In this document: piece after piece, positions 1-64,000 of the stretch
Layout of the letters: each line of letters begins with the position of its first letter
Numbering within the stretch: position 1 is the stretch's first letter
From: Verrucomicrobiota bacterium
GTDB taxonomy: Bacteria > Verrucomicrobiota > Verrucomicrobiia > Chthoniobacterales > Chthoniobacteraceae
Assembly (NCBI GenBank): GCA_009885995.1
Contig: VFJQ01000092.1
Coordinates: 1 to 64,000, forward strand
Length of the DNA: 64,000 nt
Direction of reading: 5' to 3'
The notes under the pieces: model-generated
Told to the model about the DNA's origin: nothing
The model's database searches: none
What the model saw: only the letters and a program-made list of their open reading frames with translations
Position numbers and translations under genes: made by a program

Positions 1-122
1 GGTAAAGGCCGACGATATCCTCCAGCTTTTCGGCAAAGAGAGGGTCATTGGACACCTTGAAGGTGCGGAGCAAATGAGGCTTGAGCCCATGCTCACGCCA
101 GACGCGCCCGACCGTGCTGGGG
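1..122 (-). mobile_element. IS630-family transposase fragment (truncated at window edge and at ~122)
   Basis: Reverse complement reads [43 protein letters not shown], the typical IS630 transposase HTH/linker sequence. Confidence 0.8.
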
Positions 123-227
123 CTCCAGCCGGAGACGCTGGCGGTGATGCACGGGTCGTCCTACATCGGGCAGGCCGATCGGCTGCTCATCGACCTCGCG
201 GGAGTGATCAAAGAGAACTTCGACTAG
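115..227 (+). pseudogene. C-terminal remnant of an MBL-fold hydrolase
   Basis: Reads [34 protein letters not shown], resembling the C-terminus of MBL-fold/flavodiiron-like hydrolases (LAVMHGSS motif). The upstream part is replaced by IS630 sequence. Confidence 0.55.
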
Positions 228-332
228 GCGTGACAAAGGGAGCGGAAGTCGCGGCGTTTTGCGCCGACGCCCGCTGACCTCCCCGACTTGGCACTTGGCA
301 GCGGTGTGGCGGCGTGGGCAGCTTTCGGGTTC

Positions 333-1565
333 ATGAAAGTCGTCGCCCCCATCTTCCTCGCCCTTACTGTCCCCATGCTCGCCGCTGAACCTTTTCGCCA
401 GACGCTCATCAGTTCGGAGAAAAATATTCGCGTCGAGAGCGCGGAGTTTTCCGGCAAGAAGATCACGCCGAAGGTGCCGGGGTGGACGATCCGCAAGGTG
501 ACGCTGCACGGCGGCAAGCAGGAGGGCGTGGAGTTGATCGTGGTGAACAACGGGAAGATGGAGTTCACCGTCGTGCCGACGCGCGGCATGGGACTGCTCG
601 AGGCGAAGGTGGGCGACGTGCGGCTCGGGTGGTATTCGCCGGTGAAGGAAGTCGTGCATCCGCAGCACGTGAACCTGCTCGGCCGTGGTGGGCTCGGCTG
701 GCTCGATGGCTTCAACGAGTGGATGGTCCGCTGCGGACTCGAGAGCAACGGTGGGCCGGGGCCGGATGAATTCATCAACAACGTTGGCGACAAGGCGACG
801 ATGGACCTCACGCTGCACGGCAAGATCGCGAACATTCCCGCGAGCGAAGTGGAGATCATCGTGAGCAAGGAAGCGCCGTATTCCCTCACCGTGCGCGGCG
901 TGGTGCACGAGCGGATGTTTTACGGGCCGAAGCTGGAACTGGTGACGGAGATTTCCACCGAGCCCGGATCGAGCACGCTGCGCATCGCGGACACGATCAC
1001 CAATCGTGGCCACGTGCCGCAGGAGTTCGAGCTGCTCTACCACGCGAACTACGGTCGCCCGCTGCTGGAAGAAGGCGCGCGCTTTCTCGCTCCGGTCTCG
1101 CGCGTCACTCCGATGAACGCGCACGCCGCGGAATCCGTGAACGACTGGGCGAGCTACGCGGGGCCTACGCCGGCGTTTGTCGAGCAGGTCTATTGCCTGC
1201 GCCCGATCGCGGGTCCCGATGGTCAGACGCTCATCGCATTGCAAAACAAGGCCGGCGATCGCGCGGTCTCGATGGCTTACTCGGTAAAGGAACTGCCTTA
1301 CCTCACGCAGTGGAAGAACACCGCCGCCGAAGCCGAGGGCTACGTGACCGGTCTCGAGCCGGGCGTGAATTTCCCCAACCCGCGCCGCATCGAGCGCAAG
1401 CTGGGCCGCGTGCCGAAGATCGCCGCCGGCGCGAGCTACACCGCTGCGATCGACTACGCGATCCACACCGATGCTGCATCGGTGAAAGCGGTCGCGGACA
1501 AAATCGCGAAGCTGCAAGGGGACACGAAGCCGGAGATCGCTCTGGAGCCGGAGAAGAAGGAGTGA
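333..1565 (+). CDS. DUF4432-like / aldose-1-epimerase-fold secreted protein
   Basis: ORF with signal peptide MKVVAPIFLALTVPMLAAEP; TRGMGLLEA and galactose-mutarotase-like features. Start moved from 288 to the ATG at 333. Confidence 0.75.
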   Translation: MKVVAPIFLALTVPMLAAEPFRQTLISSEKNIRVESAEFSGKKITPKVPGWTIRKVTLHGGKQEGVELIVVNNGKMEFTVVPTRGMGLLEAKVGDVRLGWYSPVKEVVHPQHVNLLGRGGLGWLDGFNEWMVRCGLESNGGPGPDEFINNVGDKATMDLTLHGKIANIPASEVEIIVSKEAPYSLTVRGVVHERMFYGPKLELVTEISTEPGSSTLRIADTITNRGHVPQEFELLYHANYGRPLLEEGARFLAPVSRVTPMNAHAAESVNDWASYAGPTPAFVEQVYCLRPIAGPDGQTLIALQNKAGDRAVSMAYSVKELPYLTQWKNTAAEAEGYVTGLEPGVNFPNPRRIERKLGRVPKIAAGASYTAAIDYAIHTDAASVKAVADKIAKLQGDTKPEIALEPEKKE

Positions 1566-1588
1566 TCGTGCCCTCGGCTTTCGTCGTC

Positions 1589-1672
1589 AAAGCGGCGATG
1601 CTCGCCGCAGTCCAAGGCGGCTGCGCCGCGTCAACGCCGAAGGCTTTGGACTGCGGCGAGCATCGCCGCTTT
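1589..1672. repeat. Perfect 27-bp inverted repeat (REP/MITE-like palindrome) with 30-nt spacer
   Basis: AAAGCGGCGATGCTCGCCGCAGTCCAA (1589-1615) and its exact reverse complement TTGGACTGCGGCGAGCATCGCCGCTTT (1646-1672). Confidence 0.95.
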
Positions 1673-3130
1673 CGGTTTTCAGCCACATTCCTCCTCGCGC
1701 TCGTCAGCTTCGCCGTCGCGGCGTCCGCCGAAGCGCAGCCGCTGAACGTCCTCTTCATCGCGTTCGACGATCTGCGGCCCGAACTCGGCTGCTACGGCGC
1801 GAAGCACATCCGGTCGCCGAACATCGACCGGCTCGCCGCGCGCGGGCTGCTCTTCGAGCGCGCGTATTGCCAGCAGGCGGTCTGCAATCCATCGCGCGCG
1901 AGCGTGCTGAGCGGCTGCCGGCCGGACACGACGGGCGTAATGGCGAACAACAAGTTCCTGCGCCCGATGATGCCGGATGTGGTGACGCTGCCTCAGCACT
2001 TCAAGAACAACGGCTGGCACGCGCTGTCGCTCGGGAAGATTTTCCATCACAGCGAAAAGGAACCCGGCGACGATCCGCAGTCGTGGAGCGAGCCGTCTTG
2101 GTATCACGGCACACCGTATCAGCATTGGTTTTCCAAGACCGCGGCGGAGGAGATGAAGCGGTTGAAAAAGTTACCGCCGGACCAGCGGCCGAAACTCATC
2201 CGTCCCGCGCCGTTCGAGGCGGCGGATGAGCCGGACGATTCGTATCCCGACGCGCAGACCGCGGCGAAGGCGATTGAGACGCTGCAGCGGCTAAAGGAAA
2301 TGAAGAAGCCGTTCTTCCTCGGCGTCGGCTTCGTGAAGCCGCACCTGCCGTTCACGTGCCCTCAGAAGTATTGGGACCTGTATCCCGCGGACACGATCAA
2401 GGTGCCCGATAACTACTACCCGACCAAGGGCGCACCCGAGGCGGCGTTTCACAACTGGTATGAGCTGCGCACCTACGGCGGCATCCCGGCGAAGGGCGGG
2501 ATTAGCGACGACACCGCGCGCAGTCTCATCCGCGGCTACCGCGCGTGCGTGAGCTTCGCGGACGTGCAAGTCGGTCGCGTGCTCGATGAACTCGACCGGC
2601 TCGGCTTGCGAGAGCGCACCATCGTCGTGCTGTGGGGCGACCACGGCTATCACCTCGGCGAGAACGGCGTCTTCACGAAGATGACCAACTTCGAGCGCGG
2701 CACGCGCGTCCCGCTGATCGTGAGCGCGCCGGGGCAGAAGACTGCGGGGCATCGGACGCGCGCGCTGGTGGAACTCGTGGACCTTTACCCGACGTTCGCG
2801 GAACTCGCCGGCTTGGCGCTACCCGCGCATCTTGAAGGGAAGAGCTTCGCGCCGCTGCTGGCCGATCCGGATCGCACGTGGAAACAGGCCGCGTTCAGCC
2901 AGTATCTCCGGCCGGGCAAAGACAAGACCATGGGCCGCTCGATCCGCACTGACCGCTGGCGCTACACCGAGTGGACGAACGGCAAAGGCGAAAGCGTCGG
3001 CACGGAGATCTACGACGAGCAGGGCGATCCGCAGGAGAATGTGAACGTCTTCAACGCAGACGCGGACCTCGCCGCTCAACTCGCGAGGCAACTCCACGCC
3101 GGCTGGCGCGCGGCGGCCGCTCTGCGATGA
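1598..3130 (+). CDS. Sulfatase (iduronate-2-sulfatase-like)
   Basis: NVLFIAFDDLRPELGCYGAKHIRSPNIDRLA...CNPSRASVLSGCRPDTTGV; sulfatase signature C-x-P-S-R. Start uncertain: in-frame ATG 1598 lies inside the palindrome, in-frame GTG at 1568. Confidence 0.93.
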   Translation: MLAAVQGGCAASTPKALDCGEHRRFRFSATFLLALVSFAVAASAEAQPLNVLFIAFDDLRPELGCYGAKHIRSPNIDRLAARGLLFERAYCQQAVCNPSRASVLSGCRPDTTGVMANNKFLRPMMPDVVTLPQHFKNNGWHALSLGKIFHHSEKEPGDDPQSWSEPSWYHGTPYQHWFSKTAAEEMKRLKKLPPDQRPKLIRPAPFEAADEPDDSYPDAQTAAKAIETLQRLKEMKKPFFLGVGFVKPHLPFTCPQKYWDLYPADTIKVPDNYYPTKGAPEAAFHNWYELRTYGGIPAKGGISDDTARSLIRGYRACVSFADVQVGRVLDELDRLGLRERTIVVLWGDHGYHLGENGVFTKMTNFERGTRVPLIVSAPGQKTAGHRTRALVELVDLYPTFAELAGLALPAHLEGKSFAPLLADPDRTWKQAAFSQYLRPGKDKTMGRSIRTDRWRYTEWTNGKGESVGTEIYDEQGDPQENVNVFNADADLAAQLARQLHAGWRAAAALR

Positions 3131-3969
3131 CGCGCCGCGTTTTCGCTCTCGGTGAAGTGGTGTGGGATTTGCTGCCGAGCGGCCCGGTGCTCGGCGGCGC
3201 GCCTGCGAACTTCGCCTGCCACGCGCGTGCGCTCGGCGCGGATACCACGCTCGTCTCGCGCGTGGGCGACGATGATCTCGGTCGTGAGATTCTGCGCCAC
3301 TTCGCCGTGCAGGTGGACGCGCAGCGCCCGACGGGAACCGTCACGGTCGAACTTGCCAACGGGCAGCCGCACTACACGATCCACGAGGGCGTGGCGTGGG
3401 ATGCGATCGAGCCCGATGAGCGCGTGCGCGCTGCGGACGCGGTCTGCTTCGGCTCGCTCGCGCAGCGCTCGCGAGTCTCCCGCACGTCGATCCAGCAGAT
3501 GGTTGTGGCTACGCGCTCGGATGCGCTGCGTGTCTTCGATATCAACCTGCGGCAGGCCTTCTACTCGCGCGAGGTGATCGAGCAGTCGCTCACGCTCGCG
3601 AATGTGCTGAAGCTCAACGATGCCGAGTTGCCGGTGCTGGAGGAAATGTTCGCGCTGCACGGCATCGAGAGCATTGCCGCGCGCTTCGATCTGCGCGCGG
3701 TGGCGCTCACGCGCGGCGGCGCGGGCAGTGTGCTGTGGGCCGATGGCGAGCGCGTGGAGCACCCCGGTATCGCCACGACCGTGCGCGACACGATCGGCGC
3801 GGGCGATTCCTTCACCGCAGCGCTCGCGCTCGGTCTGCTCGCGGGCTGGCCGCTCGGCGAGATCGTCCAACTCGCCAGCGAAGTCGCCGCCTTCGTCTGC
3901 ACGCAAGCGGGCGCGACTCCGCCGCTGCCGGAAGCGTTTCGCCGTCGTTTCGAGCGGCCTTTGTGCTAA
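3127..3969 (+). CDS. PfkB-family carbohydrate kinase (fructokinase-like)
   Basis: GGAPANFACHARALGADTTLVSRVGDDDLG and DTIGAGDSFTAALA motifs; ATG overlaps the sulfatase stop. Confidence 0.93.
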   Translation: MTRRVFALGEVVWDLLPSGPVLGGAPANFACHARALGADTTLVSRVGDDDLGREILRHFAVQVDAQRPTGTVTVELANGQPHYTIHEGVAWDAIEPDERVRAADAVCFGSLAQRSRVSRTSIQQMVVATRSDALRVFDINLRQAFYSREVIEQSLTLANVLKLNDAELPVLEEMFALHGIESIAARFDLRAVALTRGGAGSVLWADGERVEHPGIATTVRDTIGAGDSFTAALALGLLAGWPLGEIVQLASEVAAFVCTQAGATPPLPEAFRRRFERPLC

Positions 3970-3984
3970 AGCAGCGCGCCCTCC

Positions 3985-5301
3985 ATGCGCTCCGCCCTTC
4001 TCCCTTTCGTCTTTGCCGCCGCGCCGCTGCTCGCGCAGAACGTGCCGGGGCAGTCCTATTTTGGGACCAGCGACTACATCGAATACATCGCGGGAAATCT
4101 GCCGGTGATCGTGGCCGCGCCGCACGGTGGTTCGCTGAAGCCGGTGGAGCTGCCCGACCGCACCTACGGCACCACGACCATCGACTCGAACACGCAGGAT
4201 CTCGCGCGAAAGATCCAGCAGGCCTTCCTCGCGCGCTTCGGCGGCTATCCGCACGTGATCATCTGCCGGCTGCATCGGGAGAAGATCGACTGCAATCGCG
4301 AGATCGTGGAAGGCGCGCAGGGCCATGCGCCCACGGAGACGGCGTGGACTGAGTTTCAGGACTTCATCAGCGCCGCGCGGCAGAGCGTGACGGCGCAATT
4401 TGGCCGCGGGCTCTTCCTCGATATCCACGGCCACGGCCACACGCTGCAGCGGCTGGAACTCGGCTATCTGCTGCACGACACGGACCTCGATCTCTCGGAC
4501 TCCACGCTCGATGCCGGTAGTCACGCGGCGAGCGCGAGCATCCGGAATCTGGACGTGCTCTCGCCGGTCGCGTTCTCCCAGCTTCTCCGCGGTGCGAATA
4601 GCCTCGGCGGCCTGCTCGCCACGCGTGGCTATCCCTCGGTGCCGAGCCCGGCGATCCCGTCGCCGGGCACGGACCTTTACTTCGACGGCGGCTACAACAC
4701 GCTCCAGCACGGCTCGCGGGACGCGGGCACGATCAGCGCCGTGCAGATCGAGTGCAATTTCACGGGCGTCCGCGACTCGGCGGCGAATCGCACGGCTTTC
4801 GCCACGGAACTCGCCAGCGCGGCGGACGCGTATTTCGGCGAGCACTTCGCGCTCGACCTGCGCACGCCGCTGACGAGCTGGAATCAGGCGAACTTCGGCG
4901 CGAACTGGAACAACGCGGCCATCGCTGGGGAGTTGGTGGACATCGACCGCGACGGCCTTTGCAACCTGCTCGAATACGCCCTCGCCGGCGCGCCCGCCGA
5001 CGCTGCGCAGACGCCGCTCCCTCAGAGCAGCGTCGTCGCTGGGCACCTCTCGCTCACCTTCACCCGCGTGCTCGCAAACACCGACCTCACCACGACCGTG
5101 CAAGTCGCGGATAGCGCCGCTGGCCCGTGGACCGATCTCGCGCGCAGCACCGCCGGAGCCACGACCATCGCGCTCGCTGCGGGCGCAGGCGTGAGCGAAA
5201 CCGGCACCGGCGCGACGCGCACCGTGGAGGTGCAGGACATCGAGACGACGGGCGACCCTGCGCACCCGCGGCGCTTCATGCGCGTGCGGGTGGAAAAATA
5301 G
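3985..5301 (+). CDS. Secreted N-formylglutamate amidohydrolase-like protein
   Basis: Signal peptide; VIVAAPHGG..., LHREKIDCNREI, LFLDIHGHGH resemble the NFGA hydrolase fold. Confidence 0.6.
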   Translation: MRSALLPFVFAAAPLLAQNVPGQSYFGTSDYIEYIAGNLPVIVAAPHGGSLKPVELPDRTYGTTTIDSNTQDLARKIQQAFLARFGGYPHVIICRLHREKIDCNREIVEGAQGHAPTETAWTEFQDFISAARQSVTAQFGRGLFLDIHGHGHTLQRLELGYLLHDTDLDLSDSTLDAGSHAASASIRNLDVLSPVAFSQLLRGANSLGGLLATRGYPSVPSPAIPSPGTDLYFDGGYNTLQHGSRDAGTISAVQIECNFTGVRDSAANRTAFATELASAADAYFGEHFALDLRTPLTSWNQANFGANWNNAAIAGELVDIDRDGLCNLLEYALAGAPADAAQTPLPQSSVVAGHLSLTFTRVLANTDLTTTVQVADSAAGPWTDLARSTAGATTIALAAGAGVSETGTGATRTVEVQDIETTGDPAHPRRFMRVRVEK

Positions 5302-5310
5302 ATCACGACC

Positions 5311-5596
5311 ATGAAACCACACATCCTCATCTTCCTCGCCGCCACCTCGTTCGCCGCCGCTGGCGCACGTGGACAAGAACGATCCGCCGATCCTCATCCT
5401 GCACGGCACGGGCGACACGACGGTCGCCGTCGCGGACTCCGAGGCCTTTGCCGCCGCGCTGGAGAAAGCGGGCGTCGAGCATCAGCTCGTGACCGTGCCC
5501 GACGCGCCGCACAGCTTTCACCTCGAGCCGACGCAGCGCGACCTGCGCCCGCTCGTGCTCGGGTTTTTCGACAAGCATCTGAAGGCGAAACCGTAG
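5311..5596 (+). pseudogene. Remnant of secreted alpha/beta hydrolase (prolyl-oligopeptidase/dienelactone hydrolase-like)
   Basis: Signal peptide MKPHILIFLAATSFAAA in one frame, followed by C-terminal LAHVDKNDPPILILHGTGDTTVAVADSEAF...PHSFHLEPTQRDLRPLVLGFFDKHLKAKP* in another frame. The catalytic core is missing. Confidence 0.7.
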
Positions 5597-5665
5597 CAGG
5601 GGCGGGCTCCACGATTCGCACACCTGCTCGGGGGACGACTTGCGCCTTCGCCGAGCCGGGCAATA

Positions 5666-8467
5666 GTGCGGGCCGATAAACTTTTACTCTTCCGCCCGCT
5701 GGTGACCGCTTCCCCGTTTCGATTCATCGCTTTTTCCCTCCTCCTCGCCGCTGTGGGCGGAAGGCTGTGGGCTGCGTCGCCGGTGATCGATCCGCCGATC
5801 CCGCTGGAGGGCGAGCCGGCGCGGGTGGAGCCGGAGATCCCGGTGGGGAAGACGCTGCTTTTCCCCATCACGGCGAGCGATGCGGACGGTGAGGCGCTCT
5901 CGTATAAGGCGACGAGCTCGAACCCGACCATCCTCGTGCGGGTGAAGACGGGGAATCCGAAGCTGGTGATGAATGTGACGCACGCGGACGGCGGGGCGGG
6001 CGATCCGGCTTACGAGGGCGCGATGGAGTTCATGCTCTTCCGCGACTGGCTGCCGGTGAGTGCGGGCTTCGTGGCGGGGATGGCGCAGGCGGGGTTTTAC
6101 GACAACGTGCATTTCCACCGCATCGCCGATCTCGGAGGCGGGGTGGGGACTGCGGGCTTCATTTTCCAGGGCGGCGATCCGCTGAGCGTGGTGAATGGCG
6201 GGGCCTCGGATACGGTGGGATCGGGCGGGCCGGGAATGACGGGCACGAACACGGCGACGGCGTGGAAATTCCAGAACGAGTTCCACGCCGGCACGATCTT
6301 CACCGGGCGCGGGCAACTCGCGATGGCGAATTCGGGCACCTACAACAAGGACCGCGGCTACTCGATCGGCTCGAACGGCACGCTGATCATTCCCGATTAT
6401 CTCGATTCGAACGGCAGCCAGTTTTTCATCACCGACGGCCAGCCGCGGCATCTCGATTTCAAGCACAACGTCTTCGCCCAGATGCTGCGCGGCTGGGAGC
6501 TGCTGCCGAAGATGCGGGCGACCAAGACGTGGGCGGCATTCCCGCCGGTCCCGGCTCAGACTTCGGCGACGGCCCCGCACGTCGCCTTGAAGATCACCTC
6601 CGCGACGGTCGCGCCGAACGAGACGGATGCGGTGCTGGTGCTGAGTGCGAAGGCGCGCGGCTCGGCGCTGATCACGGTCACCGCGACGGACCGCAGCGGC
6701 GCGAAGGCCACGCGCAGCTTCACCGTGAATGCGGTGCGCGATGAGTCGAACTGCAATCCCTTTCTCCGCCGGCTCGACCCGCTGGTGACGCCGAAGGACA
6801 CGCCGACGACGTTCGGAGTCAGCGCGGTCGATTTGGAGTTCGACTACATGGAGGTGGAGCACTCGATGGTCGCGCTGTCGGCGACGCTCGGCGCGAAAGG
6901 CACGGCGCTCACGCAGCGAGGGAGCGTCGCACAGATGCAGCCGACTGCGGCTTACACGGGCCTGGTGAAGATGGGGTTCGATGTGAGGCAGTTCGACATC
7001 GGCGGAGGCGGCTATCAGGCGACCTCGGATTCCGCCTTCGCGCCCATCGGGGTCGGCGATGCGGTGGCGCGTGCCGGGAGCGTCGATCTCGAGGCGCAGC
7101 CGGGCCTCGCGGTCGTGAACGCAGTGGTTGGGAGAATCAGCGACACCGATCCGGTGGGAACGCCGGGGAACTTCACCGCGAAGATCAACTGGGGCGACGG
7201 CACGCCGCTCAGCGTGGGCACCGTCGTCCGCGATCCCGCGTGGCCGGGCGCGAACACCTACCTCGCGCTCGGCGGACACACCTACGCGCGGCCCGGCGTG
7301 TATCCGATCGTCGTGGACTTTGCCGGCAACGCCGGCGCGACCGCCACCTCGCGCGGCACCGCGTGGGTGAACTCTAACCCGCTCCGCGCGATGGGCGTGG
7401 ACGTGGAACTGACGACCGCGCGTGTGGTCAACCGCATGGTCGCCACCTTCACCGACACCGCGCCGGGCGACGTGGCGGACTACTCGGTGCAGATCGACTG
7501 GGGCGATGGCGGCGTCTCGCGCGGCACGGTCGAGCGCGACGCGGGGAACGGGCGTTTCCTCGTGCGCGGCACGCACGGCTACCGCGACAGCGAGCCCTTC
7601 AGCGCCCGCATTCGCATTCACAAAGCAAACACGCCCGCTGCCAGCGACGCCATCGCGTGGGCGACGATCACGCCGCAGTTCAAGGCCGCACAGCACCTGC
7701 CGCCCTTCCCGCATGGGAAGATGACGATCGCCTGGAACAACGGCCCGGCGAAGACCTTCGCGGGCCGCCCAGGTCCGGACTACCACGTCACCTACGGCGG
7801 CTCCTTCGTCATCATCAACACGGGCAATCGCGAACTAGGCAGATCGATCCTGCGTTTCTGGCTCTCCGAAGACCGCGTGCGCGATGCGGGCGACCGCGCC
7901 CTGATCGTGAACGGCCAGCCGCAGCTCAACATCATCCCGTTTCCCGCCGGCGCGGGTGGCAGCGGGCAGTTCGTGATCACGCTGCCGAAGGGCGAGAGCG
8001 GCGCGCGCAAATACCTGCTCTCCGAGGCCGTCTATTCCGACCGGATCGCCGACTACGACGGCAGCGAGAAGATCCTCGTCACCGGCCCGCTCAAGCCGTC
8101 CATCCTCGTCGCGTCGAGCGGTGGTCTGAAGACGACGGAGGCGGGCGGCAAGGTCACGTTCACCGTGGTGCTCGACGCGCCGCCCGTGAGCACCGCCGCG
8201 GCCGGCCAGCCCGCGAACGACGCGGTGACCATCCCGCTCGAAAGCTCGCTGCCGCTCGAGGGCGCGGTCTCGCCCGCGCAGCTCGTCTTCACGCGCGACA
8301 ATTGGTTCGTCCCGCAGACCGTGACGGTGACGGGCGTGAATGATGCGAATCGCGACGGCAACAAGAACTATCAAATCAACCTCAAGGCGGCGCTGAGCGG
8401 CGACGCACTCTTCAGTGGCATCGTCGGCCCATCCGTGAGCGTGACCAACCTCGACAACGATCCATGA
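5666..8467 (+). CDS. Secreted cyclophilin-type peptidyl-prolyl isomerase with PKD-like and Calx-beta-like repeats
   Basis: FYDNVHFHRI...GFIFQGGDP...GSQFFITDGQPRHLDFKHNVF cyclophilin core; KINWGDGTPLSVGTV and VQIDWGDGGVSRGTV PKD-like repeats. GTG start. Confidence 0.85.
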   Translation: MRADKLLLFRPLVTASPFRFIAFSLLLAAVGGRLWAASPVIDPPIPLEGEPARVEPEIPVGKTLLFPITASDADGEALSYKATSSNPTILVRVKTGNPKLVMNVTHADGGAGDPAYEGAMEFMLFRDWLPVSAGFVAGMAQAGFYDNVHFHRIADLGGGVGTAGFIFQGGDPLSVVNGGASDTVGSGGPGMTGTNTATAWKFQNEFHAGTIFTGRGQLAMANSGTYNKDRGYSIGSNGTLIIPDYLDSNGSQFFITDGQPRHLDFKHNVFAQMLRGWELLPKMRATKTWAAFPPVPAQTSATAPHVALKITSATVAPNETDAVLVLSAKARGSALITVTATDRSGAKATRSFTVNAVRDESNCNPFLRRLDPLVTPKDTPTTFGVSAVDLEFDYMEVEHSMVALSATLGAKGTALTQRGSVAQMQPTAAYTGLVKMGFDVRQFDIGGGGYQATSDSAFAPIGVGDAVARAGSVDLEAQPGLAVVNAVVGRISDTDPVGTPGNFTAKINWGDGTPLSVGTVVRDPAWPGANTYLALGGHTYARPGVYPIVVDFAGNAGATATSRGTAWVNSNPLRAMGVDVELTTARVVNRMVATFTDTAPGDVADYSVQIDWGDGGVSRGTVERDAGNGRFLVRGTHGYRDSEPFSARIRIHKANTPAASDAIAWATITPQFKAAQHLPPFPHGKMTIAWNNGPAKTFAGRPGPDYHVTYGGSFVIINTGNRELGRSILRFWLSEDRVRDAGDRALIVNGQPQLNIIPFPAGAGGSGQFVITLPKGESGARKYLLSEAVYSDRIADYDGSEKILVTGPLKPSILVASSGGLKTTEAGGKVTFTVVLDAPPVSTAAAGQPANDAVTIPLESSLPLEGAVSPAQLVFTRDNWFVPQTVTVTGVNDANRDGNKNYQINLKAALSGDALFSGIVGPSVSVTNLDNDP

Positions 8468-11400
8468 CCCACCCGACCGTCGAAATCCTCGAAGCGCGCA
8501 TCGCCCCGGCGAACCTGTTCGATGGGCACACGCTGCTTTTCACTGACGCCGACGGCGACGAGGTGAAAGTCGTGTTCAGCAAGGATGTCTTCACCGGCAC
8601 TGATGAAGCGCAGCTCGCGAAGGCGAACGCGGTGTTCACTTTCGATGCGGGCGACGTGGCGCACGACGTGACGACGGCGCAGCAGCTCCAGCTCATCGAT
8701 TTGACGGAGCTCGGCGCCATCGCGAAGGGCGTGGGGATCACCATCACGGCGACGATGAAGCCCGGCGGCGACGGCTTCGTCGATGTGGGCGCGATCGATG
8801 CGACGGACGTGTCCGCGGGGAAGATCGTGATCGACGGCGACCTTGGCCAGATCGACGCGGGCGGCTCCGGGCTGAAGATCGGGCTCGCCGGGCTGACGGT
8901 GAAATCGCTCGGCCAGCGCGGCACAGCCACGCAGGCGGTGGGCGGCAACCTCGTCAGCGGGATCGTTGGCGAACTGACTTCGCTCGTCGTGCTCGACGAT
9001 GTGAAGGAGGCGCGCCTGACCGTGGCGGATGGACGCAGCATCTTTGGCGAGGTCACCACGTTCGCGAAGATCGGCAGCGTGAAGATCGGCGGCTCGCTCA
9101 TCGGTCGCGCCGCAGTCGAGACGGCGAGCAACAGCACGGGCTTCATCGAGTGCCAGCGCGACATCGGAGCCGTCGTGATCGGCACGGACGCGGCGGACGG
9201 GGTCGTCGGCGGAGGCGGCACGAATTCCGGGCGGATCAGCGCGGGCGGGAAGATCGCGAGCGTGAAGATCTCCGGCGACATCACGGGCAGCGCGGGCTTG
9301 AGCAGCGGCACGGTTTTCAGCATCGGCGGCACCGGCCCCGTGACGATCGGCGGCAGTCTGGCCGGTGGATTGGGCGACAGCAGCGGCGTGGTGCAGAGCA
9401 ACAAGACCATCGGCGCGGTGAAGATCGGGACCGCGGCCGTGGACGGCATCTTCGGCGGTGGCGGGAGCTTCTCCGGGCGCATCAGCGCAAATGGAAAACT
9501 CGCGAGCGTCGTCGTGTCCGGCAACATCACGGGCGGCGTGGGCGCGACGAGCGGCTCGATCCTCGGCAAGGGCGGCATCGGTTCCGTGAGCATCGGCGGG
9601 AGTCTCATCGGCGCGGCGGCGGCGGACACGGGCCGCATCGACTCCGATGGCGACATAGGCTCAGTCGCCATCGGCACGGATCTCGAGGCCGGAGCGGTGG
9701 GCAGTATCGTCGGCGGAGGCGGCGCGAATTCCGGTCGCATCAGCGCGGGCGGCAAGCTGGCGAGCGTCGTCGTTCTCGTCGATCTCGCGGGCAGCGGCGG
9801 GACGAAGAGCGGCTCGATCTTCGGCAAGAACGGGATCGGCGCCGCGACCGTGGGCGGCAGCGTCCTCGGCGGCGCGGGCGAGAACAGCGGCCTCATCGAA
9901 TCCGATCGGGACATCGGTGCCGTGCGCGTGGGGTCCGACGCGGCGGACGGGATCACCGGCGCGGCTGGGCGCAATTCCGGGCGGATCAGCGCGGGTGGGA
10001 AGCTCGCGAGTGTGAACATTTCCGGCGACGTGAAGGGCGCGCTCGGCGTGAACAGCGGTTCCATCTTCAGCAGCGGCAGTGTGGGCACGCTGAGCATCGG
10101 CGGCGACCTCGTCGGCGGGGCGGGCGAGTTCTCGGCGCGCGTGCTCACGTTTTCCAACGTCGCGAACATAACGATCGGCGACGACATCATCGCCGGCACC
10201 GGCGCCGGCAGCGCGACGGTGTATTCGCTCGGCACGATCAAGAAGACGCTCGTGAAGGGCGACATCGACGGCACCACCGCGACCTCCGGTGCAAACTCCG
10301 CGGGCATCTTCGCGACGAACCTCACGCTGGTGACGGTGAATGGCAGCGTGCTCGGCGGCGCGGGCGTGGGCTCCGGTTTCATCCAGGCCGGCCGCACGCT
10401 CGGCGCTGCACCGGTCCTCACCACCCCGGCCACCGGCGTGACCGTCGGCATGAACGTGGCCGGCGGTGCGGGCGATGGTTCGGGCGCGATCGTCGCGGGC
10501 GGCATGGCGCATCTCGTCGTGGTGAAGGGCAACCTCACCGGTGGCGCGGGGCGGCAGAGCGGCGTGGTCTTCACCGGAGCCGATGTGCTGCTCACGGGCG
10601 ATCTGCGCAGCGCGATTGTCGGCGGCAAGATCGAGGGCGGCACGGGCGACAATTCCGGCGCGATCATCGCTGGCGGTGCGCTCGGCAGCGTGACGATCGG
10701 TGGCACGGCGACGGCGGCGATGGATGTGCTCAAGGGCGGCGACGGCGATTTCAGCGGCGCGGTGACTTCGCGCGGGAAGATCGGCGTCGTGAAGATCACC
10801 GGCAACGTGCTCGGTGGGGCGGGGGACCGGAGCGGCGCGGTGCTCGCGTCCGAGCGGACGACGGCGAGCGGCGAGTTTGCGGGCGACATTGGGCGGCTCA
10901 CGATCACCGGCCACCTCACGGGCGGCGCGGGTGCGAAGTCCGGCTTCATCCACGCGGACGGCGCGATCGGGAAACTGACGACCGGCGCGTGGGAAGGCGG
11001 CACCGGCGCCGATAGCGGCGGACTGCGCAGCGGCGATGGTTTCATCGGCACGGGCAATGTCGCATCGATCAAGATCCTCGGCACGCTCGCGCAGGCCGCG
11101 ACGACACCGGGCGCAGGCTCGGCGAGTTTCGTGATCGGCGGAAGGCTGGCCGCGTTCACGGTCAGCGGCGCGACGAGCGACGCGGCGATCCGCGTGGGCG
11201 AAGACGCGGGGAGCCTGAGCTTCGGCGGCAACGTGACGGACACGACGGTGACGGCGCGCGGCATGGCGGTTCCGCTCGCGAAGTCGGACGTGGCGATCGG
11301 CAAGCTCAGCGTGACGGGCAACGTGAGCGGCTCGTCTTTCCTCGCGGGCTACAGCACAGCCGGTGCAGCGGTGAATCCGAACGCGCAGATCGGCGCCGTG

Positions 11401-11703
11401 AACGTGACGGGGAACTGGACTGCGTCCGATCTCCTCGCCGGTGTGGCCGAGGGCACGGACGCGGGCTTCGGCAACGAATTCGACGTGAAGGCGCCGGGCG
11501 TGGATTTCCCGATGATCGTCTCGAAGATCGCGAGCGTGGTGATCGGCGGCAGCGTCGCGGGTGCGGCTGGCGAGCACTTCGGCTTCGTCGCGCAGGTCGT
11601 GGGCAAGATGAAAGTCGGCGCGACGACGTTTGCGCTCAGCGCGACTGCCGGCCAGGTGTTCGACGTGGTGCCCGGCGTCTCGATCCGCGAAGTGGCGCTG
11701 TAA
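8464..11703 (+). CDS. Large repeat-containing surface protein with N-terminal LEARIAPA motif
   Basis: MTHPTVEILEARIAPANL N-terminus; tandem GGGGxxSGRISAGGKxASVxxSGxI units. ATG overlaps the preceding stop (ATGA). Confidence 0.85.
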   Translation: MTHPTVEILEARIAPANLFDGHTLLFTDADGDEVKVVFSKDVFTGTDEAQLAKANAVFTFDAGDVAHDVTTAQQLQLIDLTELGAIAKGVGITITATMKPGGDGFVDVGAIDATDVSAGKIVIDGDLGQIDAGGSGLKIGLAGLTVKSLGQRGTATQAVGGNLVSGIVGELTSLVVLDDVKEARLTVADGRSIFGEVTTFAKIGSVKIGGSLIGRAAVETASNSTGFIECQRDIGAVVIGTDAADGVVGGGGTNSGRISAGGKIASVKISGDITGSAGLSSGTVFSIGGTGPVTIGGSLAGGLGDSSGVVQSNKTIGAVKIGTAAVDGIFGGGGSFSGRISANGKLASVVVSGNITGGVGATSGSILGKGGIGSVSIGGSLIGAAAADTGRIDSDGDIGSVAIGTDLEAGAVGSIVGGGGANSGRISAGGKLASVVVLVDLAGSGGTKSGSIFGKNGIGAATVGGSVLGGAGENSGLIESDRDIGAVRVGSDAADGITGAAGRNSGRISAGGKLASVNISGDVKGALGVNSGSIFSSGSVGTLSIGGDLVGGAGEFSARVLTFSNVANITIGDDIIAGTGAGSATVYSLGTIKKTLVKGDIDGTTATSGANSAGIFATNLTLVTVNGSVLGGAGVGSGFIQAGRTLGAAPVLTTPATGVTVGMNVAGGAGDGSGAIVAGGMAHLVVVKGNLTGGAGRQSGVVFTGADVLLTGDLRSAIVGGKIEGGTGDNSGAIIAGGALGSVTIGGTATAAMDVLKGGDGDFSGAVTSRGKIGVVKITGNVLGGAGDRSGAVLASERTTASGEFAGDIGRLTITGHLTGGAGAKSGFIHADGAIGKLTTGAWEGGTGADSGGLRSGDGFIGTGNVASIKILGTLAQAATTPGAGSASFVIGGRLAAFTVSGATSDAAIRVGEDAGSLSFGGNVTDTTVTARGMAVPLAKSDVAIGKLSVTGNVSGSSFLAGYSTAGAAVNPNAQIGAVNVTGNWTASDLLAGVAEGTDAGFGNEFDVKAPGVDFPMIVSKIASVVIGGSVAGAAGEHFGFVAQVVGKMKVGATTFALSATAGQVFDVVPGVSIREVAL
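9232..9990 (+). repeat. Tandem coding repeat, ~246-258 bp period (SGRISAGGK motif)
   Basis: Codon CGN of GRISAGGK/GRISANGK at 9232, 9478, 9736, 9982 (spacings 246, 258, 246). Confidence 0.9.
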
Positions 11704-11713
11704 GCTGCGCCTG

Positions 11714-14005
11714 CTACGGCGCGACCTTCGACGCAGTAAAATCGACGTTGATCCCGCTGGGCCAGCCGTTGGGATAATCCGTCGTCCTCGCATTTGCGGG
11801 ACGGAACCACAGCATCCCCGCGCAGTCCGCGTCGCTCTGCCCCGCGAGATTGCGGAAAGCGATTGGCCCGCAGATCGCCCCGGCGCCGCGATAGAGCTTC
11901 GCGAAAAACGGCAGCGTGTTGTCCGCCGTGAGCGAGCCGCTCGCGAGAAAGGGTGCGCCGTCGGCGAGTCTGCCCGCGAGTTTCACCTTGCCGCTCGGCG
12001 TGACCTTCATCTGAACAGTGCCGTCGGTTTGCGGAAAATCGCTCGCGGGCAGGCCCTGCGCGGCGGGCGTGAGCGCGTGGAAGACGCTCGTGTAGGAGCC
12101 GAGCAGCGACGGCGGCACGTTTTGCAGCGGAGCGATGGGATTGAGCTTCGCTGTGTAGAGCATCTGGCCGCCGCTCGCCGCGGCCACGTCGGCGCCGCTC
12201 TCGCGGAGCGTGCCGGTGACTTGCCGTGAAAATGGCGCGTCCACGTCGAGGTTCAGCGCGAGCAGGAGCGGCGGCAGATTCTTGCGCGTGATGCTGAGTT
12301 GCGTCGCGCCGGTCTTGCCGAAACGCGCGTCGCCGGAATTGCCGATCGAGCCCGTGAGCACGACGGGCTGCGCGCGGCCGCCGAGCGTGAGCTTGCCGGT
12401 GAAGCGGCCCTTCGTAGTGACCTTCAGCCCGAAGACGCCGGTGTGCTGGAGCGGCGTCGCGGATATCGCGTCCGGCGTGAGCAGGCCGGTGTAGCTGCCG
12501 GCGACATCGGGGCGCACGACGGTGTAGTTGAAGACGAGCGTGCGCGGCTTCGATGGGTTGCCGCCGTTGTCCACGGACTTGATGACGACGACGTTCACGC
12601 CGTTCTCGGGGAGCACGTCGAGCTGCCACGTGAACGGTTTTCCCGGCAGCAGCGGGGCCGTGAGTGCGGCGGGGAGGAAGGGGCCGCCGTTGATCGAGAC
12701 GATGACGGAGAGCAACTCGACGTCGTCCTTCGCCGTGCCGCGCAACGTGATGGGCGCGCCGATCGGGCCGGTCGTCATGCTGCCGGGCGCGAGCTGTGCG
12801 GTGGCGGCGGGAAGGACCGGAGCGATCTCCGGCTCGGCGACGAGTTGCACCGTGTGGGTTGCAGTGTGCACCTTGAAGATCGTGCCGCGATCGTCGCGCC
12901 CGCCTTGCGCAGCCACGCCCCACAGCTCGCCCGCCGCACCGTGGACGAGCGCGGCGAGTGGATACGCGCCTCGCACGGAGCCGCCCGTGCCGGTGAAGCT
13001 CGCGACGACGTCGTGTGCGTCGCTGGCTGTGGCGATCGTGAAAATCGTGCCGAGCCCGGAGAGTCCGCCGTCGTAGGTCGTGCCCCACAGCAGCGCGCCA
13101 TCGGCGAGCAGTGCGGCTTTCGGGTGCGCGCCGTTTGCGCCGGCGAAATTGACGACGGTTGTGAGCGCATCGGTCGCGGGAGCGAAGCGGAAGACGGTGC
13201 CGCTGCCGCTCGTGCCGCCGCTGCTGGTCGTGCCCCAGAGCTTGCCGTTGGCATCGACGATCATCGCGGCCTCGGGTGCGCTGCCGAGCGCGGCGCCGTT
13301 CGTGCCGGTGAAGACGACCTCCGTCGTGAACGCGTTTCCGTTCGCCGGATCGATCGAGAAGATCGTGCCGAGCCCGCCACTGCCGCCGGCGCTCGTCGTG
13401 CCCCACCACAGCCCGGCGCCGTCGCGGACGAGCGCGGCCTTCGGCTGGCTGCCGATCACCGCGCCGCTCGTGCCGGTGAATTCGACAACGGTCGTGAGCG
13501 CGCCGGTTGCGGCATTGATCGTGAAGACCGTGCCGAAGTCGCCCGCGCCGCCGGCGCGCGTGGTGCCCCACAAAATGCCCGCTCCGTCACTCACGAGCGC
13601 CGCGTCGGGAAAGCTGCCGTTCGCGCCGGTGAACGCAGCGACGGTGGCGAACGTCCCGGTCGCGGACACGAACTTGAAAACCGTCCCGAGCGCGGACGCG
13701 CCGCCTTGCGTCGTCGTGCCCCAGAGCGTGCCGGTGCCGTCATCGATCAAGCCGCCGCGCGGATACGCGCCGGGCTTGCTGCCGATGTCGCCGGTGAGAT
13801 TTGCGAGGACGCTGACTTCGCTCTCGGGCGTGACGCGGAAGAGCGCGCCGTAGCCTGCCGTGCCACCGTTCGCGTTCGTGCCGAGGAAGCTGCCGTCGGC
13901 GACGCGTAGCAGGTTACCTTGTGGAGATTCCACACCCGCGGTTTGGGCGAAGGCCGCGCCCGCGAGCGCGAGTGCGCAGAGAATGGTGGGACGGATGATC
14001 TTCAT
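11714..14005 (-). CDS. Secreted GloVer-type choice-of-anchor tandem repeat protein
   Basis: Signal peptide MKIIRPTILCALALAGAAFA; repeated GxLWGTTxxGGxxGxGTVFxI units. Start moved to the ATG at 14005. Confidence 0.85.
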   Translation of the reverse strand: MKIIRPTILCALALAGAAFAQTAGVESPQGNLLRVADGSFLGTNANGGTAGYGALFRVTPESEVSVLANLTGDIGSKPGAYPRGGLIDDGTGTLWGTTTQGGASALGTVFKFVSATGTFATVAAFTGANGSFPDAALVSDGAGILWGTTRAGGAGDFGTVFTINAATGALTTVVEFTGTSGAVIGSQPKAALVRDGAGLWWGTTSAGGSGGLGTIFSIDPANGNAFTTEVVFTGTNGAALGSAPEAAMIVDANGKLWGTTSSGGTSGSGTVFRFAPATDALTTVVNFAGANGAHPKAALLADGALLWGTTYDGGLSGLGTIFTIATASDAHDVVASFTGTGGSVRGAYPLAALVHGAAGELWGVAAQGGRDDRGTIFKVHTATHTVQLVAEPEIAPVLPAATAQLAPGSMTTGPIGAPITLRGTAKDDVELLSVIVSINGGPFLPAALTAPLLPGKPFTWQLDVLPENGVNVVVIKSVDNGGNPSKPRTLVFNYTVVRPDVAGSYTGLLTPDAISATPLQHTGVFGLKVTTKGRFTGKLTLGGRAQPVVLTGSIGNSGDARFGKTGATQLSITRKNLPPLLLALNLDVDAPFSRQVTGTLRESGADVAAASGGQMLYTAKLNPIAPLQNVPPSLLGSYTSVFHALTPAAQGLPASDFPQTDGTVQMKVTPSGKVKLAGRLADGAPFLASGSLTADNTLPFFAKLYRGAGAICGPIAFRNLAGQSDADCAGMLWFRPANARTTDYPNGWPSGINVDFTASKVAP

Positions 14006-14098
14006 GGCGCATGGCGCTTTCCAAAAGCGTGCGGGCACTAAGCTGCCACGCGTCCGCAGCCGCAAGCCCCCGTTTCGTCCGGCGGTATCTTGATTTGA

Positions 14099-14156
14099 AC
14101 CACCAAGACACCAAGGCCAGCATCAGCATCTCTTCGTGCCTTGGTGTCTTGGTGGT
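14099..14156. repeat. Perfect 19-bp inverted repeat (ACCACCAAGACACCAAGGC) with 20-nt spacer, intergenic
   Basis: Left arm 14099-14117, right arm 14138-14156, exact reverse complements. Confidence 0.92.
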
Positions 14157-14179
14157 GAAATTCCGAAGCGATGCATCGC

Positions 14180-15127
14180 TCAGCCGCCCATCCACCACAG
14201 CCCCACGCGCAACCACAGCGGGATGGTGAAGAGGCTCAGCGCGGTGGTGACGGTGACGATCCATGCGGCGAGATCGGTGTCGCCATCGTAGTATTTCACG
14301 AGCACGACAGGCACCATCGCGCTCGGCATCGCAGCCTGCACGACCATGACGTGGCGCAGCTCCGGCGTGGCCGGAAGGAGCGAGGCGACGAGGATGATCA
14401 GCGCGGGGATGAGGCCCATGCGCAGCAGATTGGCGACGATGATCGGGCGAAGATGGCGGCCCGGCTCGACCCGGCGCATCACGTCGGCGAGCGTGGCGCC
14501 AGTGAGGATGATCTGGCTCGGGATCGAGCAGGCGCCGAGCGCGTTCATCGCGGTGCGTCCGAACTTCGGCAGCCACGCGTCGCCGATGAAATAGTTGATC
14601 GCCGTCGCGACGATGATCGCGATGACGGGAGCGGTGAACATCTCGCGCCAATTCGTGCCCGTGCGATGACCGGAGAGCAGCCAGATGCCCGCGCTCCACA
14701 GCGCCAGTTCCACGCCGAGCGCGAAGGTGAACTGCACGCCGAGCGTGCCGCGGCCGAAGAGCACGCCGATGAGCGGGATGGCGATGAAGCCGTAGTTTTG
14801 CAGCCCGGTGGCGAAGGCGAAGGTGCCCGCCGGATGCGGCTTCGGGAGCCGCAGCGCGCGCGCTCCGAGCAGCGCGACGCCAAAGCCGAGCAGCGTGGTG
14901 CCCGCGCCCGCCGCAGCGGGGAGCAGCACATTCCGAAACTGCTGAAGCGCGGGATTGCCGAGGATCGTGTCGGCGATGAGCGCGGGGTAAAAGACGTTCA
15001 CGCCGAGGCGCAGGATGCTCGCGTCCGCTTCCGGGGTGAGCCCGCCGGTGCGGCGCATCGTCCAGCCGATGACGAGCATGATGAAGACCGGCGCGACGGC
15101 GCCGAGGAGTTCGGTGTAGGCGGACAC
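14180..15127 (-). CDS. AEC-family (auxin efflux carrier-like) transporter
   Basis: Multi-TM protein, VAPVFIMLVIGWTMRRTGGLTPEAD...NVFYPALIADTIL. GTG start at 15127 chosen because upstream extension is low quality. Confidence 0.85.
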   Translation of the reverse strand: MSAYTELLGAVAPVFIMLVIGWTMRRTGGLTPEADASILRLGVNVFYPALIADTILGNPALQQFRNVLLPAAAGAGTTLLGFGVALLGARALRLPKPHPAGTFAFATGLQNYGFIAIPLIGVLFGRGTLGVQFTFALGVELALWSAGIWLLSGHRTGTNWREMFTAPVIAIIVATAINYFIGDAWLPKFGRTAMNALGACSIPSQIILTGATLADVMRRVEPGRHLRPIIVANLLRMGLIPALIILVASLLPATPELRHVMVVQAAMPSAMVPVVLVKYYDGDTDLAAWIVTVTTALSLFTIPLWLRVGLWWMGG

Positions 15128-15131
15128 CGCG

Positions 15132-15647
15132 CTAGTCCGCTTTCCTTTGCGGCGAGCTTTGCGGCGCGCTCTGCGGCGAGGGCTGCATGGTCGGATACAG
15201 CTTGCGCAGCATTTCCACCTCACCGTTCGAGAGGCCGCGCGGGATGTAGATGAGCCCATCGAGGATCGGTTTGTCGACCGGCAGGTCGAGCAGTTGGTGC
15301 GTGCCGCCCTTGGTGGAAATGAAGCCGACGACCGACGCGCCGCGCCGCTCCGTGCTGACCGTGCGGAGCGCGAGCGCGCCGCTTTGATCCAGCTTGAAGA
15401 CGCACCCGAGCGAGCTGTCGGCATTCACGACCGGCTGGATCGCGACGAGATTCCGCTCCGATGCGAATGGGACGCTCTCGATGTGGCCCTCACGCGGAGG
15501 GTTCACGAACTTGGCGGGGAGCGTGAACGACCCGCCGGCGGGGCCCGTGGCTTCCACGTGGAAGCGGACGCCGAGCTTTGGTTTTTGTGCGAAGCCGCAG
15601 AGCGCCACGACACAGCAGGCGAGGAGAAGAGTGCGAGGAAGAGACAT
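15132..15647 (-). CDS. Hypothetical secreted protein
   Basis: MSLPRTLLLACCVVALCGFA signal peptide; coherent codon usage; abuts the AEC transporter. Confidence 0.65.
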   Translation of the reverse strand: MSLPRTLLLACCVVALCGFAQKPKLGVRFHVEATGPAGGSFTLPAKFVNPPREGHIESVPFASERNLVAIQPVVNADSSLGCVFKLDQSGALALRTVSTERRGASVVGFISTKGGTHQLLDLPVDKPILDGLIYIPRGLSNGEVEMLRKLYPTMQPSPQSAPQSSPQRKAD

Positions 15648-15714
15648 CGGCGCGCAGTGTCGGGAGCGAAATGGGATTTGCAACCCCGCCGCCGCAGCCG
15701 CTAAAGCCACGCGG

Positions 15715-16263
15715 ATGTTCCGCCGCATTCTTCCGCTCTGCTTTGCCTCGCTGCTCGCGTCGTGCTCCTCCGAGCCGAAGCCCGCTTCCAATGAACCGGG
15801 CTTGCTCGGACGGATGTGGGATTCCACGCAGCGGCTCAACCCGCTCCACCGCGAACTCAAGCCGCGCGAGATGAAGCAGGCGCAGCCGCCGAATCTGCGC
15901 GCGATCGCACCGAGTCTCAGCGTCGAGCCACCGGCGCCGAAGCTCGCCGAGGTCCGGTTGGTGCAGGTGCGCTTGCAATTGCTCAACCGCGGCAAGCGCA
16001 TGGTGCGTCTCGACTTCCCGACCAGCCAGCGCATCGACGTGGTGGTGAAGGATGCGACCGGGAAAATCGTGGAGCAGTGGAGCGAGTATCACCGCTTCGA
16101 CAAGGAACCGGGCATGGTGGCGATCAACCCCGGCGAGCGGCTCGAATACCGCGCGAGCGTCGCCACGCGCGAGATGAAGCCGGAGCAGACCTTCACCGTC
16201 GAGGCGTGGCTGCCCGCCTACGATTCGCTGCGCGCGAGTGCGCCGGTGACGCCGGTGAAGTGA
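15715..16263 (+). CDS. Lipoprotein with BsuPI-type proteinase-inhibitor-like domain
   Basis: MFRRILPLCFASLLASCSSEP lipobox; LQLLNRGKRMVRLDFPTSQRIDVVVKDATGKIVEQWS resembles the BsuPI domain. Confidence 0.65.
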   Translation: MFRRILPLCFASLLASCSSEPKPASNEPGLLGRMWDSTQRLNPLHRELKPREMKQAQPPNLRAIAPSLSVEPPAPKLAEVRLVQVRLQLLNRGKRMVRLDFPTSQRIDVVVKDATGKIVEQWSEYHRFDKEPGMVAINPGERLEYRASVATREMKPEQTFTVEAWLPAYDSLRASAPVTPVK

Positions 16264-17123
16264 AGCGCCTGCTTCCACTCGTCCTGCTCGCCGCGCTCGC
16301 GCGAGCGGATGAATTGCCCGACATCCGCTCCGTCGCCGCCGATCTCGTCGTGCCGCCGATGACCACGGATGCGCCCGCTGCGGGCAGTCGGGTGCGGCAG
16401 GTGGCGGCGGGCTGGGAGAAGACCGCGGTGTATCACGCGCTCTACCTGCCGGTGGATTGGCGCGCGGATGGGAAGTGGCCGGTCATCGTCGAATGGCCGG
16501 GCAATGGCGGTTACCGCAACGCCTTCGGCGACGAATGCAGTGGCCGGCCGGAAGGCTGCAATCTCGGCTACGGCGTGACTGCGGGCGCCGGCGCGATCTG
16601 GGTGAGCGCGCCTTTCGTCGATGCGGCGGGGAAGGGGATCGCGGAGAAGTGGTGGGGCGATCCGCCCGGCTACGACCCCGAGCCGACGCTCGCTTACGTC
16701 CGTGCCACGGTGCGTGAAGTGTGCGCGCGATTCGGCGGCGACGCGTCGCGCGTGGTGCTCGCCGGGTTCTCGCGCGGGTCGCTCGCGGTGAACCGGCTCG
16801 GCCTTCACGACGACGATACGGCGAAGCTCTGGCGCGCCTTCCTCTGCTACAGCCACTACGACGGCGTGCGCCCGTGGCCTTATCCCAGCTCCGATCGCGA
16901 CTCCGCTACGGCCCGGCGCGAGCGGCTGGGGGGAAGGCCGCAATTCATCTGCGGCGAAGGCGCGAATGCGGACGAGACGCGCGCCTATCTCGGCGGCGGC
17001 CGCGCGTTCACGTTCGCCGGCACCGGCTTCCGCAATCACAACGACGCATGGATCCTCCGCCCGAACCCCGCGCGTGAGCGACTGCGCGAGTGGTTTCGCA
17101 CCGTCACGGCACCTGGATCGTGA
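16260..17123 (+). CDS. Secreted alpha/beta hydrolase
   Basis: Signal peptide; VIVEWPGNGGYRN, VVLAGFSRGSLAVN nucleophile elbow. GTG start overlaps previous stop. Confidence 0.75.
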   Translation: MKRLLPLVLLAALARADELPDIRSVAADLVVPPMTTDAPAAGSRVRQVAAGWEKTAVYHALYLPVDWRADGKWPVIVEWPGNGGYRNAFGDECSGRPEGCNLGYGVTAGAGAIWVSAPFVDAAGKGIAEKWWGDPPGYDPEPTLAYVRATVREVCARFGGDASRVVLAGFSRGSLAVNRLGLHDDDTAKLWRAFLCYSHYDGVRPWPYPSSDRDSATARRERLGGRPQFICGEGANADETRAYLGGGRAFTFAGTGFRNHNDAWILRPNPARERLREWFRTVTAPGS

Positions 17124-20100
17124 CGACCGCTTGCGTGCGGTCGGTGAAGGTGACGAGCACCGTGATGCGGCCCGCCGCATCGTAGCCGCGGGCAGCGCCG
17201 ATCGAGCCGGCGGCGGGCATCAGGGCGACGAAGCTCTTGATCGGCTTGAGCGGTGAACCGGGGCCGGTGGATTCGAGCCGGTCGCCGGCGCGGAGCAGGC
17301 GGCGCAGCTCGCCGGTGCTGTCCACGGCGAAGAGGGCGGCGCGGTTCTTCGCCGTCACGCCGATGTTTTTGTTGATCGCGAGCAGCGCGGAGATCAGCGC
17401 GCCGTAGCCTGTGCCGTCGGGCTTGGCGACGGAGGTGAAGCGGCCCCACTTCCCGCCGCCCGGCGCGAACTCGCCGATGCGGGCGATCTGCCGGGGCTGC
17501 CCGTCGTCGCGCGCGTCGAAGATCGAGTCCGCGGCGCGCTGGCCGGGCAGCGTGGCCTGGCCGATGAAGGCGGACGCCTGGCCCAGCCCCGCGAGCGTCG
17601 CGCGCAGAGCCCGCAAGCCGGAGCCGGGAGAGGGTCCGCCAAACGGCGCGGGCACGGGCCCGGCGCGCTGGGCCAGCCGGCGCAGCGTGATCGGTCCGCC
17701 CGTGGCGACTCCCGCCGCGTCGAAGACCGCGGAGTTGTCCTTTTTGGTGATCCCGCCCGGCCCGATGCGCAGCAGGCTCTCGAAGACGGTGGCCTCGGGC
17801 GCGTAGGCGGGCAGCTTGAAGCTGAGCAGCTTCGCGGCCGGCAGGTCGGGCGCGGCGAAGTCATCGGTCTGGCCGAGGCGCAGCCAGTCGCTCGGATCGT
17901 CCGCGTCGGCGGGCACGAGGTAGAGCGCCTGCGTCTTGTCGGTGAAGGTGAGACGCACGCCGATCGTATGCGGCCCGCTGCGCCAGCGGCCTTCGGCGAG
18001 CGTGCCGGCCTGGCCGACGAGCGTCGCGATGGTGCGCACTTTTTTGCCGAAGACGATGTCGCCCTTGCGCACGAGCGCGCGCAGGCCGCTCACGGGCGCG
18101 CCGGATTCGGGCTGGCTCGCGATGCCGCTGATCGGGCCGGTGGCGAAGATCGCCACGTTGTTGCTCGTCGTGACGCCCGTGCCTTTCAGCGTGGCGGAAA
18201 AGAACGTCGTGTCGCCGGTGCCGTCGATTGTGAGGAAGCTCTTGAGCTTCACGCCGGGATGGCCGGGGATCTCCTGCCCGCGCCGCGCGGCGGGCAGCAG
18301 GGTATTCGTCATCAAGCCGGTGAAAAGCGTCTGGTCGCTATCGCTGCGGACATCCGCGCCGCGCTGGAAGGTCGCGAGCACGGCGTCGCCGGTGGGCGGC
18401 ATCAGCTTCATCACCATCGCCATCGGCCCGCCGGTCTCGACGGCGCGCATCTCCCCGCTGCGCAGCAGCACGGTGCCCGTGGCGTCGAAGACGGCGTCGA
18501 GTTTTTGCCCCGCCGTGGTTTTCAAAGTGCCGCCGAAGATCGCGACATCGGGCGCGGAGAAGGAGTTGAAGACGGTGCCCGGCGGCACGGTGGGGTCGGG
18601 CACGGTGACTTGCGTGGCGACGTTCACCTGCGCCCCCGGCACGGTGAGACCGAAGGCGTAGGCCGCGCCTTTGTTGCCGGCGATGAAGTCGTCGTCCGGA
18701 TCGCCGGCCAGCGCGAGCGTGCCGGCGAAGGCGACGCTCGCGCCGAAGGTCGCGTCGGGCGCGAAGCTCGGGTGGCGCAGCGTGAAGATCGGCGTGGCTG
18801 GCTGCGCGCCGCCGAGGTCATAGACATGGGCCACGCCGGGCTCGTCCGTGGTCTGGCTGGGCGAGCCGACCTCCATCAGCGGATCAAGGAGCGCCACGCT
18901 CGTGCCAAAGAACGGCGCGGTGGAGGCCGTCGTGGGATCGTTGAAGGTCCGCACCGGCGTGGCGGCGTTCGCTCGCGCGAGGTCGTGGAGATAGACGCGG
19001 CCTTTGATCCCGCTGGTCGTGAGCGGCGGCGAGCCGAGCGCGAGCCGGGCGCCCGCGATGGCGATGCTCTTGCCGAAGACGCGATCGAAGGAGCCGTCGG
19101 GATTTTTCAGCTTCAAGACGGGCACCGTCGGGTTTGCGCCCCCGAGATCATACACATGGACGCTGCCGGACTGATCACCGGGCGCGCCCACGACCACGCG
19201 GTTGCCCGAGATGCCGACGCCATTTCCGAAGAAGTCTCCACTGACGGGGAGCGGGTTGTTCAACGTCCGCACGGGCACCGTCGGCGTGCCGCTGCTCATG
19301 TCGAAAACGTAAGCGCGCCCGGAGGCGGTCGCCTCGGTGTCGTCCCGCGCCGCACCGACCACGACGAGCGAACCCGACACCGCGACCTGCTCGCCGAAAC
19401 CGTCGCCATCGGAGTTCGCCGGGCTCGGGTTGTTTAAGAGCACCGTCGGATCCGTGGGCGTGCCGCCGGCGAGATCGAAGACATAGACGCGGCCCGCGAA
19501 CTGCGCGCCTTCGTTGTCCAGCGGCGCGCCGATGGCGACGAGCGAGCCATCGGCGGCGACGGCGGTCCCGAACTCATCGAGCCCGGTCGGCGTCGTTTCC
19601 TTCAGCGTGCCGATCGAGATCGTGGGCGTGCCGCTCGCCGGATCGAAGAAATGCCCCGCGCCCACGTTGTTGCCGTTGTCGTCGTCGTTCGGCGCGCCGA
19701 CGAGCACGTGCGTGGCGGAGACGGCCACCGCGCTGCCGAAGAGATCGCCGATGTCGGGCGTCTGGTTGTCGAGCGTCAGCACCGGCGTCTCAGGCGTGCC
19801 GCTGACGAGGTCGTAGAAATAGGCGCGGCCCGAATCGAGCGCGAGCGCGTCGTCCTTCGGCGCGCCGATGACCGCCCGCTGCCCGGCGGCGGCGACGCTC
19901 GTGCCGAAGAAATCGTCCTGCGTCGGCGCGGGGTTGATGAAGACCGCCCGCGGGATCGCGGGCGTGCCGCCGAGGAGATCGTAGGCGTAGGCCCGCCCGG
20001 AATTTAGCGCGTCGGTGTCGTCGTTGGGCGCGCCGACGATCACGTTCGTGCCGGCGATGGTCACCGCGCTGCCGAACAGGTCCGACGCGCCGGGGCTCGG

Positions 20101-20808
20101 ATTATCCAGCGTCAGCACCGGCGTGGTCGGCGTGCCGCCGGCGACATCATAGACGTAGGCGATCCCCGAGTCGTTCGCCGTGGTGTCGTCCTGCGGCGCG
20201 CCGACGATCAGGCGGCTGCCGGAGATGGCGACTGCGGCGCCGAAAAGATCGGAGTCGGCAGGGCTCGGATTCGGCAGCACCACGACCGGCGTCGTGGGCG
20301 TGAGCGAGGCGAGGTCGAAGACTCGGACGACGCCGCTATTCGCATCGAGCAGCGTGGTCTGGCCCTGCGGCGCGCCGACGACGACGCGCGTGCCCGAGAT
20401 GCCCACCGCCGCGCCGAACTGCCCCGGGATCGTCCCCCCCGGCGGGATCAAGGTGACCACCGGACGCGTCGGCGTGGCGCCGGCGAGATCGAAGACATAG
20501 ACGAAGCCGTTGGGATTGCCCACGGCGAGGCGGGTGCCCGAGAGCGCGACGGCGGTGGCGAAGCCGACGTTGTTTAGCCGGTGGAGCAGGTCGCCATTCC
20601 CAGAGCTGTAGATTTTCACCGAGCCCGACTCCACGAGCGCGAAGTAGGCGCCGTCCGCCGCGACCGCCGAGCCCTGCCTGGTATTCGTCTTGATGACCGT
20701 GCTGGTGGAGAAGAGCGAGTGCTTCAGTGGAGGACTATCCTGGGCGATGGCCGTGCTGCCGATCACTGCGAGGACGAGATGCGAGAGGTGGGAAGTGAAC
20801 GGATTCAT
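17104..20808 (-). CDS. FG-GAP/beta-propeller repeat protein with long C-terminal module
   Basis: Repeated SDLFGxAVAISGxRxIVGAPxDDTxAxDSGxAYVYDL; signal peptide MNPFTSHLSHLVLAVIGSTAIA. Confidence 0.88.
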   Translation of the reverse strand: MNPFTSHLSHLVLAVIGSTAIAQDSPPLKHSLFSTSTVIKTNTRQGSAVAADGAYFALVESGSVKIYSSGNGDLLHRLNNVGFATAVALSGTRLAVGNPNGFVYVFDLAGATPTRPVVTLIPPGGTIPGQFGAAVGISGTRVVVGAPQGQTTLLDANSGVVRVFDLASLTPTTPVVVLPNPSPADSDLFGAAVAISGSRLIVGAPQDDTTANDSGIAYVYDVAGGTPTTPVLTLDNPSPGASDLFGSAVTIAGTNVIVGAPNDDTDALNSGRAYAYDLLGGTPAIPRAVFINPAPTQDDFFGTSVAAAGQRAVIGAPKDDALALDSGRAYFYDLVSGTPETPVLTLDNQTPDIGDLFGSAVAVSATHVLVGAPNDDDNGNNVGAGHFFDPASGTPTISIGTLKETTPTGLDEFGTAVAADGSLVAIGAPLDNEGAQFAGRVYVFDLAGGTPTDPTVLLNNPSPANSDGDGFGEQVAVSGSLVVVGAARDDTEATASGRAYVFDMSSGTPTVPVRTLNNPLPVSGDFFGNGVGISGNRVVVGAPGDQSGSVHVYDLGGANPTVPVLKLKNPDGSFDRVFGKSIAIAGARLALGSPPLTTSGIKGRVYLHDLARANAATPVRTFNDPTTASTAPFFGTSVALLDPLMEVGSPSQTTDEPGVAHVYDLGGAQPATPIFTLRHPSFAPDATFGASVAFAGTLALAGDPDDDFIAGNKGAAYAFGLTVPGAQVNVATQVTVPDPTVPPGTVFNSFSAPDVAIFGGTLKTTAGQKLDAVFDATGTVLLRSGEMRAVETGGPMAMVMKLMPPTGDAVLATFQRGADVRSDSDQTLFTGLMTNTLLPAARRGQEIPGHPGVKLKSFLTIDGTGDTTFFSATLKGTGVTTSNNVAIFATGPISGIASQPESGAPVSGLRALVRKGDIVFGKKVRTIATLVGQAGTLAEGRWRSGPHTIGVRLTFTDKTQALYLVPADADDPSDWLRLGQTDDFAAPDLPAAKLLSFKLPAYAPEATVFESLLRIGPGGITKKDNSAVFDAAGVATGGPITLRRLAQRAGPVPAPFGGPSPGSGLRALRATLAGLGQASAFIGQATLPGQRAADSIFDARDDGQPRQIARIGEFAPGGGKWGRFTSVAKPDGTGYGALISALLAINKNIGVTAKNRAALFAVDSTGELRRLLRAGDRLESTGPGSPLKPIKSFVALMPAAGSIGAARGYDAAGRITVLVTFTDRTQAVVTIQVP

Positions 20809-20922
20809 GGCAGGAGAGACTTCTAGCGCCTGCGCGGCGTGCGGAAAGCATCGGTGCGGCAAAGTTGCTTGTGTTTGCACGTGAGCCGGGCTTTATCGCG
20901 CCCCTCTTTTTCAACCACTGCC

Positions 20923-22140
20923 ATGCCCAAGAAAACCATCCGCGACCTCGATCTCACCGGTAAACGCGTCCTCGTGCGCGTCGATTTCAATGTGCCCCTC
21001 GACCAGAAGGACGGCGGCGTGGTCATCACCGACGACACGCGCATCAAGGAGACGCTGCCGACGCTCAAGTATCTGATCGCCGCCGGCGCGAAGGTGATCC
21101 TCTGCTCGCACCTCGGCCGGCCGAAGGGCAAGCGCAGCGAGAAGGAATCGCTGCGGCCGGTCGCGGACCATCTGCATTCGCTGCTCGGGCAGTCCGTTGC
21201 GTTCAGCCACGACACGATCGGCGAGGTGCCGGAGAAGATCATCGCGCACATGAAGAATGGCGACGTGGCGCTGCTCGAGAATGTGCGCTTTCAAGCGGAG
21301 GAGGAGGCGAACGATCCGGCCTTCGCGCAGGCGCTGGCGAAGCTGTGTGACGTGTATGTGAATGACGCGTTTGGATCCGCGCATCGCGCGCACGCTTCGA
21401 CGGAAGGCGTCGCGCATCACGTCGGCGCGGCGGTGTCCGGCCTGCTGATGGAGAAAGAGCTTCAGTATCTGCACGACGAACTCGAAGTGCCGGCGCGGCC
21501 TTTCGTGGTGATCCTCGGCGGTGCGAAGGTGAACGATAAGATCGCCGTCATCGACCGCCTGCTCGAGAAGGCCGACACGATCATCATCGGCGGCGGCATG
21601 GCCTTCACCTTCCGCAAGCTTATGCAGGGCATCGGCATCGGCCGCAGCCTTTATAAGCCCGAGTGGGAGCCGATCGCGCAGGCCGCGATCGACAAGGCGA
21701 AGGCGCGCGGCGTGAAGCTGCTCGTCCCGATTGATGGGCTCGTTTCCGACAAGTTCGACTTCGACGCCAAGACCATCGGTGCGACCCAGATGATCCCTCC
21801 GGGCGAGAGTATTCCGGAAGGCTGGGAAGGTCTCGATATCGGGCCGGAGAGCGTGAAGCTCTTTTCGGAGGAAATCGCGAAAGCGAAGACCGTGCTGTGG
21901 AATGGACCGATGGGGGTTTTCGAAATCAAGGCGACGGCCAAAGGCACGTTCGATATCGCGGAAGCGATTGCGGCGAACCAGGGTGCGAAGACGATCATCG
22001 GCGGCGGCGACAGCGTGAAGGCCGTGAAGCGCGCGGGCGTGGCGGATAAGGTGACCTTCATCAGCACCGGCGGTGGAGCGAGCCTCGAACTGCTCGAAGG
22101 CAAGACGCTCCCCGGCGTGGCCGCGCTCAACGACAAGTAA
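20923..22140 (+). CDS. pgk: Phosphoglycerate kinase
   Basis: KRVLVRVDFNVPLDQK, SHLGRPKG, GGGDSVKAVKRAGVADKVTFISTGGGASLELLEGK. Confidence 0.98.
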   Translation: MPKKTIRDLDLTGKRVLVRVDFNVPLDQKDGGVVITDDTRIKETLPTLKYLIAAGAKVILCSHLGRPKGKRSEKESLRPVADHLHSLLGQSVAFSHDTIGEVPEKIIAHMKNGDVALLENVRFQAEEEANDPAFAQALAKLCDVYVNDAFGSAHRAHASTEGVAHHVGAAVSGLLMEKELQYLHDELEVPARPFVVILGGAKVNDKIAVIDRLLEKADTIIIGGGMAFTFRKLMQGIGIGRSLYKPEWEPIAQAAIDKAKARGVKLLVPIDGLVSDKFDFDAKTIGATQMIPPGESIPEGWEGLDIGPESVKLFSEEIAKAKTVLWNGPMGVFEIKATAKGTFDIAEAIAANQGAKTIIGGGDSVKAVKRAGVADKVTFISTGGGASLELLEGKTLPGVAALNDK

Positions 22141-22158
22141 TCTCAACCGACCCGACTC

Positions 22159-22929
22159 ATGCGCCGCAAGATCATCGCCGCGAACTGGAAGATGAACATG
22201 ACCAACGACGAGGCGGAGGGTTTCCTCGAAACCTTCCTCCTCGAAGTCGGCGACGAGAAGCGCGTCGATGTCGTGCTCGTGCCCTCCTTCACCACGCTCG
22301 CGAAGGTAAGCGAGAAGCTCAGCAGCGTGCAGAACGTGAAGCTAGGTGCGCAGAATATGCACTGGGAGAAGCCCGGCGCGTTCACCGGCGAGATCAGCGC
22401 GGAGATGCTGCGCGAGTTGTTCGTCCGCTATGTCGTGCTCGGGCACAGTGAGCGCCGCGCGCTTTTCGGCGAGACTGATGCGATCGTGAACAAGAAGACC
22501 AAGGCCGCGCTCGCCGCGACGATGACGCCGATCGTCTGCATCGGTGAGACACTCGCCGAGCGCGACGCGGGTCAGGTCGAGACCGTGCTGGAGACGCAAC
22601 TGCGCGGCAGCCTCGCCGACCTCACGCCCGCGCAGATCGAAGACCTCGTGCTCGCTTACGAACCCGTCTGGGCCATTGGCACCGGCCGCACGGCCACGCC
22701 GCAGCAGGCGCAGGAAGCGCACGCCTTCATCCGTAAGACACTCGCCGCGATCAGCGACGACGCGATCGCGGGCAAAGTCCGCATCCAATATGGTGGCAGC
22801 GTGAAGCCGGCGAACACCGCCGACTTGATGAGCCAGCCGGATATCGACGGCGCGCTCGTCGGCGGCGCGAGTCTCGAGCCACGCGGCTTTGCGGAAATCA
22901 TCCAGGCGACCTGCGGGACGCTCGGCTAG
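22159..22929 (+). CDS. tpiA: Triosephosphate isomerase
   Basis: RRKIIAANWKMN, VVLGHSERR, LAYEPVWAIGTGRTATPQQAQE, IQYGGSVKPANT. Confidence 0.98.
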   Translation: MRRKIIAANWKMNMTNDEAEGFLETFLLEVGDEKRVDVVLVPSFTTLAKVSEKLSSVQNVKLGAQNMHWEKPGAFTGEISAEMLRELFVRYVVLGHSERRALFGETDAIVNKKTKAALAATMTPIVCIGETLAERDAGQVETVLETQLRGSLADLTPAQIEDLVLAYEPVWAIGTGRTATPQQAQEAHAFIRKTLAAISDDAIAGKVRIQYGGSVKPANTADLMSQPDIDGALVGGASLEPRGFAEIIQATCGTLG

Positions 22930-22939
22930 CGGCCGCGCG

Positions 22940-24934
22940 ATGGCCCGGCAATACACGCTCCAGCGCGCGAGCGGCCCGGCCGGGCCAAAGATCGATTACG
23001 CCGCGGAACTGAATGAACAGCAGTGCGCGGCGGTCACCGCACCGCCGGGCGCGGCGCTCGTCATCGCCGGCGCGGGCTCGGGCAAGACGCGCACGCTCAC
23101 GTATCGCGTCGCGTATCTCATCGAGAACGGCGTCAGCCCGCAGAACATCCTGCTGCTGACCTTCACGAACAAAGCTGCGCGCGAGATGCTCGACCGCGTC
23201 GCAGGACTGATCTCGCACGACCTTACCGGCCTGTGGGGCGGCACGTTTCACTCCGTCGGAAACCGCATCCTTCGCAAGCATCCCGCCGAGGCCGGTTACG
23301 CGCCCGGCTTCTCGATCATGGATCGCGAGGACGCGGAGGACTTGCTCGACACGGTCGTCGCCACGCTCGGCGTCGATCCGAAGGACAAGCGCTTCCCGAA
23401 GGGCGGTGTGATCGGCGACGTGCTCAGCTACGTGCTGAACACCGGCCGCAAAGTCGATGACGTGCTCATCGAGAAGTATCCGCACTTCCTCGAGTTCGCG
23501 CCGCAGATCATCGCCGCGCAGGCCAAATATGCGGCGAAGAAGCGCGAAGCAAACGCGGTCGATTTCGACGACCTGCTCGCCCAACCGCTGCGCCTGCTGC
23601 GCGAGAATGAAAGCCTGCGCGAGCACTACCAGCGGCAGTTTCAGTTTATCCTCGTCGATGAGTATCAGGACACGAACCACCTCCAGTCCGACTTCATCGA
23701 CCTGCTCGGCGCGCGGCACGGCAACGTGATGGTCGTCGGCGACGACGCGCAGAGCATCTACTCGTGGCGCGGCGCGGACTTCAAAAACATCCTCGAATTC
23801 CCCAAGCGCTACCCGCAGGCGAAGACCTACAAGATCGAGACGAATTACCGCAGCGTGCCTGAAGTGCTCGCCGTCGCGAACTCCGCCATCGCCGCCAACC
23901 TTCAGCAGTTCCGAAAGAATCTTGTCGCCGCACGCGAGGGCAATGGCATCAAGCCCGCGCTCGTGCCGCTGGGCGATAGCGGCGATCAGGCACGGTTCGT
24001 TGCGCAGCGTGTGCTGGAGCTTCACGAGGAAGGCATCGCGCTCGACGAGATGGCCGTGCTCTATCGCGCGCACTTTCACTCGATGGAAGTGCAGATGGAG
24101 TTCACGCGTCGGGGCATCCCGTTTCAGATCACGAGCGGCCTGCGCTTCTTCGAGCAGGCGCACGTGAAGGACGTCGCGGCCTTCCTCAAATATGTCGTGA
24201 ACCCTCGCGACGAGGTCGCCTTCAAGCGCATGGTGCGCCTGCTGCCCGGCATCGGTGCGCGCGGTGCAGAGAGCCTGTGGAGCGAGAGCGCGAAGGTGCT
24301 CACGTTCGATCCGCCGAGCTTCGCAAAGCTGCACGGGCTCAAGGTTCCCGCGAAGGCGCGCAAATCATTCGAGCAACTCGTCCACACGCTCGAAGAACTC
24401 GCGCCCAACGGCCAGCCCACGCCGCCAGCGGAGATGCTGCGCAGCGTCGTCGAGGCCGTTTATGATGACTACGGTAAGGCGAACTTTCCCAACTACGACC
24501 AGCGCCGCGAAGACCTGAACACGTTGATGAACTTCTCGCGGCAGTTCCCGAGCGCGGCGGAGTTTCTCGATCAGCTCGCGCTGCTCACGAACCTCGAACA
24601 CGAGTCCGTCGCCTCACGCGAGGAGACCGAACTCGTGACGATGAGCAGTGTCCACCAGGCGAAGGGCCTCGAGTGGAAGGTCGTCTTCGTGATCTGGATG
24701 GCCGACGGGAAATTTCCCAGCGGTCGCAGCCTCGAGCGCGACGATGCGCTCGAAGAGGAGCGCCGGCTTTTCTACGTCGCCGTCACACGCGCGAAGGATG
24801 AGCTGTATCTCACATATCCGCAGATACACCTCGGCAGCGGCTACGGCGACATGCTCCAGCGGCCTTCGCGTTTTCTCGGCGAACTGCCGAAGGAGTTGCT
24901 GGAGGAGTGGCAGGTCGGCGGCGGACCGTGGTGA
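22940..24934 (+). CDS. UvrD/PcrA-like ATP-dependent DNA helicase
   Basis: LNEQQCAAVTAPPGAALVIAGAGSGKTRTLTYRVAYL; VDEYQDTNHLQ; GDDAQSIYSWRGA; HQAKGLEW; VTRAKDELYLTYP. Confidence 0.95.
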   Translation: MARQYTLQRASGPAGPKIDYAAELNEQQCAAVTAPPGAALVIAGAGSGKTRTLTYRVAYLIENGVSPQNILLLTFTNKAAREMLDRVAGLISHDLTGLWGGTFHSVGNRILRKHPAEAGYAPGFSIMDREDAEDLLDTVVATLGVDPKDKRFPKGGVIGDVLSYVLNTGRKVDDVLIEKYPHFLEFAPQIIAAQAKYAAKKREANAVDFDDLLAQPLRLLRENESLREHYQRQFQFILVDEYQDTNHLQSDFIDLLGARHGNVMVVGDDAQSIYSWRGADFKNILEFPKRYPQAKTYKIETNYRSVPEVLAVANSAIAANLQQFRKNLVAAREGNGIKPALVPLGDSGDQARFVAQRVLELHEEGIALDEMAVLYRAHFHSMEVQMEFTRRGIPFQITSGLRFFEQAHVKDVAAFLKYVVNPRDEVAFKRMVRLLPGIGARGAESLWSESAKVLTFDPPSFAKLHGLKVPAKARKSFEQLVHTLEELAPNGQPTPPAEMLRSVVEAVYDDYGKANFPNYDQRREDLNTLMNFSRQFPSAAEFLDQLALLTNLEHESVASREETELVTMSSVHQAKGLEWKVVFVIWMADGKFPSGRSLERDDALEEERRLFYVAVTRAKDELYLTYPQIHLGSGYGDMLQRPSRFLGELPKELLEEWQVGGGPW

Positions 24935-24935
24935 A

Positions 24936-25532
24936 TCAGCGCGGTGCGGGCGTGGGCTGCACGCGTTCCAACTCACTCTTCGCCTTTTGCAGCAGGCTCT
25001 TTGAGCCAATGCCTGCGGCGACCAGCTTGCGCTGACGTTCGAGTTGGTTCTGCGCGAACTCCAAGTCGGTTCGTTGCGCCAAGGCCTCAGCTTCGGCAAG
25101 CAGTCCCTCGGAGCGGACGAGGTCATTTTGCGCCGTGGCGAGCAGGGCGAGGGATACCTCGTTACGCGCGGCGCGTTCTTTGAAAGAAGCCAGGTGCGTG
25201 CGCTGCGCAGCGACGTGCGCCTGCTGATAGCGCAGCGTCGCGCGCACGGCTTTCAGCCCGGCGCGTTCGGCTTCGACCTTCGACACGACGCCTTTGCGCT
25301 GGAGTTGGTTCCAGCGCTCCGCGGTTCGTTGTGCGCGCTCCGCTTCCGCGCGTGCGCGGTCGAGGTCGGGCAGGGGAGTCTCCCATGGGACGGTCTTTCC
25401 GCCCGCCGCTGGTTTCACGTCCGTAAGGCGCAGGCTCGGCTCGAAGTCGAGCGGTTCGCGCCCGTCGCGCTGCGGCAACTCGTCCACGGCGAGCGCCGCG
25501 GTCGCGAGTGCGAACAGCAGCGCGGTCTTCAT
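24936..25532 (-). CDS. Secreted coiled-coil protein (HlyD/TolC hairpin-like), unknown function
   Basis: MKTALLFALATAALA signal peptide and long charged heptad-like helix. Confidence 0.6.
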   Translation of the reverse strand: MKTALLFALATAALAVDELPQRDGREPLDFEPSLRLTDVKPAAGGKTVPWETPLPDLDRARAEAERAQRTAERWNQLQRKGVVSKVEAERAGLKAVRATLRYQQAHVAAQRTHLASFKERAARNEVSLALLATAQNDLVRSEGLLAEAEALAQRTDLEFAQNQLERQRKLVAAGIGSKSLLQKAKSELERVQPTPAPR

Positions 25533-26260
25533 AGTCCCGTGTCGAGGTAACGCTGCCAGTCGTCGGGTAGGGGAGCGCGCTCGATGGCGTCAGCGATGCG
25601 GCCTTCAAACGCCGGCTCGAAGCTCGTCGTCGTGCCATAGACCATGATCGCGTCGGCGCTGCCCTCGACGCGCAGCGCGTGCGCGACGCCGGCGGGGATC
25701 ACGACGCCTGCGTTGTTCGCGCCGCGCCGATCGTCGCCTTCGATGATGAAGCGCATCACGCGTCGCTCCATGCCGGCACGTTCGTCCACGAGGAGCATCT
25801 CGATATTGCCCTGCACGAAGAACATCGCGTCCCACTGCTCACGATCGTAGGGGCGCAGCGAGAAGTTGCCCGGCTCGTCGATGAAGAGTTTGTGAAACCA
25901 CGCGCCCGGATCTACGCCCTCGGGCACGTGCGGCGGGTGGATGTGAAAGCCTTTTGCGGTGCCCGCGAACATCCGCGCGGCAGCCCATTGTCGCGGCCAC
26001 AGTCCGATCGCGGCGAGCGCGCCTTGGTCCTGCCTCGCGAACTCACCGAACGCGCCGCGATGCCGCTGCGGGAAGATCTTGCGGCTGAATATCTCGACGC
26101 CTGGAATCCACGCGTCCGCCAATTCCGCGGCCTTGCCCGCGATCTCGCCGACCTCGACGCCGCTCGTGGCCAGCCGCTCGGCGAGCGAGCGCGCGGAGTA
26201 GTCGCGCTGCGTGAGTGCAGCTTGTGCGTCGGGCTTAAGGGCATGCCAGCGGTTGATCAT
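25529..26260 (-). CDS. dTDP-4-dehydrorhamnose 3,5-epimerase-like cupin protein
   Basis: GAWFHKLFIDEPGNFSLRPYDREQWDAMFFVQGNIEMLLVDER...NNAGVVIPAGVAHALRVEGSADAIMVYGTT. Confidence 0.65.
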   Translation of the reverse strand: MINRWHALKPDAQAALTQRDYSARSLAERLATSGVEVGEIAGKAAELADAWIPGVEIFSRKIFPQRHRGAFGEFARQDQGALAAIGLWPRQWAAARMFAGTAKGFHIHPPHVPEGVDPGAWFHKLFIDEPGNFSLRPYDREQWDAMFFVQGNIEMLLVDERAGMERRVMRFIIEGDDRRGANNAGVVIPAGVAHALRVEGSADAIMVYGTTTSFEPAFEGRIADAIERAPLPDDWQRYLDTGL

Positions 26261-26320
26261 ATGAAGTGCTTACCGGATTCCCGCTGGCGCTGCAAACGCG
26301 CATCGGCCTACATTCGCGGC

Positions 26321-26653
26321 GTGATCGTCTTTCTCCGCATCGTCTTCGCCGTCGTGCTCGTCGCGATGCTCGCCGTTACCGGCTGGGCTAGCGGTGAGGT
26401 GGCGCTGTGGAAGACGCCGCGCGAAGTGATCGGGCATCCGTGGTTCGTCGCGACGCTCTTCGACACCTACTTCGCCTTCCTCACGTTCTGGCTGTGGGTC
26501 GCCTACCAGTCGCGCTCGTGGCTCGTGCGCGTCGGCTGGCTCGTGGCGATCCTGCTGCTGGGGAACATCGCGATGGCGATCTACATGCTCATCCGGCTCT
26601 TCCGCCTCCCGGCGGATGCGAAGATCGAGCGACTGCTGTTGCGCGAGCCGTGA
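26321..26653 (+). CDS. DUF1475-like small membrane protein
   Basis: FLRIVFAVVLVAMLAVTGWASGEVALWKTPREVIGHPWFVATLFDTYFAFLTFWLWV. GTG start. Confidence 0.7.
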   Translation: MIVFLRIVFAVVLVAMLAVTGWASGEVALWKTPREVIGHPWFVATLFDTYFAFLTFWLWVAYQSRSWLVRVGWLVAILLLGNIAMAIYMLIRLFRLPADAKIERLLLREP

Positions 26654-27117
26654 GTTGGTGGAACCGCCGTGTCATCGCGCCGATCGCGGCGCAGCTTACG
26701 CAGGGCGTCACCCCCGAGCGGATCGCGCTCACCGTCGCGCTGGGCGTGACGATCAGCGTCTTCCCGATCCTCGGCGCGACGACGGCGCTCTGCGCGATCG
26801 TCGGCATCGCGTTTCGGCTGAACCAGCCGATCATCCAACTCGTGAACTACCTCGCGTATCCGCTCCAGCTTGTGCTGCTCATCCCGTTCTACCGTGCGGG
26901 TGAACACGTGCTCGGCCGCGCGCCGATCCCGCTTTCGATCTCACTGCTCTTCGAGCGCTTCCGCGCGGACTTCGCGCAGTTCTTGAAAGACTTCGGAATG
27001 ATCGCGGTCGGCGGCATCGTCGTCTGGCTCGTCGTCGCGCCGCTCGCCATCGCCGCGCTTTACTTCACCACGCGCCCGCCACTGCGCGGGCTCGCCTCCA
27101 AACTCCGCCGCTCATGA
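26650..27117 (+). CDS. DUF2062 domain membrane protein
   Basis: LTQGVTPERIALTVALGVTISVFPILGATTALCAIVGIAFRLNQPIIQLVNYL. GTG start overlapping previous stop. Confidence 0.8.
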   Translation: MSWWNRRVIAPIAAQLTQGVTPERIALTVALGVTISVFPILGATTALCAIVGIAFRLNQPIIQLVNYLAYPLQLVLLIPFYRAGEHVLGRAPIPLSISLLFERFRADFAQFLKDFGMIAVGGIVVWLVVAPLAIAALYFTTRPPLRGLASKLRRS

Positions 27118-27884
27118 TCACCTGGCTGCTCATCGGACTCGTCATCGCCGTCGTCGCCTTCGCCATCGTCTGGGCGATCTGTGTGCGGGTGAAAAACTAC
27201 AGCTTCCTCGACGTGGCGTGGAGCTACGGCGTCGCGGTGCTCGCGCCGATCTACGCGTGGGCCGGGCCCGGACATCTCGAGCGGAAGATCGTCTTCACCG
27301 CGCTCGGCGTGCTGTGGAGTCTGCGCCTCGGCACTTACATCCTGCTGCGCGTGCTGCGGCATCATCCGGCGGAAGACGTGCGCTACGAAACGCTGCGCCA
27401 GCGCTGGCCGGGAGCGGGGATGTTCCTGCTCTTCTTCGAGATGCAGGCGGTTCTCGTCGTCATCTTCTCGCTACCTTTCCTGCTCGCGGCGTGGCGCGCG
27501 ATGCCGCTGCGCGGGGTCGCCATCGCGGGCCTCGCCATCGCGGTGCTCGCGCTCTTGGGCGAAAGTCTCGCCGATAGGCAGATGAAGCGCTTCAAGGACG
27601 ACTCCGCGAACAAAGGCGGCGTCTGCCAGGCCGGCCTGTGGCGATACTCGCGGCACCCGAATTACTTCTTCGAGTTCCTCTTCTGGGTCGGCATCTGCAT
27701 CGCCTCGCTCGACACGCCGCATGGCTGGATCACGATCGTTTGCCCGGTGCTGATGTATTATTTCCTCACCAAAGTCACCGGCATCCCGCTCACCGAGGAA
27801 TACTCGCTCAAGAGCCGCGGCGACGCGTATCGCGAGTATCAACGCACCACGAACGCGTTCTTTCCGTGGTTCCCGCGGACGTAG
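27114..27884 (+). CDS. DUF1295 domain membrane protein (steroid-reductase-like fold)
   Basis: [15 protein letters not shown]...[24 protein letters not shown]. Confidence 0.88.
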
Positions 27885-27896
27885 TCCGCATTCATA

Positions 27897-27963
27897 CTCT
27901 TACTTCTACTCTTACGCTTACTCTGCGTCGGAACAGGCGAGTAAGAGTAAGAATAAGAATAGG
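27897..27963. repeat. Imperfect inverted repeat built from CTTACT/AGTAAG microrepeats
   Basis: ACTCTTACTTCTACTCTTACGCTTACTC (27897-27924) / GAGTAAGAGTAAGAATAAGAATAG (27940-27963). Confidence 0.8.
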
Positions 27964-27978
27964 ACCGCCACCTTTCCC

Positions 27979-29010
27979 ATGATCAACCTCGACGCCATCC
28001 TCGAAGCCAACGTCGTCCCTGACCCGCTCATCCGCGTCGGCATCCGCCACCTGCTCAGCGAGACGCTGCGGGAGAAGACCGCGCCGAGCGTGGAAGCCCA
28101 GCGCGCGCAGCTCATGGCGCACGTCGCCGGGCTGAAGGCCTCGCCGATCGCGGTCCAGACCTCCGATGCGAATGAGCAGCATTACGAAGTGCCCACGCGC
28201 TTCTACCAACTCTGCCTCGGGCGTCGGCTCAAATACAGCAGCGCTCTCTTTTCCAACGGCAGCGAGACGCTCGACGAAGCGGAGGAGAAGATGCTCGCGC
28301 TCACCTGCGAGCGTGCGGAGCTCGCCGACGGACGGCGCATTCTCGAACTCGGCTGCGGCTGGGGTTCGCTCACGCTCTGGATGGCCGAGCACTACCCGCA
28401 GGCCAGCATCACCGCTGTGTCGAACTCGCGCACGCAAAAGGAGCACATCGACGCCGAAGCCGCGCGCCGTGGGCTGCGCAACGTGACGATCATCACGTGC
28501 GACATGAACGTCTTCGAAGCCCCCGGCACCTACGACCGAGTCGTGAGCGTCGAGATGTTCGAGCACATGAAGAACTACCAGCAGCTCATGGCGAAGATCG
28601 CCTGCTGGCTCGCGCCGGGCGGCAAGCTCTTCGTCCACATCTTCACCCACCACACCCTCGCGTATCACTACGAAGACAAAGGTCCGTCCGACTGGATGAC
28701 TCGCCACTTCTTCGCTGGCGGACAAATGCCGAGCGACGACCTGCTACTCTACTTTCAGGACGACCTGCACATCGAGCAGCACTGGGTCGTGAGCGGGAAG
28801 CACTACAGCCTCACCAGCGAGGCGTGGCTGCAGAATATGGACGCCAACCGGAAGGAAATCTGGCCGCTGTTCGAGCAGACCTACGGCGCCGCGAACACCA
28901 AACGCTGGTGGGCTTACTGGCGCGTCTTCTTCCTCGCCTGTGCCGAGCTGTGGGGCTACCGCGACGGCAACGAGTGGCACGTGAGCCACTATCGTTTCGC
29001 GAAGTCCTAG
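27979..29010 (+). CDS. Cyclopropane-fatty-acyl-phospholipid synthase family methyltransferase
   Basis: [53 protein letters not shown]. Confidence 0.92.
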
Positions 29011-29037
29011 CCGAGCCGGACCGAACCCACTTCACCA

Positions 29038-29859
29038 ATGAACTTCCGCTACTTCGTTCTGCTCGCGATCTCCGTGCTCCTCACGGGATGCGCAGCCTAC
29101 GGTCCGGCGCGCCACGGCGAAACCGTTCATCGCAACATCCCCTACGCAGAGCGCGGCGGCCGCAAGCTGAGCCTCGACCTCTACGTTCCCGCCAATCCGC
29201 GGCCCGCGCCGGTGATCGTGTGGCTGCACGGCGGTGGATGGAAGTATGGGAACAAGGGCTTCAACGTCCTCGTGCGCGACCTGACTCGCGATGGCTTCGC
29301 GGTGGTGAGCGTCGAATACCGCCTGCTCGGCACCGCGCGCTGGCCCGCGGCCATCGACGACTGCCACGCCGCTCTCGAATGGGTGCGCACCCACGGTCGC
29401 GAATACCATCTCGATCCACGGCGCGTCGGTGTGGCGGGGGAAAGTGCGGGCGGACATCTGGCCGCGCTGCTCGGCACGCAAGCGGGTCGCTCCCGTGTGC
29501 GCGCGGTCTGCGCGCTTTATCCGCCCACGGATCTCGTCGCGATGGGCCGGCGCTACTCGCGCTACAAGCGGGGCAGCATCATCTCGCAGATGTTCGACGG
29601 CGACATCGAAGACCGGCGTGCCGCCGCGGCGGCGGCCAGTTCCGTCACCTACGTTTCGCACCGCTCGCCGCCATTCCTGCTCTACCACGGCGATCGCGAT
29701 TGGCTCGTGCCGCTCGCGCAGAGCGAGGCGCTGGAACAGCGCCTTCGCGCGGCGGGCGTGGAGTGTGAGTTAAAGGTCGTCCCCGGCGCCGGTCACGCCT
29801 TCCACCTAGACGACGCGCAGCTCTCGGACGTCGCCAGGTTCTTCCACCGCCACCTCTGA
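29038..29859 (+). CDS. Lipoprotein alpha/beta hydrolase (carboxylesterase/BD-FAE-like)
   Basis: LLTGCAA lipobox; VIVWLHGGGWKYGNK; GVAGESAGGHLAALLG. Confidence 0.9.
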   Translation: MNFRYFVLLAISVLLTGCAAYGPARHGETVHRNIPYAERGGRKLSLDLYVPANPRPAPVIVWLHGGGWKYGNKGFNVLVRDLTRDGFAVVSVEYRLLGTARWPAAIDDCHAALEWVRTHGREYHLDPRRVGVAGESAGGHLAALLGTQAGRSRVRAVCALYPPTDLVAMGRRYSRYKRGSIISQMFDGDIEDRRAAAAAASSVTYVSHRSPPFLLYHGDRDWLVPLAQSEALEQRLRAAGVECELKVVPGAGHAFHLDDAQLSDVARFFHRHL

Positions 29860-29867
29860 GCTGCGCG

Positions 29868-31256
29868 CTACGCGAACAGCTCGCGGATCGGCTGCGTGCC
29901 GAAATCGACCAGCGGGAAGGGGCGCCCTTGTGGGCCGGGCAAATGCGCGTCGGGATCGAGCCCGAGCGAGTGGAAGATCGTGGCGACGATGTCCTTCGGC
30001 TGCACCGGGCGCTCGGCAGGATAGCCGCCGATATCGTCGCTCCGCCCGATCGCGCGTCCGCCTTTCACGCCGCCGCCGGCAAAGGCCACGGTCCAGCACT
30101 GCGGCCAGTGATCACGCCCGCCGGTCGGGTTCACCTTCGGCGTGCGGCCAAATTCCGCGAGGCTCGCGACCATCGTCGAGTCGAGCATCCCGCGCTCGGC
30201 GAGGTCGGTGAGCAGCGCGCTGTAGCCCTGGTCATACATCGGCGCGACGATGTCCTTCATGCCGCCGATCGAGGTGAAGGGCTTCGAGCCGTGGATATCC
30301 CAGGTGATCTCGTTGAAGACGGTGATGAACGTATTCACCGTCACGAAGCGCACGCCGCGCTCCACGAGTCGCCGCGCGAGCAGGCAGCACTGGCCGAAGC
30401 GGTGCATCCCGTAGCGGTCGCGCACCTTCTGCGGTTCCTTCGTCAAATCGAACGCCTCACGCGCGCGGTCGCTGGTCATCAAGCGATACGCAGCGGCAAA
30501 ATTCGCATCCATCAGCTCCGCCGCGGGCGACGCCTCGAAGCTCTTGATTGCTCCCTCCACGACCTCGCGCAGTTCCTTGCGCCGCTTCAGCCGCGCCTCG
30601 CCGATCTCCGCCGGCGGGAGCAGATCGGGCACCTGGAAATTTGCGACCGATGGGTCCGCATTGAGCACGAACGGATCGTAAGCCTTGCCGAGAAACCCCG
30701 CGTCCTGCCCGTGCGGAAGATTGCCGCCTGTCGGCCCCATCGGCACCGGCAGGATCACATTGGCCGGCATCTCGTTGCGCCGGCCTTGCAGAAATTCCAG
30801 CGCGCAACCCACGTGCGGCGAGTTGATCCCGCCCTGGAAAAGCCGCCCCGTCTGCATCATCTGGTGCCCCGTATCATGCACCGCCGCTGCCGTATGATAT
30901 ACGCTGCGCACGAGCGAAAACTTGTCCGCCACCTGCGCGATCAGCGGGAAAATTTCCGTGATCTGGAAGTCGCCCTTCGTGCTGATCGGTTTGAACGGCC
31001 CGCGAATCTCGCGCGGCGCATCCGGCTTCGGATCCCAGCAGTCGAGCTGCGACGGCGCGCCGAGATTGAAGATGAGGATACACGACTTCCCGCTGTCCAC
31101 TTTTGCCGCCGCTGCTGCGGCCGCCGCGCGTGCTTCGAGTCCTGCGAGTTTCGCGAGCGAGAGACCGAGCGCGCCGAGCGTGCCGATTTGCAGGAAGTCG
31201 CGACGCGTCGTGCCGTCGCAAGTGGTGATGGAGCCGGGACCGGTGATTTGGAGCAT
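29868..31256 (-). CDS. DUF1501 domain-containing (sulfatase-like) protein
   Basis: TRRDFLQIGTLGALGLSLAKL Tat-like signal; SCILIFNLGAPSQLDCWDPKPDAPREIRGPF; VASLAEFGRTPKVN...GRDHWPQCWTVAFAGGGVKGG. Confidence 0.92.
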   Translation of the reverse strand: MLQITGPGSITTCDGTTRRDFLQIGTLGALGLSLAKLAGLEARAAAAAAAAKVDSGKSCILIFNLGAPSQLDCWDPKPDAPREIRGPFKPISTKGDFQITEIFPLIAQVADKFSLVRSVYHTAAAVHDTGHQMMQTGRLFQGGINSPHVGCALEFLQGRRNEMPANVILPVPMGPTGGNLPHGQDAGFLGKAYDPFVLNADPSVANFQVPDLLPPAEIGEARLKRRKELREVVEGAIKSFEASPAAELMDANFAAAYRLMTSDRAREAFDLTKEPQKVRDRYGMHRFGQCCLLARRLVERGVRFVTVNTFITVFNEITWDIHGSKPFTSIGGMKDIVAPMYDQGYSALLTDLAERGMLDSTMVASLAEFGRTPKVNPTGGRDHWPQCWTVAFAGGGVKGGRAIGRSDDIGGYPAERPVQPKDIVATIFHSLGLDPDAHLPGPQGRPFPLVDFGTQPIRELFA

Positions 31257-31348
31257 GGCGGGAGTGAGCGGAGACTACGCCCACAACAACCCGTGGCAAC
31301 GCCCCGCCTTGGCTCCGCGCTTTGCAGGATGCTGCCGTCGCCGGGCCG

Positions 31349-31828
31349 CTACTCCAGCGCCGCCACCCGGTAGCTGTCGCTCGTTCTACCGACCTTGAGG
31401 TGCAAACTCTCCCCTTGTTTGCGCCCGACGAGTTGCTGGCCCATCGGCGATTGCGGCGTGATCACGAGCACCGCCTGGCCTTCGCACTCCACCTCCGTGC
31501 CGCCCGCGCGCGGACCCACGAAATAGACAGTCCGCACGCCTCCGCGCTCCAACTCCACCACAGCCCCGAGCGCGATCGGCTCCTGCGCCGCGAACGACCG
31601 CACGGCTAGCGACTCGTATTGCTGCATCGCCTGCACCACCTCCGCCGCCTGACGCGATTGCCCCTGCGCCAGATACGAGGCCTCGAGCCCGCGCGTGTCG
31701 TATTTGTTCTCCGCCTTGCTCTGCTCATCCGTCGCCTCCGCATGAGCCGCCCGCGCCGAACGTGTGTAACCCTCCAACTCCACGGTGAGGGCTGCGATGA
31801 TCTGCTCGATGAGGGCGCGCTTGTTCAA
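31349..31828 (-). CDS. GreA/GreB-family elongation factor
   Basis: NKYDTRGLEASYLAQGQ; VVELERGGVRTVYFVGP...VLVITPQSPMGQQLVGRKQGE. Start uncertain (TTG at 31828 or 31912). Confidence 0.85.
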   Translation of the reverse strand: MNKRALIEQIIAALTVELEGYTRSARAAHAEATDEQSKAENKYDTRGLEASYLAQGQSRQAAEVVQAMQQYESLAVRSFAAQEPIALGAVVELERGGVRTVYFVGPRAGGTEVECEGQAVLVITPQSPMGQQLVGRKQGESLHLKVGRTSDSYRVAALE

Positions 31829-32002
31829 ACCTGAGCCTAGGAGCGGCGGGCGCCGGCGCGCAACTCGCTGCCGCGATTTTGTCACGAGCGACCTCGAAGG
31901 CTTCCGGCTCAATCAGATTGTGCAGCTGCAGAAGGAACGAGGATTTGCTGCCGAAGATCGAGTTTCACAGACTTCGCCCGCTCACCTACACCTACCCACC
32001 CC

Positions 32003-32812
32003 ATGCTCCGCCCTCGCAAAAAATACACCGTTCACGATCTCCAGCAGCTCAAGGGAAAGCGCGTCCTCACGCACATCCACGTCAAGTCTCCGGAGGAAGC
32101 CGCTGCCGCGGAAGAGGCCGGTGTGGACCTGATGAGTTGCAGCTTCGACAGCCCCGAGGCGCAGGCGCGGCTGCCCGCGCTCGTCGCCGCCGCTCCGCAC
32201 AGCTTCCTCTCGTGCGCGACCCCACACGGGCTCGCCTCGCCGGAGGAAGCGATCCGCGTCGCCTTCCGCGCCCTCGAACTCGGCGCCAGCTCCGTCTATT
32301 GCTCGGCCAGCCCCTTCATCATCGAGGCGATGGCGCGCGAGCGCATCCCCGTCGTCGGTCATCTCGGCATGGTCCCCCGTCATGTCACCTGGACCGGCTA
32401 CCGCGCGATCGGCCGCACGGTCGAGGAAGCCGTGGAGCTTCACCGCCGCATGAAGGAACTCGAAAACGCCGGCGCCTACGCCGCGGAACTCGAAGTCGTC
32501 CCGCACAATCTCGCCCGCTTCCTCTCCGCTCAGACGAAGATGCTCCTCATGTCGCTCGGCTCCGGCCCCGGCTGCGACACGCAGTTTCTCTTCTCCGACG
32601 ACATCCTCGGCGACTACGACGAACGCCCGCCACGCCACGCCAAAGCCTACCGCAACTTCGCCGCCGAACACCGCCGCCTCCAGCAGGAACGCCTCGCCGC
32701 CTTCCGCGAATACATCGCCGATGTGCAGGAGGACCGCTTCCCCGAGCGCAGCCACTTGATCGAGATGGAAGGACCACTCCTCGACGAAGTGATGCGATCC
32801 CTTTCCAAATGA
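32003..32812 (+). CDS. PanB-like (ketopantoate hydroxymethyltransferase family) protein
   Basis: EEAGVDLMSC..., IPVVGHLGMVPRHVTWTGYRAIGRTVEEAVELHRRMKELENAGAYAAELEVVP, GSGPGCDTQFLFSDDILG. Confidence 0.7.
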   Translation: MLRPRKKYTVHDLQQLKGKRVLTHIHVKSPEEAAAAEEAGVDLMSCSFDSPEAQARLPALVAAAPHSFLSCATPHGLASPEEAIRVAFRALELGASSVYCSASPFIIEAMARERIPVVGHLGMVPRHVTWTGYRAIGRTVEEAVELHRRMKELENAGAYAAELEVVPHNLARFLSAQTKMLLMSLGSGPGCDTQFLFSDDILGDYDERPPRHAKAYRNFAAEHRRLQQERLAAFREYIADVQEDRFPERSHLIEMEGPLLDEVMRSLSK

Positions 32813-33551
32813 CCCGCCGCCACTTTCTCGCCACCACCGCCGCTTCCACCCTCGCCTTCGCCGCCGAGCCCGAGCGCAAATGGCGCGTCGCCGTCATCGG
32901 CAACAAGGGCAGCTACGGGCACAGCCTCGACAGCATGTGGCTCACTCTGCCCGAGACCGAGATCGTCGCCGTCGCCGATCTCGATGCGAAGAAGCTCGCC
33001 GACACGTTGAAGAAACTCGGCATCACCAAAGGCTTCGCCGACTAGCACGACATCGCGCAGGCCAAGCCCGACCTCGTCGCCATCGGCCCCGCCATGGGAT
33101 TGCACCGCGACATGGTCCTCGCCGCCGCGGAATCCGGCGCGCGCGGCATCTACCTCGAGAAGCCATTTTGCCGCACCCTCGCCGAAGCCGACCAAATCAT
33201 CGCCGCCTGCGAAAGGCGCGGCGTGAAACTCGCCCTCGCCCATCGCAATCGCTACCACCCCACGCTCCCCGTCGTCGCGCGGATGGTGAAAGACGGCGCC
33301 ATCGGCCGCCTGCTCGAACTGCGCGGACGCGGCAAGGAAGACCAGCGCGGCGGCCTCGAAGACCTGTGGACCCTCGGTTCCCACGTGCTCAATGTCGCCG
33401 TCACTCTCGCCGGCCCGCCGCCCGCCTGACCGTCGAAATGATCACCGCCGTCCTCGCCTCCCACGTCCGCCGCGGTGAACGGGTGACGTTTCCGCTGTCG
33501 ATCTCGGGCAATCCGCTCTCGGATTGGCAGGAAAAGGGTTCGACGAAATGA
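32809..33551 (+). pseudogene. Gfo/Idh/MocA oxidoreductase pseudogene
   Basis: MTRRHFLATTAASTLAFAAEPERKWRVAVIGNKGSYG...[19 protein letters not shown]...YLEKPFCRT...AHRNRYHP...[21 protein letters not shown] then VEMITAVLASHVRRGERVTFPL...* in another frame. In-frame TAG at 33043-33045 plus internal deletion/frameshift. Confidence 0.85.
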
Positions 33552-33654
33552 GTCCTATCCGTCCGATCTTCACCATATTGAAGGCTTCCTCGCGTGTCCG
33601 ATGAATCGAGCCAACCAACTCGCCCGTGGTTTCGAGCGCTTCTCGTTCTCGGTG

Positions 33655-33802
33655 GCTTCGGCTTGGAGTTGTCGGCGTCGGCCTTGGTGTAGGTGAAGGT
33701 GACGTCGAAGAGCACAAACTGCCCGGCCCGGCTGAAGCTCGCGCACGCGAGGGTCAGCCCGAGGGAAAGGAAGGCCGGGCGGATGCGGAGAGTCGGAAAC
33801 AT
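33655..33802 (-). pseudogene. N-terminal fragment of a secreted protein (AGQFVLFDVTFTYTKADADNSKP)
   Basis: Signal peptide MFPTLRIRPAFLSLGLTLACASFSRA followed by a short coherent stretch, then unrelated antisense sequence. Confidence 0.5.
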
Positions 33803-33859
33803 GGCCTCGATGATACGGCTTACTCGGTTCCGACCACCAGAGAATGCTCCTCGGGCTCT

Positions 33860-34060
33860 CTAGGAGCCTGTTGAAAAACCCGCCACGGAATCTGTGCTGA
33901 GAGGATCGAGGAGAAGCATATGTTTGAGCATCGGCCACTTCTTCCGTTCGTTGAGCAGCTTTTCGAGATCGGCGAGCTGTTCGTCCGAAGCGATCTTCTT
34001 CACGTAACGGAACAGATCCTTCTTCGGATTGCTCAGCGGATCGATGACTTCGTCGCGCGC
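33860..34060 (-). mobile_element. Possible IS remnant/terminus (CTAGGAGCCTGTTGAAAAACC) with short ORF tail
   Basis: Short ORF tail SNPKKDLFRYVKKIASDEQLADLEKLLNERKKWPMLKHMLLLDPLSTDSVAGFSTGS* ends inside the IS-end-like sequence. Confidence 0.35.
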
Positions 34061-34296
34061 GGGATGAGCTGAAGGCGGAGCACCAACGTGTCGCAATCGG
34101 CTTCCGAGAGCGCTTCCCTCCTAGCGCCTGGCATGCGGTCGCGAATCGGGCCGGTGGGCACGGGCGTCGGGGTCGCCATCTCGCGCGAGACGAACGTCGT
34201 CGGGAGCTTCGGCGTCGGCGTGGGCGCGCGAGGCTCCGGCGGCTTCGAGCAGGCGGCGAGGGCGATGAGCGGAAGGATGAGGACCTTCGTCTTCAT
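34033..34296 (-). CDS. Small lipoprotein
   Basis: MKTKVLILPLIALAACSKPPEP lipobox; Pro/Thr-rich linker. The C-terminus may be altered by the adjacent rearrangement. Confidence 0.5.
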   Translation of the reverse strand: MKTKVLILPLIALAACSKPPEPRAPTPTPKLPTTFVSREMATPTPVPTGPIRDRMPGARREALSEADCDTLVLRLQLIPRATKSSIR

Positions 34297-34317
34297 GGTC
34301 GAAGAACGCTGCACGAA

Positions 34318-34380
34318 GACCGGGGAAAGGTCCACGCTGACCGGGGAAAGGCCCGCGACGACTGCGGAAAGGTCCGTGCT
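34318..34380. repeat. Three 21-bp tandem repeats (GACCGGGGAAAGGTCCACGCT-like)
   Basis: 34318-34338, 34339-34359, 34360-34380. Confidence 0.9.
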
Positions 34381-34429
34381 GATTGAGACAGTGTGAAGAG
34401 AGGCTCGTTCATGGGAGCCGGAGACGCCC

Positions 34430-35605
34430 CTACGCCTCGCCGCTCGTGCTGGGCGGCAGCATCCGGGCGCGGCGGTCGCGGAGGGGGAGGCGGATGGTAA
34501 AGGTGAGTCCTTTGCCTTCGTCGGAGACGAGGTCGATTTCGCCACCGTGCTCGCGGACGATGCGGCGGACGATGAGCAGGCCGAGGCCGGTGCCGCTGAC
34601 TTTCGTCGTGAAGTAGGGCTCGAAGATCTTGCTCATCTGCTCGGGCGTGATGCCGCCGCCGGTGTCGCTGAAAGCGATCGTCAGCCATTCGTCTTCGAGG
34701 TCCGTGTGGATGCGCAGGAGTCCGTCCTGCTGCATCGCCTGGAACGCATTCTTGATGACGTTGTAGAAGGCTTGTTTGAGTTGGCCGCGATCGACTTCGA
34801 GCAGCGGCAGATCGCTGCGCAGCTCCTGCTCGACGAGCACGTTGCGGTCGCGGATTTCGTTTTCGAGGAAGGCCACGCTCTCGGCGACGAGTTGATTGAT
34901 GTTCTCGGGCTGGACGTTCAGCCGCGCGGGCCGGATGGCGCCGAGGAATTGATGGATGATCGCATCGAGCCGCTCGATCTCCTCGCTGGCGACGGCGAGC
35001 GACTTCGCGAGGTCTTTGCGCTGCGCCTCGGGCACCTTGCGCAGCTTGCGCTCCATGAGTTGGAGGTGGATGTGCAGCGAGTTGAGCGGGTTGCCGATCT
35101 CGTGCGCCACGCCGGCGGCGAGCAACGTGAGGGCGGTGAGTTTTTCCGACTGGATCGTCTCATCCGTCGCGCGGCGCGACTCGGTGATGTCGCGCAGGAT
35201 CACCGCATAGCCGACGTGGTCCTGACGCGTCTGTCGCGGCGCATCGAGGGCGAGCGGGACGACGTAGAAATTCAGGTAGCGATGCTGCGGGTAGAAGACC
35301 TCCATGTCGCGGGAGACGACCTTGTCGCTCTCGACGAGCTTGCTCCACTCGAGCCCGCGCAGCCGCTCGCTCAGCGGTTGGCCCATGCACGCTTCGCGCT
35401 CGAGGCCGAAGAGCTCGCACGCGGCGCGGTTGAGGTAGTTGATGCGCCCGCCGATGTCCGTGACGATGACGCCTTCGTGGATGGCGTTGAAGATCGTTTC
35501 GAGGAAGCCTTTCTCGTCCGCGAGCCGCAGCAGATAGCTCTGCACTTCCTCGGGCCGCACGCGGCCGAGGCGCTCGATGAGCTTGTCGAGAAAGCCGGAG
35601 TTCAT
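34430..35605 (-). CDS. PAS-domain sensor histidine kinase
   Basis: PAS region; LLAAGVAHEIGNPLNSLHIHLQLMERK H-box; KQAFYNVIKNAFQAM; FSDTGGGI; GTGLGLLIVRRI. Confidence 0.93.
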   Translation of the reverse strand: MNSGFLDKLIERLGRVRPEEVQSYLLRLADEKGFLETIFNAIHEGVIVTDIGGRINYLNRAACELFGLEREACMGQPLSERLRGLEWSKLVESDKVVSRDMEVFYPQHRYLNFYVVPLALDAPRQTRQDHVGYAVILRDITESRRATDETIQSEKLTALTLLAAGVAHEIGNPLNSLHIHLQLMERKLRKVPEAQRKDLAKSLAVASEEIERLDAIIHQFLGAIRPARLNVQPENINQLVAESVAFLENEIRDRNVLVEQELRSDLPLLEVDRGQLKQAFYNVIKNAFQAMQQDGLLRIHTDLEDEWLTIAFSDTGGGITPEQMSKIFEPYFTTKVSGTGLGLLIVRRIVREHGGEIDLVSDEGKGLTFTIRLPLRDRRARMLPPSTSGEA

Positions 35606-35637
35606 GTGCTGACGAGTGCCGGGTGACGCATCGCGAG

Positions 35638-37161
35638 TCAACGCAGCCGATACACGCGGATGCCGGGGTGGAGGTAGATGACGGTGCCGCGGTCGCGCTC
35701 GAAGACGACTTCGCACTCGCGGAAGAGGCGGTCGTAGAACTCGCGCCGGCGCTCGAAGTCGGCGCGCTCGGAGTCCTGCGGGCGCAGGCCATTGAGGAAG
35801 AATTTGCCGTAGTCGCTCTCGCTCACGGCGACGTGCGTGATGCCTTTCGCCAGCATCTCCTCGATCGTGCCGATGTCGGCGGCGAAGTCGCTCTTCACCC
35901 CGAAGCTCCGCGGCGTGACGATCTTTTGCGGCACGACGCCGACGCGAGCCGCGTGTTTTTTCCGCGCGGGATCGGGGAGGGGAACGCGGTTGTCCTTGGC
36001 GATGACGGCGTCGTGCGGGAGTTCGATCTTGAGCCAGTCGATGAGGTCGCGGGTGTCGTCGCGCTGGAAGGCGTCGTCATACACAAGCCAGCCAGGGCGC
36101 GAGGCGGTCCACGACGGCATTTGCCCGACGACGAGCACCAGCGAGGCGACCGCGAAGACCACTCGCTGCGGCCAGCGCGCGGAGAGCCATGCGGCGAGAT
36201 CGCCCGCGCCGATCACCGCGAGCAGCGAGAAGAACGCGGTGGCCGGCAGGAAATAGCGGTCGTTCGATTTCGGCGAAAACGAGAGCGCGAGCGCGAAGAC
36301 GAAAGGGAACACGCTGACGAGCACGGCCATGATGCCGAGCCCCCGCCGTTGCCGCCAGCGGGCAGCGATGAAGACGAGGAGCAGCGCCCACATGACCGGC
36401 GTCGTGTTATCGAGGAAGATGCTCCAATACTGCGCGTGCGGCACGCGGCGCGTCATGCCGGACTGGCCCTTCACGACCAGTGCGGTCTCGCGAGCGAAGC
36501 TGTCGCTAAAGACGGTCGGCGAGGTGAGCATGGGCCAATTCACGGCGACGAGGACGAGTAGGAAGGCGAGGGCGCAACTGCCTGTCGTGCGCGGTCCGTG
36601 GCGCTTCACGAGGACCGGCACGGCGAAGAGGAGGCTGACTGCGCCGAGATACTTCGCCGAGATGGCGAGGGCGCACGCGGCGCCGAGCAGGGTGGCTCGC
36701 AGGAGCGTGGGCCGCTCGGCATAGCGCCACGCTGCGAAGGCCGCGAGGCTCAACCCGAAGAGCAGCGCGGCGTCTTCCTTGAAGTAGTGCGAGAGTTCGT
36801 AGAGCTGGTGATGCGTGGCGAGCACGAGGCCCGTCGCCACCGCTGCGCCGCGCCCGCGCCAGCGCCACGCGAGCAGGCTCAGCGCGACGATCGCCGCGGA
36901 CATGAACGCCGCCGACACGGTGCGGCCGATTTCCACCACGCGCTGTTCGTCGCTCACGCCGCTCATTTCCACGGCGAGCTTCGTCGTGCCGAGCAGCAAC
37001 AACGGGTGATGAAAGTTCCATCGGCCTTCGCGCACCTGCTCGATCTTGCCGGGTTCGTCGGGGTGGTAATACCAGGGGAAGTCGTTGTGCCGCGTGTTCA
37101 GCAGGAAACACAGCGCGAAGAGCGCGGCGCACCAGACTGTGAGGAAAAGCCAGCGACTCAC
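35638..37161 (-). CDS. Multi-TM glycosyltransferase (family 39/ArnT-like)
   Basis: DFPWYYHPDEPGKIEQ; many TM helices. GTG start overlaps the upstream gene's stop. Confidence 0.75.
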   Translation of the reverse strand: MSRWLFLTVWCAALFALCFLLNTRHNDFPWYYHPDEPGKIEQVREGRWNFHHPLLLLGTTKLAVEMSGVSDEQRVVEIGRTVSAAFMSAAIVALSLLAWRWRGRGAAVATGLVLATHHQLYELSHYFKEDAALLFGLSLAAFAAWRYAERPTLLRATLLGAACALAISAKYLGAVSLLFAVPVLVKRHGPRTTGSCALAFLLVLVAVNWPMLTSPTVFSDSFARETALVVKGQSGMTRRVPHAQYWSIFLDNTTPVMWALLLVFIAARWRQRRGLGIMAVLVSVFPFVFALALSFSPKSNDRYFLPATAFFSLLAVIGAGDLAAWLSARWPQRVVFAVASLVLVVGQMPSWTASRPGWLVYDDAFQRDDTRDLIDWLKIELPHDAVIAKDNRVPLPDPARKKHAARVGVVPQKIVTPRSFGVKSDFAADIGTIEEMLAKGITHVAVSESDYGKFFLNGLRPQDSERADFERRREFYDRLFRECEVVFERDRGTVIYLHPGIRVYRLR

Positions 37162-38651
37162 GATGGCCAGCGCCGCAGTGCGGCGCGCATGATCAAGTCC
37201 AGCGGCACGCACAGTGCGAGCATGACGATCCCCCAGACCGCGCCGAAGTAGCGAGGGTTGTGGCCGCCGACGAGGAAGGTGCCGAAAAGGTAGCTCACCG
37301 CGACGAGCACCGGGATGCCGAGCGGACGAAAGAACACCGGCACGAGCGCGAGCGCCGAGCCGAGCAGCGCCCACCACGCGAGTGGCGTTGGTGCTGTCGC
37401 GAGCATCTGCGCCGAGGCGTGGTAGCGCTCCACGTAGCCGTGCAGCCAGCGCGCAGCCGCGGAGTTGGGATGCGGCGCGATGCGGCGCTGGAAGGTTGTG
37501 TAGTCCGGCAACGGCTCGCGCACGGCGAAGAGCCGGACGATGCGCGCCGGCTTGTCCTTCGCGTCCTTCTCATACTGGTGCTCGTATTTCTCGACGTAGT
37601 AGGCGGGCAGAAAACGATCCGCCCCGAACTCGCCGGGATTGGCCGACGCCATGATCTTTCCGCACGCGAGCCCGAGGAAGCCGAGCGGATCGCCGAGGAT
37701 GGCTTCGCGGGCGAGCTCGCGGCAGATGCGCTCCTTCTTCTTCGGATCTTTCGCCAGCGCCTTCCACAGCGGTCGCCGATCCTGGCGATCGGGATATTTG
37801 ATTACGTCCTCCCCCTCGTTGCGCTCCGGGCTGTCCACGCGGCGCGACGCGGGGACGAGGTCGGCGATCTCGGCTTTGTATTCCGCGTGCAGCGGCGTCT
37901 CGAGTCGCGTGATCGGGAAGGCGCTCGCGTAGAGCATCCATGCGCCTTGCGAGTCCTGGCCGATCGTGAGGCTCAGCCCGATGAGCGCGGCGAGTGCGGC
38001 CCAGTGCTTCGCGCGCAGCACGCGCCACGCGGCCACGCACACCAGCCCGAACGCGATCGCGGGGAGGAAGAAGCGGCCGCTCGGTTTCGTGAGCAGGACC
38101 ACGGCGAGCCCGGCGAAGAACCACCAGAAATTCCGCAGCACCGCTTCGCCGCGCGCGGGGGCGAACGCCATCCAGCCCGCGATCATCCACACGACGCCGT
38201 GGAAGAAGACGCACTCGGCGAGAAGCTCGTGCTCATACCACAGCAGGATCGGCAGCCCCGCGTAGAGCACCGTCACGGGCACGACCCACGCCTTCCAACC
38301 CGCGAACGTCTTCCGCACGCAATACGCGAGCGGCACGAGCGTGAGCAGGCCGAGCCCGTGCTGGAGCCACGCAAGCCACTTCAGCGGCGAGCCCGGTAGC
38401 AGCGATACCGGCAACATGCCGATGAGGTAGAGGTAGCGGCGCTTGTCGTAGAGCGAGATTTTCCACGTATCGAGGAACTGCTCGGTGAAGCCGTAATACG
38501 ACCGCGAATCGCTGCCCCAATACGCGTAGGGCAGGTAGTGCAGCAACAGCCCGCGCAGCACCGCGCCGAGGAGGATCGCCGGCACGGCCCACAGCAGCGC
38601 GTCGCGGACGAGCGGATGACGGTTGAGGAAGGCGCGGAGCCGGGCGGACAT
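37158..38651 (-). CDS. Multi-TM membrane protein, glycosyltransferase-like
   Basis: Many TM helices; YAYWGSDSRSYYGFTEQF; coupled to the next gene. Confidence 0.7.
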   Translation of the reverse strand: MSARLRAFLNRHPLVRDALLWAVPAILLGAVLRGLLLHYLPYAYWGSDSRSYYGFTEQFLDTWKISLYDKRRYLYLIGMLPVSLLPGSPLKWLAWLQHGLGLLTLVPLAYCVRKTFAGWKAWVVPVTVLYAGLPILLWYEHELLAECVFFHGVVWMIAGWMAFAPARGEAVLRNFWWFFAGLAVVLLTKPSGRFFLPAIAFGLVCVAAWRVLRAKHWAALAALIGLSLTIGQDSQGAWMLYASAFPITRLETPLHAEYKAEIADLVPASRRVDSPERNEGEDVIKYPDRQDRRPLWKALAKDPKKKERICRELAREAILGDPLGFLGLACGKIMASANPGEFGADRFLPAYYVEKYEHQYEKDAKDKPARIVRLFAVREPLPDYTTFQRRIAPHPNSAAARWLHGYVERYHASAQMLATAPTPLAWWALLGSALALVPVFFRPLGIPVLVAVSYLFGTFLVGGHNPRYFGAVWGIVMLALCVPLDLIMRAALRRWPS

Positions 38652-38769
38652 GAGCGGCGCCTTCTACCCAGTGGGCGCTGCGCTGTCACGGGGAAGCGCA
38701 TGTTTCACGCGGACGGTTAGCTCCGACCCAGCGGCGCGGCTGGAGGGAAGGGGGGGGCCGTGAGTGGTC

Positions 38770-40164
38770 TCAGGCCGGGCAGCCGATGAGATCGTAGATC
38801 TGCGCGCCGGTGATCTGCACGTCGATGAATTCGCCGACGGGCGCGGTTTTCGTGAGCAGGATGCGTCCGTCGATGTCCGGCGCGTCGATGTGGCCGCGAG
38901 CGGTCTTTGGATTGTCCACGAGGGCGCGGATGGTCGTGCCGATCTGCGCTTCGCTTTGTTCGCGGGCGATCTTTTGCTGGAGCTTCATCGCGCGCTTGTA
39001 GCGGGCTTGTTTGGTCTTCTGCGGGAGCTGGCCTTCCATCTTCGCGGCGCGCGAACCTTCCTCCTGCGAGTAGGTGAAGACGCCGAGGCGCTCGAAACGC
39101 GTGCGCTCGATGAAGTCGAGGAGGTAGTCGAACTCCTCCTCGGTCTCGCCGGGGAAGCCGACGATGAACGTGGTGCGGATCGCGATGCCGGGGATGCCTG
39201 CGCGGATGCGCGCGATGAGGTCTTCGATGTGCTCGCTGCTGGTCTCGCGGCGCATGACTTCGAGCATGCGCGGGTGGATGTGCTGGAGCGGCATGTCGAT
39301 GTAGCGGCAGACTTTGTCGCACGCGGCGATGGCGGCGATGAGTTCGTCGCTCCAATGTGCGGGGTGCGTGTAGAGGAGGCGGATCCAGAACTCGCCTTCG
39401 ATCCTCTGCAACTCGTGGAGCAGATGCACGAGCGTGACGCCGCGGGTGGGATCGACCTTTTGTCGCGGGCCGGCTTTTTCCTCCCACAGGTCCATGCCGT
39501 AGTAGGTCGTGTCCTGGCTGATGAGGTTGATCTCTTTCACGCCCTCGGCGACGAGCGCGCGGACTTCGGCGACGACGCTTTCGATGGTCCGCGAGCGGTG
39601 CCGGCCGCGCATCTGCGGGATGACGCAGAAGCTGCACGGGTGATTGCAGCCCTCCGCGATTTTCGTGAACGCGGTGTGCGAAGGCGTGAGGCGAAAGCGC
39701 GGCGTGTCCCAGTCGGGGAGGTAGGCGGGCTTGCGGGAGACGAGGTTGAGCGGCTGCCAGGTCGCGTCCGTGAGCGGCGTGTCGCGCGCGAGCACCTGCT
39801 CGATGATCTGCGGCGCGTCCTTGATCTGGTCGAGGCCGAGGAACGCATCGACCTCGGGGAGTTCGCTCATCAGCTCTTTCGAGAAGCGCTGCGCCATGCA
39901 ACCGGCCACGATGAGCTTCTGGCCCTTGCGCTTCTTCAGCCCGCGTCCGCGGTGCGCGTCGAGGATGGCCTCGATGCTCTCCTCCTTCGCGGAGTCGATG
40001 AAGGCGCAGGTGTTCACGATGAGCACGTCGGCTTCGTCGGCGTCGCCGGTGATCTCCATGCCCTGCGCGAGTGCGCTACCGAGCATGATCTCGGCATCGA
40101 CGAGGTTCTTCGCGCAGCCGAGCGAGATCATGCCGACTTTGGTGGGACGTGCGGTGGAAGGCAT
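38770..40164 (-). CDS. rimO: Ribosomal protein S12 methylthiotransferase RimO
   Basis: MISLGCAKNLVDAEIMLG; EGCNHPCSFCVIPQMRGRHRSR; LLYTHPAHW; TTFIVGFPGETEEEF. Confidence 0.96.
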   Translation of the reverse strand: MPSTARPTKVGMISLGCAKNLVDAEIMLGSALAQGMEITGDADEADVLIVNTCAFIDSAKEESIEAILDAHRGRGLKKRKGQKLIVAGCMAQRFSKELMSELPEVDAFLGLDQIKDAPQIIEQVLARDTPLTDATWQPLNLVSRKPAYLPDWDTPRFRLTPSHTAFTKIAEGCNHPCSFCVIPQMRGRHRSRTIESVVAEVRALVAEGVKEINLISQDTTYYGMDLWEEKAGPRQKVDPTRGVTLVHLLHELQRIEGEFWIRLLYTHPAHWSDELIAAIAACDKVCRYIDMPLQHIHPRMLEVMRRETSSEHIEDLIARIRAGIPGIAIRTTFIVGFPGETEEEFDYLLDFIERTRFERLGVFTYSQEEGSRAAKMEGQLPQKTKQARYKRAMKLQQKIAREQSEAQIGTTIRALVDNPKTARGHIDAPDIDGRILLTKTAPVGEFIDVQITGAQIYDLIGCPA

Positions 40165-40242
40165 AAATTGAGCGCACGGCAGTAGGCGGGATTGGCCTCT
40201 GCGCAAGGGGCGGGTGTCCGCCACCGTGTCAGCGTCGGCGCG

Positions 40243-40821
40243 CTATTTCTTCTCCGCGCCGTCGAAGAGCTTCTTGTATTCGCCCAGGCCGGCTTTCTCG
40301 AGATCGGCGACGGGGATGAATTTGAGCGACGCGCTGTTAATGCAGTAGCGCAGGCCGGTGGGCTTCGGGCCGTCGTCGAAGATGTGGCCGAGATGCGCAT
40401 CAGCCTTCGCGGACTTCACCTCCACGCGGACCATGCCGTAGGCCTTGTCCTCGTGCTTGGTGACGGCGCTCTCCTTGATCGGCTGCCAGAAGCTCGGCCA
40501 GCCCGTGCCGCTGTCGAACTTGTGCGTGCTCGAGAAAAGAGGCTCGCCGCTGATGACATCGACGTAGATGCCGGCCTCGTGGTTGTTCCAGTAGGCGTTG
40601 CGGAAGGGCGGCTCGGTGCCGCACTGCTTGCAGATGCGATACTGCTCGGGCGTGAGCCTCGCCTTGAGTTCGGCGTCGCTGAGTTTGCTGAGGTCTTCGA
40701 CTTTCATGGGCTTGTCGCTGCTGGGTTTGGCGTCCTTTTTGTCCGCAGCACGCAGCACGGCGACGGCAGCGAGGGCGGTGACGCTGAGGAGGATGAAGCG
40801 GGAGAGGATCGAGGAGCGCAT
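40243..40821 (-). CDS. msrB: Peptide-methionine (R)-S-oxide reductase, secreted
   Basis: [49 protein letters not shown]...[24 protein letters not shown]. Confidence 0.96.
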
Positions 40822-40868
40822 GAGGATTCTGTTAGTCGGTGGCGCGGACTTGGCAAATTACGGCTTTG

Positions 40869-41178
40869 TCAGTTGATGCGCTTCATCTTCTCGACGTTCG
40901 CGCGGCCGGTCTGCTCCTCGCGCAGCCGCGTGCGCGTGTCGCGGACGGCCTTCGCCACCCACCCGCTCACGAGGAAGGCGGGGATGGCGAAGAGCAGCTT
41001 GAACGGCATCGGCACGAAGACGAACCCGATGAGCACGAGGAACCCGATGAGCCAAAACGCGATCGCTCCGCGCATGGCGACGGCGCGCTCGATGGGCGAC
41101 TGCCCGCCCTGGACGAAACGCCACGTCTTCCACCCGAACCAAACGAGCACGGCGGCAAAGAAGAGGAGGACGGGGCTC
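40869..41178 (-). CDS. Small membrane protein
   Basis: MSPVLLFFAAVLVWFGWKTWRF...AIAFWLIGFLVLIGFVFVP hydrophobic segments. Confidence 0.6.
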
Positions 41179-41482
41179 ATAGCTCGGGCTCGGGCTCGGG
41201 ATGGGAAGCCGCCAGAAATCCACCGAAGCTCACGAACACGCCGCTGATCGCGGACGTGAAGGCAGCGGTCGGATCGAGCGGGTCGGGCATGGCTGCGCGA
41301 TACCAGCGGACGCTCGCCACGGCAAGCCGCCCGTTCGCTCGTGGGGTCTCGGATCGAGCCGTTCCCCGCGACGGCATGGAGCTTGACGCTCCCGAGCGCG
41401 CCCTCATACACCCGGTGGCGGTCCCGCGAGCGTCCGGTTCGATTGGCGGTCGCTGCGAGCCTTTTAAAAATACCGACACCCC

Positions 41483-44400
41483 ATGAAAGCCTCCCGTGTG
41501 TTCTGCTGCTTCGTCCTGTGGCTCACGTCCCTGTTGCCCACCCTCGCTGCGCCGGGAGATCTCGATCTGCTCGATACGACGATCGTCGGCGCGACGGTGA
41601 ATGGCACGGTGCTGCAGCCGGATGGAAAGGTGATCCTCATCGGCGAGTTCAGTTCGGTGCTCGGCGTGGCTCGAAACAACATCGCGCGGCTGAATGCGGA
41701 CGACACGCTCGACCTGGGCTTCGATCCGAATGCCGATGGGGAGGTGCGCGCGGCGGCGGTGCAGGCGGATGGGAAGATCGTGATCGGCGGGGTCTTCACC
41801 ACGCTCCAGCCGAATGGCGCTGGGGCGGCCACGACGCGGAATTTCGTGGCGCGGCTGAACCCGGACGGGTCGCTGGACGCGGGCTTCGATCCGAATCCCG
41901 ACGCGGCCGTGACGAGTCTCGCGCTGCAGGCGGACGGGCGGGTGTTAGTCAGCGGGCAATTCACCGCCGTGCAGCCGAATGGGGCGGCCACCCCGACGAC
42001 GCGGAACCGAGTCGCGCGGTTCCAGCCGGATGGGACGCTCGATGCCGTCTTCAACCCGAATGCGAATGGGACGGTGCTGGGGCTGACGGTGCAGGGGGAT
42101 GGAAAGGTGCTGCTCGGCGGTCAGTTCACGACCATCCAGCCGAACGGCGCGCCGAGCGTCACCGCGCGCAGCCGGGCGGCGCGGGTGAATGCGGACGGTT
42201 CGCTGGATGCCACCTTCGATCCCGTGGCGAATAGCGACGTGTTCGGCTTCCTCGAGCAGGCGGATGGGAAGGTGCTGCTCTACGGCCTCTTTACGGTGCT
42301 CCAGCCGAATGGCGCTACCACGCCGGCGACGCGGAACCGGATCGCGCGGCTGAATGTGGATGGGACGCTGGATGCGGGCTTCGATCCCAATGCGAGCAAC
42401 GCCGTGCGGAGCCTGGCGCTCCAGGCGGATGGGAAGGTGCTGCTCGGCGGACAATTCACGACCCTCCAGCCGAATGGCGCGGTCGCGGCCACGACGCGCA
42501 GTCGGCTGGCGCGGGTGAATCCGGACGGGACGCTGGATGCCGGCTTCGATCCCGCGCCCGGCACGCAGGTCAACGGCGTCGTGCTCCAGGCGGATGGGCG
42601 CGTGTTAGTCATGGGGAACTTCGGCCAGCTCCAGCCCAACGGTGCTCCCGCGCCCACGAACCGCAGCCGGCTGGCGCGGCTCCAGAACGATGAGGCGACG
42701 CAGACGATCTTCACGGAGGGCTCGACGCAGGCCTTTTGGCAGCGGGGCGGCGCGGGGCCGGAGCTGAGCCGGGTGACGTTCGAGCTGAGCGTCGATGGCG
42801 GCGTGAACTGGACCCCGCTCGGCCCCGGCACGCGCATCGGCACGACGCCGGACTGGCAATGCACCGGCCTGAGCCTGCCCGAGGGCGGCAAGCTGCGGAC
42901 CCGCGGCGTGGCGCTGGGCGGCCTGCGGGATAGCACCTCTAGTTTGATCGAGCAGGTGGCGACCTTCGGGCCGGGGGCGCTCACGGATTTGAACGGGGGC
43001 GTGGAGATCGGCATCGTGTCGGCGGCGGCGGTGCAGGCGGATGGGAAGGTGGTCATCGGGGGGGCTATTCACGAGGGTGAACGGGCAGCCGCGGCGGAGC
43101 CTCGCCCGCTTGAATGCCGACGGGACCGTGGAGAGCACGACCACTTTCAACCCCGGCACGGGCGTGGATGGCCAGGTGCTCGCCGTGGCGGTGCAGGGGG
43201 ACGGGAAGATCGTGATCGGCGGTTTCTTCACGAGCGTGGATGGGCAGACGCGCCGGGGCATCGCGCGGTTGAATGCGAACGGGACGGTGGAGAGCACGGC
43301 GACGTTCAACCCCGGCACCGGGGTGCTCGGCGGCGTGTATGGCCTCGCGGTGCAGGGGGACGGGAAGATCGTGCTGGTGGGGAACTTCATCAGCGTGAAT
43401 GGGCAGACGCGTGGGCAGGTGGCGCGGCTGAATGCGGACGGGACGGTGGAGAGTCTGGGGACTTTCAACCCCGGCACGGGCGCGAGCGGCGGGGTGAATA
43501 CTTTTGCGATCAATAGTGTGGCGGTGCAGGGGGATGGGAAGATCCTGCTGGCTGGCGACTTCAACGCGATCAACGGGCAGACGCGCAATCGCCTCGCCCG
43601 GCTGAATGCGAACGGCAGCTTGGAGAGCACGGCGACTTTCAACAACGGCACCGGGCTCGCGGGCGGCTCGAACCAAGGCTCCACCCGCGTGCTCTTGCAG
43701 GGGAATGGACAAATCCTGGTGACGGGAGATTTCGCCAGCGTGGATGGCGTGCCGCATGGCGGCATCGCGCGGCTCAATCCGAATGGCAGCATCGAGAACC
43801 CGGGGACATTCAATCCCGGCAGCGGGGTGAACTTCCTCATCCGCAGCGCGGCGGTGCAGGGCGACGGGAAGATCGTCATCGGGGGCAGCTTTTCCTCGGT
43901 GGATGGTCTGTCGCGCCGCAACGTCGCGCGGCTCAATGCCAATGGCAGCGTGGAGAGCGCGGGCACCTTCGCCATCGGCACGGGCACGAATAGCGTCGTG
44001 GATAGTGTCGTGGCGCAGGCGGATGGGAAGGTGCTGATCGGCGGGCTGTTCACGGTGGTGAACGGGCAGCATAGGAATGCGCTGGCCCGGCTGAATGGGG
44101 ACGGCAGCTTGGAGAGTCCGGGCGGCTTCAATATCGGGACGGGAGTAGCTGGTGGCCTGAGCGGGAGCGTGCTGGGCCTGGCGGTGCAGCCGGACGGGAA
44201 AATCGTGCTCGGGGGTTACTTCACGAGCGTCGGCGGGCAGCCGCGCAAAAATATCGCCCGGCTTAATCCCGATGGCAGCGTGGAAAGCACGGCGACTTTC
44301 AACCCCGGCGCGGGACCCAATGACCTCGTGTATTGCCTCGCGGTGCAGCCGGATGGGAAGGTGCTGCTCGGCGGTTCCTTCACGACCGTGGACGGGCAGC

Positions 44401-47045
44401 CGCGGGGAAATATCGCGCGGCTCCATGCCGATGGCACGCTGGAGAGCACGGCGACTTTCAATCCCGGCACCGGGGCAAACTCCGTCGTGTTTTCGCTCGC
44501 GGTGCAGGCGGATGGGAAGATTCTGCTCGGGGGGTTCTTCACCACGGTGAACGGACAGCCGCGGGGGAATATCGCGCGGCTCCATGCCGATGGCACGCTG
44601 GAGAGCACGACGACTTTCAATCCCGGCACGGGCACGGACAACTTCGTCAATAGTGTGGCGGTGCAGACCGACGGGAAGATCCTGCTCGGGGGAAATTTCA
44701 CGACGGTCGATAGCCAGCCGCGCGGCGCGATCGCGCGGCTGCTGGCCGATGGCAGCGTCGAGGGCACGGCGACTTTCAATCCCGGCACGGGAGCGACGGG
44801 CGGCAATAACTTCTTCGTTCAGGTCGGGAGTGTGGCCGTGCAGGCGGATGGGAAGATCCTGCTCGCGGGCGATTTTACCACCGTCAATGGCCAGCCGCGC
44901 AATCGCATCGCCCGGCTCCTGGCGGATGGCAGCCTGGAGAGCACGACCACCTTCAATCCCGGCAGCGGCGTGGATGGCCGGGTCGCCGGACTGGGCCTGC
45001 AAGCGGATGGGAAGATCGTGCTCTGTGGGCAGTTCAGCAGCGTGAATAGCCAGCCGCGCAACGGCATCGCCCGGCTCCTGCCGAATGGGAGCTTGGAGAG
45101 CCCTCTCAGCTTCGATTTTGGCAGCGGGTTGTCTTTCGGGCTCGAGTGCCTGGCCGTGCAGGCCGACGGGTCCATCCTGCTGGGGGGAACGTTTAGCACG
45201 TTGAGCGATCAGCCCCGCCAGAGCCTGGCCGCGCTGGCGAATGGCGCGGCCAGCCAGGCGATCCTCCTGCCGGATTTCACGCAGGTCTTCTGGCAGCGCG
45301 GCGGCACGGCGCCGGAGCTGAGCCGTGTGACTTTCGAGTTGAGCAGCGATGGCGGCGCGAGCTGGACCTTGCTCGGCCCCGGCACGCGCATCGCGGCCAC
45401 GCCGGATTGGCAAAGCCCCGCCGCGCTAACCCTTCCCCCCGGCGGGCTCCTGCGCGCGCGCGGCGTGACGATGAGCGGCTACAACGGCAGCAGCGCCAGC
45501 CTCGTCGAGCAGGTGACCGCGTTCGGCGCGGTGGCGAACCCGGTCGTCAACACCGGCGGCCCGGTCGTGGCGCCGGACCTGCCGCCGGGCACGAAGTTCC
45601 TCGATTTCAAGTCGGCACCAGACATCGGCGTGGCGAGCGGGCGGATCGTGACGACCGATGGGCGGAAACTCGCGGCGGTCTTCAACGAGCGTGGCGAAGT
45701 GCTGCTCCACGCGCAGCAGACGATGCCGGTCGGCGGCGGGGAGATGAGGGTGATCGCGAAGCTGGCGGCGCCCACGGGCGATGCGGTGCTAGCCACGCTG
45801 GACCGGCGCAGCGGCGCGACGGCGGCGGATGACCAGGTGCTCTTCGGCGGCTTGCAGGCGGGCACGCCGAAGGCAATGGCGCGCAAAGGCCAACTGCTCG
45901 CCGGGCTGCCGGGGGTGAAGCTCAAGAGCTTTCTGACGCTGGACGGAAACGGGCAGACGACCTTCTTCTCCAGCACGCTGAATGGTGCCGGGGTGACCGG
46001 GCGCAACAACACGGCGATCCTCGCGGCCAAGCCGCCCAGCGGGAGCGCGGGCTTGCCCGAGTCCGGCGCGATGGAGAGCGAAGTGCGCGTGCTGGTGCGC
46101 AAGGGGGACATCGTCGATGGCAACACCGTGCGCACCGTCGCGACGCTGGTGGGCTCGGCCGGCACGCTGGCCGAAGGCCGCTGGCGCGGGGGACCGAACT
46201 CGCTCGGTGTGCGGCTGACTTTCACGGACAAGACGCAGGCGCTTTACCTCATCCCAGCGGAGGCGAGCGGTCCCGCCGACTGGCTCTTGATCGGCAAGTC
46301 CGGCACGCTGGCGGGCGTGGATTTGCCGGCGGCGGAGCTGCGCAGCTTCCAACTGCCGGCCCATGCGCCGGGCTCCACGGTGTTCGATTCGTTGCTACGG
46401 GTCGGCGTGGGCGGGATCGTGCGGCAGAATAGCCGGGCGGTCTTCGACGCGCAGGGTGTGGAGACGCGCGGTCCGATCTCGCTGCGGCTGCTGGCGCAGA
46501 CCGCCGGGCCTGCGCCGGCGCAGTCGAACGTGCAACGCTTCCTCAACACGCTCGCCGGACTGGGACGCGCCTCGACGGTGATCGCGAATGCCACGCTGCC
46601 GGGGCAGGCGGTCTCGCGCGGGACGATCTTCGACGCGCGGCATGACGGAATGCTCGTGCCGATCGCGCGCCTCGGCGAGGCCGCGCCGGGGGGCGGGCAG
46701 TTTGCGCGGTTCGTGTCGGTGGCGAAGCCGGATGGGCCGGGCTACGGCGCGCTCGTCTCCGCGCTGCTGCGGGTCAGCGGACGCGACGGGGTGTCCGTGC
46801 GCAACCGGTCTGCCCTTTTCGGGCGGGATAGCACCGGGACCATGCGCCGCCTGCTGCGGGCGGGCGATCTGCTCGAATCCGCCGGCCCGGGCTCGACGCT
46901 CAAGCCCGTCCGGAGCTTCGTCGCGCTCGCCGCCGCCGCCGGCTCCATCGGTGCCGCTCGCGGCTACGATGCGGCGGGGCGCGTGAACGTGCTGGTGACG
47001 TTCACCGACCGGACGCAAGCCGTGGTGAGCGTTCAGGTGCCGTAG
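41483..47045 (+). CDS. Delta-60 repeat surface protein, split by +1 frameshift at a 7-G tract (ORFs 41483-43516 and 43041-47045)
   Basis: LQADGKVLLGGQFTT...RxRxARLNxDGTLDAGFDPNA repeats continue across the frameshift. Deleting one G restores a single ~1853-codon ORF. Confidence 0.88.
41768..42595 (+). repeat. 165-bp tandem coding repeats (delta-60 type)
   Basis: Asp codon of QADGK/QADGR/QGDGK at 41768, 41933, 42098, 42263, 42428, 42593; every spacing is 165 bp. Confidence 0.95.
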
Positions 47046-47062
47046 GCGGATAGCTCCGCGCC

Positions 47063-47992
47063 CTACTTCATCCGGTCGAAGTTCTTCTTGAGAATCTGCC
47101 AGTCGGCCTGCCCTTCGACCTTCGCGCGATGGTCGGCGATGATCTTCGCTTCGTTCGCGTTCTTGGTCGGGCGCTGGACTTGGTAGAAAAGTCCGAACGC
47201 GCCGGGCCACGTCTGGTCGGCGAGTTTGTAGGCGGCGTATTCGTCGGTCACGTCGTGGTCGGCGGGGATTTCGGGGAAGGCGCCGCCTTTGCGCGGGTTC
47301 GCGGCGTCGAAGGCGCCGGGGTAGAACTCGATGCACTCGCTCAGGCACTCGATGTAGCTGAAGCCGTCGTGGTCCATCGCGGCTTCCATCATCTTGAGCA
47401 GGTGCGGGATGTTCGTGGCGGTGGAGCGCGCGACGAACGTGGCACCGGCAGCGATCGCCTGCTTCATCGGGTTGATCGGGCGATCCTGCGAGCCCCACAC
47501 GTCGGTCTTCGACTTGAAGCCGATCGGCGACGTGGGGGAAGTCTGCTTCTTCGTGAGGCCATAGACGAAGTTGTCCATGACGATGTAGGTCAGCTTCACG
47601 TTCTTGCGCGCGGTGTGGTTGAAGTGATTGCCGCCGATCGAGAAGGCGTCGCCATCCCCGCCGAAGACGAACACGTGCAGGTCTGGCCGCGAGAGCGACA
47701 CGCCGCTGGCGAAGGCGAGCGCGCGCCCGTGGATGAAGTGCGCGCCGTGCGCTTGCACGAAATACGGGAACCGCGACGAGCAGCCGATGCCCGCGACGGT
47801 GCAGATCTTTTCGTGATCGAGTTTCCGCTTTTCGATGAGCTTGTAATAGAGCGCGAGGACCGAGAAGTCGCCGCAGCCGGGACACCACGTCGGGTGATCG
47901 GCGGCGGTTTGTTTCTTCGTGAGCGGTGCGCGCTCGGCGGGGAGTTCGGCGGTGCCGCCGGCGGTCGTGCGAGGGAGGGTGAGTGTGCTCAT
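47063..47992 (-). CDS. 2-oxoacid:ferredoxin oxidoreductase subunit beta
   Basis: DHPTWCPGCGDFSVLALYYKLIEKR; FGGDGDAFSIGGNHFNHTARKN. Confidence 0.95.
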   Translation of the reverse strand: MSTLTLPRTTAGGTAELPAERAPLTKKQTAADHPTWCPGCGDFSVLALYYKLIEKRKLDHEKICTVAGIGCSSRFPYFVQAHGAHFIHGRALAFASGVSLSRPDLHVFVFGGDGDAFSIGGNHFNHTARKNVKLTYIVMDNFVYGLTKKQTSPTSPIGFKSKTDVWGSQDRPINPMKQAIAAGATFVARSTATNIPHLLKMMEAAMDHDGFSYIECLSECIEFYPGAFDAANPRKGGAFPEIPADHDVTDEYAAYKLADQTWPGAFGLFYQVQRPTKNANEAKIIADHRAKVEGQADWQILKKNFDRMK

Positions 47993-48007
47993 GGTCGTGA
48001 AACTGGA

Positions 48008-49819
48008 TTACTTCTTCGTGGTGAGGCGCAGCGTGCGGTCGAGGATTTCCTTCACCTTCCACGTGAGGCCGTCGGTCTTGGTGACGCTGCGGATGCGCGG
48101 ATCGCAGTAGCGGCTGCGCAGGATGGAGCAGAGCTGGCCGTGGCCGTAGAGGCCCTCGTCGTTCAGCTCGACGACGACGACGTGCGTGAACGCCTCGAAG
48201 ATTTTCTCGAGCCCGTTTGGCAGCGGGTTGAGGTGCTTGAGGTGCAGGCCGGAGATCGCTTCGCCGTGCTGGCGCGCCTGCTTCACGGCTTCCTCGATCG
48301 GGCCCTTGGCCGAGCCCCAACTGACGAGGAGCACGTGGCCTTCCGATGCGCCGAAGACCTTCGGCACGGGCAACTCCTCGGCGAGCTTGCGCAGCTTGTT
48401 GCGGCGCTTGGAATTCATCTGCGTGTGCAGTTTCCCGGAGCCGGTCGGGTGGCCGAGTTCGTCGTGCTCGAGGCCGGTCACTACGGGATACTTGCCGCTC
48501 GCCACGTAGGTGCCAGGCGCGATGTGGCGGGTGATGCCGTCGGTCGTTTCGAGGTCGTAGGGCTTATGATCCGCGACGGGTGTGAAGTCGGGGCCGATGT
48601 CCTGACAGACGTTTTCGAGATCGGGATACGGGAACGCCTCGATGCGCGTGCCGATGCCCTGATCGGAGAGGATGATCACCGGGGTCGAGTATTTGCGCGC
48701 GATGTTCACCGCCTCGATCGCAGTGTAAAAACAATCCTCCACGCTGCACGGCGCGATCACGACGCGAGGCGAGTCGCCGTGGCCGCCGAAGCACGCGATG
48801 TTCAAATCGCTCTGCTCCACATTCGTCGGCATTCCGGTGCTCGGTCCGCCGCGTTGCACGTCGATGACCACTACCGGCATCTCCGCCATCACCGCCCAGC
48901 CGAGCGCCTCGGTCTTGAGCGAGATGCCCGGCCCGCTCGAACCCGTCACCGCCACGCGCCCCGCGTAGCTCCCGCCGATCGCCATCGACATCGCCGCGAT
49001 CTCATCCTCGGTCTGCACGAAGGTGCCGCCGTATTTCGGCAACTCACGGCGGAGCAGTTCCATGATGTCGCTCCACGGCGTGATCGGATACCCCGCGCCG
49101 AAGCGCACGCCCGCGGCGATGATGCCGAAAGCCAGCGCTTCATTTCCGCTCATCACCACCTGCTGCTGGCCGACGTTTTCGCCCGGCTGGAAATTGAATG
49201 TCTGGTAAAGCCCCTGCACCTCGTGCCCGTAGCCGCCGCGGAAGCACGCGAGCGCCGTCTCCGCCACGGTCGGATCCTTCCCGGCGAAGCGCTCCTGGAT
49301 GAGCTTCTCGAGCTTCGACACGTTGAGCGAAAACATCCGCGCGATCAGCCCGAGCGAATACACGTTCTTCCCCTTGTCGCGCCCGGTGCCGCCGATCGCT
49401 TCCACCACGAGCGAGGAAATCGGCACGCCGACGTGATGATACGAGCCGAGCAGTTCCTCGTTCGGCTTCACATGATCGCTGTCGTAAAGCACGATGCCGC
49501 CGCGCTTGAGCGAGCTGATGTGGTTCTCGTAGCTGTGATCGTAAAAGCACAGCAGCACGTCCGCCTCGTCGCCCGCGCTGAGCACTTCGCCCGAGCCGAT
49601 GCGCACCTGGAAGATCGACGGCCCGCCCGAGATCGTGCTCGGGATGGTCATGAAGGTCATCACTTCCTGCTCGCTGCGCCCGGCCAGTCGCGCGAGGAAA
49701 CCGCCGATGGCCTGGATGCCGTCTTGGGAATTGCCCGCGATGCGGATGACGGCTTCGTGGATGGTCGAGACTTTCGGGGAAGTGCCGGGAGCTTGGTCGG
49801 CGAGGGCGGTATCACTCAT
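48008..49819 (-). CDS. 2-oxoacid:acceptor oxidoreductase subunit alpha (gamma-alpha fused)
   Basis: RIAGNSQDGIQAIGGFLA...; FGAGYPITPWSDIMELL; ITGSSGPGISLKTEALGWAVMAEMPVVVIDVQRGGPSTGMPT-type signature. Confidence 0.95.
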   Translation of the reverse strand: MSDTALADQAPGTSPKVSTIHEAVIRIAGNSQDGIQAIGGFLARLAGRSEQEVMTFMTIPSTISGGPSIFQVRIGSGEVLSAGDEADVLLCFYDHSYENHISSLKRGGIVLYDSDHVKPNEELLGSYHHVGVPISSLVVEAIGGTGRDKGKNVYSLGLIARMFSLNVSKLEKLIQERFAGKDPTVAETALACFRGGYGHEVQGLYQTFNFQPGENVGQQQVVMSGNEALAFGIIAAGVRFGAGYPITPWSDIMELLRRELPKYGGTFVQTEDEIAAMSMAIGGSYAGRVAVTGSSGPGISLKTEALGWAVMAEMPVVVIDVQRGGPSTGMPTNVEQSDLNIACFGGHGDSPRVVIAPCSVEDCFYTAIEAVNIARKYSTPVIILSDQGIGTRIEAFPYPDLENVCQDIGPDFTPVADHKPYDLETTDGITRHIAPGTYVASGKYPVVTGLEHDELGHPTGSGKLHTQMNSKRRNKLRKLAEELPVPKVFGASEGHVLLVSWGSAKGPIEEAVKQARQHGEAISGLHLKHLNPLPNGLEKIFEAFTHVVVVELNDEGLYGHGQLCSILRSRYCDPRIRSVTKTDGLTWKVKEILDRTLRLTTKK

Positions 49820-50055
49820 TGGGGACGATGGATGGCGGAGGTTGAGGGGCTTTAGGGTTGACCCGGCGCGGGCGCTTTTCTTGGCGATGCACCCGGGGAA
49901 ATGGGCCGGCAGGCTACGTGGCAGTGTCGGGCCGTCAAGCTGACGGGGCTACAGTCCAGACAACGCCAGCAACGACTCATCATGCACCATCGCGAATGTT
50001 TCGTTTGACCGATGAGCGCTCAGCGCTAGCGAGCCGCCCCTTTGAAAAAAGGATG

Positions 50056-50097
50056 TCGGGCTGTGGCTCAGCTTGGTAGAGTGCTTCGTTCGGGACG
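50056..50097 (+). tRNA. tRNA-Pro(CGG) 5' half only (truncated in the anticodon 3' stem)
   Basis: TCGGGCTGTGGCTCAGCTTGGTAGAGTGCTTCGTTCGGGACG matches the tRNA-Pro acceptor/D-arm/anticodon loop (CTTCG-TTCGGGA-CG); T-arm and 3' acceptor strand absent. Confidence 0.75.
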
Positions 50098-50163
50098 GTT
50101 CGGGCCAGTGGGCTTGCCCCGGTTTGATGGACACCTCGTGGCGGCGGGGTGGTGTTCATTGGG

Positions 50164-50185
50164 CTAGGAGCCTGTCGGACTGAGC
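50164..50185. mobile_element. Possible IS terminal sequence (CTAGGAGCCTGTCGGACTGAGC)
   Basis: Shares the exact 12-mer CTAGGAGCCTGT with 33860-33871; resembles common IS ends. Family not confirmed. Confidence 0.3.
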
Positions 50186-50578
50186 TTGTGGCGTTGGCGG
50201 TGACCCGCGCCATCGTCCGCGCCTCCTGCGCCGGCAGCGGCAGCGCGCTCTTTCTCATCACCCAGCTCAACGAGACTGACAGCGCCCCCGGAACGACCTA
50301 CAACGACACGATCGGCTTCGATCTGAGGCAAGTCTATTGCGCCTCGGTGAGCAAGGAGATCGCCACCGACACGAGCAGCGCGATCGGCGTGAGGGCCTCC
50401 GCAGCGGGCCAGGGCATCGCCATCTACACCCGCGGCTGGATCGACCGCCGCGGGGAAGTAGCTCCCGCCCCGCGCCTGCTCCGCGGCCCATCCGCGAAGC
50501 CCCCGCGGCATCCCGGCGCAGCGGACCCGTTCCACGCCATTCGGCGACATTTTCAGGCGCTTACCGCGGGGAGAGCGG

Positions 50579-52117
50579 TCAGCGTGCGGTCTTCCAATAG
50601 ACTTCCAGGCGGCAGTCGAAGCCGCCGAGATCGACGACGTGGCGGGACTGGAGCTTGAGGGAGGGCTCGGGGCTTTCCATGGGGAAGGGGTTGGTGAAGA
50701 CGAGGCGGCCGCCGGGTTGGAGCATCCGGGCGGCGAGGGCGAAGAGGTCGGCGATGAGGCCGCGGAGATTCGGGATGGGGATGCGCCGGCCGAGGGGGGG
50801 ATTGGTGATGAGGAGGGTGAGGCTGTGCGGGGGGAGGCTTTCGAGGCGGGGGAAGTCGCGGAAGTCGCAGCAGGTGAAGCGCGCTTCGATGGGGGCGAGG
50901 CGGGCGGCGGTGAAGTTTCGCCGGGCGATGTCGATGGCGGGGGCGCTGAGATCCGTGCCATGGACTCGGCGCACGCCGCCGAGGCGGGCGCGTTCGATCA
51001 ACTCGAGGCCTGAGCCGCAAAAGGGATCCCAGACGGTTTCGTTTTCCATGCGTCCAGCGAGGCGGGCCATGCAGGCGGCGAGCGGGGGATGGGAGGCGGC
51101 GGGCACGTCGCCGAGGCGATAGGGGTGGCGCGGGTCGGGGGTGAGCCGGGGGCGCAATTCGACGGATTGGCCTTCGCCGGTGGTATGGATGTCGATGGCC
51201 CACGGGGCTTCGCGGGGGTCGTTGAGGATGCGCGGGCAGAGCGTGTAGGCGCGGTCGGTCACGCGGCGGACGGCGGCGCGTTGGTGGCCTTTGCCGATGA
51301 ATTCGAGGCGATAGCGGATGGCGCCGTCGGTTAGGGCTTCGAGGAGGCGCTGTGCGTGGGGTGAGGCGATGGCGGCGGCGAGGGCCTCGGTGGATGCGGC
51401 TTCGTCGGCGGGCTTCACGAGGCCGAGGACGAAGGCCACGGAGCCGAAACACCGGAGGGCGAAGAGGTCGGCGAGGGTGAACGCTGTCGGAGCGGTGACG
51501 GTGACGAGGCCGGGGCTGACCTCGACGACGCGGAACTTCCCCTGCGCTTCGATTTCCTCGCGCATGATCGCTTCCAGGCCCCGGCGACCGCGCAGATGGA
51601 TCCGCACGCGGGAGAAGTCGAACACGGTGCGATCCAGGCGAATGGAGCTGGGGCTTTGGGTGCGGGCGACGCTGGCTTTCACGCGCTGGACGGTCTTCGG
51701 GGAGAAGCTGCCGTCGGCTTCAATGGCTTCGAGGGTGGCTTCGCCGCCGATCTTGTCGAAGGTCTGGCCGAGGAATTTCTCCTCCCGCGCGCTGGTGGTC
51801 TTCTGCAGGAGGGCGAGGAGTTCGGCTTCCTCGGCGGGGCCGACTCCGATCTTTGGCAGGGCGGCCATGGCGTAGCGGCGGATCTTTTCCTCGGGATCAT
51901 GGAGCAGCCCCACGAGCCATTGTTTCACGTCGTCTTTTTGCTCGGCGGGGCCGGATTCGGAGAAGACGACGCCGACGGCGCGGATGACGGCGACGGTGTC
52001 GAAGCGCTCGCGCGGGGTGGCGCGATCGAACCGGGGGACATGCTCCGCCCAGAGTTCCGGCCAAGGCAGGGCGCGCAGTTGCTTGTAGAGATCCTTGGCG
52101 GTGTTGCCGCTTTTCAT
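50579..52117 (-). CDS. THUMP-domain RNA methyltransferase with N-terminal HEAT-like region
   Basis: HDPEEKIRRYAMAALPKIG HEAT-like; LRGRRGLEAIMREEIE; TVWDPFCGSGLELIERARLGG; LLITNPPLGRR. Confidence 0.85.
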   Translation of the reverse strand: MKSGNTAKDLYKQLRALPWPELWAEHVPRFDRATPRERFDTVAVIRAVGVVFSESGPAEQKDDVKQWLVGLLHDPEEKIRRYAMAALPKIGVGPAEEAELLALLQKTTSAREEKFLGQTFDKIGGEATLEAIEADGSFSPKTVQRVKASVARTQSPSSIRLDRTVFDFSRVRIHLRGRRGLEAIMREEIEAQGKFRVVEVSPGLVTVTAPTAFTLADLFALRCFGSVAFVLGLVKPADEAASTEALAAAIASPHAQRLLEALTDGAIRYRLEFIGKGHQRAAVRRVTDRAYTLCPRILNDPREAPWAIDIHTTGEGQSVELRPRLTPDPRHPYRLGDVPAASHPPLAACMARLAGRMENETVWDPFCGSGLELIERARLGGVRRVHGTDLSAPAIDIARRNFTAARLAPIEARFTCCDFRDFPRLESLPPHSLTLLITNPPLGRRIPIPNLRGLIADLFALAARMLQPGGRLVFTNPFPMESPEPSLKLQSRHVVDLGGFDCRLEVYWKTAR

Positions 52118-52130
52118 GAGGAGATGACGG

Positions 52131-52916
52131 CTACCCGCGCTGGGGCAGGTGTTCGGCGCAGTATTCCTCACCGTCGGCGGCGACGCGGAACTCGAGCTCG
52201 GGCGCGGAGTGCTCGGTGCGGCCGCAGATGTGGCATTTGTGGAGGGATTCGTCGGTGGCGGAGCGCTGGTCGCGCTCGAAGCGGGCGCGGCGCTGGCCGG
52301 TCTCGCGATGGGTGCGGGCTTGGTGGATGAGTTCGCGGCCGAAGAAGATGAAGAAGTTCAGCAGCGCGGCGAAGGTGGCGAACCGGTTCGCCCAACTGGA
52401 GACGAAGAGCCCCCAGATGAGGAGCGCGCCGGTGAACCACGCGAGCCACTTCACCTTCACCGGGAGCACGAACATGAGGAGGATGGTGGTGTCCGGATAG
52501 AAGCGGGCGAAGGCGAGGAGCAGGGTGGTATTGAGCATGAAGCCGGCGGGGTCGCCGTTGCTGATGAGCGCGGCGGCGGTGGTGCCAATCATGCCGAGCA
52601 GGTAATAGATATTTAGGCGGAAGGCGCCCCAGGCCTGTTCGAGACCGTCGCCGACCCAGAGGAGGTAGAGGACGTAGAAGGCCATGGTGAACCAGTCGGG
52701 GAAGAAGCCGCCGACTTGTGGGATGAAGATGTAGCTGACGAGGCGCCAGACTTCGCCCTGGAGGAGGGCGGTGCGGTCGAGGACGAGGGCGTTGAGGAAG
52801 TGCGGGTTGAACTTCAGCAGCACGTAGCAGAGGGCGTTGAGCGCGGCGACGTAGCGGAGCAGGCCGGGGATGGCCCAGTGGCCGAACTTATTTTCGAGGC
52901 GGTCGAGAAGTGACAT
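52131..52916 (-). CDS. Rhomboid-like membrane protein with C-terminal Cys-rich (zinc-ribbon-like) tail
   Basis: GEVWRLVSYIFIPQ...WVGDGLEQAWGAFRLNIYYLLGM; KCHICGRTEHSAPELEFRVAADGEEYCAEHLP. Confidence 0.75.
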   Translation of the reverse strand: MSLLDRLENKFGHWAIPGLLRYVAALNALCYVLLKFNPHFLNALVLDRTALLQGEVWRLVSYIFIPQVGGFFPDWFTMAFYVLYLLWVGDGLEQAWGAFRLNIYYLLGMIGTTAAALISNGDPAGFMLNTTLLLAFARFYPDTTILLMFVLPVKVKWLAWFTGALLIWGLFVSSWANRFATFAALLNFFIFFGRELIHQARTHRETGQRRARFERDQRSATDESLHKCHICGRTEHSAPELEFRVAADGEEYCAEHLPQRG

Positions 52917-52995
52917 CGGGAAGATTTGCGGGCTGCGTCTGTGGTGCGGCGGGCGGGAAACGGCAATGGACAATCGCGGCGTTTGACAGCGCGCC

Positions 52996-54135
52996 ATGCG
53001 ACGCCTTTTCTCCCGGACCGTGCCCGACGTCCCTTTGCTTAAGAAAACTCCTCTTCATGATGAACACGTCCGGCTCGGTGCGCGGATGGTGGATTTCGGC
53101 GGGTGGCACATGCCGGTGCAATACGGGGGCATCCTCGAGGAACACGCGGCAGTGCGCTCGGCGCTCGGGGTGTTCGACATCTCGCACATGGGGCAGTTCT
53201 TCGTGCAGGGCGGAGGAGCGCTCGACTGGCTGAACCGGCTGCTGACGAACAACGTCGCGCGGCTCGGGATCGGCGAGGGGCAATACACCTTCCTGCTGAA
53301 CGACGCGGGCGGGGTGATCGACGACCTCATCATCTACCGGCTCGCGGACGCAGATTACCTGCTCGTGGTGAACGCCGCGAAGATCGACGAGGATCTGGCG
53401 TGGATGCAGTCGCACCTCGCGGGGGATGTGGTCCTGGAAAATCACAGCGCCACGTGGTGCGGCATCGCGATCCAAGGGCCGCGGGCGGCGCAGCTCTTCG
53501 ATTCGTTCTTCGGCGGGAAGCACTCGCGCCCGGCGCGGAACCATCTGCTCGCGGTGCAGATCGACGGCCTGCCTTACTATATATGCCGCACCGGCTACAC
53601 GGGGGAGGATGGGTTCGAGGTCTTCTGCCCCGCGGAGCGCGCGGTGAAGTCGTGGAACGATGTGCTGGCCCGCGGCGTGCAGTTTGGCCTGAAGCCATGC
53701 GGCCTCGGCGCCCGCGACACGCTGCGCCTGGAGATGTGCTACCCGCTCAATGGCTCGGACCTCGCGCCCGATCGCACGCCGATCGAGGCCGGGCTCTCCA
53801 TTTTCGTCGATATGGGAAAGCCGGACTTCATCGGCCGTGCCGCGCTCGATCAGCAGAAGACGGGCGGCGTTCCACGCCGGCTCGTGCCGCTGAAGATGGT
53901 CGGCGCCGCGCCGCCGCTGCGTTCGCACTATCCGGTGCTCAAGGACGGGCAGCAGATCGGGGAGCTGTGCAGCGGCAGCCTCAGCCCGACGCTGAAAGTG
54001 GGCATCGGCATGGCGTATGTGCCCACCGAGTTTGCGCGCATCGGCGAGGAGTTCGAGATCGATATCCGCGGCCGGCGCTACCCGGCGCGCGTGGAAAAGA
54101 AGCCGTTTTACCGACCACAACCATCCGACCAATGA
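52996..54135 (+). CDS. gcvT: Glycine cleavage system aminomethyltransferase T
   Basis: LHDEHVRLGARMVDFGGWHMPVQYGGILEEHAAVR; RTGYTGEDGFEVF; GLGARDTLRLE. Confidence 0.97.
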   Translation: MRRLFSRTVPDVPLLKKTPLHDEHVRLGARMVDFGGWHMPVQYGGILEEHAAVRSALGVFDISHMGQFFVQGGGALDWLNRLLTNNVARLGIGEGQYTFLLNDAGGVIDDLIIYRLADADYLLVVNAAKIDEDLAWMQSHLAGDVVLENHSATWCGIAIQGPRAAQLFDSFFGGKHSRPARNHLLAVQIDGLPYYICRTGYTGEDGFEVFCPAERAVKSWNDVLARGVQFGLKPCGLGARDTLRLEMCYPLNGSDLAPDRTPIEAGLSIFVDMGKPDFIGRAALDQQKTGGVPRRLVPLKMVGAAPPLRSHYPVLKDGQQIGELCSGSLSPTLKVGIGMAYVPTEFARIGEEFEIDIRGRRYPARVEKKPFYRPQPSDQ

Positions 54136-54515
54136 GCAACGTCCCCGCTGACATCCGCTACACCTCCAGCCACGAATGGGTTCGCCTTTCCGGCGACTCC
54201 GCGACCGTGGGGATCACCGACCACGCACAGGCCGAGCTGACCGACGTGGTTTATGTCGAGATGCCGAAGCTGGGCACCGTGGTGAAGGCCGGGCAACAGG
54301 TCTGCGTGGTCGAGAGTGTGAAGGCGGCGAGCGATATTTACGCACCTGTCGCCGGCACGGTCGCCGCGGTGAACGAGGCGCTGGTAAGCAATCCTGCGCT
54401 GCTCAATACCGATCCTTTCGGTGAAGGCTGGATCTTCCAACTCAGCGGCGTGAGCGCCGACGAAGTCGCTGGGCTCGCGGCGCCGGAGGACTACCGGGCG
54501 CAGATCGGCGGCTGA
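54132..54515 (+). CDS. gcvH: Glycine cleavage system H protein
   Basis: RYTSSHEWVRLSGDSATVGITDHAQAELTDVVYVEMPKLG; VESVKAASDIYAPVAG. Confidence 0.98.
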   Translation: MSNVPADIRYTSSHEWVRLSGDSATVGITDHAQAELTDVVYVEMPKLGTVVKAGQQVCVVESVKAASDIYAPVAGTVAAVNEALVSNPALLNTDPFGEGWIFQLSGVSADEVAGLAAPEDYRAQIGG

Positions 54516-54537
54516 GCGGGCGGCGCCCCGGTCAACG

Positions 54538-56526
54538 ATGAGCGCGCTCGTTCCCACGCACGATTACCGGCGCACGGGTTTTCACCCGCCGGCGAAGCTC
54601 CTCCGCGGGCTCGATGGGCTGGTGAATGGGGCGATCGGGCGCTACCGGCGGCGCGCGGGGGTATTCGAGCAGCTCAAGCTGGACGCGACCGAGGTGGATC
54701 GGCAGGCGATGGAGTGGAAGGAGCTTTCCTCCGGCAAGCTGAAGCAGCGGCTGCACGAGTTTCGGGAGAAGTTTCGGCGCGGCGGCCGGGAAGCGGACGC
54801 GAGCCTGCTGCCAGCGCTGGCGGCCATCCGGGAAGCGAGCGAGCGGGAGCTGGGGATGCGACCGTTCTTCGTCCAGATCATCGGCGCGCTCGCGATGCAC
54901 CGCGGCTGCCTCGCCGAGATGGCGACAGGCGAGGGAAAGACGCTCACCGCCGGGCTGACGGCGGTGCTCGCCGGGTGGACGAAACGGCCCTGCCACATCG
55001 TGACGGTGAACGATTACCTCGTCGAACGTGACGCCAAGCGGCTCCAACCGCTTTACGGCTTCTGCGGCGTGAGCGTCGGCTGCGTGACCGGCGCGATGGA
55101 CCCCGCCGCACGGCAGCAAGGGTATGCGGCCGATGTGACCTACACGACTTCCAAGGAGCTGCTCGCCGACTTCCTCCGGGACCGCCTCCGGCTCGGCCCC
55201 ATGCACCAACCGACGCGCCGGCTCATCCGGCGCTTGCTGGGTGCACGGGAGATGGACGGGCTCGTGATGCGCGGCCTCCACATGGCGATCATCGACGAAG
55301 CGGACAGCGTGCTGATCGACGAGGCGGTCACGCCCTTGATCATCTCGACGACCCGCGAGAACGCCTTGCTCAAGGAAGCCGGCCTGACGGCGCAGACGAT
55401 CATCGCCGGCCTCGTCGAAGGGGAGCACTACCGGCGGAACGTGCGGTTCAAGGAAATCGAGCTGACGGAGGCCGGGCTGGGGGAGATCGAGCGTGGTGCT
55501 GCCGAGCTGCCCGGCGTGTGGCGCGGGGATGCGCGCCGCCTCGAACTGGCGATCCAGGCGCTCGTGGCGCGCGAGTTTTTCCACCGCGACCGGCAATACA
55601 TCATCGAGAAGGGGAAGGTGGTGATCGTGGATGAATTCACCGGCCGCCCGATGCCGCAGCGCACCTGGCGCGAGGGGATGCACCAGGCGATCGAGGCGAA
55701 GGAGGGGCTGGCGATTTCTGACCCTTCCGAGACGATCGCGCGGCTGAGTTTCCAGCGGTTCTTCCGGTGCTTCCACAAGCTTGCGGGCATGAGCGGCACG
55801 GCGCGCGAGGCGGCGGGGGAGTTTTGGCAGATCTACCGCCTGCCCGTCGTCACGATCCCGACGAACCGCCCGTGCATCCGCGAGCAGTGGGCCGACCGCG
55901 TCTTTTCCACCGAGTCGGGGAAATGGGAGGCGGTGGCGGACGAGATCGCGCGGCTGCATGCGACGAGCCGGCCGCTGCTGATCGGCACGCGCAGCGTCGC
56001 CGCGAGCGAGCGGCTCGGGGGCATGCTGCGCGAGCGGAACCTGAATTTCGCGCTGCTGAACGCGGTGCGCATTGCGGAGGAGTCAGCCGTCATCGCGACA
56101 GCCGGCGATCCGGGCCGAATCACGATCGCCACCAACATGGCCGGTCGCGGCACCGACATCCTGCTCGGTCGTGGCATCGCTGCGCAGGGCGGACTGCACG
56201 TGATCGCGACCGAGCGGCACGAATCGGGGCGAGTGGATCGCCAGCTCTTCGGTCGCGCCGCCCGGCAGGGAGATCCCGGCAGCGCGCAGGCGTTCGTCAG
56301 CATCGAGGACGAATTGATCCAGCGATACCTCCGCCCGGCAGTCCAGCGCATCCTTGTCGAGGCGGTGACGCGCCGTTTCTCGGGCTGGGAGCGCATCGCC
56401 CGGGCAGCCTTTTATGAGGCCCAGCGCCGCGCCCAGCAACTCGCCTACAAGCAGCGCCAGACCGTCATGCGCGCCGACCTTTGGCTCGGCGAAGCGTTGT
56501 CCTTTGCGGGCGAAGAGGTCGTTTAA
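54538..56526 (+). CDS. Short SecA-like (accessory) preprotein translocase ATPase
   Basis: AEMATGEGKTLTAGL, VTVNDYLVERDA, IIDEADSVLIDEAVTPLIIS, EFTGRPMPQRTWREGMHQAIEAKEGL, TNMAGRGTDILLGRGI, GRAARQGDPGSAQ. 662 aa with no C-terminal Cys zinc-binding tail. Confidence 0.9.
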   Translation: MSALVPTHDYRRTGFHPPAKLLRGLDGLVNGAIGRYRRRAGVFEQLKLDATEVDRQAMEWKELSSGKLKQRLHEFREKFRRGGREADASLLPALAAIREASERELGMRPFFVQIIGALAMHRGCLAEMATGEGKTLTAGLTAVLAGWTKRPCHIVTVNDYLVERDAKRLQPLYGFCGVSVGCVTGAMDPAARQQGYAADVTYTTSKELLADFLRDRLRLGPMHQPTRRLIRRLLGAREMDGLVMRGLHMAIIDEADSVLIDEAVTPLIISTTRENALLKEAGLTAQTIIAGLVEGEHYRRNVRFKEIELTEAGLGEIERGAAELPGVWRGDARRLELAIQALVAREFFHRDRQYIIEKGKVVIVDEFTGRPMPQRTWREGMHQAIEAKEGLAISDPSETIARLSFQRFFRCFHKLAGMSGTAREAAGEFWQIYRLPVVTIPTNRPCIREQWADRVFSTESGKWEAVADEIARLHATSRPLLIGTRSVAASERLGGMLRERNLNFALLNAVRIAEESAVIATAGDPGRITIATNMAGRGTDILLGRGIAAQGGLHVIATERHESGRVDRQLFGRAARQGDPGSAQAFVSIEDELIQRYLRPAVQRILVEAVTRRFSGWERIARAAFYEAQRRAQQLAYKQRQTVMRADLWLGEALSFAGEEVV

Positions 56527-56654
56527 TCCCGGGCCACGCAGCGCTGCCCATTCGGGTGAGAAAATTTCACGTTTAGGACGTTGACGGGCTTGCATGACTC
56601 CGCTGTCTTTGCCCTCTCTTCTCCCGCACCAGAACCCGATCGAACTGTCCGAGC

Positions 56655-59600
56655 TTGAAACCCAAACGTCCATCACCCGGTAACCTTTTCGAGCTGCAAG
56701 CGCTCGAGCCGCGTGTGCTGTTGTCGGCGGATTTCCTCGCGATGGGGGCTGTGGATGATCACGACATCCAGCCCGGAAAGGCAGCGGACGAAGTGGTGTT
56801 GGGCGCCAGCGAAGCGGCGGAGATCGGAGCAAAGGGGAACGTGGTGGCATACGATCCGGCGGCGCAAGTTGACGACATTTTCACGGGACTTGTGGAGGAA
56901 TCTTCCAAGCCCGATGCGGGGAAAATTCTGGCGGATGAAACGGCCGCGCCTGATGACCTCAGCACGGGTGATAAAGACTCGATCTCGCCGAGCTCGGATG
57001 AGGTCAAATCGGGGGATGAGACGGCGATCGATGCCGACGAAACTTCGACCGATTCGGCGGATGCTGGTGACCCTCAATCGGACTTGATCACGGCCCTCGA
57101 GGCGCTCATCGCGAGCGCTGAGGAACAGCCCGCGACCGGCACCGAAACGGTCACGACAGTCGTGCCTGAAGGTGCGACCGGAGCGGCGGTCGAGACGCTC
57201 CAACCGCTCGCGACGGTAGCGCCGGCGACGGGCGAAACTGACTCGGAAATCACGCCGGGCACGCCCGACGTGGACGCGACGAATTCACTGACCGATCAGC
57301 TCACGGAAACGCTGAAGGCTGCGAACGGTCCACCCGCGTCGGAGGACTCCGCTTCTGTTGACGAGCCTTCGCCCACGAATCCTGCAGAAAATGAGGATTC
57401 GGCGGAGGTTATTGTGTTTTTGGGAAGCCGGCCTTTGCCGGTGAATTCGGCGGAAAATGAGGGCGCGGCGACGGGTGGGAACGTGCATCTCACGCCGGAA
57501 CATCCGATGGTCGCGGATGTGGTTCTGACGATCGATGCGGGGAGCAAACTCTCGGGTTCCGGGACGGTCTTCGGCAGCGTGGTGATCCGTGGAACACTCA
57601 GCCCGGGCAACTCGCCGGGCGTCGGTAATTTCGCCTCGCTCCAGCTCGATCACAATGCGGTCACGGTCATCGAAATCGCCGGCACCGGCGGCGCAGGCGC
57701 GGCGAACGGGCACGACCAAATAAATGTTTCCGGCGCGATCACGTTTGGGGGCACTTTGAGTGTATCGTTGCTCGGCGGTTTCGTGCCGGTGCTCGGGCAG
57801 ACTTTCGACGTGCTGAGTTACGGCTCGAAGACCGGTGCGTTCGACTTTTTCACGGGCCTCGCGCTCGGCGGCGGCTTGATGCTCCAGCCGGCGTTCACGG
57901 CGACCGGGATGACGCTCGCGGTCGTCCAGCACTCCGCGAACATCACCCGGCCGGTCGTGTTCATTCCGGGCTTCGCCGGCACCTTCGCTGCGGATGGCTC
58001 GCTGGCCGGCTACGACGAATGGCTGCTCACTCGCGGCCTCGCCCCGGACAAGCTCGCGCTCGATCCGTTGCTGGGCACTTACTCGAACCTCATCCAGTCG
58101 CTCCAAAACGTCGGCTACACGCTCGGGGTGGATTTGTTCGTCGCGAACTGGGACTGGCGCGTGCCGATCGCGGCGCAGGACGGCACGGCGGATGGGAACC
58201 TCGCGAATGTCACGGCGGCGGGCATCACGGACACCACCTACGCGACGGGAGTGGATTATCTGGGCTACTCGCTGGACCAGGCGGTCAGCGTGTGGAGCGC
58301 GCTCGGCAGCGGGGCGCTCGCCTCGGTCGATCTCATCACCCACAGCACAGGCGGCCTGCTCGCCCGGGCTTACATCGAGAGCGCGGCCTATGGCGCGACC
58401 TACGCGGGCAGCACGAAGACCTTGCCGAGCGTCTTTAACTTCCTCGAAGTCGCCGCCCCGAACCAGGGAGGCTCCTCGACTTACGAGTTCCTGCAAAACG
58501 ACTTCAGCGAGGGGCCCGGCAGCCGGGTGGGCGGCCGCACGGCCCACGCCGCCTACAAGCGAGTCCTGGAAGGGGCGGCCATCTTGAATCCCGACCTTTC
58601 GACCATCTCGGCCGGCGACCTAGCGGCTCAGGGTGCGAATGCGCAGCAGTGGTTCATCGATCAATACATCGGCGCGGCGCGTGACCTCGTGGGCACTTAC
58701 GCGATGCTTGATCTCGACGACAACGGGACCTTCGAGCCCGTTGCGACCGGCAGCGCATTTGAGAACAAGTTCCTCAAGGATCTCAACGGCGGTGCCGATC
58801 CGAACGCCTTCGCCGACCGCGTTCTCGGCACCACGAACGCCTTCTTCTCGGGCGAGACCGAGACCTTCGACCGCCTTGTGCTGGAGACCGGCTTCCAGCC
58901 CTCGCTGGGCCGGCTGAACGAAATCCTGCCGCTCGACCGCTACATCGGCAGCGTTCCCGGCCCGACCACGCAGTGGCTCGCGGAAAACACCAGCAACGCC
59001 ACCGGGCCGGAAGGCGACGGCACGCTTTCGGTCCTCTCGGTCGTCGGACAGTTCCTCCCCGACACCGCGCGGCAGACCAGCGGCAAGCTCACGCTCACGC
59101 AGCTCACGAGCGCCCAGGCAGGCGGCGACGTGGGGCATCAGGAGCTGGTGAACAACGTCTTTGCCCAGCAGAAGATCATCCAAGCCCTCACCGGCACGCT
59201 GCCCGCAGCGTCGCTCATGGCGACCGACCTGCGCATCAGCAAGATCGAAGGTTCGGTGAAGCTGCTGTTCTACGGCATCGTCAACCCGCTCGACCTCGCC
59301 AGGGAGGTCTATGACCGCGTGAAGACGGGCATCGCGACGCTCTCCGCGACGAGCGGACCGGATTTCGAGACGACGGTAAGTTTCATCTTCAACGCCGTGG
59401 AAACCCTCACCAGCGGTGCGGGGGTCTCGGAGCGATTTACGGAAGCCGGTGCAGATGTCGCGTTCGGCGTCGCCTCCACGAGCGGTGGCGCGCTCGACTT
59501 CGCCTACCTCGGCGTGAGCGGGGCGGAAGTCTTTGCCGGCTCGGGTGGGCAGGGCGTCGAACTGTCGGACGGCAAGCTCGGCCTCGTTTTCTTCTCCGAC

Positions 59601-62600
59601 GCGACCTACGCGCTGAGCGTCTCTGGGGCGGCGAGCCTCGTCGGCGTGTCGGGCACGAAGCTCTCCGGCACGATTGCGCTGCGCTCAAACAACTCCGGCT
59701 TGGTCGATCAGACCATCGCCATCACCGGAATCGACTCGGTCACGCTGACCTTCGCGGAAGATGAGCAGTATTCGCTCGGCGGTTCGCTGACGCTGGTGGT
59801 GGCGGGGCAGAAAATCACGGGCGCCTTCGTTTTCACCAAGAGCGGCAGCAATGTGACCATGACGATCGACGGGCTGGAAGTCAGCTTCGGCGACGGATCG
59901 GGCACGTTCGTCGCCGCGCGGGCGGAAAACGCCACGTTTACGCTCAGCGGCGGCGCGATCACCGCCACGGTGAACAACGCGAGCCTCGACGCCGCGCTGC
60001 CGGGCGTGGACTTCAGCGGCGCCTTCACCCTGCACCTCGACAGCGCTGCGGGCACGGTGAGCGTGACCGGCGGCACTTCGATCAATGTGCTCGGATCGAC
60101 GCTCAGCGGTTCGTTCACGGTCACGCAGATTACCAGCGGCGGCGCGCAGGTCGTAAATGTCCACGTCTCCGGCTTGACGATGGACGTTGGCACCGCGGTC
60201 CACGTCACGGCCGGCACGGGCGACCTGCTGATCGATGGCTCGGGCATCGCTGCCGACTTCGCCGTCACCGCCAACGCGAGCTTGTCCTTCGATTCGACGT
60301 CGAGCGCGCACGTGCAGGTCAACACCCACCCCACCTCTGAGCTCGGCCTGCCGGCCGGGCCCTTCGTCCGTGTCGAACTGACCAACGTCATCCTCACGCT
60401 AGGCACGAGCACGCTGGCGGGCGATTTCGCTTTCGATCAAGCCACGCAGCCCGACGGCGCGAGTATCACGCGCATTGCCGTCACCGACCTCGACATCACC
60501 TCCGGCACCGCGGGCCTCATGAATGGCGAAGGAGCGTTCGTCCTGCTTCCGTCGGGCATCGCCGGGTTCGCCAGTGGCGCGGTCAGCGGCAGCTACGGCG
60601 GCGTTGCGCTGAGCGGGAATGGCGGCGTGCGGATCAACAAATCCGGCCTCTCGGTCGATGAGACGATCACAGTCGGCGGGCGCACGCTCACGATCCGTTT
60701 CGACGACGGCGAGACCACGCTGTTCTCGTTCTTCGCGGAGAACCTTACGCTCAAGATCGGCGACTTCATCACGATCCAAGGCAGCATCGCTTTCACCAAC
60801 ACCGGCAGCGAGCAGACATTCGCGGGCGAAGGGATCGAGCTTTTCCTCGGCCGCGGCCCGCCCCGGCTGGAAAATAACGACCTGAATCCGCTCGCGCAGG
60901 GCGTCCTCCTGCGTGACGCGACGATCGGCCTCATCCGCAGTGCGTCCGGCGACGCGCTCTTTGCGATGGGCACGGTCGAACTGGTGGGCATCAGCGGTGT
61001 GACCGTGAGCGGCACGGCGCTAGTGCGGGTGAATACGACGACGGCGAATGTGGATCGCACGCTCACATTTGGCACGGATCACGAGGTGGTGGTGATGGCC
61101 ACGGCGGGGACGAAGGAGTTTGTGGCGAAGAACCTCGTGCTCGAAGTCGCCGACCAGTCCTTCACGGGCGACTTTAGTTTCACGGCGGCGGCGAACGAGA
61201 TCACGGTGACGGCGAGCAACGTCACCGCGGCGATCGGCGACGGGACGAACGACCTCGTCGCGCTCAGCAACGGCAACGGCACGCTGCACCTCACGAATGC
61301 CGGTGCGTCCGCGGACCTCTCGGTCCACGCGACGATCGACGTGCCCGGCGCGAGCTTCGATGGCAACGTGGCGCTGCAAATCGACGCGGAAGGCGTGCGC
61401 GTGGAGATCGGCGACATGACGACACCCGCCACGCTCACGATCGCGGGCCAGGAACTCAGCGGCACCTTCGTCGTCGAGCAAATTACCGACGAGACCGGCG
61501 CGACCGTCACGCGCATCACCGCGAGCGATGTGGAGCTAAGCCTCGGCAGCTTCGTGAACGTCACCAACGGCCGCGGCACTATCGTCGTCCGTTCGGCGGG
61601 CATCGCGGCCTCGCTCGAGGCGGATGTCGCGCTCACCGGTCCGGCGTTGGGACTCACCGGCACCTTCGGCGTGAGCATCAACACGATGCCGACCGCGCTG
61701 AACGAGTCATTCCTCCTCGACGGCGAGATGGTCGCACTCGACCTGCCCGCCGGGCCTTACGTCCGCGTCGAGGCGCGCGGCGTCACGCTCAGTGTCTCGG
61801 GCCAGACGATCACCGGCGACTTCGCCTTCGAGCGCGTCACGCGCACCGATGGCACCGGCATCACGCGCGTCGGCATTGCGAACGCCGGGCTCACCCTTTC
61901 CGATGGCACCACGCCGATCGCCTCGCTCAGCGGTGCGTCCGGTGCCTTCGTGCTCGACGACGCGGCGACCGGCTTCGCCGGCAAGCTCAGCGGCAACGTG
62001 AGCGTGAACATCCCGGGTGTCTCGCTCAGCGGCGTGCTCGAGCTCCAACTCAACGACACCGCGCTCGACATCAGCGAGAGCTTCACCGTCGGCGGCGTGG
62101 TGGTCGAACTGGCCCTGCCCGCCGGCCCGTATCTGCGCCTCGCGGGCACGGGCGTGAGCCTCACGCTTCCGGGTGTGGAGTTGAGCGGCGACTTCTCGAT
62201 CGTGAAGTCGAGCACGCGCGTGCTGGTGAACATCAGCGGCGCGTCGGTCTCCTTCGGCAGCGGGGTGCTGCGGCTCGATGGTGCGTCGGCGAACTTCATC
62301 GTCAATGCGGGCGGCATCGCGGGCGCGCTTAGCGGCAACATCACGGTCGCGGTCCCGAATGTGAACTTCACGGGCGGATTCAAGTTCGAGTTGAACACGA
62401 TCGGCCTGGCGTTCCCGAGCGCCGACTTCGATTTTGGCACCGCGCTCCCGGGTTTCCCGGTGCCGCCGACGTTCGACATCCCGGTGGGCCACTTCGTGCG
62501 CTTCGCTCCGGTCATTCCGGCCATTCCGACGCCGATGCTGCCGATCCCGTCGATCGACATCCTCGGCGTGAAGCTCGAGGGCGACTTCAGCATCGAAGCC

Positions 62601-64000
62601 GACATCGACTTCGGCGGCGTCCGCATCGCGCTCGACGGCGTGTCGCTCGATCTCGGCGGCTACGTCACAATCACCGGTGCGAGTGGCGCCTTCCGCATTG
62701 GCCGTGGCGGTCTCGTCGGCAGCCTCGACGCGAACGCATCGATCAACATCCCCGGCATCGCGACCGTGATGGCCGACGTGAGCATCGACGTGAACACGAC
62801 CGGCTTCGCGGTGATAGAGAGCATCCCGCTCGGCACGGACCGCGTGGACCTCGATCTGCCGGCCGGGCCGTTCCTCCGCGTGGAAGTGACCGACTTCTCG
62901 CTCAATCTCGGCACCGCCTCGCTCGTGGGCGATTTCACCTTCCAGCAGATCACACTGCCCGACGCGACGACCGTCACGCACTTCGCCATCGCCGGCGCGG
63001 CGATCGAGTTCAGCGGCAACGGCATCACGAACGCCGAGGGCGCATTCGTCATCACCGCAGGCGGCATGGCGGGCATCCTGACCGGCGACATCGCGATCGC
63101 CGTGGGCGGCTTGAGCGGGCGCGCGGGCTTCCGCATCAACACCACGACCGGCGCGGTGGACGAGAGCATCGTCGTGGGCGGGCGGACGCTCCCGGTCGTC
63201 TTCAGCGCCACCGAAGTCGGCGCCGTGGGCGCACCGTTCTTCAACTTCTTCGCCGAGGATCTCGTGCTGAACATCGGCAATTTCGTCACGATCGAGGGCA
63301 CGGTGAACTTCGTGACCGGCGTCGGCCGCGACACCTTTGCCGGTGCGAACCTGCTCGTTTTCCTGGGCCAGGGCCCGGCGCGCCTGCCGAGCGGCGAACT
63401 GAACCCGACGGCGACCGGCGTGCTCGTGCGCGATGCGCGCGTCGGCATCGTCAAGATCGGCAGCACCTACGCGTTGAGCGCGACGGGGCTCGTGCAATTC
63501 GTCGGCATCAGCGGCGTGACGATCGCGGGACAGGCGACGGTGCTCGTGAACACGACGGGCACGATCATCAGCGAGACACTGACCTTCGCCGGCGACTCGA
63601 ACGATCCTGGCATCACGCTCAATTTCCCGACCACCGATACGGTCGCGAAACTCGAAGTGCTGAACGGCGAGTTGTCCTTCGCGGGCCAGACGCTCAAGGG
63701 CGACTTCAGCTTCGAGCGCGCGGGCAGCAGCACGCGCATCGGCCTGCTCGATGGTTCGCTCGATCTCGGCGGCGGTGCGCTCGTCGTGAGCGACATCGAG
63801 GGTGCGCTGCTCCTCACGTCGGCAGGCGTCGCCGGCCGCGTGAACGCGGACGTGGATGTGAATGTGCCGGGCGTTTTGCTCTCGAATGCGAAATGGACCT
63901 TTGCGATCAACTCGACCGCCGCGCGGGTCACCGAGTCCATTACGGTCGGCGCGACGACGGTGAGCTTCGATGTGCAAGCCGGACCTTATATGCGCGTCGA
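56655..64000 (+). CDS. Giant LEPR-XLL surface protein with embedded lipase/esterase-like domain and long beta-repeat array (incomplete at window edge)
   Basis: Hand translation from TTG 56655: KPKRPSPGNLFELQALEPRVLLSADFLAMG... open to 64000 (>2400 codons). In-frame TGA at 56595-56597 limits upstream extension. Lipase-like DLITHSTGGLLARAYIES; repeated LPAGPxxRVE...GDFxFE units. Confidence 0.9.
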   Translation, partial: MKPKRPSPGNLFELQALEPRVLLSADFLAMGAVDDHDIQPGKAADEVVLGASEAAEIGAKGNVVAYDPAAQVDDIFTGLVEESSKPDAGKILADETAAPDDLSTGDKDSISPSSDEVKSGDETAIDADETSTDSADAGDPQSDLITALEALIASAEEQPATGTETVTTVVPEGATGAAVETLQPLATVAPATGETDSEITPGTPDVDATNSLTDQLTETLKAANGPPASEDSASVDEPSPTNPAENEDSAEVIVFLGSRPLPVNSAENEGAATGGNVHLTPEHPMVADVVLTIDAGSKLSGSGTVFGSVVIRGTLSPGNSPGVGNFASLQLDHNAVTVIEIAGTGGAGAANGHDQINVSGAITFGGTLSVSLLGGFVPVLGQTFDVLSYGSKTGAFDFFTGLALGGGLMLQPAFTATGMTLAVVQHSANITRPVVFIPGFAGTFAADGSLAGYDEWLLTRGLAPDKLALDPLLGTYSNLIQSLQNVGYTLGVDLFVANWDWRVPIAAQDGTADGNLANVTAAGITDTTYATGVDYLGYSLDQAVSVWSALGSGALASVDLITHSTGGLLARAYIESAAYGATYAGSTKTLPSVFNFLEVAAPNQGGSSTYEFLQNDFSEGPGSRVGGRTAHAAYKRVLEGAAILNPDLSTISAGDLAAQGANAQQWFIDQYIGAARDLVGTYAMLDLDDNGTFEPVATGSAFENKFLKDLNGGADPNAFADRVLGTTNAFFSGETETFDRLVLETGFQPSLGRLNEILPLDRYIGSVPGPTTQWLAENTSNATGPEGDGTLSVLSVVGQFLPDTARQTSGKLTLTQLTSAQAGGDVGHQELVNNVFAQQKIIQALTGTLPAASLMATDLRISKIEGSVKLLFYGIVNPLDLAREVYDRVKTGIATLSATSGPDFETTVSFIFNAVETLTSGAGVSERFTEAGADVAFGVASTSGGALDFAYLGVSGAEVFAGSGGQGVELSDGKLGLVFFSDATYALSVSGAASLVGVSGTKLSGTIALRSNNSGLVDQTIAITGIDSVTLTFAEDEQYSLGGSLTLVVAGQKITGAFVFTKSGSNVTMTIDGLEVSFGDGSGTFVAARAENATFTLSGGAITATVNNASLDAALPGVDFSGAFTLHLDSAAGTVSVTGGTSINVLGSTLSGSFTVTQITSGGAQVVNVHVSGLTMDVGTAVHVTAGTGDLLIDGSGIAADFAVTANASLSFDSTSSAHVQVNTHPTSELGLPAGPFVRVELTNVILTLGTSTLAGDFAFDQATQPDGASITRIAVTDLDITSGTAGLMNGEGAFVLLPSGIAGFASGAVSGSYGGVALSGNGGVRINKSGLSVDETITVGGRTLTIRFDDGETTLFSFFAENLTLKIGDFITIQGSIAFTNTGSEQTFAGEGIELFLGRGPPRLENNDLNPLAQGVLLRDATIGLIRSASGDALFAMGTVELVGISGVTVSGTALVRVNTTTANVDRTLTFGTDHEVVVMATAGTKEFVAKNLVLEVADQSFTGDFSFTAAANEITVTASNVTAAIGDGTNDLVALSNGNGTLHLTNAGASADLSVHATIDVPGASFDGNVALQIDAEGVRVEIGDMTTPATLTIAGQELSGTFVVEQITDETGATVTRITASDVELSLGSFVNVTNGRGTIVVRSAGIAASLEADVALTGPALGLTGTFGVSINTMPTALNESFLLDGEMVALDLPAGPYVRVEARGVTLSVSGQTITGDFAFERVTRTDGTGITRVGIANAGLTLSDGTTPIASLSGASGAFVLDDAATGFAGKLSGNVSVNIPGVSLSGVLELQLNDTALDISESFTVGGVVVELALPAGPYLRLAGTGVSLTLPGVELSGDFSIVKSSTRVLVNISGASVSFGSGVLRLDGASANFIVNAGGIAGALSGNITVAVPNVNFTGGFKFELNTIGLAFPSADFDFGTALPGFPVPPTFDIPVGHFVRFAPVIPAIPTPMLPIPSIDILGVKLEGDFSIEADIDFGGVRIALDGVSLDLGGYVTITGASGAFRIGRGGLVGSLDANASINIPGIATVMADVSIDVNTTGFAVIESIPLGTDRVDLDLPAGPFLRVEVTDFSLNLGTASLVGDFTFQQITLPDATTVTHFAIAGAAIEFSGNGITNAEGAFVITAGGMAGILTGDIAIAVGGLSGRAGFRINTTTGAVDESIVVGGRTLPVVFSATEVGAVGAPFFNFFAEDLVLNIGNFVTIEGTVNFVTGVGRDTFAGANLLVFLGQGPARLPSGELNPTATGVLVRDARVGIVKIGSTYALSATGLVQFVGISGVTIAGQATVLVNTTGTIISETLTFAGDSNDPGITLNFPTTDTVAKLEVLNGELSFAGQTLKGDFSFERAGSSTRIGLLDGSLDLGGGALVVSDIEGALLLTSAGVAGRVNADVDVNVPGVLLSNAKWTFAINSTAARVTESITVGATTVSFDVQAGPYMRV
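60348..64000 (+). repeat. Diverged coding repeats with LPAGP(F/Y)xRVE motif and a ~2508-bp higher-order repeat
   Basis: LPAGP/QAGP codon starts at 60348, 61743, 62115, 62856, 63975; FFAENL/FFAEDL blocks near 60727 and 63244. Confidence 0.85.

Follow-up and report, generated by a model that had tools for sequence, protein, structure and literature searches.

Introduction

Secondary SecA_DEAD proteins, in which SecA_SW is absent or present only as a fragment, have been described in Planctomycetes, Verrucomicrobia and Proteobacteria (Kamneva, Poudel and Ward, 2015, PLoS One 10:e0129066, PMC4452313). Their genes neighbour those for HlyD, GAF-HlyD, Peptidase_M50-HlyD and occasionally OEP proteins, and the partners are sometimes found elsewhere in the genome. 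That study proposed the SecA as the ATPase that replaces an ABC transporter, suggested that the M50 protein may form a pore, and described the SecA wing as implicated in the interaction with SecYEG. One carrier of the locus given there is Methylobacterium extorquens AM1 (META1p2399-2402). No cargo was named, the broader biological role was called completely unknown, and LEPR is absent from the main text. The searchable literature that cites this paper or uses its terms yielded, besides it, only a 2017 study of environmental microbial co-occurrence, and a link to LEPR-XLL cargo was not found in openly searchable papers, with subscription papers and preprints outside the scope of the search.

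Here, we analysed a stretch of 64,000 nucleotides (the window) in which a short SecA-like gene lies directly upstream of a giant LEPR-XLL gene. The locus resembles that of PMC4452313 in having SecA_DEAD without SecA_SW and in its HlyD, GAF-HlyD and M50-HlyD partners, which are on another contig (C75) here and adjacent in relatives; the phyla and the gene order also agree, and the likeness is judged on these features.

Results

A shortened SecA with intact ATPase motifs

The short (secondary) SecA-like ATPase (54538..56526, + strand; 662 aa), which was assigned by Pfam/NCBIfam profiles and by its position in a tree, matches SecA_DEAD (313.9 bits), P-loop_SecA (180.5 bits) and SecA_PP_bind (84.4 bits) in Pfam. 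Its ATPase motif set is complete, with the Walker A motif MATGEGKT (aa 128-135; 54919..54942, +), DEADS (aa 253-257; 55294..55308, +) and MAGRGTDI, and the NBD2 motif reads TIATNMAGRGTDI (aa 529-541; 56122..56160, +). Across 23 relatives, the Walker A motif is unchanged but for one K/S swap at the last position, and the same 23 relatives have zero matches to SecA_SW and SEC-C. The protein scores 592 bits against the canonical SecA equivalog, below the cut-off of 800, and 378-542 bits against four NCBIfam SecA2 models (TIGR03714, TIGR04397, TIGR04221 and NF012136), far below all of their cut-offs (725-1100).

The wing domain and the two-helix finger of canonical SecA touch or feed SecY. In the AlphaFold model of the short SecA (pLDDT 88, pTM 0.86), the chain stops soon past a last long helix (aa 617-654; 56386..56499, +), which we read as the first part of the helical scaffold. 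Since the model ends there, the protein has no helical wing, two-helix finger or C-terminal linker by comparison with the established SecA structure, a natural shortening that is comparable to the artificial truncation in E. coli SecA-N68 (5K9T).

The same genome encodes a canonical SecA on contig C126 (995 aa from the first Met) with the C-terminal zinc tail CPCGSGKKFKSCC, so the short SecA is not its sole SecA. Of the 49 SecAs placed in a tree, 29 other short ones group with the window protein on one side of a branch (bootstrap/SH-aLRT 100/99) that was recovered in 100% of 200 bootstrap trees, and an earlier tree of 80 SecAs agrees. The clade spans Verrucomicrobiota, Planctomycetota, Pseudomonadota and Myxococcota. 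Two short SecAs (L053 and L079) fall just outside the clade and have the gene order OEP, SecA, HlyD, with GAF-HlyD and M50-HlyD downstream as well in L079; they may belong to a sister system or reflect an arrangement that came earlier.

The downstream gene encodes a giant LEPR-XLL protein

To our knowledge, the export route of LEPR-XLL proteins has not been defined, and the same holds for the largest bacterial proteins. The giant ORF begins 128 nt after the short SecA on the same strand, with a TTG start at 56655 and the sequence KPKRPSPGNLFELQALEPRVLLSAD, and its first 2,448 codons lie within the window as an open frame (56655..64000, +). The NCBIfam model NF012209 matches the leader motif LFELQALEPRVLLSADF (56688..56738, +; residues 12-28 of the protein) with 21.7 bits, above the curated cut-off of 17, and with 27.6 bits in a second search. 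When the contig was followed past 64000, the first stop was found at C91:124263, which gives 22,536 codons for the ORF as assembled in this 181-contig genome. The protein has no Cys in 22,536 aa and a net charge of -995, and Pfam finds PKD and RTX repeats toward the C-terminus and no families in the middle. A Cys-free, acidic protein with PKD/RTX repeats fits, as expected, a putatively secreted and calcium-folded product.

The initial annotation, made from the letters of the window, had described a shortened SecA with complete ATPase motifs and no zinc tail, 128 nt before a co-oriented ORF of more than 2400 codons with an N-terminal LEPR-XLL motif, and each of these points was confirmed: the Pfam domains and motifs are present, SecA_SW and SEC-C are absent, and the gap, the orientation and the profile match are as given above. 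Its suggestion that further components lie past 64000 did not hold, because the giant takes up contig C91 as far as 124263 and is not directly followed by a secretion operon. Metabolic and regulatory genes lie 3′ of the giant on C91, and about 13 kb further on there is a heavy-metal-efflux-like set.

Other clade genomes (G065, G068, G141 and G207) also contain LEPR ORFs, the longest with about 20,500 codons, and the LEPR ORF of locus L052 (Devosia insulae DS-56) has 9,695 codons. Two Planctomycetota genomes, G003 (L009) and G004 (L010), encode nine and ten LEPR-XLL proteins, respectively, on many contigs, so a single export operon may handle many cargos.

Partner genes are elsewhere in the genome

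The short SecA lies 22 nt downstream of genes that we take, from their recognisable sequence, to be the glycine cleavage T and H genes (52996..54515, +), and these occupy the slot held by the M50-HlyD gene in most relatives. The partner genes for HlyD, GAF-HlyD and PqqD-M50-HlyD are on contig C75 (L112, 6270-11033) with no SecA alongside, and their products match the family profiles with 910 bits (M50-HlyD) and 617 bits (GAF-HlyD). A second operon without SecA, on contig C30 (L113, 5244-9928), contains OEP, a divergent PqqD-M50-HlyD (741 aa) and HlyD genes. The genome thus has type I secretion parts in the form of HlyD modules on C75 and an OEP gene on C30. Scans of the window for Rfam families and for promoters gave none, and terminator-like sites were no more frequent than in shuffled sequence.

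Other repeat-rich ORFs are found in the window. One (8464-11703, +) encodes 1,079 aa starting MTHPTVEILEARIAPANLFDG, with an N-terminal LEARIAPA that resembles LEPR-XLL and no NCBIfam match, and may be another cargo or belong to another leader class. Two overlapping ORFs in different frames (41483-43516 and 43041-47045, +), both rich in delta-60 repeats, look like a single gene that an assembly error or a frameshift has broken.

A conserved operon and its linkage to LEPR-XLL genes

By clustering all ORFs around 33 loci, we defined an operon with the order OEP, HlyD, GAF-HlyD (~620 aa), PqqD-M50-HlyD (~715 aa), short SecA, sometimes an extra HlyD, and LEPR-XLL. In all clade loci but the window and L085 (28 of 30), the M50-HlyD gene lies immediately 5′ of the short SecA, accompanied by GAF-HlyD, HlyD and often OEP genes; the OEP gene is inside the operon of several relatives. 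Gene clustering found no ABC transporter in the 30 clade loci, and in motif scans of the loci ABC ATPases were seen only apart from the operon genes. A SapC-family gene (PF07277, checked in L031) stands beside exporter genes in L024, L031, L017 and L018.

Matched by contig identity and coordinates, a LEPR-XLL gene is in the same gene cluster in 18/30 clade loci; it is downstream in the window and in L012, L015, L017, L018, L019, L069, L075, L081, L082 and L084, upstream in L016, L031, L035, L039 and L052, and convergent in L020 and L028. Many of the clade loci outside these 18 are cut by contig ends. In 5 of 19 Verrucomicrobiota carriers (the window genome, G089, G095, G116 and G141), the LEPR-XLL giant directly follows the short SecA on the same strand, and the ORFs other than that of the window are at most 18,984 codons long. 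The rough chance of at least 5/19 genomes having SecA and LEPR side by side is ~4e-12, assuming 4 of 5,000 neighbour slots. These results show that the adjacency is conserved in other LEPR-XLL genomes.

Short SecA, M50-HlyD and LEPR-XLL co-occur across genomes

Of 289 Verrucomicrobiota genomes, 19 have the short SecA (E <= 1e-200), 24 have LEPR-XLL and 18 have both; LEPR-XLL is present in 18/19 genomes with the short SecA and 6/270 without it (Fisher p 1.4e-22). For the class to which the Pseudomonas locus belongs, 369 genomes gave SecA in 21, LEPR in 35 and both in 17 (17/21 carriers compared to 18/348 others; p 2.6e-16). Shared ancestry is ignored in all co-occurrence counts. Among 50 genomes chosen by locus, LEPR-XLL is present in 26/29 clade carriers compared to 0/19 canonical-SecA carriers, controls that come partly from other phyla and include small genomes.

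M50-HlyD (E <= 1e-150) exceeded the threshold in 18 Verrucomicrobiota genomes, all within the 19 SecA carriers. The 19th carrier, G231, seemed to lack the gene, but contig ends break it into pieces immediately ahead of the SecA; with G231 counted, M50-HlyD is present in 19/19 short-SecA genomes and 0/270 others.

A variable leader and a PqqD-like domain

A strict LEPR regex gave only four matches in the first loci and was too narrow; since the motif varies (LEDR, LEER, FESR, MEPR), relaxed patterns and NF012209 were used. The consensus over 57 proteins is E-x-L-E-P-R-[LIV]-L-L-S-A-D, usually 10-50 residues from the start codon. In these 57 proteins the region ahead of the motif is basic and a signal-peptide-like hydrophobic stretch is absent, with a best 15-residue mean hydropathy below 1.6 in most leaders.

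PqqD binds the leader of its precursor peptide. The N-terminal domain of M50-HlyD matches PF05402 (PqqD) in 10/16 members (best 2.5e-7), and its profile finds only PqqD proteins in the PDB (3G2B, 5SXY and 5VRD; best 3G2B, E 1.5e-4); the model of the domain has a beta-beta-beta-helix order. The window genome's own M50-HlyD copy, searched alone, gave no PF05402 match. In the M50 part, H210, E211, H214 and D313 are invariant in 16 sequences and both HExxH and NPLxRFDG are conserved; the C75 protein has HEFGH at 211 and NPLLRFDGY at 307. On the basis of the PqqD-like domain, the leader binding of PqqD and the conserved HExxH, we propose that the domain would read the LEPR-XLL leader and that the M50 site would clip it.

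Some LEPR-XLL operons lack the short SecA

Two clade genomes, both MAGs (G002 and G008), have the SecA and no LEPR match, and in a third (G029) the SecA is cut by a contig end; G698 was first scored as lacking LEPR and was found to carry the variant MEPRVLFSDG. We re-examined 24 genomes that have LEPR but in which no short SecA passed the threshold; 16 of them have an M50-HlyD gene. G268, G391 and G704 were removed from the LEPR-only group, as their short SecA is sub-threshold or cut by a contig end, and several other LEPR-only genomes have weak matches in short ORFs. LEPR-only genomes such as G551 are still left after this follow-up.

In G544, G628 and G688, the GAF-HlyD, M50-HlyD, HlyD and LEPR genes stand in a row and the short SecA is absent; G633 has the same row with a more distant M50-HlyD, and G528 has a similar set with a close M50-HlyD and a broken GAF-HlyD gene. 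The gammaproteobacterial loci L266, L267, L268 and L270 likewise contain GAF-HlyD, M50-HlyD, HlyD and LEPR without the short SecA, and only canonical SecA was found in their genomes, which shows that the short SecA is not universally required. In G562 (L213/L214) and G617 (L219/L220), giants with the leader LEPRLL[FY]DGAA precede HlyD, GAF-HlyD-like and divergent M50-HlyD genes, with no SecA, and the leader variant may track the presence of SecA. Taken together, these SecA-less operons make M50-HlyD the more constant partner of LEPR-XLL, with SecA present in most lineages and not in all, and they are the main evidence against SecA as the sole motor.

Discussion

The initial annotation had proposed that the short SecA is dedicated to the LEPR-XLL substrate, and this is supported by the conserved adjacency and the co-occurrence, with the qualification that some LEPR-XLL operons lack SecA. 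It had also proposed the motif as a targeting signal, for which the PqqD-like domain on the M50 protein is now a candidate reader. We consider it probable that LEPR-XLL giant surface proteins have a type-I-like system of their own, in which the short SecA serves as the ATPase, and the genomic case for LEPR-XLL proteins as the predicted cargo of the SecA/HlyD/M50 system is strong. Gene content, domain make-up, linkage, co-occurrence and the intact ATPase and HExxH sites were observed directly, and from these genomes we infer all functional steps of the exporter. The Cys-free, unfolded giant would be recognised via its N-terminal leader, which has no hydrophobic signal peptide and would be read in the cytosol by the PqqD-like domain of the inner-membrane PqqD-M50-HlyD protein. 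The short SecA, in place of an ABC transporter, would thread the chain, the M50 zinc site would probably clip the leader, the HlyD modules of the three proteins and an outer-membrane TolC-type channel would carry the chain outward, and the RTX repeats would fold once outside. Only tentatively do we suggest a non-Sec channel, formed by PqqD-M50-HlyD plus HlyD/TolC, through which the truncated SecA would drive chains that can exceed 22,000 residues in a single step, with an RRE-type domain reading the leader much as RiPP enzymes do with theirs.

The short SecA might instead work with SecYEG, as in Gram-positive SecA2-only systems, and help LEPR-XLL proteins across the inner membrane by that route, with the HlyD and OEP proteins acting from the periplasm outward only. 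Its model superposes best on the SecY-bound, substrate-engaged SecA of SecA-SecY-substrate complexes (5EUL and 6ITC; TM 0.82-0.83), and SecA-less operons exist, as if the housekeeping SecA could substitute. However, this closed-clamp pose may stem from the training of AlphaFold on SecA-SecY complexes, the wing domain and the two-helix finger are missing from all short-SecA members, and the LEPR-XLL leader has no hydrophobic core; we therefore regard a SecYEG-based route as somewhat unlikely. It is unlikely, too, that M50-HlyD, GAF-HlyD, HlyD and TolC form the whole LEPR-XLL exporter, with SecA as a dispensable aid that might, for instance, unfold the longest cargos or raise processivity on them. 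Such a role would suit the SecA-less loci with the same cargo motif and the M50-HlyD gene in 16 of the 24 re-examined genomes, but in Verrucomicrobiota the SecA and this M50-HlyD type always go together (19/19 vs 0/270), and no other ATPase is evident in the SecA-less set, which must have a replacement for SecA. That the LEPR-XLL and SecA genes are neighbours by chance or hitch-hiking, without a functional tie, would suit the position of the window SecA between glycine-cleavage genes and the giant, apart from its operon, but is highly improbable given the genome-wide co-occurrence, the ~4e-12 estimate above (4 of 5,000 neighbour slots) and the recurrence of the adjacency across phyla in downstream, upstream, convergent and divergent arrangements.

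With this link, the secretion system predicted in 2015 gains its first likely cargo, and two open questions, the exit route of the giants and the role of the SecA/HlyD/M50 locus, merge into one. A truncated SecA that works without SecYEG would be a new way of powering secretion, and leader reading by the PqqD-like domain would mean that the recognition of leader peptides reaches beyond small RiPPs to giant proteins. Compared to PMC4452313, the candidate LEPR-XLL cargo, the candidate PqqD-like reader, the quantified co-occurrence, the SecA-less variants and the extreme cargo size are new; we also count the split arrangement in the window genome as new, and the machinery itself was known as a prediction.

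Among other known systems, the SecA2 of Gram-positives and mycobacteria is similar in being a second SecA beside the canonical one, apparently for a subset of substrates, but SecA2 keeps domains that are absent from the short SecA, whose partners are HlyD, M50 and OEP proteins. Type I secretion (HlyB-HlyD-TolC) shares the HlyD modules, the OEP in many loci and the large RTX cargo; in contrast, the operons examined here contain no ABC transporter and have a SecA-like motor and an extra PqqD-M50 protein, and the conserved cargo motif is N-terminal. The RTX repeats near the C-terminus of the giant are compatible with the C-terminal uncleaved signal of type I secretion, and do not prove one. The N-terminal domain of M50-HlyD resembles PqqD and the RiPP recognition element in its leader-binding fold, but it is fused to a membrane metalloprotease and an HlyD module, and its leader binding is only predicted. 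The M50 part shares with site-2-protease-like metalloproteases the HExxH in a membrane helix and the NPxxxxDG motif. The giant itself belongs with the LEPR-XLL proteins (NF012209), scoring above the curated cut-off, and differs from them in its size of 22,536 codons.
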